DNA from: Anaspis maculata
Lineage: Eukaryota > Arthropoda > Insecta > Coleoptera > Scraptiidae
NCBI GenBank assembly: GCA_949128115.1
Contig: OX421965.1
Span: 57,468,012-57,532,011 of the forward strand
Length of the DNA stretch: 64,000 bases
Direction of reading: 5' to 3'
This document shows positions 1-64,000 of the stretch, piece after piece; positions within the stretch are counted from its first letter, which is position 1, and each line of letters opens with the position of its first letter. The notes beneath the pieces are model-generated. The model ran no database searches and was not told where the DNA came from. It worked only from the letters and a program-made list of their open reading frames with translations. The position numbers were made by a program, and so were the translations under genes.

Positions 1-452
1 AGAATATTAGGTTTATTAAATGTTTCTTGCTCCCACCGTGGATTCGTCAGAAAAGATAATACGAGATTAGTTGATTCGCGATTTTGTTTGTCCAAATGTA
101 GCTGACTGATCAATGAAAATGCTGGTTTATCCCTCAATAATGAAAAGATGATGGGTCTAGTACAGATTTCAGGCATTTTTTGCAGTTAATCGCCTAGCAT
201 TCATCAGAAAAAAGTTCAGTTGATCTGCAATCAGCCTTGATCGCTGATCATCTTTTTTGTGGAACTGACGGTGAATTTTCAGTTTTCCGTTAGCTACCTG
301 AGTTTATCTTTGTTTTTTTACTTTCCCGGCCCACCCACGAACACGGAGGGAAAGTATTGTAATCGTGCAGAAAAAAAGTTTTGAGATTTCACCGGATATA
401 TCCGTTTTGAGGTCCTCCAAAACGATTAAGACCATTTTCAGAATGATGTCTG

Positions 453-515
<63 letters not shown>

Positions 516-2360
516 GTGTATGTGTGTCTGTCTGTGATCTTCCACGATAACTGCCGTAACGTTGACTGGATCGACTTGATATTTGGTATACAAACATGGT
601 TGTTTCCTGAAAAGAGCCCATTAGTTTTTGGCTGTCATCTGTCAAACGCAACTGTCACTATCATCAAATGTCAGAAGCTATATCTCACGGAACTCAACTT
701 GCACTATGTCATTTGAAAGCCCTTGAAAAACTGTATTCAGAACAGTTGGAAACATTGCCCTATCTGTCATCTGTCAAATAATAAAAAATGTTAAAGTTCA
801 AAACTTTACCAATTAATTATTCAAAATCTATCCGATGGATTGGAACCAGATTTGGCAGGAAGCAACACAACAAAAGAGTCAAGTTGAGGCCGCAGTTGCA
901 GTTTTCCACCATTCTCCAGTTGAGCCTAATGAATTTTCGAAATTTCTCCTGGCCGTTGCCACTCAGGAGGGGGGGCTCTCGCCGGTGTTTCGACCAGCAC
1001 GACTCGCTTTTGTAGCAGAACTCCACTCAAAAATTTATTCCTGCTCGGGGATCGACTTTTTTTTAGAAATTTCAACTGATATCGAAAGTAGATTGTATTG
1101 AGCGTCGTGCAGGTCTATTTTCAGAGTTGACACGGTTTCGGTTTTCCGACTGTAATTTTTTCAAAATGAAATTTGCACATTCCGTGAATTTGAGAAAAAC
1201 GCAATGCAAACTTCTACATGCGGTAGGCCCCACGAAATATTAGGTGCAGACATGCTGTGAATAAAAGTTAGAGAAAAGATTGAGCTAATTTTTGAAGGAA
1301 AAATTTTCGAAATCGGATCAACAGTTGCCGAGTTTTCCTCTCTGGAAAAACTGCAAATCTTCCAACTTTTTATTCCGTGAACAGATTTCTTGGAATTGTC
1401 TTTTTTAGAGAATAGATAACTGGTTGTTGAACATTTTCCAATAATTTCTCTCCAATTTTTCGGAAATTTTCCTCCTGAAAATATAAAACCACTCATGCGA
1501 TCGTACAAATTGAGCGGTTCTGTCACGATAATTACCGAATTATTGATCCGATCAAATCGAAATCAGGTACGGAGGCCTAAGTTCAGCCTGGAATGTTCTG
1601 ATTAGACTTTGGGTGGATGATTTTGATCGGAAGCCCTCAGGTGACACATTGGCTCTGGGTTTGTCTGCCCAAGCTCTAAATTGAAAATATAGAGTTGAAA
1701 TTTGACACACGCAGTGAAAGTTTTCAATCAAGATTTTGTAATTTCATCATCATATATGAAGTAGGAACAAAAATTCCAATAAGGAACCAGCATTGCATTT
1801 TTGAGATATCACAACAGTTAGCTACCTAGTTCTACCTTTTGGATCATTTCATCACCTTGGAAAACTGACCTAACCTGTCATTTTTTCTGTCCGCTCAACA
1901 ATGGATGCAGGATGCTCGCTAAAAGCTCGACTAAATAGAATTTTTTCATCAATTTCCAAATCGAATCGCCCCCTCCCGAAGGGACACTTCGATCAAAATC
2001 ATTACTGACGTCTCTGGATACCGCCGGGAAAGTTTTGTGTCGCCCCACAACAGATTTTTTTTATTTGGTTCATACGCTCGATCAATACAGGTACGAAATG
2101 ACTAATATGAGTGACATTATTATAGGTTCACTTCCTATTTTATAATTAATCTAAGATGTCCTAGATCCTATCTACATTGAATTTTAAATTCCATAAGTTT
2201 TTCAAATGGTTTTCTCGTCTCCTGTGAAATGCATGTACGGCTCGTGAAGCCCTTATAGTATAAAAACTATCTGTTTCAAATCAAAATTAAATTTGAATTA
2301 TAAAATGATGAAAATATAAAATACATGGTAAACTACCAAAAATATAAATTTCCTGTAATT
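1..2360. other. POLG downstream intron, no gene seen
   Basis: The last POLG exon in the window ends at a splice donor at 8886 and the polymerase is unfinished, so this left part is best read as intron of that minus-strand gene. I see no exon of the missing polymerase motifs B and C here. The stretch around 300-720 contains a GT microsatellite followed by an insect-type repeat (CACGATAACTGCCG at about 544). A weaker related piece occurs near 1525. Nothing else is recognisable. Confidence 0.5.
455..536. repeat. (GT)n microsatellite
   Basis: A nearly pure GT run passes into TGTCTG variants at its right end. It gives Cys-Val and Thr-His open frames on the two strands that are not genes. Confidence 0.95.
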
Positions 2361-2500
2361 AATGGTGCTATTCTGTAAAAAACAACATTTCATAAACGCT
2401 CTGTTATGTAGAAATACGTGTCGGCCATTGGCTGTTGCCTAGGTAATAACAACGTAACAGAGCCTTTATGAAATGTAATTTTTTAGAGAATCGCACCATT
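2361..2500. mobile_element. Short palindromic MITE, about 140 bp
   Basis: The left arm begins AATGGTGCTATTCTGTAAAA. The right arm, reverse complemented, begins AATGGTGCGATTCTCTAAAA. The arms stay paired for about 47 bp around a short loop. No coding capacity. I could not fix a target-site duplication, so the family is unassigned. Confidence 0.75.
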
Positions 2501-3579
2501 GCAAAGAGACATGAATTACCAAAGAATTTATTTGAGTGATGAAAAAGAGTAAATTACCTTGGTTAATTATAAGAAAATAAATTACGGTAATTTTACATCA
2601 CTGCTTGCTAGTCGGTGTGGTACGCGACATAAAATGGCAAAATACCGCAAATGAATTAGACGGGATGCCCTTTGGTATAATGTCTACTTATACCAAGGTG
2701 ATTAATTTTCGCCAAGGATGCGTCAACATTTCCCACTCAGAAAAAAAGATGGCGACGATTTTTGACAGGAGCTGATTTTTTATAAAACATATGCGTGTGG
2801 CACATGTTTTCTCACTAATTTTGACCTCCTGAATACGAATATGGAGTTTATTTTCCCATTGCAAATCAACTCGACCTCATATTTCACATCTGAAAACTGC
2901 AAAAATAGCAGACTCTCGCTAATTTTTGAACTGAAAATTTTATGTTCCATCAACGGGGATTTCCAGCCTTGAGCTGGCTGTATAGATCCCATAGAACAAG
3001 TTAACAGTGTACGTTCTGCAAAATAACTCTTCAAACATCGCCAGGGTGCGTCGCAAATCATACCAAAAATGGGCGCTGGGAGCAAGTTTGCTGCGGCTGG
3101 TTGGGGAATGTAAGTGTGGAAGGAAGAATGTTGTGTAATATGTTTTACGGTTTAATATAAGTATAAGCTAACACATACCAAGCATTTATCAACATACCAT
3201 AGCAATTTGAAACAAAATATCGTAATAACAAATTTTTCATGATGTGTTCATAAATTTTTTTATGACAGGTACTACAATCGATACCAAAAAAACGTAGCTT
3301 TGATTTTGATGATGTTTTTTATCAAGGAGAATACATCAAGAGACCTTTCTTACCTGGAACAACCATCCTAGCTCTAAGTTTCATATAATATAAAACATTT
3401 TCGTCAGATCCGCGATTGCCAAACATCAGAAAAGCGTATTTTAATAATTTCAAAGTCCTTCTTTGAACTTGTTCTGGAATGCAACATACGGCTGATGGTT
3501 ACAGGTGTCTAGAAACTTCTGGACTGGATATGCACCAACGGCAAAGATCAGTAGGATCTTCAGTGTTATTCCACTGTGT

Positions 3580-3673
3580 GTCAGTGTTTCAGATTATCCA
3601 TCCGGCAAATGGAAGACCCGGGTTCGATTCCCGCTCAGGGCAGGCACTTTTTCTCCGTCACATCGCGCCATAA
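3580..3673 (+). mobile_element. tRNA-derived SINE fragment
   Basis: The segment contains a pol III B-box-like GGGTTCGATTCCCGCTCAGG followed by GCACTTTTTCTCCGTCACAT. The same block recurs at 3995-4045. The A-box half is degraded, so this copy is partial. Confidence 0.6.
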
Positions 3674-3951
3674 ATGGTGACCCCGAACAAAAACAACACG
3701 CACACAACACATAACTCAAACAAACACGTACAAAGCAAACAATGAACAATTGAACAGCACCGCCACTTCTCTGCCCTACGTCCACCTACGTCCTATCCGT
3801 CGCCCTAGCTGGGGGGTACTGAACAACGAACAACGGTCAACGGTCCATAAGTACGGCGAACGCAGGAGTACATACGAGACGAACGACGTCTCTGGAGGGG
3901 GAGTACTGTGGCGGCTCTCATATGGACATGTGGCGGAGGAACTGTTGTCTC

Positions 3952-4053
3952 CTTGGTAGCTTAGTGGTAGAGTACCCATTCGACAAATGGAAGACGCGGG
4001 TTCGATTCCCGCTCAGGGCAAGCACTTTTTCTCCGTCACATCGCGCCATAGCA
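3952..4053 (+). mobile_element. tRNA-derived SINE head
   Basis: An A-box-like region (TAGCTTAGTGGTAGAGT) is followed about 30 bp later by a B-box (GGTTCGATTCC), which is tRNA spacing. The same non-tRNA tail as the copy about 390 bp upstream follows. The acceptor stem does not pair properly, so I call a SINE and not a functional tRNA gene. No target-site duplication was identified. Confidence 0.6.
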
Positions 4054-4752
4054 CCAACTTAAAATTTGTTATCTTGTGTGTGTCAGAATTTTGCGAGAAT
4101 GGAAGTAATGAGCTATCAATGGAGGCTCAAAAGCGTCTAGAACGTGGACAAGCCAGAGAGCATGAAAACATACACCATGTATCATAGGTACTATAGTTGC
4201 AAAATAAGAGTTGTAATGTTGAAAAGGTCATGGTGCCTACCTGATCACTTTTTCATATGTTTGTAGAGCTATTTTGCAGAACTTACACTGTTGACTTGTT
4301 CCGTGGGATCTATTAAACGAGCTCAAGGCTGGAAATCGCTGTAAATGGCACACAAAATTTTAAATTCGAAAATAAACGAGAGTCTGCTATTTTTGCGGTT
4401 TTCAGATGTGAAATATGAGGTCGATTTGATATCTAATGTGAAAATTAACTCGATATTCGTGTTCAGGATGTCAAAATTAGTAAGAAAACATATCCCACAT
4501 GCCTATGTTTTACAAAAATTCAGGTCCTGTCAAAAATCGTCCCCATCTTTTTTTCCGAGGGGGAAATGTTGACGCATCCTTGGAGAAAATCAATCACCTT
4601 GGTATGAGTAGTTATCATGCCAAAGGGCATCCCGTCTAATTCCTTTGCGGTATTCAAAATCGTAGCACCCCGACTATGTGGCATCACTTTGCTGTGAATC
4701 ATTTTTAGAAACTTCAAAGAACCATAACTTGATTTTTTCAAATGACACCCTC

Positions 4753-5791
4753 TACAGGATGGTCCAGGTCATAGTAGCAATAATTCACCATTGGAACCAT
4801 CGAAAACTAGGTCGACATGCATAATTTAATTTTTCTCTAAAACGCTTTCTAACAGAGATACAGCTCTTCAAAGTTCAGTTTTTAAAATCATCTTTTTGCA
4901 ATAACTCTTAAGTCATCAAAGCGATTATGACCAAATTTGGTACAAATACTTATGGAATAAAAACCCATCACTTGACGTAGATAACTTTTGTCAAAATTGT
5001 CCAGTGGCGTAGATACGGAGGAGTTGTTTTACTTCTCACACCCTATTCTGTACGCCACTGAATATTTTTGAAAAATTATATTTTTTTCGAATTTCTTGTT
5101 CAATTTAGAAAAGAAAGTTACTCTTGTGAAATTTTGATTAGAGGCTTGATTTTCGAGATATTTGGGTTTTAAACTTTGGAAAACATCTCGAAATCGCCAC
5201 TTTCCAGAGCCCAAATTGTTTTTCTCTGAAAACGCCTTGTTTCTTAGCAAATAATGGCAGTGAATCAACTTAAACGACCTGGAAAACTTATTCCAGTTGA
5301 GGAATCATGAGTTTCCTTGGATTTTAATTTTTAGGCCCTTGAAAGTCGCGATTTCGAGGCGTTTTCCAAAGTTTCAAACCCAAATATCTCGGAAATGAAG
5401 CCTCTAATCAAAATTTTACCGGAGTAACTTTTTTTTAATTGAACAAGGAATTCAAAAAAAGTATAATTTTTCAAAAATATTCAGTGGCGTAGAAAATGGG
5501 GTGGGAGAAGTTGAACAATTCCCCCGTATTTACGCCACTGGACAATTTTGGCAAAAGTTATCTACGTCAAATGATGAATATCTATTTCGTAAGCATCTGT
5601 ACCAAATTTGGTCAAGATCGCTTCAATGACTTGAGAGTTATTGCAAAAAAATATTTTAAAAACTGAACTTTGAAGGGTTCTATCTCCCTTAGGAAGCGTT
5701 TTGGAGAAAAATTACATCATGCATGTCGACCTAGTTTTCGATGGACCATCGAATGGTGAATTATTGCTACTATAACCTGGACCACCCTGTA
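4753..5791. mobile_element. Long palindromic TA-CAGGGTG foldback element
   Basis: The ends are TACAGGATGGTCCAGGT and, on the other strand, TACAGGGTGGTCCAGGT. The two halves pair along most of the 1.04 kb. Recognisable paired blocks are the CAGTGGCGTAGA pair near the centre and the GTCGACCTAGTTTTCGATGG pair near the ends. TA flanks and CAGGGTG ends suggest a mariner-related non-autonomous element. No transposase ORF. Confidence 0.8.
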
Positions 5792-8700
5792 TATTTTAAT
5801 CTCAATCGTTAATTCTTACAATTTTTTTCAACCTCTGTTTTTCCCAAAAGTTACTACTTCGGGATCGGGAGATAATTGGTACCTAGGGCTTCTTCTAGAC
5901 TCCAGCACACTTTCTACACTGAACGTCCTAAGACAAATTTATTGTTAAAGTCCCCTGTTGATTATATGTGTAATGTGTTTAATTGCATTTCAAACAGCTG
6001 TGATATAAATTTTACTCCCATAAAACATATCCAGCGACTACTGTGAAATTTTATCTTCCATTGTGATTCATGTGTGATAATTTATTGTTATTTTAGTTAT
6101 TTGATCATTTCCTGTATTGGGTACACCGCCTGTTGGAAATAAATCTATCTATCTATTGAAATCGACCGGCTCTTTAGCCTATGAAGAATTTAATGTAAAA
6201 CATCGTGAGCTTTGATAATACACCTGAAAAGGGGGAGGCCGTCGTCAAGTAACAAAGAAGTTGAAAGGTGGAGAAAACGACGGGAGATGTCTAAGAGAAA
6301 AACACAAGAAAAACTGGTTATTTCCTGCTCCAGATCATAGAAAAGAGAAGATTCAAGTCTCTTCCGATGTTGGTGACCTCCAGAGTATAGCTGCCGTGCC
6401 TTCAGAACGCTCGAAGATAAGTTTATTTAGTGGCTTTGATTCCTGTCAGTTAGACATCAATTATTGTAACAATTAACGGGATAATCATATTCAGGGGATA
6501 AAGGGAATACACGTAGCGTGTAGGTCACTGTTGTTGATGCTTGAGAGAGACGAAAGAGTAGAACGATGTCGCCACAAGATTTCCAGATGAACTGGGACCG
6601 AGCTACCATGAGAGCCAGGGTCTGGCGAGACAACAAAGCGTTGACCTGTAGAACAGGTGACGTGGTTTTGAGAGCTACGAGGTATGCTGTCATACTTGAT
6701 GGGCATGGTTGTGGTCATGGAGGGTAGAGATAAGGAGACTACACGGCCTGCTCAAAAGTGGTCCGTTTCTATGTAGTAGAGTTTTTCAGGCCTGAGTGGA
6801 ACACCCGCGCTGCAGCGGAAAATAATGCAAGCTTGTTGCGGGCTACTAGACCCATGTAGGAATTCAAAGCCGTTGTCATTTTGAAAGGTTCACACGTCAC
6901 GATTTTGTCCCTGGTCTCTGCTTGTCTTCCGCCAGTTTTTATCGAGTTCCGTTCACGTCTGCTTTGTTCCGTTGTGCTATGTATTGTATTCGAGTTACTT
7001 TCTGCTGAGTTCTTTTGTGTTTATTCACCTTCGGGCCTCATTTTGTGTACTCTTCAGACCGAAGTTCAGACTGTTCCACTAGGTACTCAAATCCACAGAA
7101 CTACCGGCCGCGGCAATGGATGGCCGGCCAGAGAACTTTCGTCCAGGCCTTCGACGGCCACACATTATTCAGGTAATTTTTTTCTGGCCGGCCGTCCATT
7201 GTCAATAGGCAGTGTAGGTACCTAAAATCGTGGAATAAAAAAATGGTGAAAAGAACCCCCAGCTTATTCCGACCTCGCAGACTGAAGTAGCAATTTAATC
7301 ATTGGGTACACGGGTACACGGGAGTTTCAGCCCTGCATCAGTTTCAGCTGTTCTGACTTCTGACTGATCTGACATCTGACAAAATGAATAACCTTCGGAA
7401 TAAATTGTGACAGGTCCCTACAGATTTTTTTAAAATTGCAGGTTTCTATAAACAACTAGGCCTTAGTGGAACACTTGCGCTGCTGTGGAAAAATTTATAA
7501 CTGAAACCTGACGACATAAAATCATACCGTTTTTTTTGACAGCTTTCACTACTCGTTCAGTCTCCTTTATATACCCTCCATGGTTGTGGTATTCTTCTCA
7601 GTCGAGTTGAATCACTTTAATGAGTTCTTCATACTTTTGTTTACTATGATACATATTGCACTGATCGACTATCTTCTATATTCATGCCTGAGTCCTGTGA
7701 GATAAAGATATTTGGCACAACGGATATTTTTACTTGCTGTCGTGTTTTGTAAGAGAAGGGTATCTCGTGGAAAAAGATATTCTTCCTTACTTTGTTATCT
7801 GATGAAGTAATATACGTCTTCAACTGTTAAGACCTGGTTTTTGATATTGTTGATTTACCTCGAGTCATGTTGTGGTATTTATTGTAGTAAATAATTTATG
7901 ATGATATTATTGACCATGTTGATCATGTTCATTCTTGATCTTTCATTGTCATTATTATTATGTACCATTAAAAGACATCCGGGAATGCAACACTGTTCTC
8001 TTTTCTTCTTTCGGCAGCAGGGGCCTGTTCAAGTGAACCTGTGCTTAGCAAAACTCGTCGCTATTCCCTCTTTAGATCCCTCGTCAATTTAGGTCACCGC
8101 AGAATTTACTAATAAACGTTTGTCTCCCTCTTCTTTCCCTTCGCACCAAGTGATGTATCGACGATGCATCACACTTTGGGTCTGCCGTTTAGTTTCCGCT
8201 ATACAGGTTCCTCAACAATCTAGGTTACTGGAACTAATATGATCTGTTCTAGCGAGAGCGATACTCTCTCTCGTCTTTCTCTTGTTCTCTCGGCAGCAGT
8301 GGCTTACACACTGCATTTCAAATAGTGGGAGGGTGGTGTAATTGAATTGATATTGCATTCTTGAACATGAGTCGATATATTTGTCTTTGGAATAAAATTG
8401 TTCTTTGTTGATTTTGAAGTCTCTGTGTTTCATTTCCAAGCCTTCACTTACCTGTACTACTTTGGGGTAACTACGGAACAACTAAAATCCTAACGAACAC
8501 CACTAGACGAACACGAACAGCCAACCTAAGTCTTCAACTTTAAAGGGGATTCTTCTTCTTCTTTGGGGAAAGTTTATTTTTATAAGAGGGGTGGGTTGGG
8601 AGATCACACTATCTATCTATCTATAATTTGAATTTTCTGAAAAATGCAGACAAATCTCAATATTACTTAGCGTGCCATCAAAGTATCAAAGATTATGATG

Positions 8701-8886
8701 ATGTAAAGGTTAAGAAGAACAATTTTCCGAAAGAATCAAGCGGTGTTTCCACCAAGCGCCAATCTAGGCCGTCGGATCACTTCTTTAATGAATCATCTTG
8801 GCTTGGAGAAACGGTCAAAATGACGCAACTTGGAACCCCGTGTAAAAATAACAGGAACTGATTGATTTCGTCAACTGATAACCTAC
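5792..8886. other. Intron DNA, no gene supported
   Basis: This is the start of the POLG intron, reading leftward from the donor at 8886. A CTATCTATC tract lies at about 6148 and another at about 8608. A duplicated block (GTGGAACAC plus GCGCTGC) occurs near 6798 and 7468. Short open frames at 6491-6723 on both strands match nothing I recognise. No POLG exon is visible. Confidence 0.45.
7112..7203. mobile_element. Small hairpin element
   Basis: GGCAATGGATGGCCGGCCAG on the left pairs with CTGGCCGGCCGTCCATTGTC on the right around a 46-bp loop, a MITE-like hairpin. No target-site duplication identified. Confidence 0.5.
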
Positions 8887-9980
8887 CGATCACGGATGCA
8901 ATCCACAATTCCTGCGAGTCGACATCGGCACCGACAATGTTGTAACCCGGCGGGGCCTGCACCATGGCTCTCAGTTCCGATCCGACTCGTTCCGGATGGG
9001 CGTTCGAAGCCGTCATCCAAGTGCGCTCCACGGCTCGTCGAGTCAACGTTCCACAAACCACCACTTGCGGCACTATGGCTCCGTACACTGCACCGTCATC
9101 CGCATCCCCCTTCAAACTTTCCTCCATGAGGCTGTTCCTGTCCAACCAGACCACCATCTGGTCGAAAATACGCGCGCGATTGTTTCGCCAGTACGTCAAC
9201 ATCCTGGCTATGCCCAGCACTTGCTCGGCTCCGGCCGTGTCACCAGCCAGCACGTTTTCCGAAAACTTGTTGAGAAAATCCTTGGCCAGAGGATTGCCGA
9301 CGTTGTACGCCCCGCCGTTTTTGTGCGGCAACTTGAGGAAGAAACAGCAATCTTCCACTTCTTCGTTGCACCAGATCCCGGTGCCTTTGTACAGTCCACC
9401 CGTTTTGTTGTCTTTCAATCTCGAGTAGAACTCTTTGCGCATCAAATTCTCTTCCACCAAACCAGAAATGCCGGCCAAGGCATCCGCACCGGAACCCTGT
9501 TTGGATTTGCCGGTGAGCAACGGACATTTCTCCAGCAGTTTTTCCAGAGGTAACTTCCGGTTGGCTCGCAGATCGTCCGTGAACGGAATCAAGAAGCCCC
9601 AGCCTTTGCCGCGTATGAAGTGCAAGGGATAGCCTTCCCAGGTGAGATTCAGAAGTTTTGGGGTTATCTGCATCGACGTGCTGATCAAGTGCGGTCCGGG
9701 AGCCCAGTCGGGCGTGGAACCGGGTTTGGTGCACAATTTTCGATACCAGCCGGGGTAACCTGGCAAGTGGGTGTTAACTGTGGATATCATTTCGCTGATT
9801 TGCCGCAGGTAAGCGAATTTCTTTTCCAGTTCGTCGGGCTCTTCGGATTCGTCGATTGCAGCGCGGCGTTTTTTGGGAGCAGACTCAGGCGGATCGGCTT
9901 TTTTAGCTGGCACGGTCTTCCGCATCTTGATGTTCTTCACCTCCCAATCCGCGTCCCACATCCATAGGTCTTCTTTGAAC
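8887..9980 (-). CDS. POLG: POLG exon 2: linker and start of polymerase domain
   Basis: This exon continues mitochondrial DNA polymerase gamma from the exonuclease exon. It encodes the spacer (FKEDLWMWDADWE, then an acidic/basic insert, then LPGYPGWYRKLC), the thumb/palm approach (CCFFLKLPHKNGG, QMVVWL, IVPQVVVCGTLTRRAVE, TASNAHPERVGSEL) and palm motif A, GADVDSQELW. The motif A aspartate that binds catalytic metal is about residue 808. The acceptor TTTATTCTAG at 9981-9990 and the preceding AA|GTGAGT donor restore a Lys codon in frame. The exon ends at donor GTAGGT (8886-8881), phase 1. Everything after motif A is missing from the window, including motifs B and C with the second metal-binding aspartate. 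No frameshift or stop within the exon. In the intact enzyme this half extends DNA and interacts with the accessory subunit POLG2. Confidence 0.95.
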
Positions 9981-10384
9981 CTAGAATAAAACTGTCTTAT
10001 TTCTTGACGACTCGGAACCTGATTTTGTGCGAAACACAAGGTGAACTTGGTTGCATTTCCTTTCAAAACTGAAGGATTCAGATTTGAATCCGCAAGTCTT
10101 TAAGCAAATGGCACAACTCAATAGTTCATCCTGTACGAAAAGCTTGCATCTTCATAAGTGGGTTTTCTTCGCTTGATCCATTTGCCTCTAAAATACACTA
10201 CATTTTGAAGGTTTATTTAGATATGCACTCAGCATCTGTACCTGAACTGGACCGATGATCGCCATACCAGACCACCAAGTACCAAACAATAAAATGCCCG
10301 ATTGTACAAAGTAACAATTGAAGGCATTTTTTGAAATAACGAAACTAGAAGGGATTGAGAGACCACACTTGAATCCTTCATGAT

Positions 10385-12789
10385 AGTCCGGATGCTAGTT
10401 GAAAGTACCTTGCATTTTCTGATGAGAAGATGCCACTTGATGGAAATGTTCTTTGCATCGTACTCTTCCGATCCAGAAAGGTAGTCATCAGCGCCTTCCA
10501 TGCCGGCGGCGTATACAGGGTGGCACAGAAAAAAAAGTTGAAAAATTATATTCAATTAACCGAAGCATGTGGAGACGTGTAAATCACCACATACATTAAC
10601 TGTTTCATGCTCATGAAGTCAAAGCAAACTGTTCTTGATTACTTTGAACTGTATTTGAAATGTAGGGGAAAAACAGGAAAAAACAAAAACACTTTTTTTC
10701 CCATAAATAAGTGATTCTTCGAGATATTGACACAATACTTGGTACTTCTACAAAAAGAATTGTTAGAAATGATATGAGCTGGGTAGCCCATTTCTAAGCC
10801 ACATATTTCCAGAAATACGATTGTCAACTTTTTTTTTCCTCTTGAGCACCATCTTTAATCTACCCTCTAAGGCAGCGTTGAAAAAGTGATCGTTTATTAT
10901 AATAATAATGGTAACATGCTAACATGTAATCATTGCATCGTAAAAACAACCTCCTTATCATAATTTAGTGACCTCTTCGGCGGGAAAGAATTGCCATTCA
11001 CGTATTATTTGGCTCTTTAAAGATTTCTTGCCCATGATGGCATTTGCAACATCTGTTATGATGAAATATGTTGCGCATTATGAACCTTGATGTACTTCGA
11101 GCTAGCATACTAAGTTTCACCATTATCAATTGGGAGGTTTGTTCTTAAAAGCTGTTTGAACAAAATTTGTGTCACTTTTTTCTGAAGAATACAAAATATT
11201 GGGTCTCTCACCCTTACTTGATCCCTCATTGAGGATAGCCTGAAACCGAAAGTCTCCGAAATTTTTATGATAATGGTTCAGAGGGAAGTGCTCTTCAATG
11301 TGTGGTTGTCAAAAATTGCATAGTTGCATTCATAGATGTTGCATTCAGATTCCTGACAGAGAGCGACAGAGAAGTTCATGCAGTAAAAAAAAATACATAA
11401 ATTACAGTCGAAAAAAAAACTAGTCCAGATCTAGACTGAAAGCTGTCTAGAGACCTTGGCTTTTTATAACAAGAATTTGCAATTTGGTACACTGTTAGAG
11501 CCTCAAGTTAGTAATGTCTTAAGCATTTCACCCACGATTGAGTTACAGAATCTGTGTATTGCGGAAAGCCTATCTAAAAGGGACATTTCCGGAATTTCTC
11601 CGTTGCAATGGAATTTGTGTCTTTTTTCACTGCTTGAACTTCTTTGTCGCTCTCTGTCTGGAATCTGAACGCAACTATGCAACTTTTGACAATCACACAT
11701 TCAAGAGCAGTTCTCAATGAACCATTATCATAAAAATTTCGGAGACTTTCGGTTTCAGGCTTTTCTCAACGACGTATCAAATAAGGGTGAGAGATCCAAT
11801 ATTTTGTATTTTCCATAAAAAAACATGAACAAATTTTGTTAGAACAGCTTTTAAGAACAAACCTTCCAATTGATGATGGCGAAACTTGGTAAGCTACCTG
11901 AAAATACATCAAGGTTCATAATGCGTAACATATTTTACCATTTCAGATGTTAAAAATGCCATCATGGGCACTCAAGCTTTGAAGAACCAAAAAATACGTA
12001 ATGGCAATTCTTTCCCGCCGAAGAAGTCACTAAATTATGATGAGAGGTTGTTTTCACGATGCAATGATTACATGTTACCATTATTATGAGACGGCCCGCT
12101 AGTCGAGTGGGCTCTCGGGTTCAATTCCCGGGCAGGAGATCTGGGTGTTGTGATGTTTAAACAGAATTTTTCAAATTGTACTTTACTCAATAAAATGCAG
12201 CAAACTCCCATGGCACAAGAAGTGCCGATAAGGAGGAAAACAAACCTTTTAAAAAAAACATTATTATGATAACCGATCACTTTTTCAATGATGCCTCAGA
12301 GAGCAGACTCAAGATGGTGCTCAAGAGGAAAAAAAAAGTTGACAATCGTATTTCTGGCTGGCTTAGAAATTGGCTACCCAGCTCATATCATTTCTAACAT
12401 TACTTTTTGTAGAAATACCAAGTATTGTGTCAATATTCCGAAGAATCACTTATTTATGGAGAAAAGAGTGTAATTGTTTTGTTTTTTTTCTGTTTTTCCC
12501 TTACATTTCAAAGACGGTTCAAGGTAATCAAGAACAGTTTGCTGTGACTTCATAAGCATAAAACATTTAATGTATTTGGTGAATTACAGATCTCCACATG
12601 TTTCGGGTAATTAAATATAATTTTCCAACTTATTTTTGTTTCACCCCGTATACGCCGCCGAGATGGACGGCGCTGATGGCTACCTTTCTGGATCGGAAGA
12701 GTATGATGCAGAGAACATTTCCACCAAGTAACATCTTCTCATCAAAAAATGCAAGGTTCACTCCATTTTATGCAACTAGCATCCGGACT
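10385..12789. mobile_element. 2.4-kb palindromic element with exon-like terminal fragment
   Basis: The left arm (10385 to about 11400) pairs with the right arm (about 11625 to 12789). The arms contain an inner TACAGGGTGGCAC / TACGGGGTGAAAC boundary (about 10514 and 12652), so a TA-CAGGGTG-type foldback unit sits inside a larger inverted duplication. The outer 130 bp of each arm carries a matching short open frame starting ATG (12663 on plus, 10501 on minus), read as M(D/E)GAD(G/D)YLSGSEEYDA. A SINE interrupts the right arm only. Confidence 0.75.
12090..12258 (+). mobile_element. Full-length tRNA-related SINE with 11-bp TSD
   Basis: The element starts GACGGCCCGCTAGTCGAGTG, has a B-box (GGGTTCAATTCCCGGGCAGG) and ends in an A tail. 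It is flanked by perfect direct repeats CATTATTATGA at 12079-12089 and 12259-12269, the signature of LINE-mediated insertion. It lies in the right arm of the palindrome. The left arm reads through without it, so it arrived after the inverted duplication. Confidence 0.85.
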
Positions 12790-12994
12790 AACGTATTGTC
12801 CGAAAGTTTTGGGAAATTGTTCAAAGCTAATAACTTTTTCTGAATAGTCCTTATTTTTGAACTTGATATTGCAAAAATTAACATCATATATAACAAGCGA
12901 ATATGCCTCATGGGCATGAGGCTCAGTAGCGCACTTCCTTTTTGGAGGATTAGTGAACGCAAGATGTTAAGTGATTAGGGTTCTACCGTCTTGG

Positions 12995-13685
12995 GCAAAA
13001 AATTGCAATATGGCGGCCAAAATATCGACAGAATCATGAAATTCGGCTTGAGAATCAAAATGATCGTACTAGACAAGGGTAAGTTCCAAGTTTCATGAAA
13101 ATCGTTCCACTAACAAGAGATTTCAATATGGCGGCCAAGATGGCGGCCAAGATGGCGGCAGAATTATGAAACTCAGCTTGAAAATAGGAATGATCGTACG
13201 AGACAAGCGTAACTCTCAAGTTTCATGAAAATCTTTCCACTTATAAGAGATTTCAATATGGCGGCCAAGATGGTGGGGCAATCATAAAATTTGGCTTGAA
13301 AATAAGAATGATCATACTAGACAAGGGTGAGTTTCAAGTTTCATGACAATCGTTCCACTAATAAGAAATTTCAATATGGCAGCCAAGATGGTGGCCGAAT
13401 TATGAGAGCCAACCTGCCTATTTGGTCCTTGAGGACCTAAGCTATCCACCGGATAAAGTTCAATCTTCAACGGCTGTAGCTTTATTTCCCGAGGAGAAGT
13501 TCAACTTCATCGAAGTGCACAGGAGATCTCTGTTTTTTGAGAATAATGATAACGATGTATGGATAACAAAAATAGTGCCCATTGGCCACCCTTGGAGACA
13601 TCAGCTATTAATCGGAAAAAAGTTCCAAGACTCTTGTTTCAATTCTCGAGAAGGAGTACAGCGTCTTAATTTCTGCACGGACTCG

Positions 13686-13752
<67 letters not shown>

Positions 13753-13800
13753 CGGCCACATAAGCGTCATTCTGTTACTTATATAAAAAAATGTGCTCCA
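12995..13800. mobile_element. GGCGGCCAAGATGG repeat element with (ACAG)n tail
   Basis: About three to four imperfect copies of a roughly 115-bp unit (TTTCATGAAAATCGTTCCAC, then AATATGGCGGCCAAGATGG) are followed by a unique part and an (ACAG)n run at 13687-13750. The end is AAACCGGCCA-CATAAGCGTCATT. The same order recurs at 38215-38885, so this is a dispersed element and not local expansion. No coding capacity. Confidence 0.7.
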
Positions 13801-14049
13801 ACTGATTTCGACCTCCTGAACACGAATATCGGGTTCACTTTTGAATTGGAACATTTCTTTTTTATCGAAAAACCGAAAAAATGGTAGCCTTGTCACATGA
13901 TTTTTAGTGATACCTACCTCCTTTTTTTTTGTTATTGAGCGAACATGTTTCGTAATTTGAGTGCCATTATCCTTCAGGTACCTAGTATTGGCTATTTCAA
14001 AATGTTCAATTACTATTTCGGCACGTCTGATTTTAAATTTGTAGGGTCG

Positions 14050-14860
14050 TGTAATATGCGCCGAGCCGTGGCTTTGCGGCCGTTTTCAAAAATCGATAAC
14101 AATTGACCTAACGGTCGGATCGAAGTGGGGTTTTTGTCAAAAGAAAGTTCAAATTGTTCTCTTAATATAATGCCGTACATGCAGTGATGTATTTCATTAA
14201 GAAATTGTAGTTGCCTGCATATCGCAACTTTCTACATCTTACCGCGAATGCCAGCACTTGATCGGCGAAGCCGCCCTACACCAAAATGTTATTTTTGTAA
14301 TTGTTCATGATTATTTCGGCAAAATTTTTCTTGATTCGCGTACCAAGGCCATGAGCTACCCATTCGAGTTGAAATATTTTCTGTATTGAATTTCGTTTTG
14401 TTCGGAGGAAAGGATATCAAGCACCAGCAAGCAACGAATAAATCATTTGCGGCCGAGCCGTAGTTTCGGAGTCATGTTCAAAAATTAATAACTACTAATC
14501 GGCACCTCGCACCGATGTGAAATTTTCATTAAAATAAAGTTCAAATCATCCTCTAAATATAACTCCGCATATGTATTATGGTAAAATGATAAGATCGGGT
14601 ACTTCCTCGCATGTGATAACTTTCGAGATCAGGCCGGCTTCTGAAATGCAGCATTCAACGGCGATGCCGCGTCACACTAAATTGTTATTATTGTCATTGT
14701 TTATTATTATTTCGTCAAGATTTTTCTTGGTTCGGGATACAAGGTCATGAGCTACCCAATGGAGTAAAATTTTTTCGCAAAAACCTTTTCGTCTAGGACT
14801 AGATGCGGGGACGGACGGACGGACGGACGGACGGACGGACGGACGGACAAAGCGAGGACA
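14050..14860. repeat. Tandem pair of about 390-bp units ending in (GGAC)n
   Basis: GCCGAGCCGT near 14061 and 14453, and CATGAGCTACCCA near 14351 and 14747, recur at the same spacing, defining two units. The second unit runs into a GGAC microsatellite (about 14810-14850). A related GGAC-tailed segment lies at about 62060. Confidence 0.65.
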
Positions 14861-15420
14861 AAAGCGCCTTCCCGTTTGGAGAAGTGCGCTAACAATAACA
14901 AATTCATATCCAACATATTGAAAATGAACCATTATCTTCGATGGATCTCAATTTTCTTCTGCCATGTTTCATAATTTTCTGGATCAATTTGTCAAATGCG
15001 AAATTCTCCAATGTTATTGAAAAATGTGACGCCGTAATTGGTCTTCATTTGCAGCTTCCCATCCCTTGTCGTGCACTATCCTGCTCAATACTTACCAAAA
15101 ATCTTATATTGGTCGAACTTGCGGTACATTGGGAGGCAGGGGCTCTGAGAAGTTAATCCTGCTGTTGTCCAGAGAATGATAGAACATTGCAGAAGAAAAC
15201 TGAGAGCCATCAAAGATAATGGCCCATCTTCAATATGTTAAATATGAATTTGAAATTGTTGAAGATGATGCTATTTTTCGCAATATTAAGTTACAAAATT
15301 AAAACTATCCAAAAAAAGTTATTAGCTTTTAAAAAAATTCACAAAACTTTCGGACCATACGTTATGAGTTCAGAAATAAAATTGGAAGCATTTTTTTAGA
15401 ATTTTTTGTGGAATTCAAGG

Positions 15421-18293
15421 AAGATTTTATACACCGCACAATGGGCTAGATTAGCATTTTTTGGCAAAATTTTGATGCTCATGGAATCGCCTCAAAATTT
15501 GTTCTTATCAGGAACAATAATGAAAAAAATCCAATCGTTAAATAGGGGTGGGTTGAAAATGTTGAAATTGAAATAATTTAATGAAATTTTGAAACTTTAG
15601 ATTCGGATAGAATCTCACCTGCCAATACGAGGAAAAATGGTGAAAAAATCCCAGTGACATACAGGGGTGGGTTTCAGGGGGTAGAAATTGAAAAAATGGA
15701 TAAAATTGTGAAACTTTGAGAAAAAGTATACAGTGCTCAACAATTGAAGTGGAACACCTGAAAATTTTGGTCAAATTGAAATGGTCGTATTTTCTTAAGA
15801 AAAAACCGAATTGCAATGAGCTTTTTTTCCTGGGCAGCTATTGTCTTAGACTACAGCAAGATGTAATTCTTTCTTGTTACAAGCTTGTCATATTATTTAT
15901 ACAGGGTGAAGTAGTGAGGTACTGCAAAAAATGTAAAGTTTGCACCTCTCCCAATCCGCGAAAAATTTTTTTTCAATTTTTTCATTTCGTTCTGGAAAAA
16001 CATTGAGCCCATACCTCGAAACGGTTTTATGGGTTTTTGTCCAGCTGTGTTAATTACAGGGTGATCTCAAAAAAGTGAAAATTTAGACTTTCAATGATAA
16101 CTTCTTCCATTGCTATCCGATTTTCAACATCTTTAGCTCATATTGAAGCTGATACTTCAGGCGAGAACGTTGTGAGGTCGAAACTTGTTGAAAACATTAA
16201 TTCAATATAAGGGGACGTATCAGGAGCGACCCAAATGTTAAACAGCTTCCGAGTATCTGTTTGATGAAAGACAAAAACAAATTGAAACTTGTCCTGATAG
16301 GATCCGCTAACTTCGACTATTTCGATCTGCATTTCGCTTTGGTTGTCCAAAAAATTTCCGTGGTAGAATCAAAACTTGACTGCGTGTTTCCGCGAAAAAA
16401 TGGCATCCCTTATTTACCTGAAGGCGGCCGTAACCCAAGTTACAAAATTCACAACAATTCCAAAAATTCTCCTTGACAATAAAACACGTATACCTGCCAG
16501 TTCTGAATTTTGTAACTTGGGTTACGGTCGCCTACAGGTAAATAAGGGATGCGATTTTTTCGCGGAAACACGCAGTCAAGTTTCGGTTCTACCACGGACG
16601 TTATCTTGGACAACAAAAGCGAAAAGAAGATCAAAATGGTCCGAATTAGCGGATCCTTTGAAGACACGTTTCAATTTGTTCTTATCTGTTATCAAACGGA
16701 AAGTCGGAAGCTGTTTTGCTTTCGGGTCACTTTTGACACATCCCCTTATATTGAATAGCACTTTTCATCAGGCTGCATACGCAAGCCTGATCGAGTATCC
16801 ATGGAACGATTGACAGATAAAGTAGTCAAGTCGACCAAACATGGCATCTTCTCAACGAAAGCCGCTTATTGCATTGTGCGATAATGACGTTCCGGGCGCA
16901 TTATTATCAAACGTCTCGTGTTTGGAAGCAAACAGTAAACAGTGTGGCGCAACTGAAACGATGGCTGGAGTGCAGGAATTTACCACGTAGTGGCCAGCTG
17001 AGAGATTTTCTCCCTTTGACATTTAGAAATTCATAACTTGCTTTCGGCACACAAACTGCACCTCTTCAGGTGATTTTCATCACCAGTCACCTTTTGTGTT
17101 CTCACCCATAAACACGGTTTTCGGAAAGGAACAAAAGGTATAGACACACGCCGGCTATGTGACTTGCAACCTCCAAAAGAGCACCATTTTGTAGCGCTTT
17201 GCTTAAAGTGATCCACATTCATGATGTCCATCCATATAACAGTTTTAGCTCATTTGAGTTCAACACGGTGAAATTATATTAGCACTTCAGGGAAAACAAT
17301 ATCCGAACAGCTACATGAGAAGTAGGTAAAAACTGATGAAAACCACGAACATACCTAAACAACCATGAGGCACAAACTCTCAACCAGGGATCACCCTTCA
17401 ACATGACCTAAAGCACCTACAAATCGCTGTCGCTGTCAGTAGTGTCAGTGTCAGCCAGGTGTCTGCAGGTATCACCCAGGATTTTTTGGACTACATTATC
17501 TGTCAATTCTCGCGCATGCGTCCAGTTCCGTGCAAAATGAGTATGAAGTGAATGGCCATGAAAAGACCTATTGTTGTCTTCAATGAGTTTTGACCTCACA
17601 CTGTTCTTGCCTGAAGTTTCAGCTTCAATATGAGTCAAAGAAGTTTAAAATCGGATAGCAATGAAAGAAGTTACCATTGAAAGCCTAAAATATCACTTTT
17701 TTGAGATCACCCTGTAATTAGCAGAGATAAAAGGAAACCCAAAAAACCGTTTCGAGGTATGGGTTCAAAGTTTTTCCAGAACAAGTTGGAAAAATTCAAA
17801 AAAATGTTTTCGCGGATCGGGAGGGGTGCAAACTTCACATTTTTTGCAGTACCTCACTACTACACCCTGTATAAATAATATGAAAAGCTTGTGACAAGGA
17901 AGAATTATGTCATGCTGTAGTCTAAGACATTAGCTGTCCAGGGAAAAAAACTTCTTGCAATTCGGATTTTGCTTGACAAAATACGACCATTTTAATTTGA
18001 CCAAAATTTTCAGGTGTTCCACTTCAATTGTTGAGCACTGTATTATATCACTGGGATTTTTTTCACTATTTTTCCTCAAATAGACAGATGAAATTATATC
18101 CGAATCTCAAGTTTCATTTTAATTATAATTCTAAATTCAATCCCCTGCTACCCACCCCTATTTACCATGAGATTTTTTTCATTATTTTTCCCGCCCGTAA
18201 AGGTAAACAGATTTTGAGGCGGTTCCATGAGTTTCAGAATTTTGCCAAAAAATGTTGAATCCAGCCCACTGTGCACCATAGTACTGAATTTGT
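15421..18293. mobile_element. Nested set of palindromic foldback elements
   Basis: Four inverted repeats sit inside each other. The outermost pairs 15421-15899 with 17872-18293. Inside are one with TACAGGGTG ends (15900-17871), one with TACAGGGTGATCTC ends (16055-17716) and a compact palindrome at about 16190-16760. The innermost is off-centre, in the left half of the loop, so it is a separate insertion. The loop from 16800 to 17640 shows no gene. Confidence 0.75.
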
Positions 18294-18884
18294 ACGTCAT
18301 ATTACTGATCACCCTGTGTAATTATTTTTAGTGGTTAGATTGCGGTCAAGTGCGTTAAATGCCCGAGTCTGACTAGAGCCCTTGATTGCGGTGATTGACT
18401 AAAGTACCTACGTCCTGTGATTCGAGTGAGCTTGGCAAATTTTCTAGTTTAGCAGTGTAGACTTGCCGCCTACGTACCTGGTGTGACAATGGTTTGTCCA
18501 AATTTAATGTTGCCTGTCCAACTGAAATCAAAATGTTGAAATCTTTGAAAAATGTATTGTGTCATGCGCGGAAATGCGACGCGGGGGATCCGTGCGCGGG
18601 GGCTGCAAAGATGCGTTACCGTCGTTTAGACACCAAAACCGCACGGCTCCTTTCAAATTTAACAGAATTCTGGATTCGAATCGGGACACGGGCTCCAGAA
18701 CGGGAGCAAATGGCAAACTGACGGTAATAACACTAATTTTGGTTCAATACGACGGGGGTTACGCCTACACCTATTACAGTTGACCCCCTGTTGACTGACT
18801 AAAAAATTGAACAGCTCAGGTCGAATTAAAACCACTTAGATGATCCAAACTGAACTCGCCGTTATGATAAAAGCTCATACTCAC

Positions 18885-20251
18885 TTATCATCATGCAGAA
18901 GTTGACAAGCCTGATCCGCCCTTCTCATCAACAAGATCTTTCCTTCATTGTCCAAATCCTCGTACGTCTGTTCCGAATTCGAAATGTACCGGTTCCAATT
19001 CGAATTGACGGGCAAGTAGGCCGTGCCAAGTTCCAGCATCCCGGCCAACGTAACCGGATGCGGAAACCGTTCCAGAAACATGGGAAACAAATTCTTAAGC
19101 ACGTTGTACGTAGCGATGACGTCACTGGAACAGTATTCCATAACTTTCTGGAAATCTTTTTTTATCTCCTCCAACGTCCCGTTCACGAACAGATCTCTAG
19201 TGTCTTTAGAAATGCTCGATCCACAATACAACTTGTGGACTTCGTCCAAGCTGTTCAGAGAGCTGCAATTTTTCCAGTCTTCGTCCTCTTCATTTTCGGT
19301 TTTCGATTTCAGAACCGCCCTCTGGAAGCTGGTCACTCCGCTGACGCACACGTGCAGACTCATTGTGTCCACGAACCGCGTTCCGGTCTGCTGCAGAAAA
19401 TACTGTTCTTTGATTCTGGCACGATCGTAGGATACGTTGTGACCAATTACGACTTTTGGTTTTTTCATGTTTTCGGTGAGACTCAGTGTTCCGTCTTTGG
19501 TGCTTTCCATGGGTATCAACGGGTCGATTGGATACTGATGGGTGGTGATTGGTTTACTGGTGCCGTCAATCAGGCTCTGACTGACCCATCCGTACCAAGC
19601 TTCGGTGCTGACTGCAGTGGCTAAAGTGGGCAATTTTCCGGCTATCATGCAGACTTCAACGTCGAAAACGACGGCTTGTTCTAATGGATACGGAACCGGG
19701 GTCGGCTCTTGTCCAGGGACGTAACGCGTCCATCCGGCTTGCATCACCCAATCAGCCGGGCTGGCTGGAAAACTTTTCTCCAGCATTGCCTCGATGAGTT
19801 GTCGGTAAGGCTGAAGCTGTTTCTCGCCGATGTTTTTGAAGTGCTCCTCGATATTGGCGCCTTCCAGTGGTGGTATAGGGAAGTCAATGTCAGGAACGTA
19901 GTCTTCCTTTTTGGTAATCATGTTATGCTTGAGCAAATCCCTTCGGCACCCTTCTAATACAACATGGTTTCCACTTTCCGGTGTTGTTTTCGGAAACACT
20001 TGATCGTACATTTTCTTCGGCAGCATTTGAATGTCTAGCTGGTTCACGCGGAGACCGCTTTCGGCAACCGTGAAGGTCGGTGCACGGGGCAAGTGGGGTT
20101 TTATCACGTACTTTGGCTTGTTGGGATTGGGAAGAAATACTTTTTTGGTGGATTTCGGAGAAGACTCGTCAAACCAGTGCGATTTGAACTTCCAATTACG
20201 CAGTGAATTATACTTTTTAACCAGGGCATGTCTTTGTCCGCAGGTAAACAT
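18885..20251 (-). CDS. POLG: POLG exon 1: DNA polymerase gamma catalytic subunit, exonuclease domain
   Basis: This exon begins the family A polymerase that replicates and proofreads mitochondrial DNA in the matrix. It shows the three exonuclease motifs in order: Exo I FDVEVC (Asp about residue 197, Glu 199), Exo II GHNVSYDRARIKEQY (Asp about 276) and Exo III YCSSDVIATY (Asp about 377), so proofreading residues are intact. The basic N-terminus (FTCGQRHALVKKY, then RNWKFKS) could be the mitochondrial targeting signal. I chose the ATG at 20251; the open frame extends only five codons upstream before a stop. The exon ends ...CQLLHDD plus two bases at donor GTGAGT (18884-18879). The join to the next exon gives DDKFKEDLWMW, matching the conserved family sequence. 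The visible protein is 820 codons plus one base; the known enzymes are about 1150-1240 aa. Confidence 0.96.
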
Positions 20252-20869
20252 TTTCGACACGTGCCCTTGTTAGGTTATGTCGTTTGATGTGAGAACATTA
20301 TTGAAAATTGTGTGAGCACTCACCTGAAAATTTAATATACTGTAACAATTCTGCTGCACACTACAAGACGTAACTCACTTGCTCACTTTTTTAATAATTC
20401 GTGCATGAACAATTTTTCTTTGTACTCCTGTAAAAAACACAGGTGCTTGACAGATGACAAGATTGACAAGCAGAGAATGACTAGTGTCACTCACGTGTCA
20501 CGTGTCACGAATGTCAGACTGACATGACGTCGCAGTGGCTAAAGTCGCGCCACATTTTGAACTTGCTTGAATGGCGATTTCCATTGCTGAAATAACTCTA
20601 AGATCAAGTTTGAATTTCCGATGACACTAAAAACGCTGATTGCTCCAGTTTTTTCTTCAAAATTAGATTTTTTTGTTATTTTACCTGGGGCCGATTACAA
20701 TCGAAATGACTGATAGGTCGCAGCCACAACCACAAAACACCTGCATGTAATCGGAACCACAACATTATTTTTTGTGTGAATTCAACAAAAATAAATAGTT
20801 TACCAAATAACTGCCGTGTAAATCCATGGCGTGCATTCCTCATTACCATAATAGCTCGTAATTCTATGA
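20252..20869. promoter_or_regulatory. Head-to-head POLG/PPID intergenic region (probable bidirectional promoter)
   Basis: Only 618 bp separate the POLG and PPID start codons, which point away from each other. Possible elements are two CACGTG E-boxes in CACGTGTCACGTGTCACG at about 20493-20510 and a CRE-like TGACGTCG at about 20525. No TATA box is obvious on either side. Shared control of the two genes is inference from spacing alone. Confidence 0.5.
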
Positions 20870-21159
20870 ATGGGTAAAATGAGCTCCGCAGACGAATCTG
20901 GTGCATCCGGGAATAACCCTTTTGTGTACTTGGATTTGAAATTTGGAGAAGCCAAAGGTATGGTGCTTGTTCGAAACCCTACCTATTTCTAAAGATTATT
21001 GTTTTACGTATCCGTTTTCAGCTGGTAGGGTGGTGATTGAACTGTTCAAGGATGCAGTTCCGAGGACGGCAGAGAACTTCCGGGCGTTGTGTACAGGAGA
21101 AAGAGGGATTGGGATGTTTGGAAAACCGCTATGTTACAAGGGCTCCAGGTTTCATAGAG
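20870..21159 (+). CDS. PPID: Cyclophilin-40 (PPID) exons 1 and 2
   Basis: Exon 1 is 20870-20957 and starts [16 protein letters not shown] second in-frame ATG lies at 20879; an upstream in-frame TGA directly precedes the first. Donor GTATGG, a 64-bp intron and acceptor TTTTCAG lead to exon 2 (21022-21159). Exon 2 encodes the front of the prolyl isomerase fold: [33 protein letters not shown]. Arg75 is the equivalent of catalytic Arg55 of cyclophilin A. Exon 2 ends phase 1 at donor GTAGTT and joins, across a 36.2-kb intron, to exon 3, which restores FHRVVPLFMVQGGD. The product is a peptidyl-prolyl isomerase that works as an Hsp90 co-chaperone in cytosol and nucleus. Confidence 0.93.
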
Positions 21160-22317
21160 GTAGTTAATTTTCTTGAAAAAGCTGAAATGCACGATGCATG
21201 CCCCAAAATTTTAATTTTTAAGATTTGATTTTGAAAAGTTTGAAAATTTTGAACAGAATTGGTATGGATGGATTTTGATTAGGTAAGTATCTTGTGTTTT
21301 ATAGAAGAGTCACAGAAGGACTCTTCAGCAACAATAACATATTATTCATCTTTCCAAGCTCATTTGCTGCACTGAGCATAATTATAAGTATCTTAATTTC
21401 TTGGTTTTGACGTCAAGAAATTAGTTACATTTACAATGTTCACATCGCCTTTTGAGAAGCTTTATTATTATTATTTTTATAGTGGCTGGTGGCTGTGAAA
21501 AATTAATAGGTACTTTACTTTTGACCTTCAGTGCTTTGCAATTTTCCAAGCCAATAAATTAGTCTAATTTAATTCAGCAGCCTTTGCAGCTCAATAATTA
21601 TGTAGTATTATTACAAACACCAGTTGGAGTTATGAATATTCACCAATGGTACCTAGTTCGCTGAACTGCTCAGAAATTTAATTTGTTTGAAAATGACGAA
21701 AATGCCACATATTTGGCATATAAATGGGTAGGGGACAGGTGGTAACAGTGGCCACCATTTTATGGTGACTGTAAAATTATTGTAGTCTCGATGGGGTACT
21801 TGTTGCCTATTTTTTTTTATTGGCTTAATTGATGGAATGGTTAAAAAAAATGTACCCGTATTTTTTCTTTTTCTCAAATTTCCAAAACTGCGGCCGTAAT
21901 AAGTGTTTTAAAATAGATTTGTGACGTCACAAATATACTAAAAACTAAACAAAAAGCACTGTTGGATTGAAAACTCAAAAAACTGTTATAGTGACAACAC
22001 AATAGGCGATTAACCGCACCTCCGTACCCTATACCATCTTCGCCCCATGTTTGATGAGACGCGTTCTTATTGTTTGATAGACTTATTTTAGTAAACTTGG
22101 GATAAAATTTGATCAAAATCGACCGAACGGTTCAATATGAACAGTGAATTTTTTTCGTTTGAATAGTCAACTTCAACATCCCTCTATCTTTTCAAGAAGC
22201 ATTTTAGTACCATGAGTTTTTTTTTTCATTTTTCGACTTCATTTTTGATGGGGAATCATCTCTCGAAGTTTGTATCAACCAGTACGCAATACCTGTAACA
22301 TTCTGTATAGAGGTACA

Positions 22318-23119
22318 TACAGGTGTCTCAGCTAAAACAATCCAGCGCGATTTTCTCAGAAAATATCAGGGCAACAAAAAAAAGTTTCAATTGGAGGGAA
22401 GCCTGATCTTTCAGCTTTCTTTTGAGGGGGCGCAGATGCTTGTAGGGTGCACTAGTTTCCAAGAAAATGCAGTTTGAATCTGGCGAGTCACAAGAATTCG
22501 AAAATTCATGACCGACAAAACAAAATACTTCAGATGAAAAAATATCCTCTTTCTCTGGGCTTTCCATTGATGTGTCGCCGTTGTCTGTACCTGGCCCAAT
22601 AAGCCAGAAATTCTGCCTCAAAGTTCAGCAAACACAATAATCGGAATTCATAACGACGGCACCGATCACACACTTGTGGATTTTCACATCAGCCAGCCAG
22701 TATGTATTCATTGCTATGGTGAATCCAGGTATGTTAAGTGAAAAAGTCGTGGTAACGGCTGGTGTTAAAATCAACAAGTGTGTGATCGGTGACATCACGG
22801 ATTCCGATTATTGTGTTTGCTGGACTTTGAGGCAGAAATTCTGGCTTATTGGGCCAGGTACAGACATCGGCGACACATCAATAGAAAGCCCAGAGAAAGA
22901 GGATTTTTTTCATCTGAAGTATTTTGTTTTGTCGGGTCATGAATTTCCGAATTCTTGTGACTCGCCCGATTCAAATTGCTTTTTCTTGGAAACTAGAGCA
23001 CCTAAAAGCATCGGCGCCCCCTCAAAAGAAAGCTTCCCCCCAATTGATCATTTTGTTGTTGTTGCCTTGACATTTTCTGAGAAAATCGCGCTGGATTGTT
23101 TTAGCTGGGACACTCTGTA
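22318..23119. mobile_element. Palindromic foldback element, TACAGGTGTC / TACAGAGTGTC ends
   Basis: Terminal TACAGGTGTCTCAGCTAAAA matches the reverse complement of the right end (TACAGAGTGTCCCAGCTAAA). The arms pair through the block GCCAGAAATTCTGCC... almost to the centre, with AAGTGTGTGATCGGTG as the last paired block. TA flanks. The 162-codon open frame at 22674-23162 is a by-product of the palindrome. Confidence 0.8.
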
Positions 23120-23209
23120 TAACGTTATTTGTCAACTACTCCTTCTTTGTTTTGATATTTAAATATAATCTAAATATAAATAATTGATTAATTTTATTAA
23201 ATTAAATAA

Positions 23210-23845
23210 AAGCCTAAAAAAAACACAGCTTGCCATGAAAAATTCGAATTTAGTTGGTGTCCCTGATTTTTTATGTTCAATGTCATCTTGATACAAGGAA
23301 GGTTACGTTCAAATTTGTGTCTGTATGATATGAAACCTTCACTTGAACTACGCTGTGTTGTCAAATTGTCATTCTGGGGATGCGTCGCCGGCAGGTCGCA
23401 GGTTTGCTCACTGACCTCAGCCGCTTTCTTACGGCCAGGATCACAGATCATGGTCCTGGAACAGAGGGGGATTAACATACCTAGTTCTTACAGGGTGTGA
23501 CGAGCTCAGGTCGCGGGATCACTTGCGACGAAATCACACCCCGCCGCTAGACCTGTGTCCTTCTCGGTCATTTTTTCAACTCTATATTCTTCTTATTGCA
23601 GCTCTCAACACTCCTCACTTTCGAAATAACTTGCCTAACGGCGTTTTCAATAGAAAACAGAGCAAAAATAATGTGTCGGTGTCAAAATCTGACCCAACAA
23701 TTAAATTAAAACGGCAATCCAGCAGAGCAAACATCACTTTGACAAATTTGATTAATATCATCTTGACTTTTCCAATCTTATCAACCTATCAGATTATCCA
23801 ACTTGAGGGAAAAATATCATAGGCCACTGTGGTTTTTTTAAGCTT
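23210..23845 (+). mobile_element. 637-bp TIR element, copy 1
   Basis: The ends are inverted: AAGCCTAAAAAAAACACAG at left and CTGTGGTTTTTTTAAGCTT at right. A second copy of nearly equal length lies at 32779-33415 in the opposite orientation and shares blocks such as TCAGCCGCTTTCTT and TTGTCAAATTGTCATTCTGG. It is non-coding and its family is unknown to me. Confidence 0.75.
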
Positions 23846-24440
23846 GGAATGGATAATATATCAAATTCATATGCACACATATGACTTAGAACTATAGATG
23901 CTTTCCTTTTACAACTTGAACTAAGTATTCTGACCTAAGTTGTTGGTGGTATCTCACTTTCGCGCATGTGATTTCTCGCTCTTTCTCTCTCTAACTTAGA
24001 TCAGATCAGTGAGTTTGGTTGTAAAAGGAAAGCACCTATTGATTCGAAATCTCGTACATTCCAGAATAGGTAGGACACAACACCTCTTCTCGAAGTTATG
24101 AGAAGAAAAATGCATCTTTGTGAATTTTTGACCCCCACCTTTTTCTGAGGAAACAAGTGAGATTCATATATGTTATTTTTTTCTGAATCAGGTAAACTAG
24201 GAGAATCTTTTCCCGAAGTTTGATCGGTTAATGTGGGACACCTGTATAAACGTAAGAAAACGAATCAATGGCTGAGTTCATCCGCAATCTAGCGCTAGCC
24301 TAGCGCTTACTAATGGTCACGTGATGTTAAGTGAGCAGAGGTAGGTGCGACTGAACGCGCATTCTTGAATTAACAGTCAGGATTGACAGTTGACTGATAT
24401 AAGTGATTCCTCAATGCCCCTTGTATCGCACTTTCCCATA

Positions 24441-25916
24441 TACAGGGTGGTGAAAATTTCGATGCTCACCATTGGTATCTTGGAAACGGTAAGAGATACG
24501 AGGTCGGTTAAATTAGAAAAAAGTTGCGCATTTTTGTGGCGATTGAGAATCTGAAAAGAAACTTTGAATATTTTGATTGGTTTACGATTTATCACGAAAA
24601 AACTGAAAATTTTGATTTCAGAAATTATTCTTTATCTTTCCAACCATTCAAGCTATTTCAATCAAACTTGGTAGTTTTATGTTTTTGATCACTCCGAGTC
24701 GATCAACGTTGGCAGAAATTTTCCAGGCCTTCTAGATGTCAAATAATGATAGTCAACTTTTGTTTTTCGTATGGCCGCCATATTGGATTTTTGCACTTAT
24801 GAATAGAAAAAAAATTAGCTTTCCGAATTAGTAACCAACATGTTCTTTTTATGACATTTTTAGCGTCAAATTTTGAAATTTTCGTAAATTATTGACAAAA
24901 TCGGGAATGCTTTGAAAAACAATTGAAATATTATCAATAGCAACAACAGAAAGAAGACAGATTGTGTTCAATTGACGTATCTAAGGGCTCGATACCAAGT
25001 TGCAGGCGCGAAGTTTGTGACGGCGTAACTCGCCAAATACAGCGCGGTCTGATCAGTTGGTATCCGCCGTTGCTATGGTAACGGCACTTACGGCGGTCTC
25101 AGCCCCAACTTGGTATCGAGCCGTAACTTCTTAATCGTGTTTTGTGCTTGTTTGTACCGAGAGCTCATAAATTAAATGAGTCAAGGGTGCCTGTAAATTC
25201 AAAAACGTCTATCGAAGCTAGGGTAATCCTTACTCCTTTTCTAATAAATTTGTCAAACTTTAACAAGAACGATATGCTAGTTCCGACAGACGTTTTTGAA
25301 CTCACAGACACCCTTGACCCATTCAATTTATGAACTACCGGTACAAACAAGCACAAAACACGATTAAGAAGTTAGATACGTCAATTGCACACCATCTGTC
25401 ACTTTTTTGATGTTGCTATTGATAATATTTCAATTGTTTTTCAAAGCATTCCCGATTTTGTCAATAATTTACGAGAATTTCAAAATTTGACGCTTGAAAT
25501 GTCATAAAAAGAACATGTTGGTTACTAATTCGGAAAGCTAATTTTTTTCTCTATTCATAAGTGCAAAAATCCAATATAGCGGCCATAAGAAAAACAAAAG
25601 TTGACTATCATAATTTGACATCTAGAAGGCCTGGAAAATTTCTGCCAACGGTGATCGACTCGGAGTGATCAAAAACATAAAACTACCAAGTTTGATTGAA
25701 ATAGCTTGAATGGTTGGAAAGATAAAAAATAATTTCTGAAATCAAAATTTTCAGTTTTTTCGTGATAAATCGTAAACCAATCAAAATATTCAAAGTTTAT
25801 TCTCAAATTCTCAATCGCCACAAAAATGCGCAACTTTTTTCTAATTTAACCGACCTCGTATCTCTTACCGTTTCCAAGATACCAATGGTGAGCATCGAAA
25901 TTTTCACCACCCTGTA
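24441..25916. mobile_element. 1.48-kb palindromic foldback element with nested MITE
   Basis: The left end TACAGGGTGGTGAAAATTTC is an exact inverse of the right end, and the arms pair for about 700 bp. The off-centre part of the left arm holds a second hairpin element (24986-25128, ends GGCTCGATACCAAGTTG / CAACTTGGTATCGAGCC). That hairpin is absent from the opposite arm and is therefore a later insertion. Confidence 0.8.
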
Positions 25917-26224
25917 TAGGCGGTTCCCTTTCCTCGCAGCTCGTGCGCAGGTCTTCTAACCGGGAGCCGTTGATCGACCGGGCTGGTTGCATGAACTCGA
26001 CCAATGACGGCGCAAATATAGGTGAACCTGCGCCCCGAGGACCCCGCAGGTGAATGAGAATGGCTATTCCTACCAGTTTTTGAGCGGGCGTGAACTCCTG
26101 CTTTTTTGATTATTTAATACACCACCCCTGCAATCTCGTAGCATTCACAGTTCACACACCTCCATAATTTACTCTTCCACACTGCGATTTTTGTCAAATT
26201 TGACGCCGAATTTGACGGTTAACA

Positions 26225-27124
26225 TGACGTCACAACATGGCAACATGGCCGGCGGTTGACATTTTCTGGAGGCCAACGTCACATGAACGTGACGTTTCTA
26301 TGTTTGGTTGTGTTTGGCATGACATTTTCTGGAGGTTCACAACAAAAGTCACAAAAGTCAGTGCAAAATGGCAGTGAGCATTGCTGAAATTGCCAGCCTA
26401 AGAAACAGCCAGCGTCATACAGGCGGACTTGGTTGCAAAAAGGCCAGACATAGCCCAACTAATTGACAGAGAGCTGCGCAAAGCTGCACTCAGAATCACC
26501 AGTGCCTACAGAACGGTTCCGCATGATGCAGCACGAGCGCTCTCGGGTATCCCACCCTTCGCCCTGATGCTTGCGATTAGAGGAAACAATCCTAGGAGTG
26601 CCCACCAGCAAACCAGAAAGCAGAAACAAGGCCAGAGAGCAGTTCGTCGAGCAGTGGCAACGGCAGTGGAACGCCTTGGTTCAAAGTTGGATGAAAGAAA
26701 TACTGGGGAGCCTCAAAAGCCTCAGCGCCAGGACAACGCGGAACACGCTCGTTTTCATTGTAACGGTCCATCAACGCAGCGAGAAGACCTCGAAGAAAAA
26801 CTGGGCAGGAGAATCGCCGTCGACAATCTCGTTCATGAGATGCTCAGAGGCAATGAGCAATGGATCGCAGTTTATAGTTAGCAGTTTTTAGTTTATAGCA
26901 ATATAGTTTGATTTCCTCCACATAATATAGCCCAAAATATGAATCTTTTTTGTTATATCCATTTCCGTTATTTACCTTCGCAAAAATTTGACAAACACAT
27001 GACAAACACAAACAGAGAAACGTCAAGTTCATGCCACGTGCCGTGCATCCCACGGTCATGTCACGTTTGACGTTGGCCTCCAGAAAATGTCAACTGCCGG
27101 CCATGTTGCCATGTTGTGACGTCA
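26225..27124. mobile_element. 900-bp TIR element carrying a non-LTR retrotransposon fragment
   Basis: The terminal inverted repeats are about 60 bp and nearly identical: TGACGTCACAACATGGCAAC, GGCCGGC, then TTGACATTTTCTGGAGGCC. Between them lies 26429-26881, which encodes the C-terminal end of an R1/Jockey-type reverse transcriptase ORF in one frame: RKAALRITSAYRTVPHDAA, LSGIPP, then DNAEHARFHC and LEEKLGRRIAVDNLVHEML. Internal sequence expected between the two parts is missing. I found no transposase. Confidence 0.7.
26429..26881 (+). pseudogene. Remnant of non-LTR retrotransposon ORF2 (R1/Jockey-like C-terminus)
   Basis: The 150-codon open frame resembles the post-RT segment of insect R1/Jockey-type elements: RITSAYRTV, a proline turn, and a degenerate zinc-knuckle/AEH-x3-HC motif. 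The RT catalytic domain, endonuclease and A tail are absent, so it is a dead fragment. The intermediate part from about residue 60 to 110 does not match the family well and is probably deleted or shifted. Confidence 0.6.
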
Positions 27125-28048
27125 CACTTCTTCGGTCTATCAAGTGAGCAAGAATATTTTTGCTAGATTATCGCCCACATACCCAATTCAACCAATCAGA
27201 ACAATCGAATGAGATCCACGTGACTCGGTTTAAGCTATCGATTAATGCACACTAGGAGGTGATTAATGCACACTAGGAAATAGCACCGGATTGAAATATT
27301 TTTGGGCCCACGAATAATATGTAATTGAAACGACTGTATTTATACTTGTTTGAACTGAAATTTCAGTACTGGTGCGTTTAAAGGGTCTTCCACTTACTAA
27401 AATACAATCTTACAACCTATTAGACTTCGTTTCAGCATTGTTTCCAGCAACAAGGCCCCTTCCTCAATCCGCGACTGTGCACTCCAGAGTGCACTCTCCT
27501 TTCATGCGCTGTCAACAGCTGTTAGTGACATTTAGTTTTTAGCTCTACCAGTCTACCGCCCATGTGAACACTACTACTACTACTACAACACTACTATGTT
27601 GTGAACTACCACTCATGGCAAGATAATTATTATTTAGCCAAGCAGAATTAGCTTGATTTAGTAGTGAGCTTCACAAGTGTATTCAGTTATTAGAAAAAGG
27701 AAAAAAACAAACATTTTTACCATTCTCTTGAAATTGATTTTTTTTTCAACAAGGCATGCTTTGAAATTGACAGTTTAATACAATGATACATTGGACCTAC
27801 TATTTCTACTAGTAGTCTATTTGGGCGATAATCTGCTAAATTCAACTCGTGCTTTGTGTTTTATTCGAGTTAAATGTTTTAAATACAGGTTTCCTAAATT
27901 GAGCGTCTCTTTCTGGCCCGTGACGTCACGTTCGATTGCGCAGTAAATCGTCGCAGTCCTAGTGTGCCAACATTGCCCCGATTTCATAAGCCGAACGCGT
28001 GTTTTGATGGTGTTATTATTGGTATTTATACAGTTTTCACAAGTAGTT

Positions 28049-28126
28049 ATGGAAAATAAATGTTGTGGGCCACTATGCAAGTCCACAAGTTATACAGCGA
28101 ATGTGTCCCTAAGCATGTATCCATAA
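28049..28126 (+). pseudogene. Possible THAP zinc-finger remnant
   Basis: A short frame starting ATG encodes MENKCCGPLCKSTSYTAN and stops after 25 codons. The CCxPxCKS opening resembles the start of THAP C2CH domains found in P-element-type transposases and THAP proteins. The conserved C-terminal half (AVPTF) is not seen, so at most this is a broken copy. The hAT-like element lies 66 bp downstream. Confidence 0.3.
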
Positions 28127-28192
28127 AATACGACGTGACACTCGAAGAAGTAAAAAGAACCACAAGCCCTTCAGCGTTATAATAGTAGGCAG

Positions 28193-29216
28193 CAGTGGCG
28201 CAGCCAGGATTCAGCCATGGGGGGGGCTAACGAACGCGAGCGAAGCGAGCTGCGCCAAGGGTAACCCCCCCCGGAAAAAGGGTATAATTCTTGTGGTACC
28301 AATGTTACCTACCTCAAATTGGAGTAGGTATTAAATTCAGTATTTCCCGGGTTTGCGGGAAAATGTCAGTAATAAATGGTAATAATGACACTTGCGAACT
28401 GACAGCTGCGCTGCGCGCACGTAGAAACGTCATACACGATCGTTTGGCACATACAAACGATACGGCCGAACGCAGCTGTTCACGAAATACGGTTTTTCGT
28501 GCTCTTGTTAAATCTATCGATAGTGGCAGTCTGAACGATAATCGTTCGCTAACGAGTCGTCAGTTGGCAGTCTGAACGATAATCGTTCGCCAACGAGTCG
28601 TTAGTGAACGAGAAGTTACAAAATAAGCCTGATAGGTAGGTGAATATATTTGCTTGAGGACGGAGTTACATCGGTAAAATAAGCGTTGTGGAATCAATAA
28701 TCTCTGTGGGTTCATTCCTTGACAGAATCTTACCATTCAGGTCTCTCTCGAAAGCTACAAGGATGCAGTTTGGTTTGAGCCCATTGGCATTTGCAAAATC
28801 GAAAAATATCTTTTTCTTTATTTTTGGATTCATAATTGATTTCTGGATTTTGGGAATGCTAATAGGCTCAAACCAAAATGCATCCTTGTAGCTTTCGGAA
28901 GAAACCTAAATGGTGAGATTCTGTCAAGAAATAAACCCACAGGGATTGATTCCGCAACGCTTATCTTACGAATTCAACTCCGTCCTTAAACCGAAAGAGT
29001 TTCTCTCTCCGCACCAATTGAAAAAAAACGCGCAATCCAATCGCAGTAAACTCTTACACAGAGAGACTAATGATCTATTTTCCAAATGATAAAGAAGGTA
29101 ACAGTCGAACACAATTTTTTTTTATTTTGTTCAAAATTTTTCATTGCTTCGGTGAAAAAGCGAGGCTGTCTGGGGGGGGCTATAGCCCCCTAGCCCCCCC
29201 CTTGGCTGCGCCACTG
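28193..29216. mobile_element. hAT-like non-autonomous transposon with 8-bp TSD
   Basis: The ends are inverted: CAGTGGCGCAGCCA at left and TGGCTGCGCCACTG at right, flanked by perfect 8-bp repeats GTAGGCAG (28185-28192, 29217-29224). Terminus CAGTGGCG and an 8-bp duplication fit hAT. The interior has a palindrome (about 28625-29005) and a duplicated block with GGCAGTCTGAACGATAATCG near 28522 and 28565. No transposase. Confidence 0.85.
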
Positions 29217-29362
29217 GTAGGCAGCTTCCTGCTTAGTTCATCAATAATCATTAATTCAAGACACTTGGCCACATTTTGGCATCAAACACTTTAAATTTAT
29301 AGTGATGGCCATAATACACCATAAAAATTAATTAAAGTGGGACATGGGACACGCATTTACCT

Positions 29363-30081
29363 GGGCCGCTATTCTTAAATCGTGTGAGAAAAGTCCCTGG
29401 GAGTAAAATACATTCCGCAGTACACTAGAGAGTTATTGCAGATGAAATAAGGGCAAGCAGTATTAAAAGCAGCACTATTTTGACACCTACGCTTGCGCAA
29501 ATTAGTGCGACGTTAAATTTCCCTTAGTAAGGATAGTGCCTGCCTTTATTTGTGCACACTTTAGGTCGACCTTATTTATACTTCATTTTGACAAGCCCCA
29601 AAAATGGCCCTGTACTTGGTGTATTGTTGGTTGCCTATATTCGTTCAATTTTGAGCTAACTTCCCGTACGTTATTAAATAGGGGGCTAATTTTTTTGCAG
29701 ATAGACTCTGCAGGCCTTGCAGTACACGTGTGCAAGAAATCAGGCCCGTCAGAGGGGTCCTTGTGTCCCGCATGCAATTTGCACCCTAACTTTAAATTGA
29801 GACTAAAAATTTAGGTTAGGAATTGGGAATGACGGGGCAAGTAAGAGAATTTGCGATCTGCAATAACTCTTATTCAACAACCAAAAAGAAGGTAAGCAGT
29901 ATTTTAATAACGTCTCCTTTAATAGTGCCGTGCAGTAAAATGGCATTCTGCAATAACTCTCTACTGATGTAGCGAATGTTGCCTAAAATCGTGGTTTTTA
30001 GGCAACTTTCGCTACAGAAGTGTGTACGGATTATATAAAACTCCCAGGGACTTTTCTCACACGATTCAAGAATAGCGGCCC
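29363..30081. mobile_element. 719-bp inverted-repeat element
   Basis: GGGCCGCTATTCTTAAATCG at the left pairs with CGATTCAAGAATAGCGGCCC at the right. Pairing continues through GTGTGAGAAAAGTCCCTGGG. The two arms differ in internal length. No coding content. Confidence 0.7.
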
Positions 30082-30417
30082 TGTGCTTTCTGCGCACGTC
30101 CATTATATCGTTGATATATCCATTACAAAAATAGTTGTATACGCGCATCAAATACTTTTCTGGCAAATTCTTCTCTGCGGAATATTCATTTGGAATATTC
30201 ATTCAGAAGTTCGATATATTTTTTAGCGGCTCTCTCAGCATGGTTGACTTCAAAATTCAAAAAATAAAACGCACTTTCAACACGGCGGAGCAATGTAAAT
30301 ACAAATGGCGCGATCACTCATGACACACTTTGCGCAGAACGTGCCGAAAACAGCTGCGCGGAATCGCGGATTCTCCATCTCTCTTTTGAGGAAACCTGTA
30401 TTCCTCAAACAAACTAT

Positions 30418-30528
30418 CAATCACTCGAAAAGTAGACCCGATATTATCTTGGACAAAATCCCTCGACTTTGTCTCGGGATTTTAGTCAGATAATATCGGG
30501 TCTACTTTTCCCTCGTGATTGACAGTTG
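30418..30528. mobile_element. 110-bp hairpin MITE
   Basis: TCAATCACTCGAAAAGTAGA and AAGATAATATCGGGTCTACT-type arms pair around a short ATCCCTCGACTTTGTC loop. The arms are almost perfect. From the end of this element to the gene at 30962 nothing is recognised. Confidence 0.65.
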
Positions 30529-30961
30529 TTTTCGGGTTAAAACGATTTAACTGAAAAAACACTAAGCACTTGTTATATTACTATTGATTATATGGCGGCC
30601 GCTGAGTTATCACTCGGTGAGCGCTCTCGTTGATATGTGGCGTTCAGCCGCAGCCGACTGAGAGCTTAGCAAGCGCTTTGTGCGGATGAACGCAGCCAAT
30701 CACTGTCGAGATGCAACCTTGGCACCTCCCTCCTGGTCGATAATGATTGATTAATTCTGTCACGTCCAAGCCTACGCCGTCAATCTACATATAAATCTGG
30801 TTGAAGTGTTAGTGTTATCCGATTTTGAGGATTGATAGAATAACTAATCTAAATCGAACCCATAATGATTGAAGAATTGAAGAATTACTTATTATTCAAG
30901 ATCCTTTTGCTAAAAAAAGTTTAATAATTGATGCTGAATGATACACGTCATATTATGATAC

Positions 30962-32202
30962 TTAATTAGTCGCACGAGATCTGGCTTGGCTGGGTTTTTG
31001 GATGCCGTTCTGCACTGACGTTTGCTGCTTTTGGTCTGCTTGAGGTCTACTTCCGCGTGGCTCTATGGGTTTGCTTCCAGATTGCGATTCAGGAGGTTTG
31101 CTTACAGATTGCGATTCAGGAGGTCTGCTTGCGGATTGCGATTCTGGAGGTCTGCTTGCAGATTGCGATTCAGGAGATCTGGTTACGGATTGCGATTCAG
31201 GAGGTCTGCTTGCAGATTGCGATTCAGGAGATCTACTTGCGGATTGCGATTCAGGAGGTTTGCTTACAGATTGCGATTCAGGAGAATAGCTTCCAGATTG
31301 CGTATCAGGAGGTTTAGAATTGTCATATTTGGTTTGATATTGACTTTGGCGTTCTTCCAAGCGATTGCTACTTTGCCGGTCATCCACCCGACCTCCATCT
31401 TGTTGGCTGGTTTCTCGGCCACTCTCCTTAGTTTTAACAGGAGGTCGACCTCTGGATTTATTGGATTTACTATCGCCACTGTCCAGATTACCCCCGTTGT
31501 TTCTTTTTCCTTTATTTTTACTTCTACAGCAGCAATTATTGGAGTCATCCATATCTTCCTCGGAGCTTTGCTCGTCATCTTCGTCATCGTCACCTGAAGA
31601 AAATAAGTTCATAAGTAAATATTTCAGATTTCTTCGCACCTTCTATCTTACGTACAACAGCTAGATTTACAAGAGTTTCTCGATTTTCTACTGTTCCTGC
31701 CTCCACTTCGTTTGTCTGGTTGACAACAGACGCAACACTCGCGACATGGCGAGCAGCATTTCTTCGGCCGACATGGGGAACAACACTTTGGTCGGCAAGG
31801 CGACTTTTTCTTTTTCGGCCTGCATGGTGAGCAGCACCTTGGCGGAGGGCATGGCGAACAGCACCTCGGCGGGGGACACGACGGTGGACAGCACTTGACT
31901 AGCGGAGGACAAGCCGCCCATTTGGCCAGTTTCTTGCACTGACATTCGACTCTGGATGGTGTGTCGCACAGTTCCAGCTGCCACCCGCAGGGCGTCGGAC
32001 ATCTGTTACACGGGGTCTCTGCCACCCATGCGAGACCGAACCTGCCCCTCACTATGGTCTTGGGCTGCGGACGGCAACATTTGCACTTGCCGTCGTCTTC
32101 TTCGCAGCAAAAATCACGATCGCAACAGAAATCCTGCTTCCACTGTTGCAGCGCTTTGCACTTCGACGGGAAACATTCATTGCATTCGTCGCGGCACGAC
32201 AT
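30962..32202 (-). CDS. Cysteine-rich repeat protein, two exons (unrecognised)
   Basis: Exon 1 is 31656-32202, starting MSCRDECNECFPSKC. Donor GTACGT, a 62-bp intron (31594-31655) and acceptor TTTTCTTCAG lead to exon 2 (30962-31593), giving 392 aa. The alternative donor GTAAGA 4 bp further on is stronger but runs into an immediate stop. Residues 1-183 contain 41 cysteines, including PPPRCCSPC and RPKCCSPC repeats. An acidic patch (CDDDEDDEQSSEED) and a basic Ser/Asn region follow. The C-terminal third is a 9-residue repeat, (A/V)S(R/K)(S/P)PESQS, encoded by a 27-bp minisatellite at about 31072-31290. No signal peptide is evident at the N-terminus. The CCSPC composition recalls insect sperm-tail Mst-type proteins and metal-binding proteins, but I cannot assign a function. 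The gene lies inside PPID intron 2 on the opposite strand. Confidence 0.7.
31072..31290. repeat. 27-bp coding minisatellite
   Basis: About eight units built on GATTGCGATTCAGGAGGTCT lie in the cysteine-rich gene and encode its 9-aa PESQS repeat. Units differ by substitutions only, so frame is kept. Confidence 0.85.
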
Positions 32203-32414
32203 TTTTGGGCGAAAATCGAATACGGAAATTTTGGAAAATGATGAAGTTCATATTTCTGTTGCCGAAATGTATACGTCAGCTTGATGTTGGAGCGGCTGAA
32301 GCTTCGCATTTGTCAAAACTAGACACCTCTGTCACGTTTCTACCCAGCTATAAGCTTCAAAACCCTAGACGCACTTGAACGCAACTACAGAGACGTGCGC
32401 TAGGATTAATAGGG

Positions 32415-32538
32415 GCCCGTTTCATAAAGCTACAAATGACAAATTACAAGTGTGTAGTCTTGGTAACCCATTGTTGCAACAATGGGTCGTCAAGGTTATA
32501 CATTTGTAATTTGTCGTTTGTAGTTTTATGAAACGGGC
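32415..32538. mobile_element. 124-bp hairpin MITE
   Basis: GCCCGTTTCATAAAGCTACA pairs with TGTAGTTTTATGAAACGGGC around a loop centred on CCATTGTTGCAACAATGG. It lies about 210 bp upstream of the cysteine-rich gene. Confidence 0.75.
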
Positions 32539-32636
32539 AATGTGGGTTGCCCAGAGAGTTTTACAGCGACTCGATTAACTTGCATTGCCCCAATTCAGGA
32601 CAGGGCTCTTAACCAAAGGCAATGCAAGTACACCGA

Positions 32637-32747
32637 CCGTTCAATGGAAAATCACGTCAAGTCGCCTGTGATTCGTGTAAATCTGGTGCGAAAACATGGC
32701 TAGCGACGAGACCGTAGCTTACTATGACGTGATTTTTTCATTGAACG
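32637..32747. mobile_element. Short inverted-repeat element
   Basis: CCGTTCAATGGAAAATCACG pairs with CGTGATTTTTTCATTGAACG around an 70-bp loop. Confidence 0.55.
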
Positions 32748-32778
32748 ACGCTATGTGGGCTATGCTATTATCCATTCC

Positions 32779-33415
32779 AAGCTTAAAAAAACCACAGTTG
32801 CCTATGATATTTTTTCTTCAAGTTGGACAATCTGATAAGTTGATGGATTGAAAAAGTCAAGATGATTTAATCAAGTTTGTCAAAGTGATGTTTGCTTTGC
32901 TGGATTGCCGTTTTAATTCAATTGTTAGGTCAGATTTTGACACTGACACAATATTTTCATTAGTTTTAGTCTTGAAAACGCCGTTAGGCACGTTATTTCA
33001 ATAGTGAAAGTATTAAGAAGTGCAATAGTAAGAATATACAGTTTAAAAAGTGATCGATGCGAACCCAGTTCTACCGCCGTAGTGCGATTTTGTCACAAAG
33101 TGATCTCGTGACCTGAGCTCATCGCGCCCTGTGAGAATCTAGGTACGTTAATTCACCCTCTCTTCCAGGATCATGAACTGTGATCCTGGCCGAAAGAAAG
33201 CGGCTGAAATCAGTGGGCAAACCTGTGACCTGCCGGCGACGCAGTCCCCAGAATGACAATTTGACAACACAGCGTAGTTGAGGTGAAGGTTTCATGTCAA
33301 ACGGACACAAATTTAAACGTAACCTCCCTTGTATCAATATGACATTAAACATCAAAAATCAGGGACACCAACAGAACTCGAATTTTTCATGGCCAGCTGT
33401 GGTTTTTTTAAGCTT
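32779..33415 (-). mobile_element. 637-bp TIR element, copy 2
   Basis: This is the inverted partner of the copy at 23210-23845. It has the same AAGCTTAAAAAAACCACAG ends and nearly equal length. Between the two copies lie 8.9 kb that include the cysteine-rich gene. Confidence 0.75.
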
Positions 33416-33432
33416 GGAATGGATTATACAGT

Positions 33433-33538
33433 CCATTTTTTCAAGTCCATTGTGGTGCAAATGACAAACACCTTCGCATTGGCCATTGACGGTGATGCAA
33501 AGGTGTGTGCCATTTGCACCACAATGGACTTGAAAAAA
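33433..33538. mobile_element. 106-bp hairpin MITE
   Basis: TCAAGTCCATTGTGGTGCAA pairs with TTGCACCACAATGGACTTGA. It lies 17 bp from the end of the preceding TIR element. Confidence 0.65.
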
Positions 33539-34186
33539 AACAGACTTATATCCCCTTCACTTTTTATTTTCAGTAGAATGCCTTTTTGCAGCAAAAATAC
33601 AGTGACAAGCTGGAGCGCTGGGAGGGTACGGCTGATGGCCGCTGATAATTTTGCTCCAAAACTTTGCAGGTGCCATCAGCCGTAGCCGAAGGCTGGCTTC
33701 AAATCCCGCCAGGGGGAGGTACTGGCTTTTCTCTATGTGCTCTCTAGTACTTTGGCGTGTACTAACCGAGCGGTCGCGTCAAGGAAAAAAGGGTGAAACG
33801 GAGGAAGTCTCCGAAAAAAAGAGCGCGCTAATAAACTATAGAACTTGATGCGCCCCTAAACACCTAATTGAAAAAATAATGAATTTGTCGCACGTTGACA
33901 CATTTCGACTGGAATCTCGGCAATCACTTCTATCATCAAGATCTTGAGGTTGGTTTTGATCATCATTATCACAAAGTTCTGTCTTAAGACTGGTCGGATG
34001 CGTACCTTCATCCCTTCCTATCCTGCGCTAACCTACGCATTTCCCTAAAGATCGAACATCCTAAATCCTAACTATATCTGGGAGCACTTTTCTTTACTGT
34101 TATATACCTAGTTTCAAAGCTGAGCCGAACTGTTGTCTGAGTTGACCAAGAAGGTCCTTTTGATTGTACGTTTACCTGCGCCCTTA

Positions 34187-34857
34187 TACCGGGTGATCAT
34201 TTGAAAACTATCCACCTGCAATAACTCCCGATTCTTAGTGAATATTTTTTTGAGCAAAAACAGGTCGATTTTGATATCGGGGGGGGACATCTAGAACATA
34301 CATTGGCAAATTTCTGTATTCACCCCCCTCGCCCCCACTCACCACAACTTTGAAATTTCAAATAACACTACCTACCTTGCGATACATCAGATTGAAGAGA
34401 ATTGAATTTCCTTTCTGAAAAAAATATTTTCAAAATTTTCAACCCCACCCCCTTTTCCCTAAAAATAGTAAAAATTCTGACTGTCGGCGGGCGATGACGC
34501 CGACAATTTAGTCGGCGTCATCCTAGATATTAATTGTTATTGTGTGTAATTGTAAATATTAACTTGGACACTCAAAGAATTTTAGGAAGAACGGGGGGTG
34601 GAGTTGAAAAATTTCAAAATATTTTTTCCAGAAAGAGAATTTAATTCTCTTCAATTTGATGTATCGCAAGGTAGGTGGTGTCATTTGAAATTTTAAAATT
34701 AGGGTGAGTGGGGCGAGGGGGCTCTAGATATAAATTCTACAATGTATGTTTTAGATGTCCCCCTCGATATAAAAATCGACCTGTTTTTGCTCAAAGACAT
34801 TTGCACTAAGAATCGGGAGATATTGCAGGTGGATAGTTTTCAAATGATCACCCGGTA
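34187..34857. mobile_element. Palindromic foldback element, TACCGGGTGATC ends
   Basis: The exact inverse ends TACCGGGTGATCATTTGAAA pair across 671 bp, through the GAATTTAATTCTCTTCAAT... and AATTCCTTTCTG blocks. The loop contains the small GTCGGCG...CGCCGAC hairpin near 34483-34526. Confidence 0.8.
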
Positions 34858-35249
34858 TGTTTACGTAGGTACCTGTCCGCGCTCTGAACTATCGAAATGA
34901 AAAAATTAACACCTTCCGTCCCCTACTTCTTCCTTTGATCAACGTTAGATTTATTGTAATCCCACCAAAAATCCACTGCTGGAAGATCCGGGGAGCGCTC
35001 AGGCCAAAGTTAATTTCTTCGTTTTGAATTCGAAGAATCTGACTTTATGTACAGGGTCCGGCAGAATATCTGTCTGCTGTCATGGGTGTACCTAAAATGC
35101 GGAACAGGAACAGGAATGGAACAGACTTTGCCTGGTAAAAGGGAATAAGTCCGCAACGGGCAGAACGTGCGATTTTTCCAACAGATTTATATATAACAGA
35201 CCTTGTTGTGATGCAGAGAGCTAGCCTGTGATGGGAAAGAATTATATCA

Positions 35250-38176
35250 GATAGTATAAACCCCGTTGATCACCCCCAACAGCGGTGAAAAATTAGTCAG
35301 AAGTCTGTTCCACAAAAACGGGCAAACCGTGCGCTTTTTTGAACAGAAACTTATCAGAGGCCTTGCTAACGATGAGAAAGAAATTTTCAAATATTTGGAA
35401 CCCCGTTCATCCCCCAACGAGGGGTTGGAAATTACGTCAGAAGTCTGTTCCGCAAAGTGCGGAACGAACAAACCGTGCGCTTACTTTGAACAGAAACTTA
35501 TCAGAGGCCTTGCTAATGATTAGAAAGAATTTTTCAAATAGTCAGAACCCCGTTCATCCTCCAACAAGGGGTTGAAAATTACGTCAGAAGTCTGTTCCGC
35601 GAAGTGCGGAACGGGCAAACCGTGCGCTTTTTTTGAACAAAAACTCATCAGAGCCCTTGCTAATGATTGGGAAGAATTTTTCAAATAGTCAAAGCCCCGT
35701 TCATCCCCCAACGAGGGGTTGAAAATTACGTCAGTAGTCTGTTCCGCAAAGTACGGAACGGGCAAACCGTGCGCTTTTTTCGGACAAAAACTCATCAGAG
35801 GCCTTGCCAATAATGAGAAAGAATTTTTCAAATAGTCAAAACCCCGTTCATCCCCCAACGAGGGGTTGAAAATCACGTCAGTAGTCATTTCCGCAAAGTG
35901 CGGAACGGGCAAACCGTGCGCTTTTTTTGAACAAAAACTCATCAGAGGCCTTGCTAATGATGGGGAAGAATTTTTCAAATAGTCAAAACCCCGTTCATCC
36001 CCCAACGAAGGGTTGAACATTACGTCGGAAGTCTGTTCCGCAAAGTGCGGAACGGGCAAACCGTGCGCTTTTTTCGGACAAAAACTCATCAGAGGCCTTG
36101 CCAATATTGAGAAAGAATTTTTCAAATAATCAAAACCCCGTTCATCCCCCAACAAGGGGTTGAAAATTACGTCAGAAGTCTGTTCCGCAAAGTGCGGAAC
36201 GGGCAAACCGTGCGCTTTCTTTGAAGAAAAACTCATCAGAGGCCTTGCTAATGATAGGGAAGAATTTTTCGAATAGTCAAAACCCCGTTCATCCCCCAAC
36301 AAGGGGTTGAAAATTACGTCAGTAGTCTGTTCCGCAAAGTACGGAACGGGCAAACCGTGCGCTTTTTTCGGACAAAAACTCATCAGAGGCCTTGCTAATG
36401 ATGGAGAAGAATTTTTCAAATAGTCAAAACCCCGTTCATCCCCCAACAAGGGGTTGAAAATTACGTCAGTATTCTGTTCCGCAAAGTACGGAACGGGCAA
36501 ACCGTGCGCTTTTTTCGGACAAAAACTCATCAGAGGCCTTGCCAATAATGAGAAAGAATTTTTCAAATAGTCAAAACCCCGTTCATCCCCCAACGAGGGG
36601 TTGAAAATCACGTCAGTATTCATTTCCGCAAAGTGCGGAACGGGCAAACGGTGCGCTTTTTTTGAACAAAAACTCATCAGAGGCCTTGCTAATGATTGGG
36701 AAGAATTTTTCAAATAGTCAAAATCCCGTTCATCCCCCAACAAGGGGTTGAAAATTACGTCAGTAGTCTGTTCCGCAAAGTGCGGAACGGGCAAGCCGTG
36801 CGCTTTTTTCGGACAAAAACTCATCAGAGGCCTTGCCAATATTGGGGAAGAATTTTTCAAATTGTCAAAACCCCGTTCATCCCCCAACAAGGGATTGAAA
36901 ATTACGTCAGTAGTCTGTTCCGCAAAGTACGGAACGGGCAAACCGTGCGCTTTTTTCGGACAAAAACTCATCAGAGGCCTTGCTAATGATTGGGAAGAAT
37001 TTTTCAAATAGTCAAAACCCTGTTCATCCCCCAAAGAGGGGTTGAAAATTACGTCGGAAGTCTGTTCCGCAAAGTGCGGAACGGGCAAACCGTGCGCTTT
37101 TTTTGAACAAAAACTCATCAGAGGCCTTGCTAATGATTGGGAAGAATTTTTCAATTAGTCAAAACCCCGTTCATCCCCCAAAGAGGGGTTGAAAATTACG
37201 TCGGAAGTCTGTTCCGCAAAGTGCGGAACGGGCAAACCGTGCGCTTTTTTTTAACAAAAACTCATCAGAGGCCTTGCTAATGATTGGGAAGAATTTTTCA
37301 AATAGTCCAAACCCCGTTCATCCCCCAACGAGGGATTGAAAATTACGTCAGAAGTCTGTTCCGCAAAGTCCGGAACGGGCAAACCGTGCGCTTTTTTTGA
37401 ACAAAAACTCATCAGAGGCCATGCTAATGATTGGGAAGAATTTTTCAATTAGTCAAAACCCCGTTCATCCCCCAAAGAGGGGTTGAAAATTACGTCGGAA
37501 GTCTGTTCCGCAAAGTGCGGAACGGGCAAACCGTGCGCTTTTTTTGAACAAAAACTCATCAGAGGCCTTGCTAATGATTGGGGAGAATTTTTCAAATAGT
37601 CAAAACCCCGTTCATCCCCTAACGAGGGGTTGAAAATTACGTCAGAAGTCTGTTCCGCAAAGTCCGGAACGGGCAAACCGTGCGCTTTTTTTGAACAAAA
37701 ACTCATCAGAGGCCATGCTAATGATTGGGAAGAATTTTTCAAATAGTCAAAACCCCGTTCATCCCCTAACGAGGGGTTGAAAATTACGTCAGTAGTCTGT
37801 TCCGCAAAGTGCGGAACGGGCAAACCGTGCCCTTTTTTTTGAACAAAAACTCATCAGAGGCCTTGCTAATGATTGGGAAGAATTTTTCAAATAGTCAAAA
37901 CCCCGTTCATTCCCTAACGAGGGGTTGAAAATTACGTCAGTAGTCTGTTCCGCAAAGTGCGGAACGGGCAAACCGTGCGCTTTTTTTGAACAAAAACTCA
38001 TCAGGGGCCTTGCTAATGATTGGGAAGAATTTTCCAAATAGTCAAAACCCCGTTCATCCCCCAACGAGGGGTTGAAAATTACGTCGGAAGTCTGTTCCGC
38101 AAAGTGCGGAACGGGCAAACCGTGCGCTTTTTTTGAACAGAAACTCACCAGAGGCCTTGCTAATGATGAGAAAGAA
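35250..38176 (-). repeat. 147-bp satellite, left arm (about 20 units)
   Basis: Units carry the hairpin GTTCCGCAAAGTGCGGAAC and the block ACCCCGTTCATCCCCCAAC. The outermost unit, merging into the element terminus, is most diverged. A frame on the minus strand stays open through up to 11 units because 147 is divisible by three. This arm differs from the right arm at several fixed positions per unit, so the arms have evolved separately. Confidence 0.95.
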
Positions 38177-38214
38177 GGAACGGGGATGATATGATGTCAT
38201 ATTCTGGTATGAAT

Positions 38215-38885
38215 GGTATGGCATAGTATGAAATTTAAAGATGGCGGCGGAATCATGAAATTTAGCTTGAAAGTAAGAATGATCATACGTGACAAGGGTA
38301 AGTTTCAAGTTCCATGAAAATCGTTCCACTAGAAAAAAATTTTGATATGGCGGCCAAGATGGAGGCCAAGATGGCGGCGGAATCATGGAATTCAGCTTGA
38401 AGATAAGAATGATCGTACAAGACAATTGTAACTTTAAAGTTTCAAGAAAATCGTTCCACTAATAAGAAATTTCAATATGGCGGCCAAGATGGCGGCGCAA
38501 CCATGAAATCCAATATGCCCACTGATGGCCATTCACGAGGACCTGAGCTATCCATTGGAGAAAGTTCCAGGGCTCTAGATTCATTCCCCGAGGAGGAGTT
38601 CAACTTCTTAGAAGTGCACAGGAAATCTTTGTTTTGTGATAATAATAATGATAACTATGGATGTATAAAAAAAAATAATGCCCATTGGCCACCCTTGGGG
38701 ACATCAGCTATCAAAAAAAGTTTTACGAGTCTAGCTTTATTCCTGGAGGAGGAGTACAACTTCTTAATTTCTACACGGACAGACTGGTAGACAGACAGAC
38801 AGACAGACAGGCAGACAGACAGACGGACAGCCGGACGGACAGACGGACAGACAGACAAACCGGCCATATAAGCGTCATTTACTTA
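38215..38885. mobile_element. Second copy of the GGCGGCCAAGATGG/(ACAG)n element
   Basis: It has the same order as at 12995-13800: imperfect units with AATATGGCGGCCAAGATGG, a unique CATTGGCCACCCTTGG part, a GACAGACAG/GGAC run (about 38785-38862) and the end AAACCGGCCATATAAGCGTC. It lies in the loop of the giant foldback element. Confidence 0.7.
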
Positions 38886-38966
38886 CGAAAATGCGCTAAA
38901 AAGAGAAATGAAGTCACGAAACGACCTCAAAAGCTGAAGCCAAAAATGAAAAGAAATAGAGAGTTC

Positions 38967-39834
38967 TACAGGTGTCCTGGAATTAGTGTTAAAAAACTCA
39001 CAGGGAGATAGAAAATTGAAAAATAAGGGGACTTTTGTTGATAAACATACCCTCCCAAATGTATAATAACGAAGAAAATCAAAGCCTTCAAAATGTTTTT
39101 TTTTGCATACTTTTTGAACCGTTCAGCCGATTCTATTCAAATTCGAACCAAAGTTTATTAAGACAGGTCTTTATTGAACTATATTAACTAATTTCATCAG
39201 GCATTGTTAGGGGCGAAGATAATGGGGTTTTCAAGATATTTGGGTTCGAAACATTAGAAAACATCACGAAATCGCCAGGTTCCAGGGCCCAAATTGTTTT
39301 TTTTTCTGAAAAACTCCATGTTTATCAGCGGAAATGATAGTTCATCAACTTGAAACACCCAAAAAACTCATTCCAGTTGACGAATCATGGGTTTTCTTGG
39401 ATTTTAATTTTTAGGCCCAGGAAAGTGGCGATTCCGAGATGTTTTGCAATGTTTCAATCCCAAATATCCCGAAAAGTAAGCTCCTCATCAAAAATTTTCA
39501 TGAGTAACTTTTTTCTTTGAATTGAATGTAGAATTCAAAAATTGGAATAATTTCAAAAAATGATCGGAAAGGTCCAAAATAGGGAGGAAAGGGGCAGAGC
39601 ACCCCCCTATTATCTTCGCCCCTAAAATCAGTAAGCTTTAGTTCCAATTTGACTGAAATCGATTAAACGGTTCAAAAAATACGCAAAAAAAAACTGTTTG
39701 GAAAAAACAACTTTGAAGGCCTGTATCTCTGTTTATAAGCGTTTGCGAGGGTATGTTTATTGGGAGAAGTCCCCTTATTTCTCAATTTTCTATCTCCCTG
39801 TGAGTTTTGTAACACCTATTGCGGGACACATGTA
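38967..39834. mobile_element. Palindromic foldback element, TACAGGTGTCC ends
   Basis: The ends TACAGGTGTCCTGGAATTAG and TACATGTGTCCCGCAATAGG pair, and the arms pair through CACAGGGAGATAGAAAATTG and AACCGTTCA. Interior text (AGATATTTGGGTT, CGAAATCGCCA) resembles that of the element at 4753-5791, so the two are relatives. From 39835 to 40501 I see only an unmatched 79-codon minus-strand frame and no feature I can support. Confidence 0.75.
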
Positions 39835-40501
39835 TTAAAAAAAATTGACATTTCGTGTATCCTGTCAAAATTGGGCACCCTGTAAAGCTGAAAATAATTT
39901 CAGGTCATAGGTCACATAGAACCATATACCTTTTCTCTTGTACCTATCTTTTTTTATATTTTGAAGGGGAGAGTCGTAATATGGGATAAATAGATACACT
40001 ATACAGGGTTCAGTTACTTCAGTTTCACAATGTGCATCAAGATTCCTTTTTGAATTACAAATCATCGGTGTGTTTCTGGGAAGTTGATCCAGGAAATATC
40101 CCAATATCTTAATCGCAACTCGAGAAATGAATGTTACGCAGTAAATGCAGCATCAATGATCGAATTCTATTTTACGAGTACTTGTTTTGTCAACATTTCA
40201 TTTCAAATTATTATAGGAGAACTAGTTATTGGAAACATTCCGTGAATTTTTGATATCGAGTGTTAAATCTGCAAGGATATGTCTCACTGAAAATGAGGCA
40301 TGTGTCATGGTGTTATTGGAGTATTGGATGATTTTCTAATTGAACGCTGAAGGTAAGTCATTACTCATTATATAGTCATCAAAATTTAATACTAAAACAG
40401 GTTCCATGTGAAACTCCTTCATTCAATAAATCCCAAAGTGGGTTCTATCTTGTCACATAGGAACTTAGTCTTACATAATTTTTTGTTTTCTAAATTTTAC
40501 A

Positions 40502-41712
40502 TGTAGCGCAAATAAACTTGCGGAGGCAACATATTTGATTGATGCCCAATAACTGTGAATTAATTACTGTCGGTGTGTCAGGATGACTGCAGATAATCGA
40601 AAATAATAAATGCAATCACTTTCGCTAATTCAACTCTATTAATAAAAATGGCACTTCACGGGTAACTCAATGACTTAAATTACGTTAATACTAAAAATAC
40701 TTGATAACCAGGCCCGTGGAAGACAGGACTGAACTCAGGATGACTCTGGATTGCGTTTACCTGAAAATAAAAACCGCTGTGAGCAACCCTTTCATTCTTA
40801 GCGTTTTATTCACACTTTATTACTGGTCATTTCACGACACCATATAATGCAGAGCAAGGTAAGAGTACCTGATGCGGTGTCAAATGACTTCTCAACTTCA
40901 GACTTAAGCCCTACTCTCTGCCCCACTTCGGTAGTGCAATGGGTGTGTACTCTCAACTCAGTACAGGCACCCCTCCCCCAGAAGTCGTACACCAGCCCAA
41001 CAACTCTAGGCTACGCCACATACATGGCCAGTATTTACAGCGGGCTGTGCAATGGTCCCGGACCAGCTCTAGTAAATACCAAATTTGTCAACAACCAGGT
41101 GATCAGCCTGAACGCCACTTAACCTGTACTGAAGGGTGCAATGGTACTTCCTCGTGGTCAAGCAAAGTACCGCTCCAGCTACAGGAGCTAGTGCAGAGTG
41201 TGCGAATGAAGCTACAGAGGCTAATAATGGCACCTCTAGGTAGTTCTCTCCTGTCACTAACAAGACAAACAACAACAAGAATGTGTACTTCTTTAGGCAA
41301 GAGCATTGCTGAAGACTATGCCATTTAAATATGCGCGTACGCAATGATACTTAAAACAATACAAACAAAAGGATATGCTCAATGAGATAAACTCACCTAA
41401 TAATCGTAGTACTCGATTCACACAAAATAACTCACAGGTACCTATAATGCACAAAACAACAACACAGCTTCTCTGTTTGACTTCTTTCGCGTTAATGCGC
41501 CCTTCTGAATGTGTATCAAGGCACACTCGACCCAAAGGACCGGAAGGCCCATGAAATCAGCGTGACCTTTCGCCACCCGAAAGCTCGAGAGTTTTAGCTA
41601 AGAGGGTGCCGCGCGTTGGAATGCTGCAACGTGCACCTGTTATGCATTTTGTGTTTTGAATCTTTTTCATTTTAATACCAAAATTTACCATTGAAAATTC
41701 ATGTGTCTTACA
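40502..41712 (-). repeat. 3' LTR (1211 bp)
   Basis: It begins TGTAGCGCAAATAAACTTGC and ends TTACA in plus orientation (TG...CA). It matches the other LTR at every position I compared except one (T at about 41434, C in the partner). The plus-strand flank is TACA at 40498-40501. Confidence 0.92.
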
Positions 41713-41779
41713 TTCGGCCATCCTGCATTCATCGCGTCCCGCGATGACTTGGACCAGGTGCGTCGAGTTGGCTGCCTAG

Positions 41780-42679
41780 TCAGGCTAGTGGCTTTGAGGT
41801 GTCGCGTTGCTTTTTGTAGCAATTAGCCTCGACATGCCCGGTACGGTTACAATAGGCACATTTCTTCTCGGAGTTTGAAGTTGTCGTGCGAACTCTACAG
41901 TCCCTGGCAATGTGGCCGCTTTTCCTACAATTGAAACATTCATTGCGCTCCTTATTTCCCGAACTGTCGTTCTTTTTGTTAGATTCAGGCTCATAGTCCG
42001 AGTCAGAGTCAGTTTGGTGGTATTCCTCAAAAGTTGAAGACGGGACAGTATTTAAAAATTCATGGAGTGACTCTGGGCTTTGGAACTTTGCGGCCCTGGC
42101 AGACGTCCTCACCACGTTGTCGTCCAGCCCACCGATTAGGCAGGACACCGCTTCCGTCCCGTGAATGTCGCAGCTAGTTAAAAGTGCGCACTTTTCGTAA
42201 AAGTACTTGGAGTACGACTCTTCAGGCCTCTTGCGTCGTTGCAACATCTCCGTTAATGCGGCGCAGAAATCTTTCCGGTAGGGAAAGGCTTGCTGCAATT
42301 TCACCTTCCATTCGTCCCAGGAGAGCTTGATGGTCGCGAGCCCACGAAACCAAATTTCCGCGAGGCCGCGAAGTCGACCCAAAGCAAAGTAAATGGTGGC
42401 TTCTTCCGACCACCCGAAAACCGCCCTTAACTCATCGACTTTTAGGCACCATGTCGCAATGGCTTGGTCCTTATCCTCGGGATCAAACAAAGGGATGGTG
42501 TCACCCCGCACATTGGTGTTTTCTTGCCTGCTTGTCGTCGTATTCTTCACGAAATCTGCCATAATAGCAGTGAGACGGGCCAGATGGGCATTGGTATCAA
42601 GTTCCCCGCTGCCGCTGGTCGTAATAGTATTGCCTTCGTCCGATGGTGTTTGGTCACGAGCCCGTTTACGATTCGACAT
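41780..42679 (-). CDS. Retrotransposon Gag polyprotein with two zinc knuckles
   Basis: The 299-aa intact frame begins MSNRKRARDQTPSDEGN. The central part (FDPEDKDQAIATWCLKVDEL, then GRLRGLAEIWFRGL, then WDEWKVKLQQAFP) is the typical capsid-like Gag fold of Ty3/gypsy elements. Two CX2CX4HX4C knuckles follow at about residues 248-261 (CFNCRKSGHIARDC) and 274-287 (CAYCNRTGHVEANC). They bind RNA for packaging. The stop lies about 68 bp before the 3' LTR, so no pol frame fits. The absence of stops or frameshifts suggests recent activity or retained function in trans packaging. Confidence 0.93.
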   Translation of the reverse strand: MSNRKRARDQTPSDEGNTITTSGSGELDTNAHLARLTAIMADFVKNTTTSRQENTNVRGDTIPLFDPEDKDQAIATWCLKVDELRAVFGWSEEATIYFALGRLRGLAEIWFRGLATIKLSWDEWKVKLQQAFPYRKDFCAALTEMLQRRKRPEESYSKYFYEKCALLTSCDIHGTEAVSCLIGGLDDNVVRTSARAAKFQSPESLHEFLNTVPSSTFEEYHQTDSDSDYEPESNKKNDSSGNKERNECFNCRKSGHIARDCRVRTTTSNSEKKCAYCNRTGHVEANCYKKQRDTSKPLA

Positions 42680-42851
42680 GCTGAATTGGTGAATGGTTTT
42701 GACGAGGGTGTTTAAGAGAATGCGACGCGTTTAGCTTGAGGGAAGAAAATTACCTAATATTAAAATTCGGAACCGACAATTTGTTTTTAATCGTTTTACC
42801 ATCCAGAGTTCAGTACCTAGTGTCTTTTATAAAAATCCCACTTCTGAAAAA

Positions 42852-44062
42852 TGTAGCGCAAATAAACTTGCGGAGGCAACATATTTGATTGATGCCCAAT
42901 AACTGTGAATTAATTACTGTCGGTGTGTCAGGATGACTGCAGATAATCGAAAATAATAAATGCAATCACTTTCGCTAATTCAACTCTATTAATAAAAATG
43001 GCACTTCACGGGTAACTCAATGACTTAAATTACGTTAATACTAAAAATACTTGATAACCAGGCCCGTGGAAGACAGGACTGAACTCAGGATGACTCTGGA
43101 TTGCGTTTACCTGAAAATAAAAACCGCTGTGAGCAACCCTTTCATTCTTAGCGTTTTATTCACACTTTATTACTGGTCATTTCACGACACCATATAATGC
43201 AGAGCAAGGTAAGAGTACCTGATGCGGTGTCAAATGACTTCTCAACTTCAGACTTAAGCCCTACTCTCTGCCCCACTTCGGTAGTGCAATGGGTGTGTAC
43301 TCTCAACTCAGTACAGGCACCCCTCCCCCAGAAGTCGTACACCAGCCCAACAACTCTAGGCTACGCCACATACATGGCCAGTATTTACAGCGGGCTGTGC
43401 AATGGTCCCGGACCAGCTCTAGTAAATACCAAATTTGTCAACAACCAGGTGATCAGCCTGAACGCCACTTAACCTGTACTGAAGGGTGCAATGGTACTTC
43501 CTCGTGGTCAAGCAAAGTACCGCTCCAGCTACAGGAGCTAGTGCAGAGTGTGCGAATGAAGCTACAGAGGCTAATAATGGCACCTCTAGGTAGTTCTCTC
43601 CTGTCACTAACAAGACAAACAACAACAAGAATGTGTACTTCTTTAGGCAAGAGCATTGCTGAAGACTATGCCATTTAAATATGCGCGTACGCAATGATAC
43701 TTAAAACAATACAAACAAAAGGATATGCTCAATGAGATAAACTCACCTAATAATCGTAGTACTCGATTCACACAAAATAACTCACAGGTACCTACAATGC
43801 ACAAAACAACAACACAGCTTCTCTGTTTGACTTCTTTCGCGTTAATGCGCCCTTCTGAATGTGTATCAAGGCACACTCGACCCAAAGGACCGGAAGGCCC
43901 ATGAAATCAGCGTGACCTTTCGCCACCCGAAAGCTCGAGAGTTTTAGCTAAGAGGGTGCCGCGCGTTGGAATGCTGCAACGTGCACCTGTTATGCATTTT
44001 GTGTTTTGAATCTTTTTCATTTTAATACCAAAATTTACCATTGAAAATTCATGTGTCTTACA
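42852..44062 (-). repeat. 5' LTR (1211 bp)
   Basis: This is the partner of the repeat at 40502-41712 and carries the element's promoter in minus orientation. It ends TTACA next to the TACA duplication. Open frames inside it repeat those of the other LTR and are not genes. Confidence 0.92.
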
Positions 44063-44188
44063 TACATAGTTTACGATTCAATGATACATTGGAACCTCTA
44101 CCCCTCTAAGTCTAACCTCACATGTTTCAAGTTTCTACAACAAAAAGTCACACTTAGCACTGTTGAAGGCTTTTGAGAGGTCGAGGTT

Positions 44189-47100
44189 AGAAGAAAATTC
44201 ACACGGTTTGTCCGTCTCGCTCTTTGCGAAACAGATTTCTGACGCAATTTCTCACCTCCGGTAGGGGTTGAACGGGGTTCCTACTATCTGGAATAAGAAT
44301 TTCATCACCACCAAGGACTCTGATGAGTTTCTGTTGAAGAAAAACGCACGGTTTGCCCGTTCCGCACTTTGCGGAACAGACTTCTGACGTAATTTTCAAC
44401 CCCTTGTTGGGGGATGAACGGGGTTCTGACCATTTAAAAAATTCTTCCTCATCACTGGAAAGGCCTCTGATGAGTTTCTGTTCAAAAAACGCGCACGTTG
44501 TGCTCGTTCCGCACTTTGCGGAACAGACTTCTGACGTTATTTCCAACCCCTTGCTGGGGGATGAACGGGGTTCTGACCATTTGAAAAATTCTTCCTCATC
44601 ACTGGCAAGGCCTCTGATGAGTTTCTGTTCAAAAAACGCGCACGGTGTGCTCGTTCCGCACTTTGCGGAACAGACTTCTGACGTTATTTCCAACCCCTTG
44701 CTGGGGGATGAACGGGGTTCTGACTATTCGAAAAATTCTTCCTCATCACTGGCAAGGCCTCTGATGAGTTTCTGTTCAAAAAACGCGTACGGTTTGCTCG
44801 TTCCGCACTTTGCGGAACAGACTTCTGACGTTATTTCCAACCCCTTGCTGGGGGATGAACGGGGTTCTGACCATTTGAAAAATTCTTCCTCATCACTGGC
44901 AAGGCCTCTGATGAGTTTCTGTTCAAAAAACGCGCACGGTGTGCTCGTTCCGCACTTTGCGGAACAGACTTCTGACGTTATTTCCAACCCCTTGCTGGGG
45001 GATGAACGGGGTTCTGACCATTTGAAAAATTCTTCCTCATCACTGGCAAGGCCTCTGATGAGTTTCTGTTCAAAAAACGCGCACGGTGTGCTCGTTCCGC
45101 ACTTTGCGGAACAGACTTCTGACGTTATTTCCAACCCCTTGCTGGGGGATGAACGGGGTTCTGACTATTTGAAAAATTCTTCCTTATCACTGGCAAGGCC
45201 TCTGATGAGTTTCTGTTCAAAAAACGCGTACGGTTTGCTCGTTCCGCACTTTGCGGAACAGACTTCTGACGTTATTTCCAACCCCTTGCTGGGGGATGAA
45301 CGGGGTTCTGACTATTTGAAAAATTCTTCCTTATCACTGGCAAGGCCTCTGATGAGTTTCTGTTAAAAAAACGCGTACGGTTTGCTCGTTCCGCACTTTG
45401 CGGAACAGACTTCTGACGTTATTTCCAACCCCTTGCTGGGGGATTAACGGGGTTCTGACTATTTGAAAAATTCTTCCTTATCACTGGCAAGGCCTCTGAT
45501 GAGTTTCTGTTCAAAAAACGCCAACGGTTTGCTCGTTCCGCACTTTGCGGAACAGACTTCTGACGTTATTTCCAACCCCTTGCTGGGGGATGAACGGGGT
45601 TCTCACTATTTGAAAAATTCTTCCTTATCACTGGCAAGGCCTCTGATGAGTTTCTGTTCAACAAACGGGTACGGTTTGCTCGTTCCGCACTTTGCGGAAC
45701 AGACTTCTGACGTTATTTCCAACCCCTTGCTTGGGGATGAACGGGGTTCTGACTATTTGAAAAATTCTTCCTTATCACTGGCAAGGCCTCTGATGAGTTT
45801 CTGTTCAAAAAACGCCAACGGTTTGCTCGTTCCGCACTTTGCGGAACAGACTTCTGACGTTATTTCCAACCCCTTGCTGGGGGATGAACGGGGTTCTGAC
45901 CATTTGAAAAATTCTTCCTCATCACTGACAAGGCCTCTGATGAGTTTCTGTTCAAAAAACGCGCACGGTGTGCTCGTTCCGCACTTTGCGGAACAGACTT
46001 CTGACGTTATTTCCAACCCCTTGCTGGGGGATGAACGGGGTTCTGACTATTTGAAAAATTCTTCCTTATCACTGGCAAGGCCTCTGATGAGTTTCTGTTC
46101 AAAAAACGCGCACGTTGTGCTCGTTCCGCACTTTGCGGAACAGACTTCTGACGTTATTTCCAACCCCTTGTTGGGGGATGAACGGGGTTCTGACTATTTG
46201 AAAAATTCTTCCTCATCACTGGCAAGGCCTCTGATGAGTTTCTGTTCAAAAAACGCGTACGGTTTGCTCGTTCCGCACTTTGCGGAACAGACTTCTGACG
46301 TTATTTCCAACCCCTTGCTGAAGGATGAACGGGGTTCTGACTATTTGAAAAATTCTTCCTTATCACTGGCAAGGCCTCTGATGAGTTTCTGTTCAAAAAA
46401 CGCGTACGGTTTGCTCGTTCCGCACTTTGCGGAACAGACTTCTGACGTTATTTCCAACCCCTTGCTGGGGGATGAACGGGGTTCTGACCATTTGAAAAAT
46501 TCTTCCTCATAACTGGCAAGGCCTCTGATGAGTTTCTGTTCAAAAAACGCGTACGGTTTGCTCGTTCCGCACTTTGCGGAACAGACTTCTGACGTTATTT
46601 CCAACGCCTTGCTGGGGGATGAACGGGGTTCTGACTATTTGAAAAATTCTTCCTTATCACTGGCAAGGCCTCTGATGAGTTTCTGTTCAAAAAACGCCAA
46701 CGGTTTGCTCGTTCCGCACTTTGCGGAACAGACTTCTGACGTTATTTCCAACCCCTTGCTGGGGGATGAACGGGGTTCTGACCATTTGAAAAATTCTTCC
46801 TCATAACTGGCAAGGCCTCTGATGAGTTTCTGTTCAAAAAACGCGCACGGTTTGCTCGTTCCGCACTTTGCGGAACAGACTTCTGACGTTATTTCCAACG
46901 CCTTGCTGGGGGATGAACGGGGTTCTCACTATTTGAAAAATTCTTCCTTATCACTGGCAAGGCCTCTGATGAGTTTCTGTTCAAAAAACGCGTACGGTTT
47001 GCTCGTTCCGCACTTTGCGGAACAGACTTCCGACGTTATTTCCAACCCCTTGCTGGGGGATGAACGGGGTTCTGACTATTTGAAAAATTCTTCCTTATCA

Positions 47101-50100
47101 CTGGCAAGGCCTCTGATGAGTTTCTGTTCAAAAAACGCGTACGGTTTGCTCGTTCCGCACTTTGCGGAACAGACTTCTGACGTTATTTTCAACCCCTTGC
47201 TGGGGGATGAACGGGGTTCTGACTATTTGAAAAATTCTTTCTTATCACTGGCAAGGCCTCTGATGAGTTTCTGTTCAAAAAACGCGTACGGTTTGCTCGT
47301 TCCGCACTTTGCGGAACAGACTTCTGACGTTATTTCCAACCCCTTGCTGGGGGATGAACGGGGTTCTGACTATTTGAAAAATTCTTCCTTATCACTGGCA
47401 AGGCCTCTGATGAGTTTCTGTTCAAAAAACGCGCACGGTTTGCTCGTTCCGCACTTTGCGGAACAGACTTCTGACGTTATTTCCAACGCCTTGCTGGGGG
47501 ATGAACGGGGTTCTGACCATTTGAAAAATTCTTCCTCATCACTGGCAAGGCCTCTGATGAGTTTCTGTTCAAAAAACGCGCACGGTGTGCTCGTTCCGCA
47601 CTTTGCGGAACAGACTTCTGACGTTATTTCCAACCCCTTGCTGGGGGATGAACGGGGTTCTGACCATTTGAAAAATTCTTCCTCATCACTGGCAAGGCCT
47701 CTGATGAGTTTCTGTTCAAAAAACGCGCACGGTGTGCTCGTTCCGCACTTTGCGGAACAGACTTCTGACGTTATTTCCAACCCCTTGCTGGGGGATGAAC
47801 GGGGTTCTGACTATTTGAAAAATTCTTCCTTATCACTGGCAAGGCCTCTGATGAGTTTCTGTTCAAAAAACGCCAACGGTTTGCTCGTTCCGCACTTTGC
47901 GGAACAGACTTCTGACGTTATTTCCAACCCCTTGCTGGGGGATGAACGGGGTTCTCACTATTTGAAAAATTCTTCCTTATCACTGGCAAGGCCTCTGATG
48001 AGTTTCTGTTCAAAAAACGCGTACGGTTTGCTCGTTCCGCACTTTGCGGAACAGACTTCCGACGTTATTTCCAACCCCTTGCTGGGGGATGAACGGGGTT
48101 CTGACTATTTGAAAAATTCTTCCTTATCACTGGCAAGGCCTCTGATGAGTTTCTGTTCAAAAAACGCGTACGGTTTGCTCGTTCCGCACTTTGCGGAACA
48201 GACTTCTGACGTTATTTTCAACCCCTTGCTGGGGGATGAACGGGGTTCTGACTATTTGAAAAATTCTTTCTTATCACTGGCAAGGCCTCTGATGAGTTTC
48301 TGTTCAAAAAACGCGTACGGTTTGCTCGTTCCGCACTTTGCGGAACAGACTTCTGACGTTATTTCCAACCCCTTGCTGGGGGATGAACGGGGTTCTGACT
48401 ATTTGAAAAATTCTTCCTTATCACTGGCAAGGCCTCTGATGAGTTTCTGTTCAAAAAACGCGTACGGTTTGCTCGTTCCGCACTTTGCGGAACAGACTTC
48501 TGACGTTATTTCCAACCCCTTGCTGGGGGATGAACGGGGTTCTGACTATTTGAAAAATTCTTCCTTATCACTGGCAAGGCCTCTGATGAGTTTCTGTTCA
48601 AAAAACGCGTACGGTTTGCTCGTTCCGCACTTTGCGGAACAGACTTCTGACGTTATTTCCAACCCCTTGCTGGGGAATGAACGGGGTTCTGACCATTTGA
48701 AAAATTCTTCCTCATCACTGGCAAGGCCACTGATGAGTTTCTGTTCAGAAAACGCGTACGGTTTGCTCGTTCCGCACTTTGCGGAACAGACTTCTGACGT
48801 TATTTCCAACCCCTTGCTGGGGGATGAACGGGGTTCTGACTATTTGAAAAATTCTTCCTTATCACTGGCAAGGCCTCTGATGAGTTTCTGTTCAAAAAAC
48901 GCGTACGGTTTGCTCGTTCCGCACTTTGCGGAACAGACTTCTGACGTTATTTCCAACCCCTTGCTGGGGGATGAACGGGGTTCTGACTATTTGAAAAATT
49001 CTTCCTTATCACTGGCAAGGCCTCTGATGAGTTTCTGTTCAAAAAACGCGTACGGTTTGCTCGTTCCGCACTTTGCGGAACAGACTTCTGACGTTATTTT
49101 CAACCCCTTGCTGGGGGATGAACGGGGTTCTGACTATTTGAAAAATTCTTCCTCATCACTGGCAAGGCCTCTGATGAGTTTCTGTTCAAAAAACGCGTAC
49201 GGTTTGCTCGTTCCGCACTTTGCGGAACAGACTTCTGACGTTATTTCCAACCCCTTGCTGGGGGATGAACGGGGTTCTGACTATTTGAAAAATTCTTTCT
49301 TATCACTGGCAAGGCCTCTGATGAGTTTCTGTTCAAAAAACGCGTACGGTTTGCTCGTTCCGCACTTTGCGGAACAGACTTCTGACGTTATTTCCAACCC
49401 CTTGCTGGGGGATGAACGGGGTTCTGACTATTTGAAAAATTCTTTCTTATCACTGGCAAGGCCTCTGATGAGTTTCTGTTCAAAAAACGCGTACGGTTTG
49501 CTCGTTCCGCACTTTGCGGAACAGACTTCTGACGTTATTTTCAACCCCTTGCTGGGGGATGAACGGGGTTCTGACTATTTGAAAAATTCTTCCTCATCAC
49601 TGGCAAGGCCTCTGATGAGTTTCTGTTCAAAAAACGCGTACGGTTTGCTCGTTCCGCACTTTGCGGAACAGACTTCTGACGTTATTTTCAACCCCTTGCT
49701 GGGGGATGAACGGGGTTCTGACTATTTGAAAAATTCTTTCTTATCACTGGCAAGGCCTCTGATGAGTTTCTGTTCAAAAAACGCGTACGGTTTGCTCGTT
49801 CCGCACTTTGCGGAACAGACTTCTGACGTTATTTTCAACCCCTTGCTGGGGGATGAACGGGGTTCTGACTATTTGAAAAATTCTTCCTCATCACTGGCAA
49901 GGCCTCTGATGAGTTTCTGTTCAAAAAACGCGTACGGTTTGCTCGTTCCGCACTTTGCGGAACAGACTTCTGACGTTATTTTCAACCCCTTGCTGGGGGA
50001 TGAACGGGGTTCTGACTATTTGAAAAATTCTTTCTTATCACTGGCAAGGCCTCTGATGAGTTTCTGTTCAAAAAACGCGTACGGTTTGCTCGTTCCGCAC

Positions 50101-53100
50101 TTTGCGGAACAGACTTCTGACGTTATTTTCAACCCCTTGCTGGGGGATGAACGGGGTTCTGACTATTTGAAAAATTCTTCCTCATCACTGGCAAGGCCTC
50201 TGATGAGTTTCTGTTCAAAAAACGCGTACGGTTTGCTCGTTCCGCACTTTGCGGAACAGACTTCTGACGTTATTTTCAACCCCTTGCTGGGGGATGAACG
50301 GGGTTCTGACTATTTGAAAAATTCTTCCTCATCACTGGCAAGGCCTCTGATGAGTTTCTGTTCAAAAAACGCGTACGGTTTGCTCGTTCCGCACTTTGCG
50401 GAACAGACTTCTGACGTTATTTTCAACCCCTTGCTGGGGGATGAACGGGGTTCTGACTATTTGAAAAATTCTTTCTTATCACTGGCAAGGCCTCTGATGA
50501 GTTTCTGTTCAAAAAACGCGTACGGTTTGCTCGTTCCGCACTTTGCGGAACAGACTTCTGACGTTATTTTCAACCCCTTGCTGGGGGATGAACGGGGTTC
50601 TGACTATTTGAAAAATTCTTCCTCATCACTGGCAAGGCCTCTGATGAGTTTCTGTTCAAAAAACGCGTACGGTTTGCTCGTTCCGCACTTTGCGGAACAG
50701 ACTTCTGACGTTATTTTCAACCCCTTGCTGGGGGATGAACGGGGTTCTGACTATTTGAAAAATTCTTTCTTATCACTGGCAAGGCCTCTGATGAGTTTCT
50801 GTTCAAAAAACGCGTACGGTTTGCTCGTTCCGCACTTTGCGGAACAGACTTCTGACGTTATTTTCAACCCCTTGCTGGGGGATGAACGGGGTTCTGACTA
50901 TTTGAAAAATTCTTCCTCATCACTGGCAAGGCCTCTGATGAGTTTCTGTTCAAAAAACGCGTACGGTTTGCTCGTTCCGCACTTTGCGGAACAGACTTCT
51001 GACGTTATTTTCAACCCCTTGCTGGGGGATGAACGGGGTTCTGACTATTTGAAAAATTCTTCCTCATCACTGGCAAGGCCTCTGATGAGTTTCTGTTCAA
51101 AAAACGCGTACGGTTTGCTCGTTCCGCACTTTGCGGAACAGACTTCTGACGTTATTTTCAACCCCTTGCTGGGGGATGAACGGGGTTCTGACTATTTGAA
51201 AAATTCTTTCTTATCACTGGCAAGGCCTCTGATGAGTTTCTGTTCAAAAAACGCGTACGGTTTGCTCGTTCCGCACTTTGCGGAACAGACTTCTGACGTT
51301 ATTTCCAACCCCTTGCTGGGGGATGAACGGGGTTCTGACTATTTGAAAAATTCTTCCTTATCACTGGCAAGGCCTCTGATGAGTTTCTGTTCAAAAAACG
51401 CGTACGGTTTGCTCGTTCCGCACTTTGCGGAACAGACTTCTGACGTTATTTCCAACCCCTTGCTGGGGGATGAACGGGGTTCTGACTATTTGAAAAATTC
51501 TTCCTTATCACTGGCAAGGCCTCTGATGAGTTTCTGTTCAAAAAACGCGTACGGTTTGCTCGTTCCGCACTTTGCGGAACAGACTTCTGACGTTATTTTC
51601 AACCCCTTGCTGGGGGATGAACGGGGTTCTGACTATTTGAAAAATTCTTCCTCATCACTGGCAAGGCCTCTGATGAGTTTCTGTTCAAAAAACGCGTACG
51701 GTTTGCTCGTTCCGCACTTTGCGGAACAGACTTCTGACGTTATTTCCAACCCCTTGCTGGGGGATGAACGGGGTTCTGACTATTTGAAAAATTCTTCCTT
51801 ATCACTGGCAAGGCCTCTGATGAGTTTCTGTTCAAAAAACGCGTACGGTTTGCTCGTTCCGCACTTTGCGGAACAGACTTCTGACGTTATTTCCAACCCC
51901 TTGCTGGGGGATGAACGGGGTTCTGACTATTTGAAAAATTCTTCCTTATCACTGGCAAGGCCTCTGATGAGTTTCTGTTCAAAAAACGCGTACGGTTTGC
52001 TCGTTCCGCACTTTGCGGAACAGACTTCTGACGTTATTTCCAACCCCTTGCTGGGGGATGAACGGGGTTCTGACTATTTGAAAAATTCTTCCTTATCACT
52101 GGCAAGGCCTCTGATGAGTTTCTGTTCAAAAAACGCGTACGGTTTGCTCGTTCCGCACTTTGCGGAACAGACTTCTGACGTTATTTTCAACCCCTTGCTG
52201 GGGGATGAACGGGGTTCTGACTATTTGAAAAATTCTTCCTCATCACTGGCAAGGCCTCTGATGAGTTTCTGTTCAAAAAACGCGTACGGTTTGCTCGTTC
52301 CGCACTTTGCGGAACAGACTTCTGACGTTATTTCCAACCCCTTGCTGGGGGATGAACGGGGTTCTGACTATTTGAAAAATTCTTCCTTATCACTGGCAAG
52401 GCCTCTGATGAGTTTCTGTTCAAAAAACGCGTACGGTTTGCTCGTTCCGCACTTTGCGGAACAGACTTCTGACGTTATTTCCAACCCCTTGCTGGGGGAT
52501 GAACGGGGTTCTGACTATTTGAAAAATTCTTCCTTATCACTGGCAAGGCCTCTGATGAGTTTCTGTTCAAAAAACGCGTACGGTTTGCTCGTTCCGCACT
52601 TTGCGGAACAGACTTCTGACGTTATTTTCAACCCCTTGCTGGGGGATGAACGGGGTTCTGACTATTTGAAAAATTCTTCCTCATCACTGGCAAGGCCTCT
52701 GATGAGTTTCTGTTCAAAAAACGCGTACGGTTTGCTCGTTCCGCACTTTGCGGAACAGACTTCTGACGTTATTTCCAACCCCTTGCTGGGGGATGAACGG
52801 GGTTCTGACTATTTGAAAAATTCTTCCTTATCACTGGCAAGGCCTCTGATGAGTTTCTGTTCAAAAAACGCGTACGGTTTGCTCGTTCCGCACTTTGCGG
52901 AACAGACTTCTGACGTTATTTCCAACCCCTTGCTGGGGGATGAACGGGGTTCTGACTATTTGAAAAATTCTTCCTTATCACTGGCAAGGCCTCTGATGAG
53001 TTTCTGTTCAAAAAACGCGTACGGTTTGCTCGTTCCGCACTTTGCGGAACAGACTTCTGACGTTATTTCCAACCCCTTGCTGGGGGATGAACGGGGTTCT

Positions 53101-56100
53101 GACTATTTGAAAAATTCTTCCTTATCACTGGCAAGGCCTCTGATGAGTTTCTGTTCAAAAAACGCGTACGGTTTGCTCGTTCCGCACTTTGCGGAACAGA
53201 CTTCTGACGTTATTTCCAACCCCTTGCTGGGGGATGAACGGGGTTCTGACCATTTGAAAAATTCTTCCTCATCACTGGCAAGGCCTCTGATGAGTTTCTG
53301 TTCAAAAAACGCGCACGGTGTGCTCGTTCCGCACTTTGCGGAACAGACTTCTGACGTTATTTCCAACCCCTTGCTGGGGGATGAACGGGGTTCTGACTAT
53401 TTGAAAAATTCTTCCTTATCACTGGCAAGGCCTCTGATGAGTTTCTGTTCAAAAAACGCGTACGGTTTGCTCGTTCCGCACTTTGCGGAACAGACTTCTG
53501 ACGTTATTTCCAACCCCTTGCTGGGGGATGAACGGGGTTCTGACTATTTGAAAAATTCTTCCTTATCACTGGCAAGGCCTCTGATGAGTTTCTGTTCAAA
53601 AAACGCGTACGGTTTGCTCGTTCCGCACTTTGCGGAACAGACTTCTGACGTTATTTTCAACCCCTTGCTGGGGGATGAACGGGGTTCTGACTATTTGAAA
53701 AATTCTTCCTCATCACTGGCAAGGCCTCTGATGAGTTTCTGTTCAAAAAACGCGTACGGTTTGCTCGTTCCGCACTTTGCGGAACAGACTTCTGACGTTA
53801 TTTCCAACCCCTTGCTGGGGGATGAACGGGGTTCTGACTATTTGAAAAATTCTTCCTTATCACTGGCAAGGCCTCTGATGAGTTTCTGTTCAAAAAACGC
53901 GTACGGTTTGCTCGTTCCGCACTTTGCGGAACAGACTTCTGACGTTATTTCCAACCCCTTGCTGGGGGATGAACGGGGTTCTGACTATTTGAAAAATTCT
54001 TCCTTATCACTGGCAAGGCCTCTGATGAGTTTCTGTTCAAAAAACGCGTACGGTTTGCTCGTTCCGCACTTTGCGGAACAGACTTCTGACGTTATTTCCA
54101 ACCCCTTGCTGGGGGATGAACGGGGTTCTGACTATTTGAAAAATTCTTCCTTATCACTGGCAAGGCCTCTGATGAGTTTCTGTTCAAAAAACGCGTACGG
54201 TTTGCTCGTTCCGCACTTTGCGGAACAGACTTCTGACGTTATTTTCAACCCCTTGCTGGGGGATGAACGGGGTTCTGACTATTTGAAAAATTCTTCCTCA
54301 TCACTGGCAAGGCCTCTGATGAGTTTCTGTTCAAAAAACGCGTACGGTTTGCTCGTTCCGCACTTTGCGGAACAGACTTCTGACGTTATTTCCAACCCCT
54401 TGCTGGGGGATGAACGGGGTTCTGACTATTTGAAAAATTCTTCCTGATCACTGGCAAGGCCTCTGATGAGTTTCTGTTCAAAAAACGCGTACGGTTTGCT
54501 CGTTCCGCACTTTGCGGAACAGACTTCTGACGTTATTTCCAACCCCTTGCTGGGGGATGAACGGGGTTTTGACTATTTGAAAAATTCTTCCTTATCACTG
54601 GCAAGGCCTCTGATGAGTTTCTGTTCAAAAAACGCGTACGGTTTGCTCGTTCCGCACTTTGCGGAACAGACTTCTGACGTTATTTCCAACCCCTTGCTGG
54701 GGAATGAACGGGGTTCTGACCATTTGAAAAATTCTTCCTCATCACTGGCAAGGCCACTGATGAGTTTCTGTTCAGAAAACGCGTACGGTTTGCTCGTTCC
54801 GCACTTTGCGGAACAGACTTCTGACGTTATTTCCAACCCCTTGCTGGGGGATGAACGGGGTTCTGACTATTTGAAAAATTCTTCCTTATCACTGGCAAGG
54901 CCTCTGATGAGTTTCTGTTCAAAAAACGCGTACGGTTTGCTCGTTCCGCACTTTGCGGAACAGACTTCTGACGTTATTTCCAACCCCTTGCTGGGGGATG
55001 AACGGGGTTCTGACTATTTGAAAAATTCTTCCTTATCACTGGCAAGGCCTCTGATGAGTTTCTGTTCAAAAAACGCGTACGGTTTGCTCGTTCCGCACTT
55101 TGCGGAACAGACTTCTGACGTTATTTCCAACCCCTTGCTGGGGAATGAACGGGGTTCTGACCATTTGAAAAATTCTTCCTCATCACTGGCAAGGCCACTG
55201 ATGAGTTTCTGTTCAGAAAACGCGTACGGTTTGCTCGTTCCGCACTTTGCGGAACAGACTTCTGACGTTATTTCCAACCCCTTGCTGGGGGATGAACGGG
55301 GTTCTGACCATTTGAAAAATTCTTCCTCATCACTGGCAAGGCCTCTGATGAGTTTCTGTTCAAAAAACGCGCACGGTGTGCTCGTTCCGCACTTTGCGGA
55401 ACAGACTTCTGACGTTATTTCCAACCCCTTGCTGGGGGATGAACGGGGTTCTGACTATTTGAAAAATTCTTCCTTATCACTGGCAAGGCCTCTGATGAGT
55501 TTCTGTTCAAAAAACGCGTACGGTTTGCTCGTTCCGCACTTTGCGGAACAGACTTCTGACGTTATTTCCAACCCCTTGCTGGGGGATGAACGGGGTTCTG
55601 ACTATTTGAAAAATTCTTCCTTATCACTGGCAAGGCCTCTGATGAGTTTCTGTTCAAAAAACGCGTACGGTTTGCTCGTTCCGCACTTTGCGGAACAGAC
55701 TTCTGACGTTATTTTCAACCCCTTGCTGGGGGATGAACGGGGTTCTGACTATTTGAAAAATTCTTCCTCATCACTGGCAAGGCCTCTGATGAGTTTCTGT
55801 TCAAAAAACGCGTACGGTTTGCTCGTTCCGCACTTTGCGGAACAGACTTCTGACGTTATTTCCAACCCCTTGCTGGGGGATGAACGGGGTTCTGACTATT
55901 TGAAAAATTCTTCCTTATCACTGGCAAGGCCTCTGATGAGTTTCTGTTCAAAAAACGCGTACGGTTTGCTCGTTCCGCACTTTGCGGAACAGACTTCTGA
56001 CGTTATTTCCAACCCCTTGCTGGGGGATGAACGGGGTTCTGACTATTTGAAAAATTCTTCCTTATCACTGGCAAGGCCTCTGATGAGTTTCTGTTCAAAA

Positions 56101-56800
56101 AACGCGTACGGTTTGCTCGTTCCGCACTTTGCGGAACAGACTTCTGACGTTATTTCCAACCCCTTGCTGGGGGATGAACGGGGTTCTGACTATTTGAAAA
56201 ATTCTTCCTTATCACTGGCAAGGCCTCTGATGAGTTTCTGTTCAAAAAACGCGTACGGTTTGCTCGTTCCGCACTTTGCGGAACAGACTTCTGACGTTAT
56301 TTTCAACCCCTTGCTGGGGGATGAACGGGGTTCTGACTATTTGAAAAATTCTTCCTCATCACTGGCAAGGCCTCTGATGAGTTTCTGTTCAAAAAACGCG
56401 TACGGTTTGCTCGTTCCGCACTTTGCGGAACAGACTTCTGACGTTATTTCCAACCCCTTGCTGGGGGATGAACGGGGTTCTGACTATTTGAAAAATTCTT
56501 CCTTATCACTGGCAAGGCCTCTGATGAGTTTCTGTTCAAAAAACGCGTACGGTTTGCTCGTTCCGCACTTTGCGGAACAGACTTCTGACGTTATTTCCAA
56601 CCCCTTGCTGGGGGATGAACGGGGTTTTGACTATTTGAAAAATTCTTCCTTATCACTGGCAAGGCCTCTGATGAGTTTCTGTTCAAAAAACGCGTACGGT
56701 TTGCCCGTTCCGCACTTTGCGGAACATACTTCTGACGTAATTTTTCATCCCCGTTGGGGGATGAACGGGGTTTAAACTATCTGATATAATTTTCCATCAC
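44189..56800 (+). repeat. 147-bp satellite, right arm (about 86 units)
   Basis: Units of exactly 147 bp carry GTTCCGCACTTTGCGGAAC and CCCCTTGCTGGGGGATGAAC. The first two (44189-44480) and last units are diverged; the rest differ at a few variable sites. Higher-order order is visible: alternating two-unit pattern at about 49080-51200, three- to five-unit patterns at 51300-56600. A rare variant (GGGGAATGAAC plus AGGCCACTGATG) recurs at 48672, 54699 and 55140, exactly 41 and 3 units apart. A 2541-codon frame (46822-54447) exists only because of the unit length. Confidence 0.96.
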
Positions 56801-57331
56801 AGGCTAGCTCTCTGCATCACAAACCAGGTCTGTGATATATAAATATGTTGGAAAAATCGCACGTTTTGCCTGTTGCGGACTTATTCCCTTTTACTACGCA
56901 AAGTCTGTTCCATTCCTGTTCCTGTTCCGCATTTTAGATTTACCCTGCTGTCATTGTTGGAAACTCAGCGTCACGCATTGATTTTTAGGAAAAACTAAAT
57001 CAATCTGCCAATATGACACTACATATTGGAAAATTTGAGGGAAAATCAAAACAATGCCAATCTGTCACTACACCATTTCTCCTATTGAACATTTTTCTTT
57101 TGGACTCTGGAGGCCTCTTGCAGCTCTCTGAGACTCCTTCCCTGATCCCTGCTTCCTGAATCATAGTGCTTTTTTAATAAAGACGCCAATTTGTCTTTCA
57201 GAATAGAATAGGTATAAGTATCTACTCAACCTGCTGGGCTTTTGAACAAAAACTTACCAGGTTCCTGGATACTCACCGGAACAGTATTAATTGTAGCGGC
57301 CTACCACAACAGATTTCTGTTTTCATGTCAG

Positions 57332-58497
57332 TTGTCCCGCTGTTCATGGTCCAAGGGGGCGATATAATAAACGGCGATGGAACCGGAGGGGAATCAATAT
57401 ATGGCGCACAGTTGAACGACGAAAACTTCACAATCACGGTACTACCTCAATTCACTGCTGGTGAAGACACTCGTGAATCAATTGATTTTTCCAGCACGAC
57501 AAAGAAGGTTTGGTGGGAGTTCCAAACAGCGGTCCCAACACCGGAAATTCTCAATTTTACATTACCACAGTCCCTTGCTCGCATCTCGATGGCACTAATG
57601 TCGTCTTCGGAATCGTAAGGAAAGGTCTGAATGTCATTTTGGAAATGTCCGAAGTCCCACGAGATGAAGATATACCACTAGAAGTACTTACACACCAACG
57701 ACATGACTAGATAGTAGAAATGACGTTATGAGCGCTCGCGGTTGTCAGCAGTGAGGGGGCGATACGAAAACACGCCAGTGTTGAAAGGGCCGCGCCAAAT
57801 AACCCCCCGACCTGCGAATGTCGGCTTCACTCGATAGTATCTAGCCATATCGTTGCTAAAAAAAAATTGATGTGTTTTTTTTTTCTAATTTCTATTATTT
57901 TAGCCCATTATCATTGATAATTGTGGTGAATTGAAACCAGGCGAGGCATGGGGGATCGAAGAACAGGATGCGACAGAAGACGTGTATCCGCCATGGCCGA
58001 ATGACTGGGACGCTGGTCAAGACGCCAGTAAAATTATAATCGAGGAAGCCATCCACAAGATAAAAAATTCGGGAAACTACTTTTTCAAAGCAAAAAACTT
58101 GGTCGATTCAGAGAGAAAGTACAAAAAGGCATTGAGGTACATCGACTGGTACCTCGGGAGTGACGAAGGCATCGACGCCGACGACATTGAAGACTTGAAG
58201 ATCGCCTGCGTCATGAATCTGGCCACCGTTCGAACGAAAATGGGCAAGCACAAGGAAGCAATAGAGCTTTGCAATCAAGTAATCTCCAAGGACCCGAACA
58301 ATGGCAAAGCATTTTACAGAAGGGCGCAGGCCAAGTTGGCCATGAAAGAGTACGACAAAGCCTTGCTGGATCTGAACACGGCAATCGCGTTGTATCCGAA
58401 CGATAAAAATATCCAGACTCTGTTGCATATGGCCAAGAAAAACAAGCTTACTTACCTGAAGAAGGAGAGACGAATATTTGCCAATTTGTTCAAGTAA
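57332..58497 (+). CDS. PPID: Cyclophilin-40 (PPID) exons 3 to 5
   Basis: Exon 3 is 57332-57438, a 56-bp intron ends TTTTTCCAG, exon 4 is 57495-57683, and exon 5 is 57904-58497 after acceptor TATTTTAG. All phases agree and the full protein is 371 aa (human PPID is 370). Cyclophilin residues present are Phe80, Gln83, Gln131 and His141, the last replacing Trp121 of cyclophilin A as in human Cyp40. The Phe113 equivalent is Tyr133 and the His126 equivalent is Asn146. Exon 5 supplies the linker (CGELKPGEAWG) and three TPRs. The carboxylate clamp for the Hsp90 MEEVD tail is complete: Lys228, Asn232, Asn279, Lys309, Arg313. A basic C-terminal helix (KKNKLTYLKKERR) follows. Confidence 0.95.
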
Positions 58498-58582
58498 GGC
58501 CTTCATGTTGTTATCCATACCACAGAATTCCATACTAATTATCGTATTCTATTTGTAAATGTCAGTATATAAAGTTGTATAA

Positions 58583-58588
58583 AATAAA
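58583..58588 (+). terminator. PPID polyadenylation signal
   Basis: AATAAA 86 bp after the PPID stop. A minus-strand AATAAA (TTTATT at 58612-58617) lies 24 bp further, so the two convergent transcripts probably overlap. Confidence 0.7.
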
Positions 58589-58985
58589 AAAACTCATCAG
58601 TTTACTCAACATTTATTGTTAAAGCTCAAAAATTGCAGTCACTGAGTGAGGTGCCGTTCATTTAAAAAATAACTTTGTACTTTTTGAGTCATGCACTTAT
58701 TAAAGAGAAAGCACTTGCCACAATTCACCATTGCAGAAGTTTTTTCGGTGATGATGCTTGAAAGCTAAAAATTACAAAAACGACAAGAGTGTTGAGGCTG
58801 TAAAAACAAAATGAATGGAGCTGCCGTTATTTGCGTGTTCGGCGTTTTGTGCCACAATCTACCAGTTCACATACACATCAATAAATTAACATAAAATTCA
58901 ACAATAATGATTTTAAAATTAAAAAAAAAACCGCTTTGGGAATTAAATAATTTAAAACCGTACTTATATTTGGTACTTAAAATGT

Positions 58986-61900
58986 TTAGGTTTCGGTTGA
59001 AACGCTGCTGTTGCATTCCGCAACTTCCGCTTGGTTTTGCTCAGTGTCTGTTACGGTTATTTCGGTGGTTTCTTGTACTGTTCCGATGCCGTCAGCTTTG
59101 GTGTCCGAAACTGTCCTGATGACGCTGTCCGCCAAATTGTCGGCGTACTGCTGAACTTCCGTTGCGGTACTTGTCATGGTGCTCTGTGAATTTTCCCGTT
59201 TTCTTTGCTGAATCGGCAACGGCAGCGACGACGGTCTCATTTGTTTTTGAAAGGGGAACACTTTTCCGGCATCACCCTTGAAGCAAAATTACAATGCATC
59301 ATTTAGATAAGTACAAGCGATTTCCAGTACTCAAAGTAAGTGATGGTGCCAGCAGGTGTCATTCGAGTCATGCCGAAGAGTGATGGGTTTGCGCCAACAA
59401 GCAATAAATTAATTATTATTCAGAATAAGAGTACGTCAGGTCGTCAGATCTGCGGCACGGAAAGTACTGTGGTGGGGTGTTGGGCTGGTTTCTTGCTCTG
59501 GAAACAACTTTGCTACCGATCTTCTTGATGCCAGCCGCTACCAGTCGGCTGACCACGGCAATATTCATTTGAAACCATAGTCTTAACTCTGCAGACTGGC
59601 TGGACGCCTACCTCTACTCTTTCTTAACTCAAGCTAATACACAGTAGGCACAGTAAGTACTAACCTCGAGTTCCACCAAACTTTTATCAACGCGATAACT
59701 TTATCACTCTCATAGTAACTAAGCAACTGGTCATCCTATTGGCTGGTGCATAGCAACTATCAGCGTGATAGATTTAATCTGCTCTTAAAATTTTGGTGGT
59801 GGAACCCAAGATAAGTAGCCTTTACACGGGCGGTTTTGGACCGCGATTTGGAAAAGGGTCCGGCCAAATGGGCAAAACGTTTGGCGTTTGGCTGATGCTA
59901 TGGAAACTACCTGGAATCGCGCTCAAAACCGCTATCCAAAGCCATTCGTGTAACGCTTATAATGCAGACATTCCTTCAAAAGTGGAACGCTATGTGTCCC
60001 TAGCCAAATTTCAAGCAGTAATGTAATCTAATCTGACCCTACACCTACTCTTCTTTATTCCGCCTCTACTTGGGACAAAGGGCTCGATTTCATGGCTCAG
60101 ACATGGAATTGAGCCATGCACAGAATTCGCAATTCCAAAAATCTAGACGTCCTCTGGCGGCTGAAAAGGCGAAGCTATTTTGTAAGTTTTTACGTCATTT
60201 CTGTTTTGTCGCTTCTGTCAGATAACCATTGACAATCGCGCGAATTGTCAAAACACTCGTATAGGTGAGTGTTATTCAAGAAAATGAACTTTTGTTAAAT
60301 AGCGATCAATACTTAATTAATCCAAATACCACAAATACAACTGTTATACAACGCACGATGACAGGTGACAGAAAAACTTACAATCGTCCATCTTGTTTAC
60401 AGCGCCCCCATCGGTAGTTAAAATCGCGAATAGCTGTTTGAAAACTGTTTGACATTAGCTGCTGTCTTTCGGCCAGAATCACGGATCATGATTCGGAAAT
60501 CCGCTGACTGGATTGGTTGCACGTGGCACAGCCAGCCAACCCCGTGAGCAGATTTCCGGATCGTGATCCGTGATCCTGGCCGAAAGAAAGCGGCTGAAGA
60601 AACGAGAGATAACATGAAATAGAGAATTCAGTATTGGAGTTTTGTTGCTTGATAACATTCGATTGTTGTACCCGACTCTGGCCCCACATGCAGTTAAGGA
60701 CGAGAATGTATTATTTATTGATTTATTCATTATTTTGAATTTGTTGTGTGGGATTTTAGCATGAAGATGGCGGATTTTGAAATCAAGAACAGTCAAGTCA
60801 TGCAGCTCACCTGGGGTGTGTGCACAGCTACTATCTCAGTTTGTGTAGCTGTTCCGTTGTCGACCATGTGTGGATTCATCTTAGCTTGACTGAAAACTGT
60901 CATGACCTTGACAATATCCTGCATGGAACTTTGCAGTTGTTGAATCTGTAAAATTGGAATTTTAAATTTCTGTTTGCCGCAATGTGCAACAGTCCGGGGT
61001 TTAGTGACCAGATTTCTGATGAACTGTGCGCTTTGTGATAATAGCGCGATAAATTTTTGACTGAACGTGGAAACAGGCATGAAATTCACACGCATATCTC
61101 ACTAGCGCCCGGACTTAAAGTTATTTCATTACTTGGTTCTGCAACACCGAGCATGTCCTGGCCAATTCCTTGACAATTTCTGCATTATCCCCAGACAGAG
61201 ATGTCATATTGACGTTGTTTGAAGACTGTTGCCCGTTACCCGGCTGTAGGGCAGACATTTGCTTCCAGAGGGCGCTGATTGCTTCCGTTTGTAACATTTG
61301 TATTTTTCTTTCACTTTCCAGCGCCGCTTTCGTGGTTTCCATATCGGTGGTCAGTTGTCTGAAATCAGTCAGTTTTTCGTTAGTTCCATTAGTCCCTTTT
61401 TTCATGAAATATCTTCAGCACTGCAACGACATAGTTAGACAAACTACTTGCATTCGAATCAGGCTCTGATTGGCGATAAGACGCTTTCGTTGAAAAAACT
61501 AGAAAAACACTGTTGCCCTACACCCCAAACGAGATAAAGAGGATTATGTTAATATAATAACTCGCATAGAAATAGAGGTATCTTCCTTGGGAATGAATCA
61601 ATCAAGTTTATTCTTTCAATAAAAATTTCTTTATTTATTTCTGCACATTTCATTCGCTGGATGTTTGCATCTGTATTGCTACGCCAATTGTCTCTATGTC
61701 TAAGTTTACACTGCAGTCCATACGCATAATTTTCACTTAGTGGAATCGCTGGGCAAAATCGTATCTTCTATGGCAATAAATGAATCAGAATGATTCTTCA
61801 CAAAAAATGTCTCCATTACTTTCTGCATATTTCGTTCGCTGGATGTATGCATGTATTTAGAACGGTTCGCACGATTCCTCGATGTAGAAGTTCACACTGT

Positions 61901-63028
61901 AGCGTTAAACAGCAACTTTTGAAACATTTCAATTTTTTTGCAATCGCGCTGCTGAACTAATTATTTTTTGTGCCTATTCCCATCCGCAGACAATCAACAT
62001 TATTTTGCAAGAAACCCGATACCGCCACGACTTTTCGTTTTAAGAGTTCAACTACAAGACGGACGGACGGACGGATGGACGGACTTCAAAGCGCGGCTAA
62101 TAGTGGATTTTCTACGAAAAATGCGCTAAAAACACAAAACATAGGTCTATCGATTCTGTGGAAGAGGCCATTGTTGGTGTGAGAGCGTTATTTAATGCAG
62201 TTTTTTTTCGCGGGTTTTTTTGCTCTTTTTTTAGTAGGGATACCGTGTCAAAATACCGCTTGACCCTCCAATGCCAGCTTCTAACCATATCGTTTCCATT
62301 TAGTCTAGCCATACTGATTGAATTCTAAAAGTGCAACGTGCAATAAAAATAAATGGAATGATGGCTACGTTTACACCGGTGAACTAAAACTGGACTGACC
62401 CAAGCACTGACCCGAATTCCACCTAAAGTAATTCTTTTCTTCCAGCGTTTTCACCGGCAGACTAACGCGGCCGACCTATTTTAAAATATGAACTTAAGCA
62501 AAATAAATCTAAAAACTAAATTCACTTCAGTCCACGGCTAATCGGAGACCTGACCCAAGCTACTTGGTCCTAATTTGGTCCTTGTCTGCGATCGTTTACA
62601 CCACGTGGACTAAATTTATTTGGGTCGAATTTAGTGCTTAGGTCGCGGACCAAAGCCACGGTGTAAACGTAGCCAATGACTTGAACGTGAATGAGGCCCG
62701 TATGAGTACCTTTCAAATTCACTATACTCACTGTATATACTGCCCGGCTCTTTGAGTTTGTAACGTTCGGAATATTTCCTGCACGTCCTTATTTCTGTTC
62801 CTGGTGTGGTAACCCCGCCACATTTTCTGAATAAACACGGCCGCCTGTTCGACTTTATCTTCGGCGCTGCTGCTGCTGGTAATCTCGGAGTCTTTCTGCA
62901 AGCGTTTTTCTTCCGCCCTCATTTGGATCATTTGCAACTTCGACGCGCACATTTCCATCTCGTCGTCGCTGCTCTTCGGCGATTTTCTCAGTATCGAAGC
63001 TTTATTGCAGTTTTCTTGTTGGTGTTTA
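58986..63028 (-). CDS. IQ-motif coiled-coil protein, last four exons (possibly CEP97)
   Basis: Four exons can be joined in frame: 62732-63028, 61133-61412, 60811-60945 and 58986-59276 (stop). Donors are GTGAGT, GTAATG and GTGAGC. The first visible exon encodes an acidic coiled segment and an IQ motif, AAVFIQKMWRGYHTRNRNKD, which binds calmodulin-type light chains. Then come long coiled-coil helices (ALESERKIQMLQTEAISALW, SVLQNQIQQLQSSMQDIVKV) and an unstructured tail ending NSSVSTET. IQ plus coiled coil order and length suggest the C-terminal half of CEP97 (LRRIQ2), a centriole protein that works with CP110 to suppress cilium assembly, but I see no LRR part; it would lie beyond the right edge. 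The acceptor of the second exon (61413) is weak. About 333 codons are visible. The product is incomplete at the N-terminus. Confidence 0.6.
59277..60810 (-). other. Intron of the IQ-motif gene
   Basis: It contains a hairpin-like element around 59650-59810 (TTCCACCAAACTTTTATC pairing with AAAATTTTGGTGGTGGAA) and a palindrome at 60463-60605 with CGGCCAGAATCACGGATCAT. The palindrome shares the CCGAAAGAAAGCGGCTGA block with the 637-bp TIR elements. No exon seen. Confidence 0.6.
61413..62731 (-). other. Intron of the IQ-motif gene
   Basis: It holds a tandem pair of about 190-bp units (CATTTCGTTCGCTGG near 61648, CATATTTCGTTCGCTGG near 61826), a GGAC run at about 62060-62085 and a 62350-62690 stretch whose ends (TGGCTACGTTTACACCG / CGGTGTAAACGTAGCCA) form an inverted-repeat element of about 320 bp. 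Confidence 0.6.
62362..62674. mobile_element. Inverted-repeat element, about 310 bp
   Basis: The terminal arms GGCTACGTTTACACCG and CGGTGTAAACGTAGCC are exact. Internal blocks such as ACTTAAGCAAAATAAATC and GTCCACGGCTAA are not clearly paired. No coding content. Confidence 0.6.
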
Positions 63029-63055
63029 CTAGCGAAAATACAAAACAAACTCATA

Positions 63056-63920
63056 TACCGTGTGTTTTTTTAAAACTGCACCAGCCCATAACTTTCTTTC
63101 TATGGGATAGATAGATTTGAAATGTTTATGGGGTATTTGAGAGCACTTTTGCTATTTTTGCGTTGATCACGAAGCAACACTCACTTCCGGAAGTAACCGG
63201 AAGTGACATCAACTTTTGATTTTCAAATAGAACACCTGTATATATTTTTTTATATCCGGATAGAGATTTTTTCTTGACACAGTGGTGGTCTTGAAAATTC
63301 TCGATGATGAAAAATGACGATTTTATAGCGGACTGAATATAACTGAATTATTATTACCGTTATTACCAAAGGTGGCTGCGACCACAAATAAAAATCTGAA
63401 GTTAGAAGTTTGTCAATTGTTTATGTCAAAAAGCGTTGCTGGGTTGAAATCGACACAAATAATTAACAAAATTCCAACTTCAGATTTTTATTTTTGGTCA
63501 CAGCCACCTCGGTAATAATAATTACAATTTAATGGATTTAATAATAATCGATTTCAACCGGCAACGCTTCTCAACATGAACAGCTGTCTAACTTCAGGTT
63601 TTTATTTGTGGTCGCAGCCACCTTTGGTACTAATAATTTACTTAATTTCAATTCGCTATAAAATCGTCATTTTTCATAATAGAAAATTTTCAAAACCATC
63701 ACTGTGTTGATAAAAAAAATCTCTATCCAAATATCGAAAAATTTACAGGGTGTTCCGTTTGAAAATCAAAAATTGATGTCACTTCCGGAAATGAGGGTCA
63801 GCTTCATGATGAATGCAAAAAATAGCAAAAGTATTCCTAAATATGCCATGAAAATTTCAAATCAATATATCCCATGGGTAAAAGTTATGGGCTGGTGCGG
63901 TTTTCGAAAAACACACTGTA
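63056..63920. mobile_element. 865-bp palindromic foldback element
   Basis: The ends TACCGTGTGTTTTTTTAAAA and TACAGTGTGTTTTTCGAAAA pair. The arms continue through CCGCACCAGCCCATAAC-type sequence, a CACTTCCGG block and AATCAAAAG. The centre holds a second inverted pair around GGTGGCTGCGACCAC (63371) and GTGGTCGCAGCCACC (63610). The rest to 64000 shows nothing recognisable. Confidence 0.75.
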
Positions 63921-64000
63921 TGTGTCGGCCAAGAGCCCCTAGTCTCAGAACAGGCTCCGACATCACCCGGCCACCCGTCGAAGAATAAACTGCACGGGCT

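Follow-up and report, generated by a model that had tools for sequence, protein, structure and literature searches.

Introduction

Tetris of Drosophila virilis is a foldback transposon that has been described as a source of satellite units (PMC4079207). According to the accessible part of that description, Tetris is non-autonomous and carries tandem units (~220 bp) in its terminal inverted repeats (TIRs), between an outer domain and a noncoding middle, which is also the plan of the element described here. Its target site duplications (TSDs) measure 8 to 10 bp, compared to 9 bp here, and its outer domain resembles the unit over 37 bp at ~80%, compared to 31 bp with 26 alike at one end (the A end) of our element (PMC4079207). 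As here, unit number varies, in Tetris between alleles, and no transposase was found; fibre-FISH revealed long arrays flanked by two outer domains, just as the arrays of our family lie between two ends (PMC4079207). The differences concern scale and dispersal. The sequenced Tetris TIRs reach at most 1,735 bp in three complete copies, whereas we found a 12.8-kb arm and many complete copies, and 39 Tetris contigs consist of units only, whereas nearly all units listed here lie in elements (PMC4079207). Arm-specific unit lineages, which we observed, are not mentioned for Tetris in the accessible text, and the likeness between the two systems rests on the published description (PMC4079207).

Other systems share single traits with the present family, as far as the available portions of the respective reports extend. 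Galileo of Drosophila mojavensis has tandem repeats within its TIRs, unequal in number between the two TIRs, and transposase-free two-TIR copies; it differs in its TIRs of at most ~1.26 kb with no more than three repeats of ~210 bp and in its membership of the P superfamily (PMC3573991). Mosquito Mutator-like elements (MULEs; Muta1) likewise combine long TIRs with subterminal tandem repeats (10 of 12 long-TIR families), 8- to 9-bp TSDs and many non-autonomous copies, but their repeats are 9 to 15 bp long and an active transposase is known (PMC5225508). Tm1, a Mutator/Foldback element of root-knot nematodes, has ~14-bp units, short TIRs and a transposase-bearing copy, unlike the 147-bp family (PMC3169594). 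Oyster Helentrons are mobile elements that disperse satellite-like tandem arrays, as is the case here (PMC7492417).

Results

A complete transposon with satellite-like arms

The window, i.e., the whole 64-kb stretch of DNA that was analyzed (C5:57468012-57532011), contains a complete DNA transposon of 21,862 bp at positions 35084-56945, with a 9-bp TSD without mismatch at both borders. Its features are as follows (window coordinates).

35075-35083, no strand: left TSD copy TGCTGTCAT, 9 bp
35084-35228, plus strand: A-type terminal domain, first letters GGGTGTACCTAAAATGCGGAACAGG
35229-38168, plus strand: A arm, 20 full 147-bp units (TRF and unit profile)
38169-44165, no strand: noncoding core, common to five other long copies and split here by an LTR element
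40502-44063, minus strand: nested LTR element with two LTRs and one gag-like open frame
44166-56799, minus strand: B arm, 86 full 147-bp units, inverted relative to the A arm (TRF and unit profile)
56800-56945, minus strand: B-type terminal domain, first letters GGGTAAATCTAAAATGCGGAACAGG, read from outside
56946-56954, no strand: right TSD copy TGCTGTCAT, 9 bp

The original prediction, made from the window alone, had proposed a perfect 9-bp TSD, inverted arms of about 20 and 86 units of 147 bp with one arm exceeding 12 kb, and ends that match over 19 bp. The duplication was found at both borders, and TGCTGTCAT occurs only once more in the 64 kb, at position 6685. Period-147 arrays were detected by TRF at 35229-38167 (20.0 copies) and 44312-56772 (84.8 copies), the unit profile returned 20 (A arm) and 86 (B arm) full-length units in opposite orientation, and the right arm including its terminal domain (44166-56945) spans 12.8 kb. 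The ends do match, though over a far greater length than proposed: the A and B terminal domains are identical in 135 of 146 aligned columns, with unlike starts (GGGTGTACC versus GGGTAAATC). In its inner part, the A terminal domain looks like a diverged stretch of unit sequence (26/31 bases; score of 37 versus a maximum of 27 in 200 shuffles), and the B terminal domain showed a weak likeness (24 versus 23). The unit itself contains a small palindrome of the terminus motif, GTTCCGCA-AAG-TGCGGAAC.

The LTRs of the nested element, 1212 bp each (40502-41713 and 42852-44063), differ by one mismatch. Its gag-like frame of 316 amino acids with a CCHC zinc knuckle (zf-CCHC) is the longest frame of the window core, and its TSD is probably TACA. 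The window also contains a DNA polymerase gamma frame, for which the best named matches were from the beetles Acanthoscelides obtectus (64% identity), Oryctes borbonicus (62%) and Aquatica leii (57%); on this basis, we take the host to be a beetle.

Target site duplications and empty sites

The original prediction had suggested a search for further loci with the same terminus and 9-bp duplications. The exact 16-bp terminus was present at 51 places of the 758-Mb genome (27 forward and 24 reverse), while the pattern read backwards was present at none. A 25-bp terminus pattern with up to 3 mismatches matched 77 places (2 for the control), and a looser pattern matched 81 (5 for the control); ends of this 147-bp family are of the type GGGnnnAnCTAAAAnnCGGAACAGG. 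The exact terminus yielded 15 convergent pairs, among which 13 had a perfect 9-bp TSD, C6_54 had 8/9 matching positions and C5_66 had no duplication. The looser pattern added four pairs, one with a perfect TSD (C7_546). In total, 14 of 19 convergent pairs were perfectly duplicated and one nearly so (8/9), and four failed (C1_53, C5_64, C5_66 and C9_4899), so that the duplications recur at most, not all, of the other copies. The inner ends of C5_66 lack a duplication because this copy is embedded in a larger composite whose outer modules consist of 20-bp repeats. C9_50, which has two termini in the same orientation and no convergent pair, was left out of the pair count. Among the 14 duplicated copies from the exact terminus, 13 paired an A end with a B end, and C6_28 had a B end together with a variant end.

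These properties agree with those of MULEs, which have TSDs of 8 to 10 bp, mostly 9 bp, and TIRs longer than ~100 bp, as the terminal domains are here. TSDs of the P superfamily are 7 to 8 bp long, compared to 9 bp in our family, and Helentrons are not known to have terminal inverted repeats or TSDs of such kind.

For the empty-site search, the flanks of the 14 copies were joined with one target copy retained, and 40 of 7312 candidates were scored. Among these, empty sites were found at 40 places, with 97 to 100% identity over the junction, for 3 of the 14 joined flanks (C3_85, 8 places; C4_76, 18; C6_43, 14); all are paralogous, and the window copy is not among the three. One C3_85 empty site was identical in 111/111 bases. 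The matches indicate that these three copies are inserted into high-copy repeats; where such a repeat is uninterrupted, a single 9-bp target is present. Twelve more weak rows in this search were second matches inside the C6_43 block. The element thus inserts as one unit, arrays included. An ordinary inverted satellite array flanked by a 9-bp repeat through chance, for which nothing besides the tandem units themselves speaks, is refuted by the 14/19 perfect TSDs at the same borders together with the empty sites of three copies, and we assign it practically no probability.

The two arms are separate lineages

Units with fewer than ~120 matched model positions were left out of the consensus and divergence values, of all unit counts concerning lineage, order and position and of those for the sister family. 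The consensus units of the A and B arms differ at 12 of 146 positions. The full units compared numbered 485 and came from 15 elements; for 475 of them (two ties included), the nearest relative outside the unit's own arm was located in the same-type arm of another element. When the A/B labels were flipped per element in 200 trials, the mean was 245 and the maximum 471. Arms kept alike by exchange would predict the opposite pattern. The ten exceptions came from C3_85 (4), C9_17 (3), C5_66 (2) and C4_76 (1), and six of them, including units of C3_85 and C4_76, were nearest to the opposite arm of their own element; therefore, rare exchange between arms is possible. These counts demonstrate that A-arm and B-arm units follow separate lines of descent. 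The original prediction had classified the element as a foldback. Its shape fits this assignment, but foldback arms should be near-identical inverted copies, and the arms here (20 versus 86 units, distinct unit lineages) are not alike. Unequal arms occur in other foldbacks too, and near-identity as a requirement is debatable.

Stable edges and blockwise turnover of the arrays

A noncoding core of ~2.4 to 2.6 kb is common to six long copies, with additional inserts in the window copy and in C6_43. Using substitution distances on the first 2240 core bases, we obtained 0.31 to 0.40% among the window copy, C9_24 and C9_26, which have 20/86, 26/27 and 51/19 units in their A/B arms, respectively, and 0.49% between C6_8 (39/9) and C6_43 (21/59); the remaining distances among the six were 1.3 to 3.3%. 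The same arm thus differs in unit count up to 4.5-fold (19 versus 86) at 0.40% core distance and 6.6-fold (9 versus 59) at 0.49%, and the three unequal arm pairs at 0.3 to 0.4% indicate fast arm resizing. Little or no core was present in C2_46, C2_76, C4_76 and C6_54. C5_8 and C7_21, both of 1.67 kb, closely resemble each other (99.65% alike); they have another core and different TSDs.

In the long arms, the nearest counterpart of an outermost unit in the other element was again the outermost one in 56/56 (A) and 42/42 (B) ordered comparisons, where 3.3 and 1.9 were expected. Second units paired with second units in 32/56 (A) and 18/42 (B) comparisons, and innermost with innermost in 20/56 (A) and 33/42 (B). 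The A units of the window copy run in the same order as those of C9_24 and C9_26, many without difference, and near-identical blocks were duplicated within arms (18 units in the A arm of C9_26, 13 in that of C6_8 and 4 in that of C9_24). These comparisons therefore show that long arrays travel with the element, that array edges are conserved across copies and that the interior is gained or lost in multi-unit blocks. Such length changes would arise by unequal exchange or repair inside one arm, with sister chromatids as partners or in the gap repair that follows excision, and hardly ever across arms.

Alternatively, copies might have landed with short arms and grown their arrays in place, so that long arrays were never moved by transposition. 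Short-armed copies do exist (C2_46, C5_8, C7_21 and C9_17), and close copies differ strongly in arm length. Against this stands the match in order of the window A units to C9_24 and C9_26 over most of the arm, which implies that an array of more than 10 units predates the split of these three copies, and we regard growth in place as an improbable general explanation. The B arm of the window copy, with a mean divergence of 2.7% over 86 units, may nevertheless have undergone large later growth in place. That the unit counts are assembly artefacts appears more improbable still: near-identical tandem blocks assemble poorly and the counts come from the assembly alone, yet the arrays contain distinguishing variants, each compared outermost unit was in place, and the copies have their own flanks and TSDs.

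A sister family with 145-bp units

The 25-bp pattern also led to seven convergent pairs of a sister family, and the looser pattern added an eighth (C7, 27.08 Mb). Its ends are GGGTCTATC and starts of the GGGG or GGGTCTATC type, after which comes TAAAACCCGGAACAGG or a sequence close to it. Of seven pairs read, three had a perfect TSD, one had 8/9 and two failed. The seventh, C2_99, was kept outside the TSD count: its two ends are of the same kind and at least 103 bp of its host flank recur inverted, which makes it an inverted duplication. Four elements were fully read, and their arms consist of 145-bp units with 62% similarity to the 147-bp unit. In this small sample (77 units from four elements), variants were common to both arms in two elements. 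The arms of C5_79 are 1.1% apart and 3.3 to 5.9% from other elements, and the opposite arm alone was nearest for 20 of 21 units; of the 39 units in C1_130, 15 had the opposite arm alone as nearest, 22 were tied and 2 spoke against it. This pattern was not seen in C2_99 (12 units) or C9_23 (5 units).

Where the two termini differ (TG versus CC), the internal palindromes differ in like direction, and this parallel change would fit a co-evolution of terminus and unit. Two tests of motif conservation within units gave no significant result (P = 0.48 in one; P = 0.85, 0.33 and 0.13 at three window sizes in the other).

Mobilization of the family

The original prediction had suggested a search for an autonomous partner with a MULE or Foldback transposase, and none was found. 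A PF10551 profile gave 67 matches; 66 lie on the eight chromosomes that bear termini, and the smallest distance between such a match and one of the 81 termini is 67.9 kb. No MULE domain match was therefore present within 67 kb of these termini, a search that a partner with diverged ends could escape. Core frames contained no recognizable transposase, with C6_15, C7_539, C1_19, C9_4899 and C7_546 covered at their ends only. C6_28 (4.7 kb, perfect TSD and hybrid ends) has no frame above 161 amino acids, and C5_64 contains a frame of 231 amino acids which we take to resemble a reverse transcriptase.

A transposase from another or an undescribed superfamily, with the TSD length of 9 bp being coincidental, would be in line with the absence of PF10551 matches near any terminus and of a recognizable transposase in the elements read. 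We consider this unlikely, since 9-bp TSDs, long TIRs and repeats within TIRs are reported, in the accessible parts of the papers, for animal MULEs and Mutator/Foldback elements (PMC3169594, PMC5225508). Mutator would be our best guess in view of the TSD length, the TIRs and the resemblance to Tm1 and to the MULEs of mosquitoes. The reading that we favor, and hold with good though not full confidence, is that of a non-autonomous TIR transposon, moved in trans by a transposase that makes 9-bp TSDs, most likely a member of the Mutator (MULE) superfamily, with separate arms that are resized within each arm.

Units outside of elements

A search for the unit found 332 matches, of which 150 were listed, and 39 of 120 candidate regions were scored; it gives a lower bound because the window's own B arm is absent from the listed matches. 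Of these 150, 146 adjoin a terminus, and the other four belong to two small arrays. One, of ~17 units at C1:19939745-19942241, has no terminus within 145 bp to its left and 1.7 kb to its right; the other, of 5 units at C9:44.53 Mb, has none in the flanks read. Both may have escaped from elements or be what is left of broken ones. Insertion with arrays and subsequent change of the arms mean that transposition carries satellite-like arrays, which are then resized where they lie. The proposal of the original prediction that transposition seeds satellite DNA is plausible; an escape of arrays into element-free satellite, possible as it is, was barely seen among the listed matches.

Discussion

The original prediction had tied a long array to a mobile element and had presented an arm of more than 12 kb as without a known case. 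The concept was preceded by Tetris, as far as its accessible description shows, and the scale exceeds that of the sequenced Tetris TIRs (PMC4079207). The literature searched, which lies mostly outside subscription journals, yielded no description of complete elements whose arms are this large. As far as our searches show, the new observations are a complete copy with a 12.8-kb arm, several complete copies that have their core in common, empty sites for three copies and arm-specific lineages, as well as a sister family, some of whose elements treat their arms differently.

Since each unit holds a palindrome of the terminus motif, units may serve as spare transposase-binding sites. We tentatively extend this to a possible, if doubtful, scheme in which arm growth would be part of the transposition cycle, with units acting as extra binding sites, expansion occurring while one arm undergoes excision or repair, and the sister families differing in the mode of their arms. 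If this were true, the transposition system itself would make and disperse satellite DNA, and one family would keep its arms apart while its sister family shares variants over the palindrome.

How satellite arrays originate and spread to multiple sites is an old question. With exact borders, some empty sites and a core that serves as a clock, array turnover becomes measurable in this system, and the contrast in arm behavior between the sister families allows a direct test of exchange over a long palindrome.

Genomic surroundings of the element

The transposon seems to lie in an intron of about 36 kb of a gene (window 20997-58548) which we take to be cyclophilin-40-like. TPR repeats were detected by Pfam in the last frame of this putative gene, and its two short pieces gave no Pfam match.

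Gene features in the window

8777-20269, minus strand: mitochondrial DNA polymerase gamma
18884-20269, minus strand: exonuclease domain (PF18136) of DNA polymerase gamma
near 21087: putative cyclophilin-40-like gene, first piece (reading frame, 23 residues read)
near 57.25 kb: putative cyclophilin-40-like gene, next piece, reading MVQGGDIINGDGTGGESIYG
57904-58497: putative cyclophilin-40-like gene, TPR frame (Pfam TPR repeats)

Repeats of the core, flanks and arms

A CAAGATGGCGGC-rich tandem repeat with a period of about 130 bp was found both outside the element (window 13006-13396) and within its core (38238-38496). The core additionally contains an inverted repeat (window 38994-39808), which resembles a small element nested within it; part of this stretch is present in opposite orientation in two further family copies, C5_8 and C7_21. 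The arm unit (window 35229-56799) is 147 bp long, the same length as the DNA in a nucleosome core. This match is possibly a coincidence, because the unit of the sister family measures 145 bp.

Related elements and duplications

A repeat at window 22317-23121 is 82 to 88% alike to part of the sister-family core. One sister-family element, L066 (C2:99765120-99770340), has two like ends, and the host sequence on its two sides is identical in inverted orientation over 103 bp or more; therefore, this locus is an inverted duplication around one end. A longer composite was observed at L063, L014 and L064 (C5:66653000-66657900) and at L050 (C4:72.41 Mb). Its modules consist of 20-bp repeats (ATAACACGAAATTTCGTCTT), start with TACGAAGGCGTAGAAG and are located external to the GGGT ends that terminate family members, on both sides in the copy C5_66. 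The composite may represent either a related element of greater size or an earlier form.

Among the MULE-domain matches, two pairs have equal scores on opposite strands, one on chromosome C6 (2578917 and 2581651, 2.7 kb apart) and one on C1 (7939426 and 7955566, 16 kb apart). These pairs suggest inverted duplications of transposase genes.
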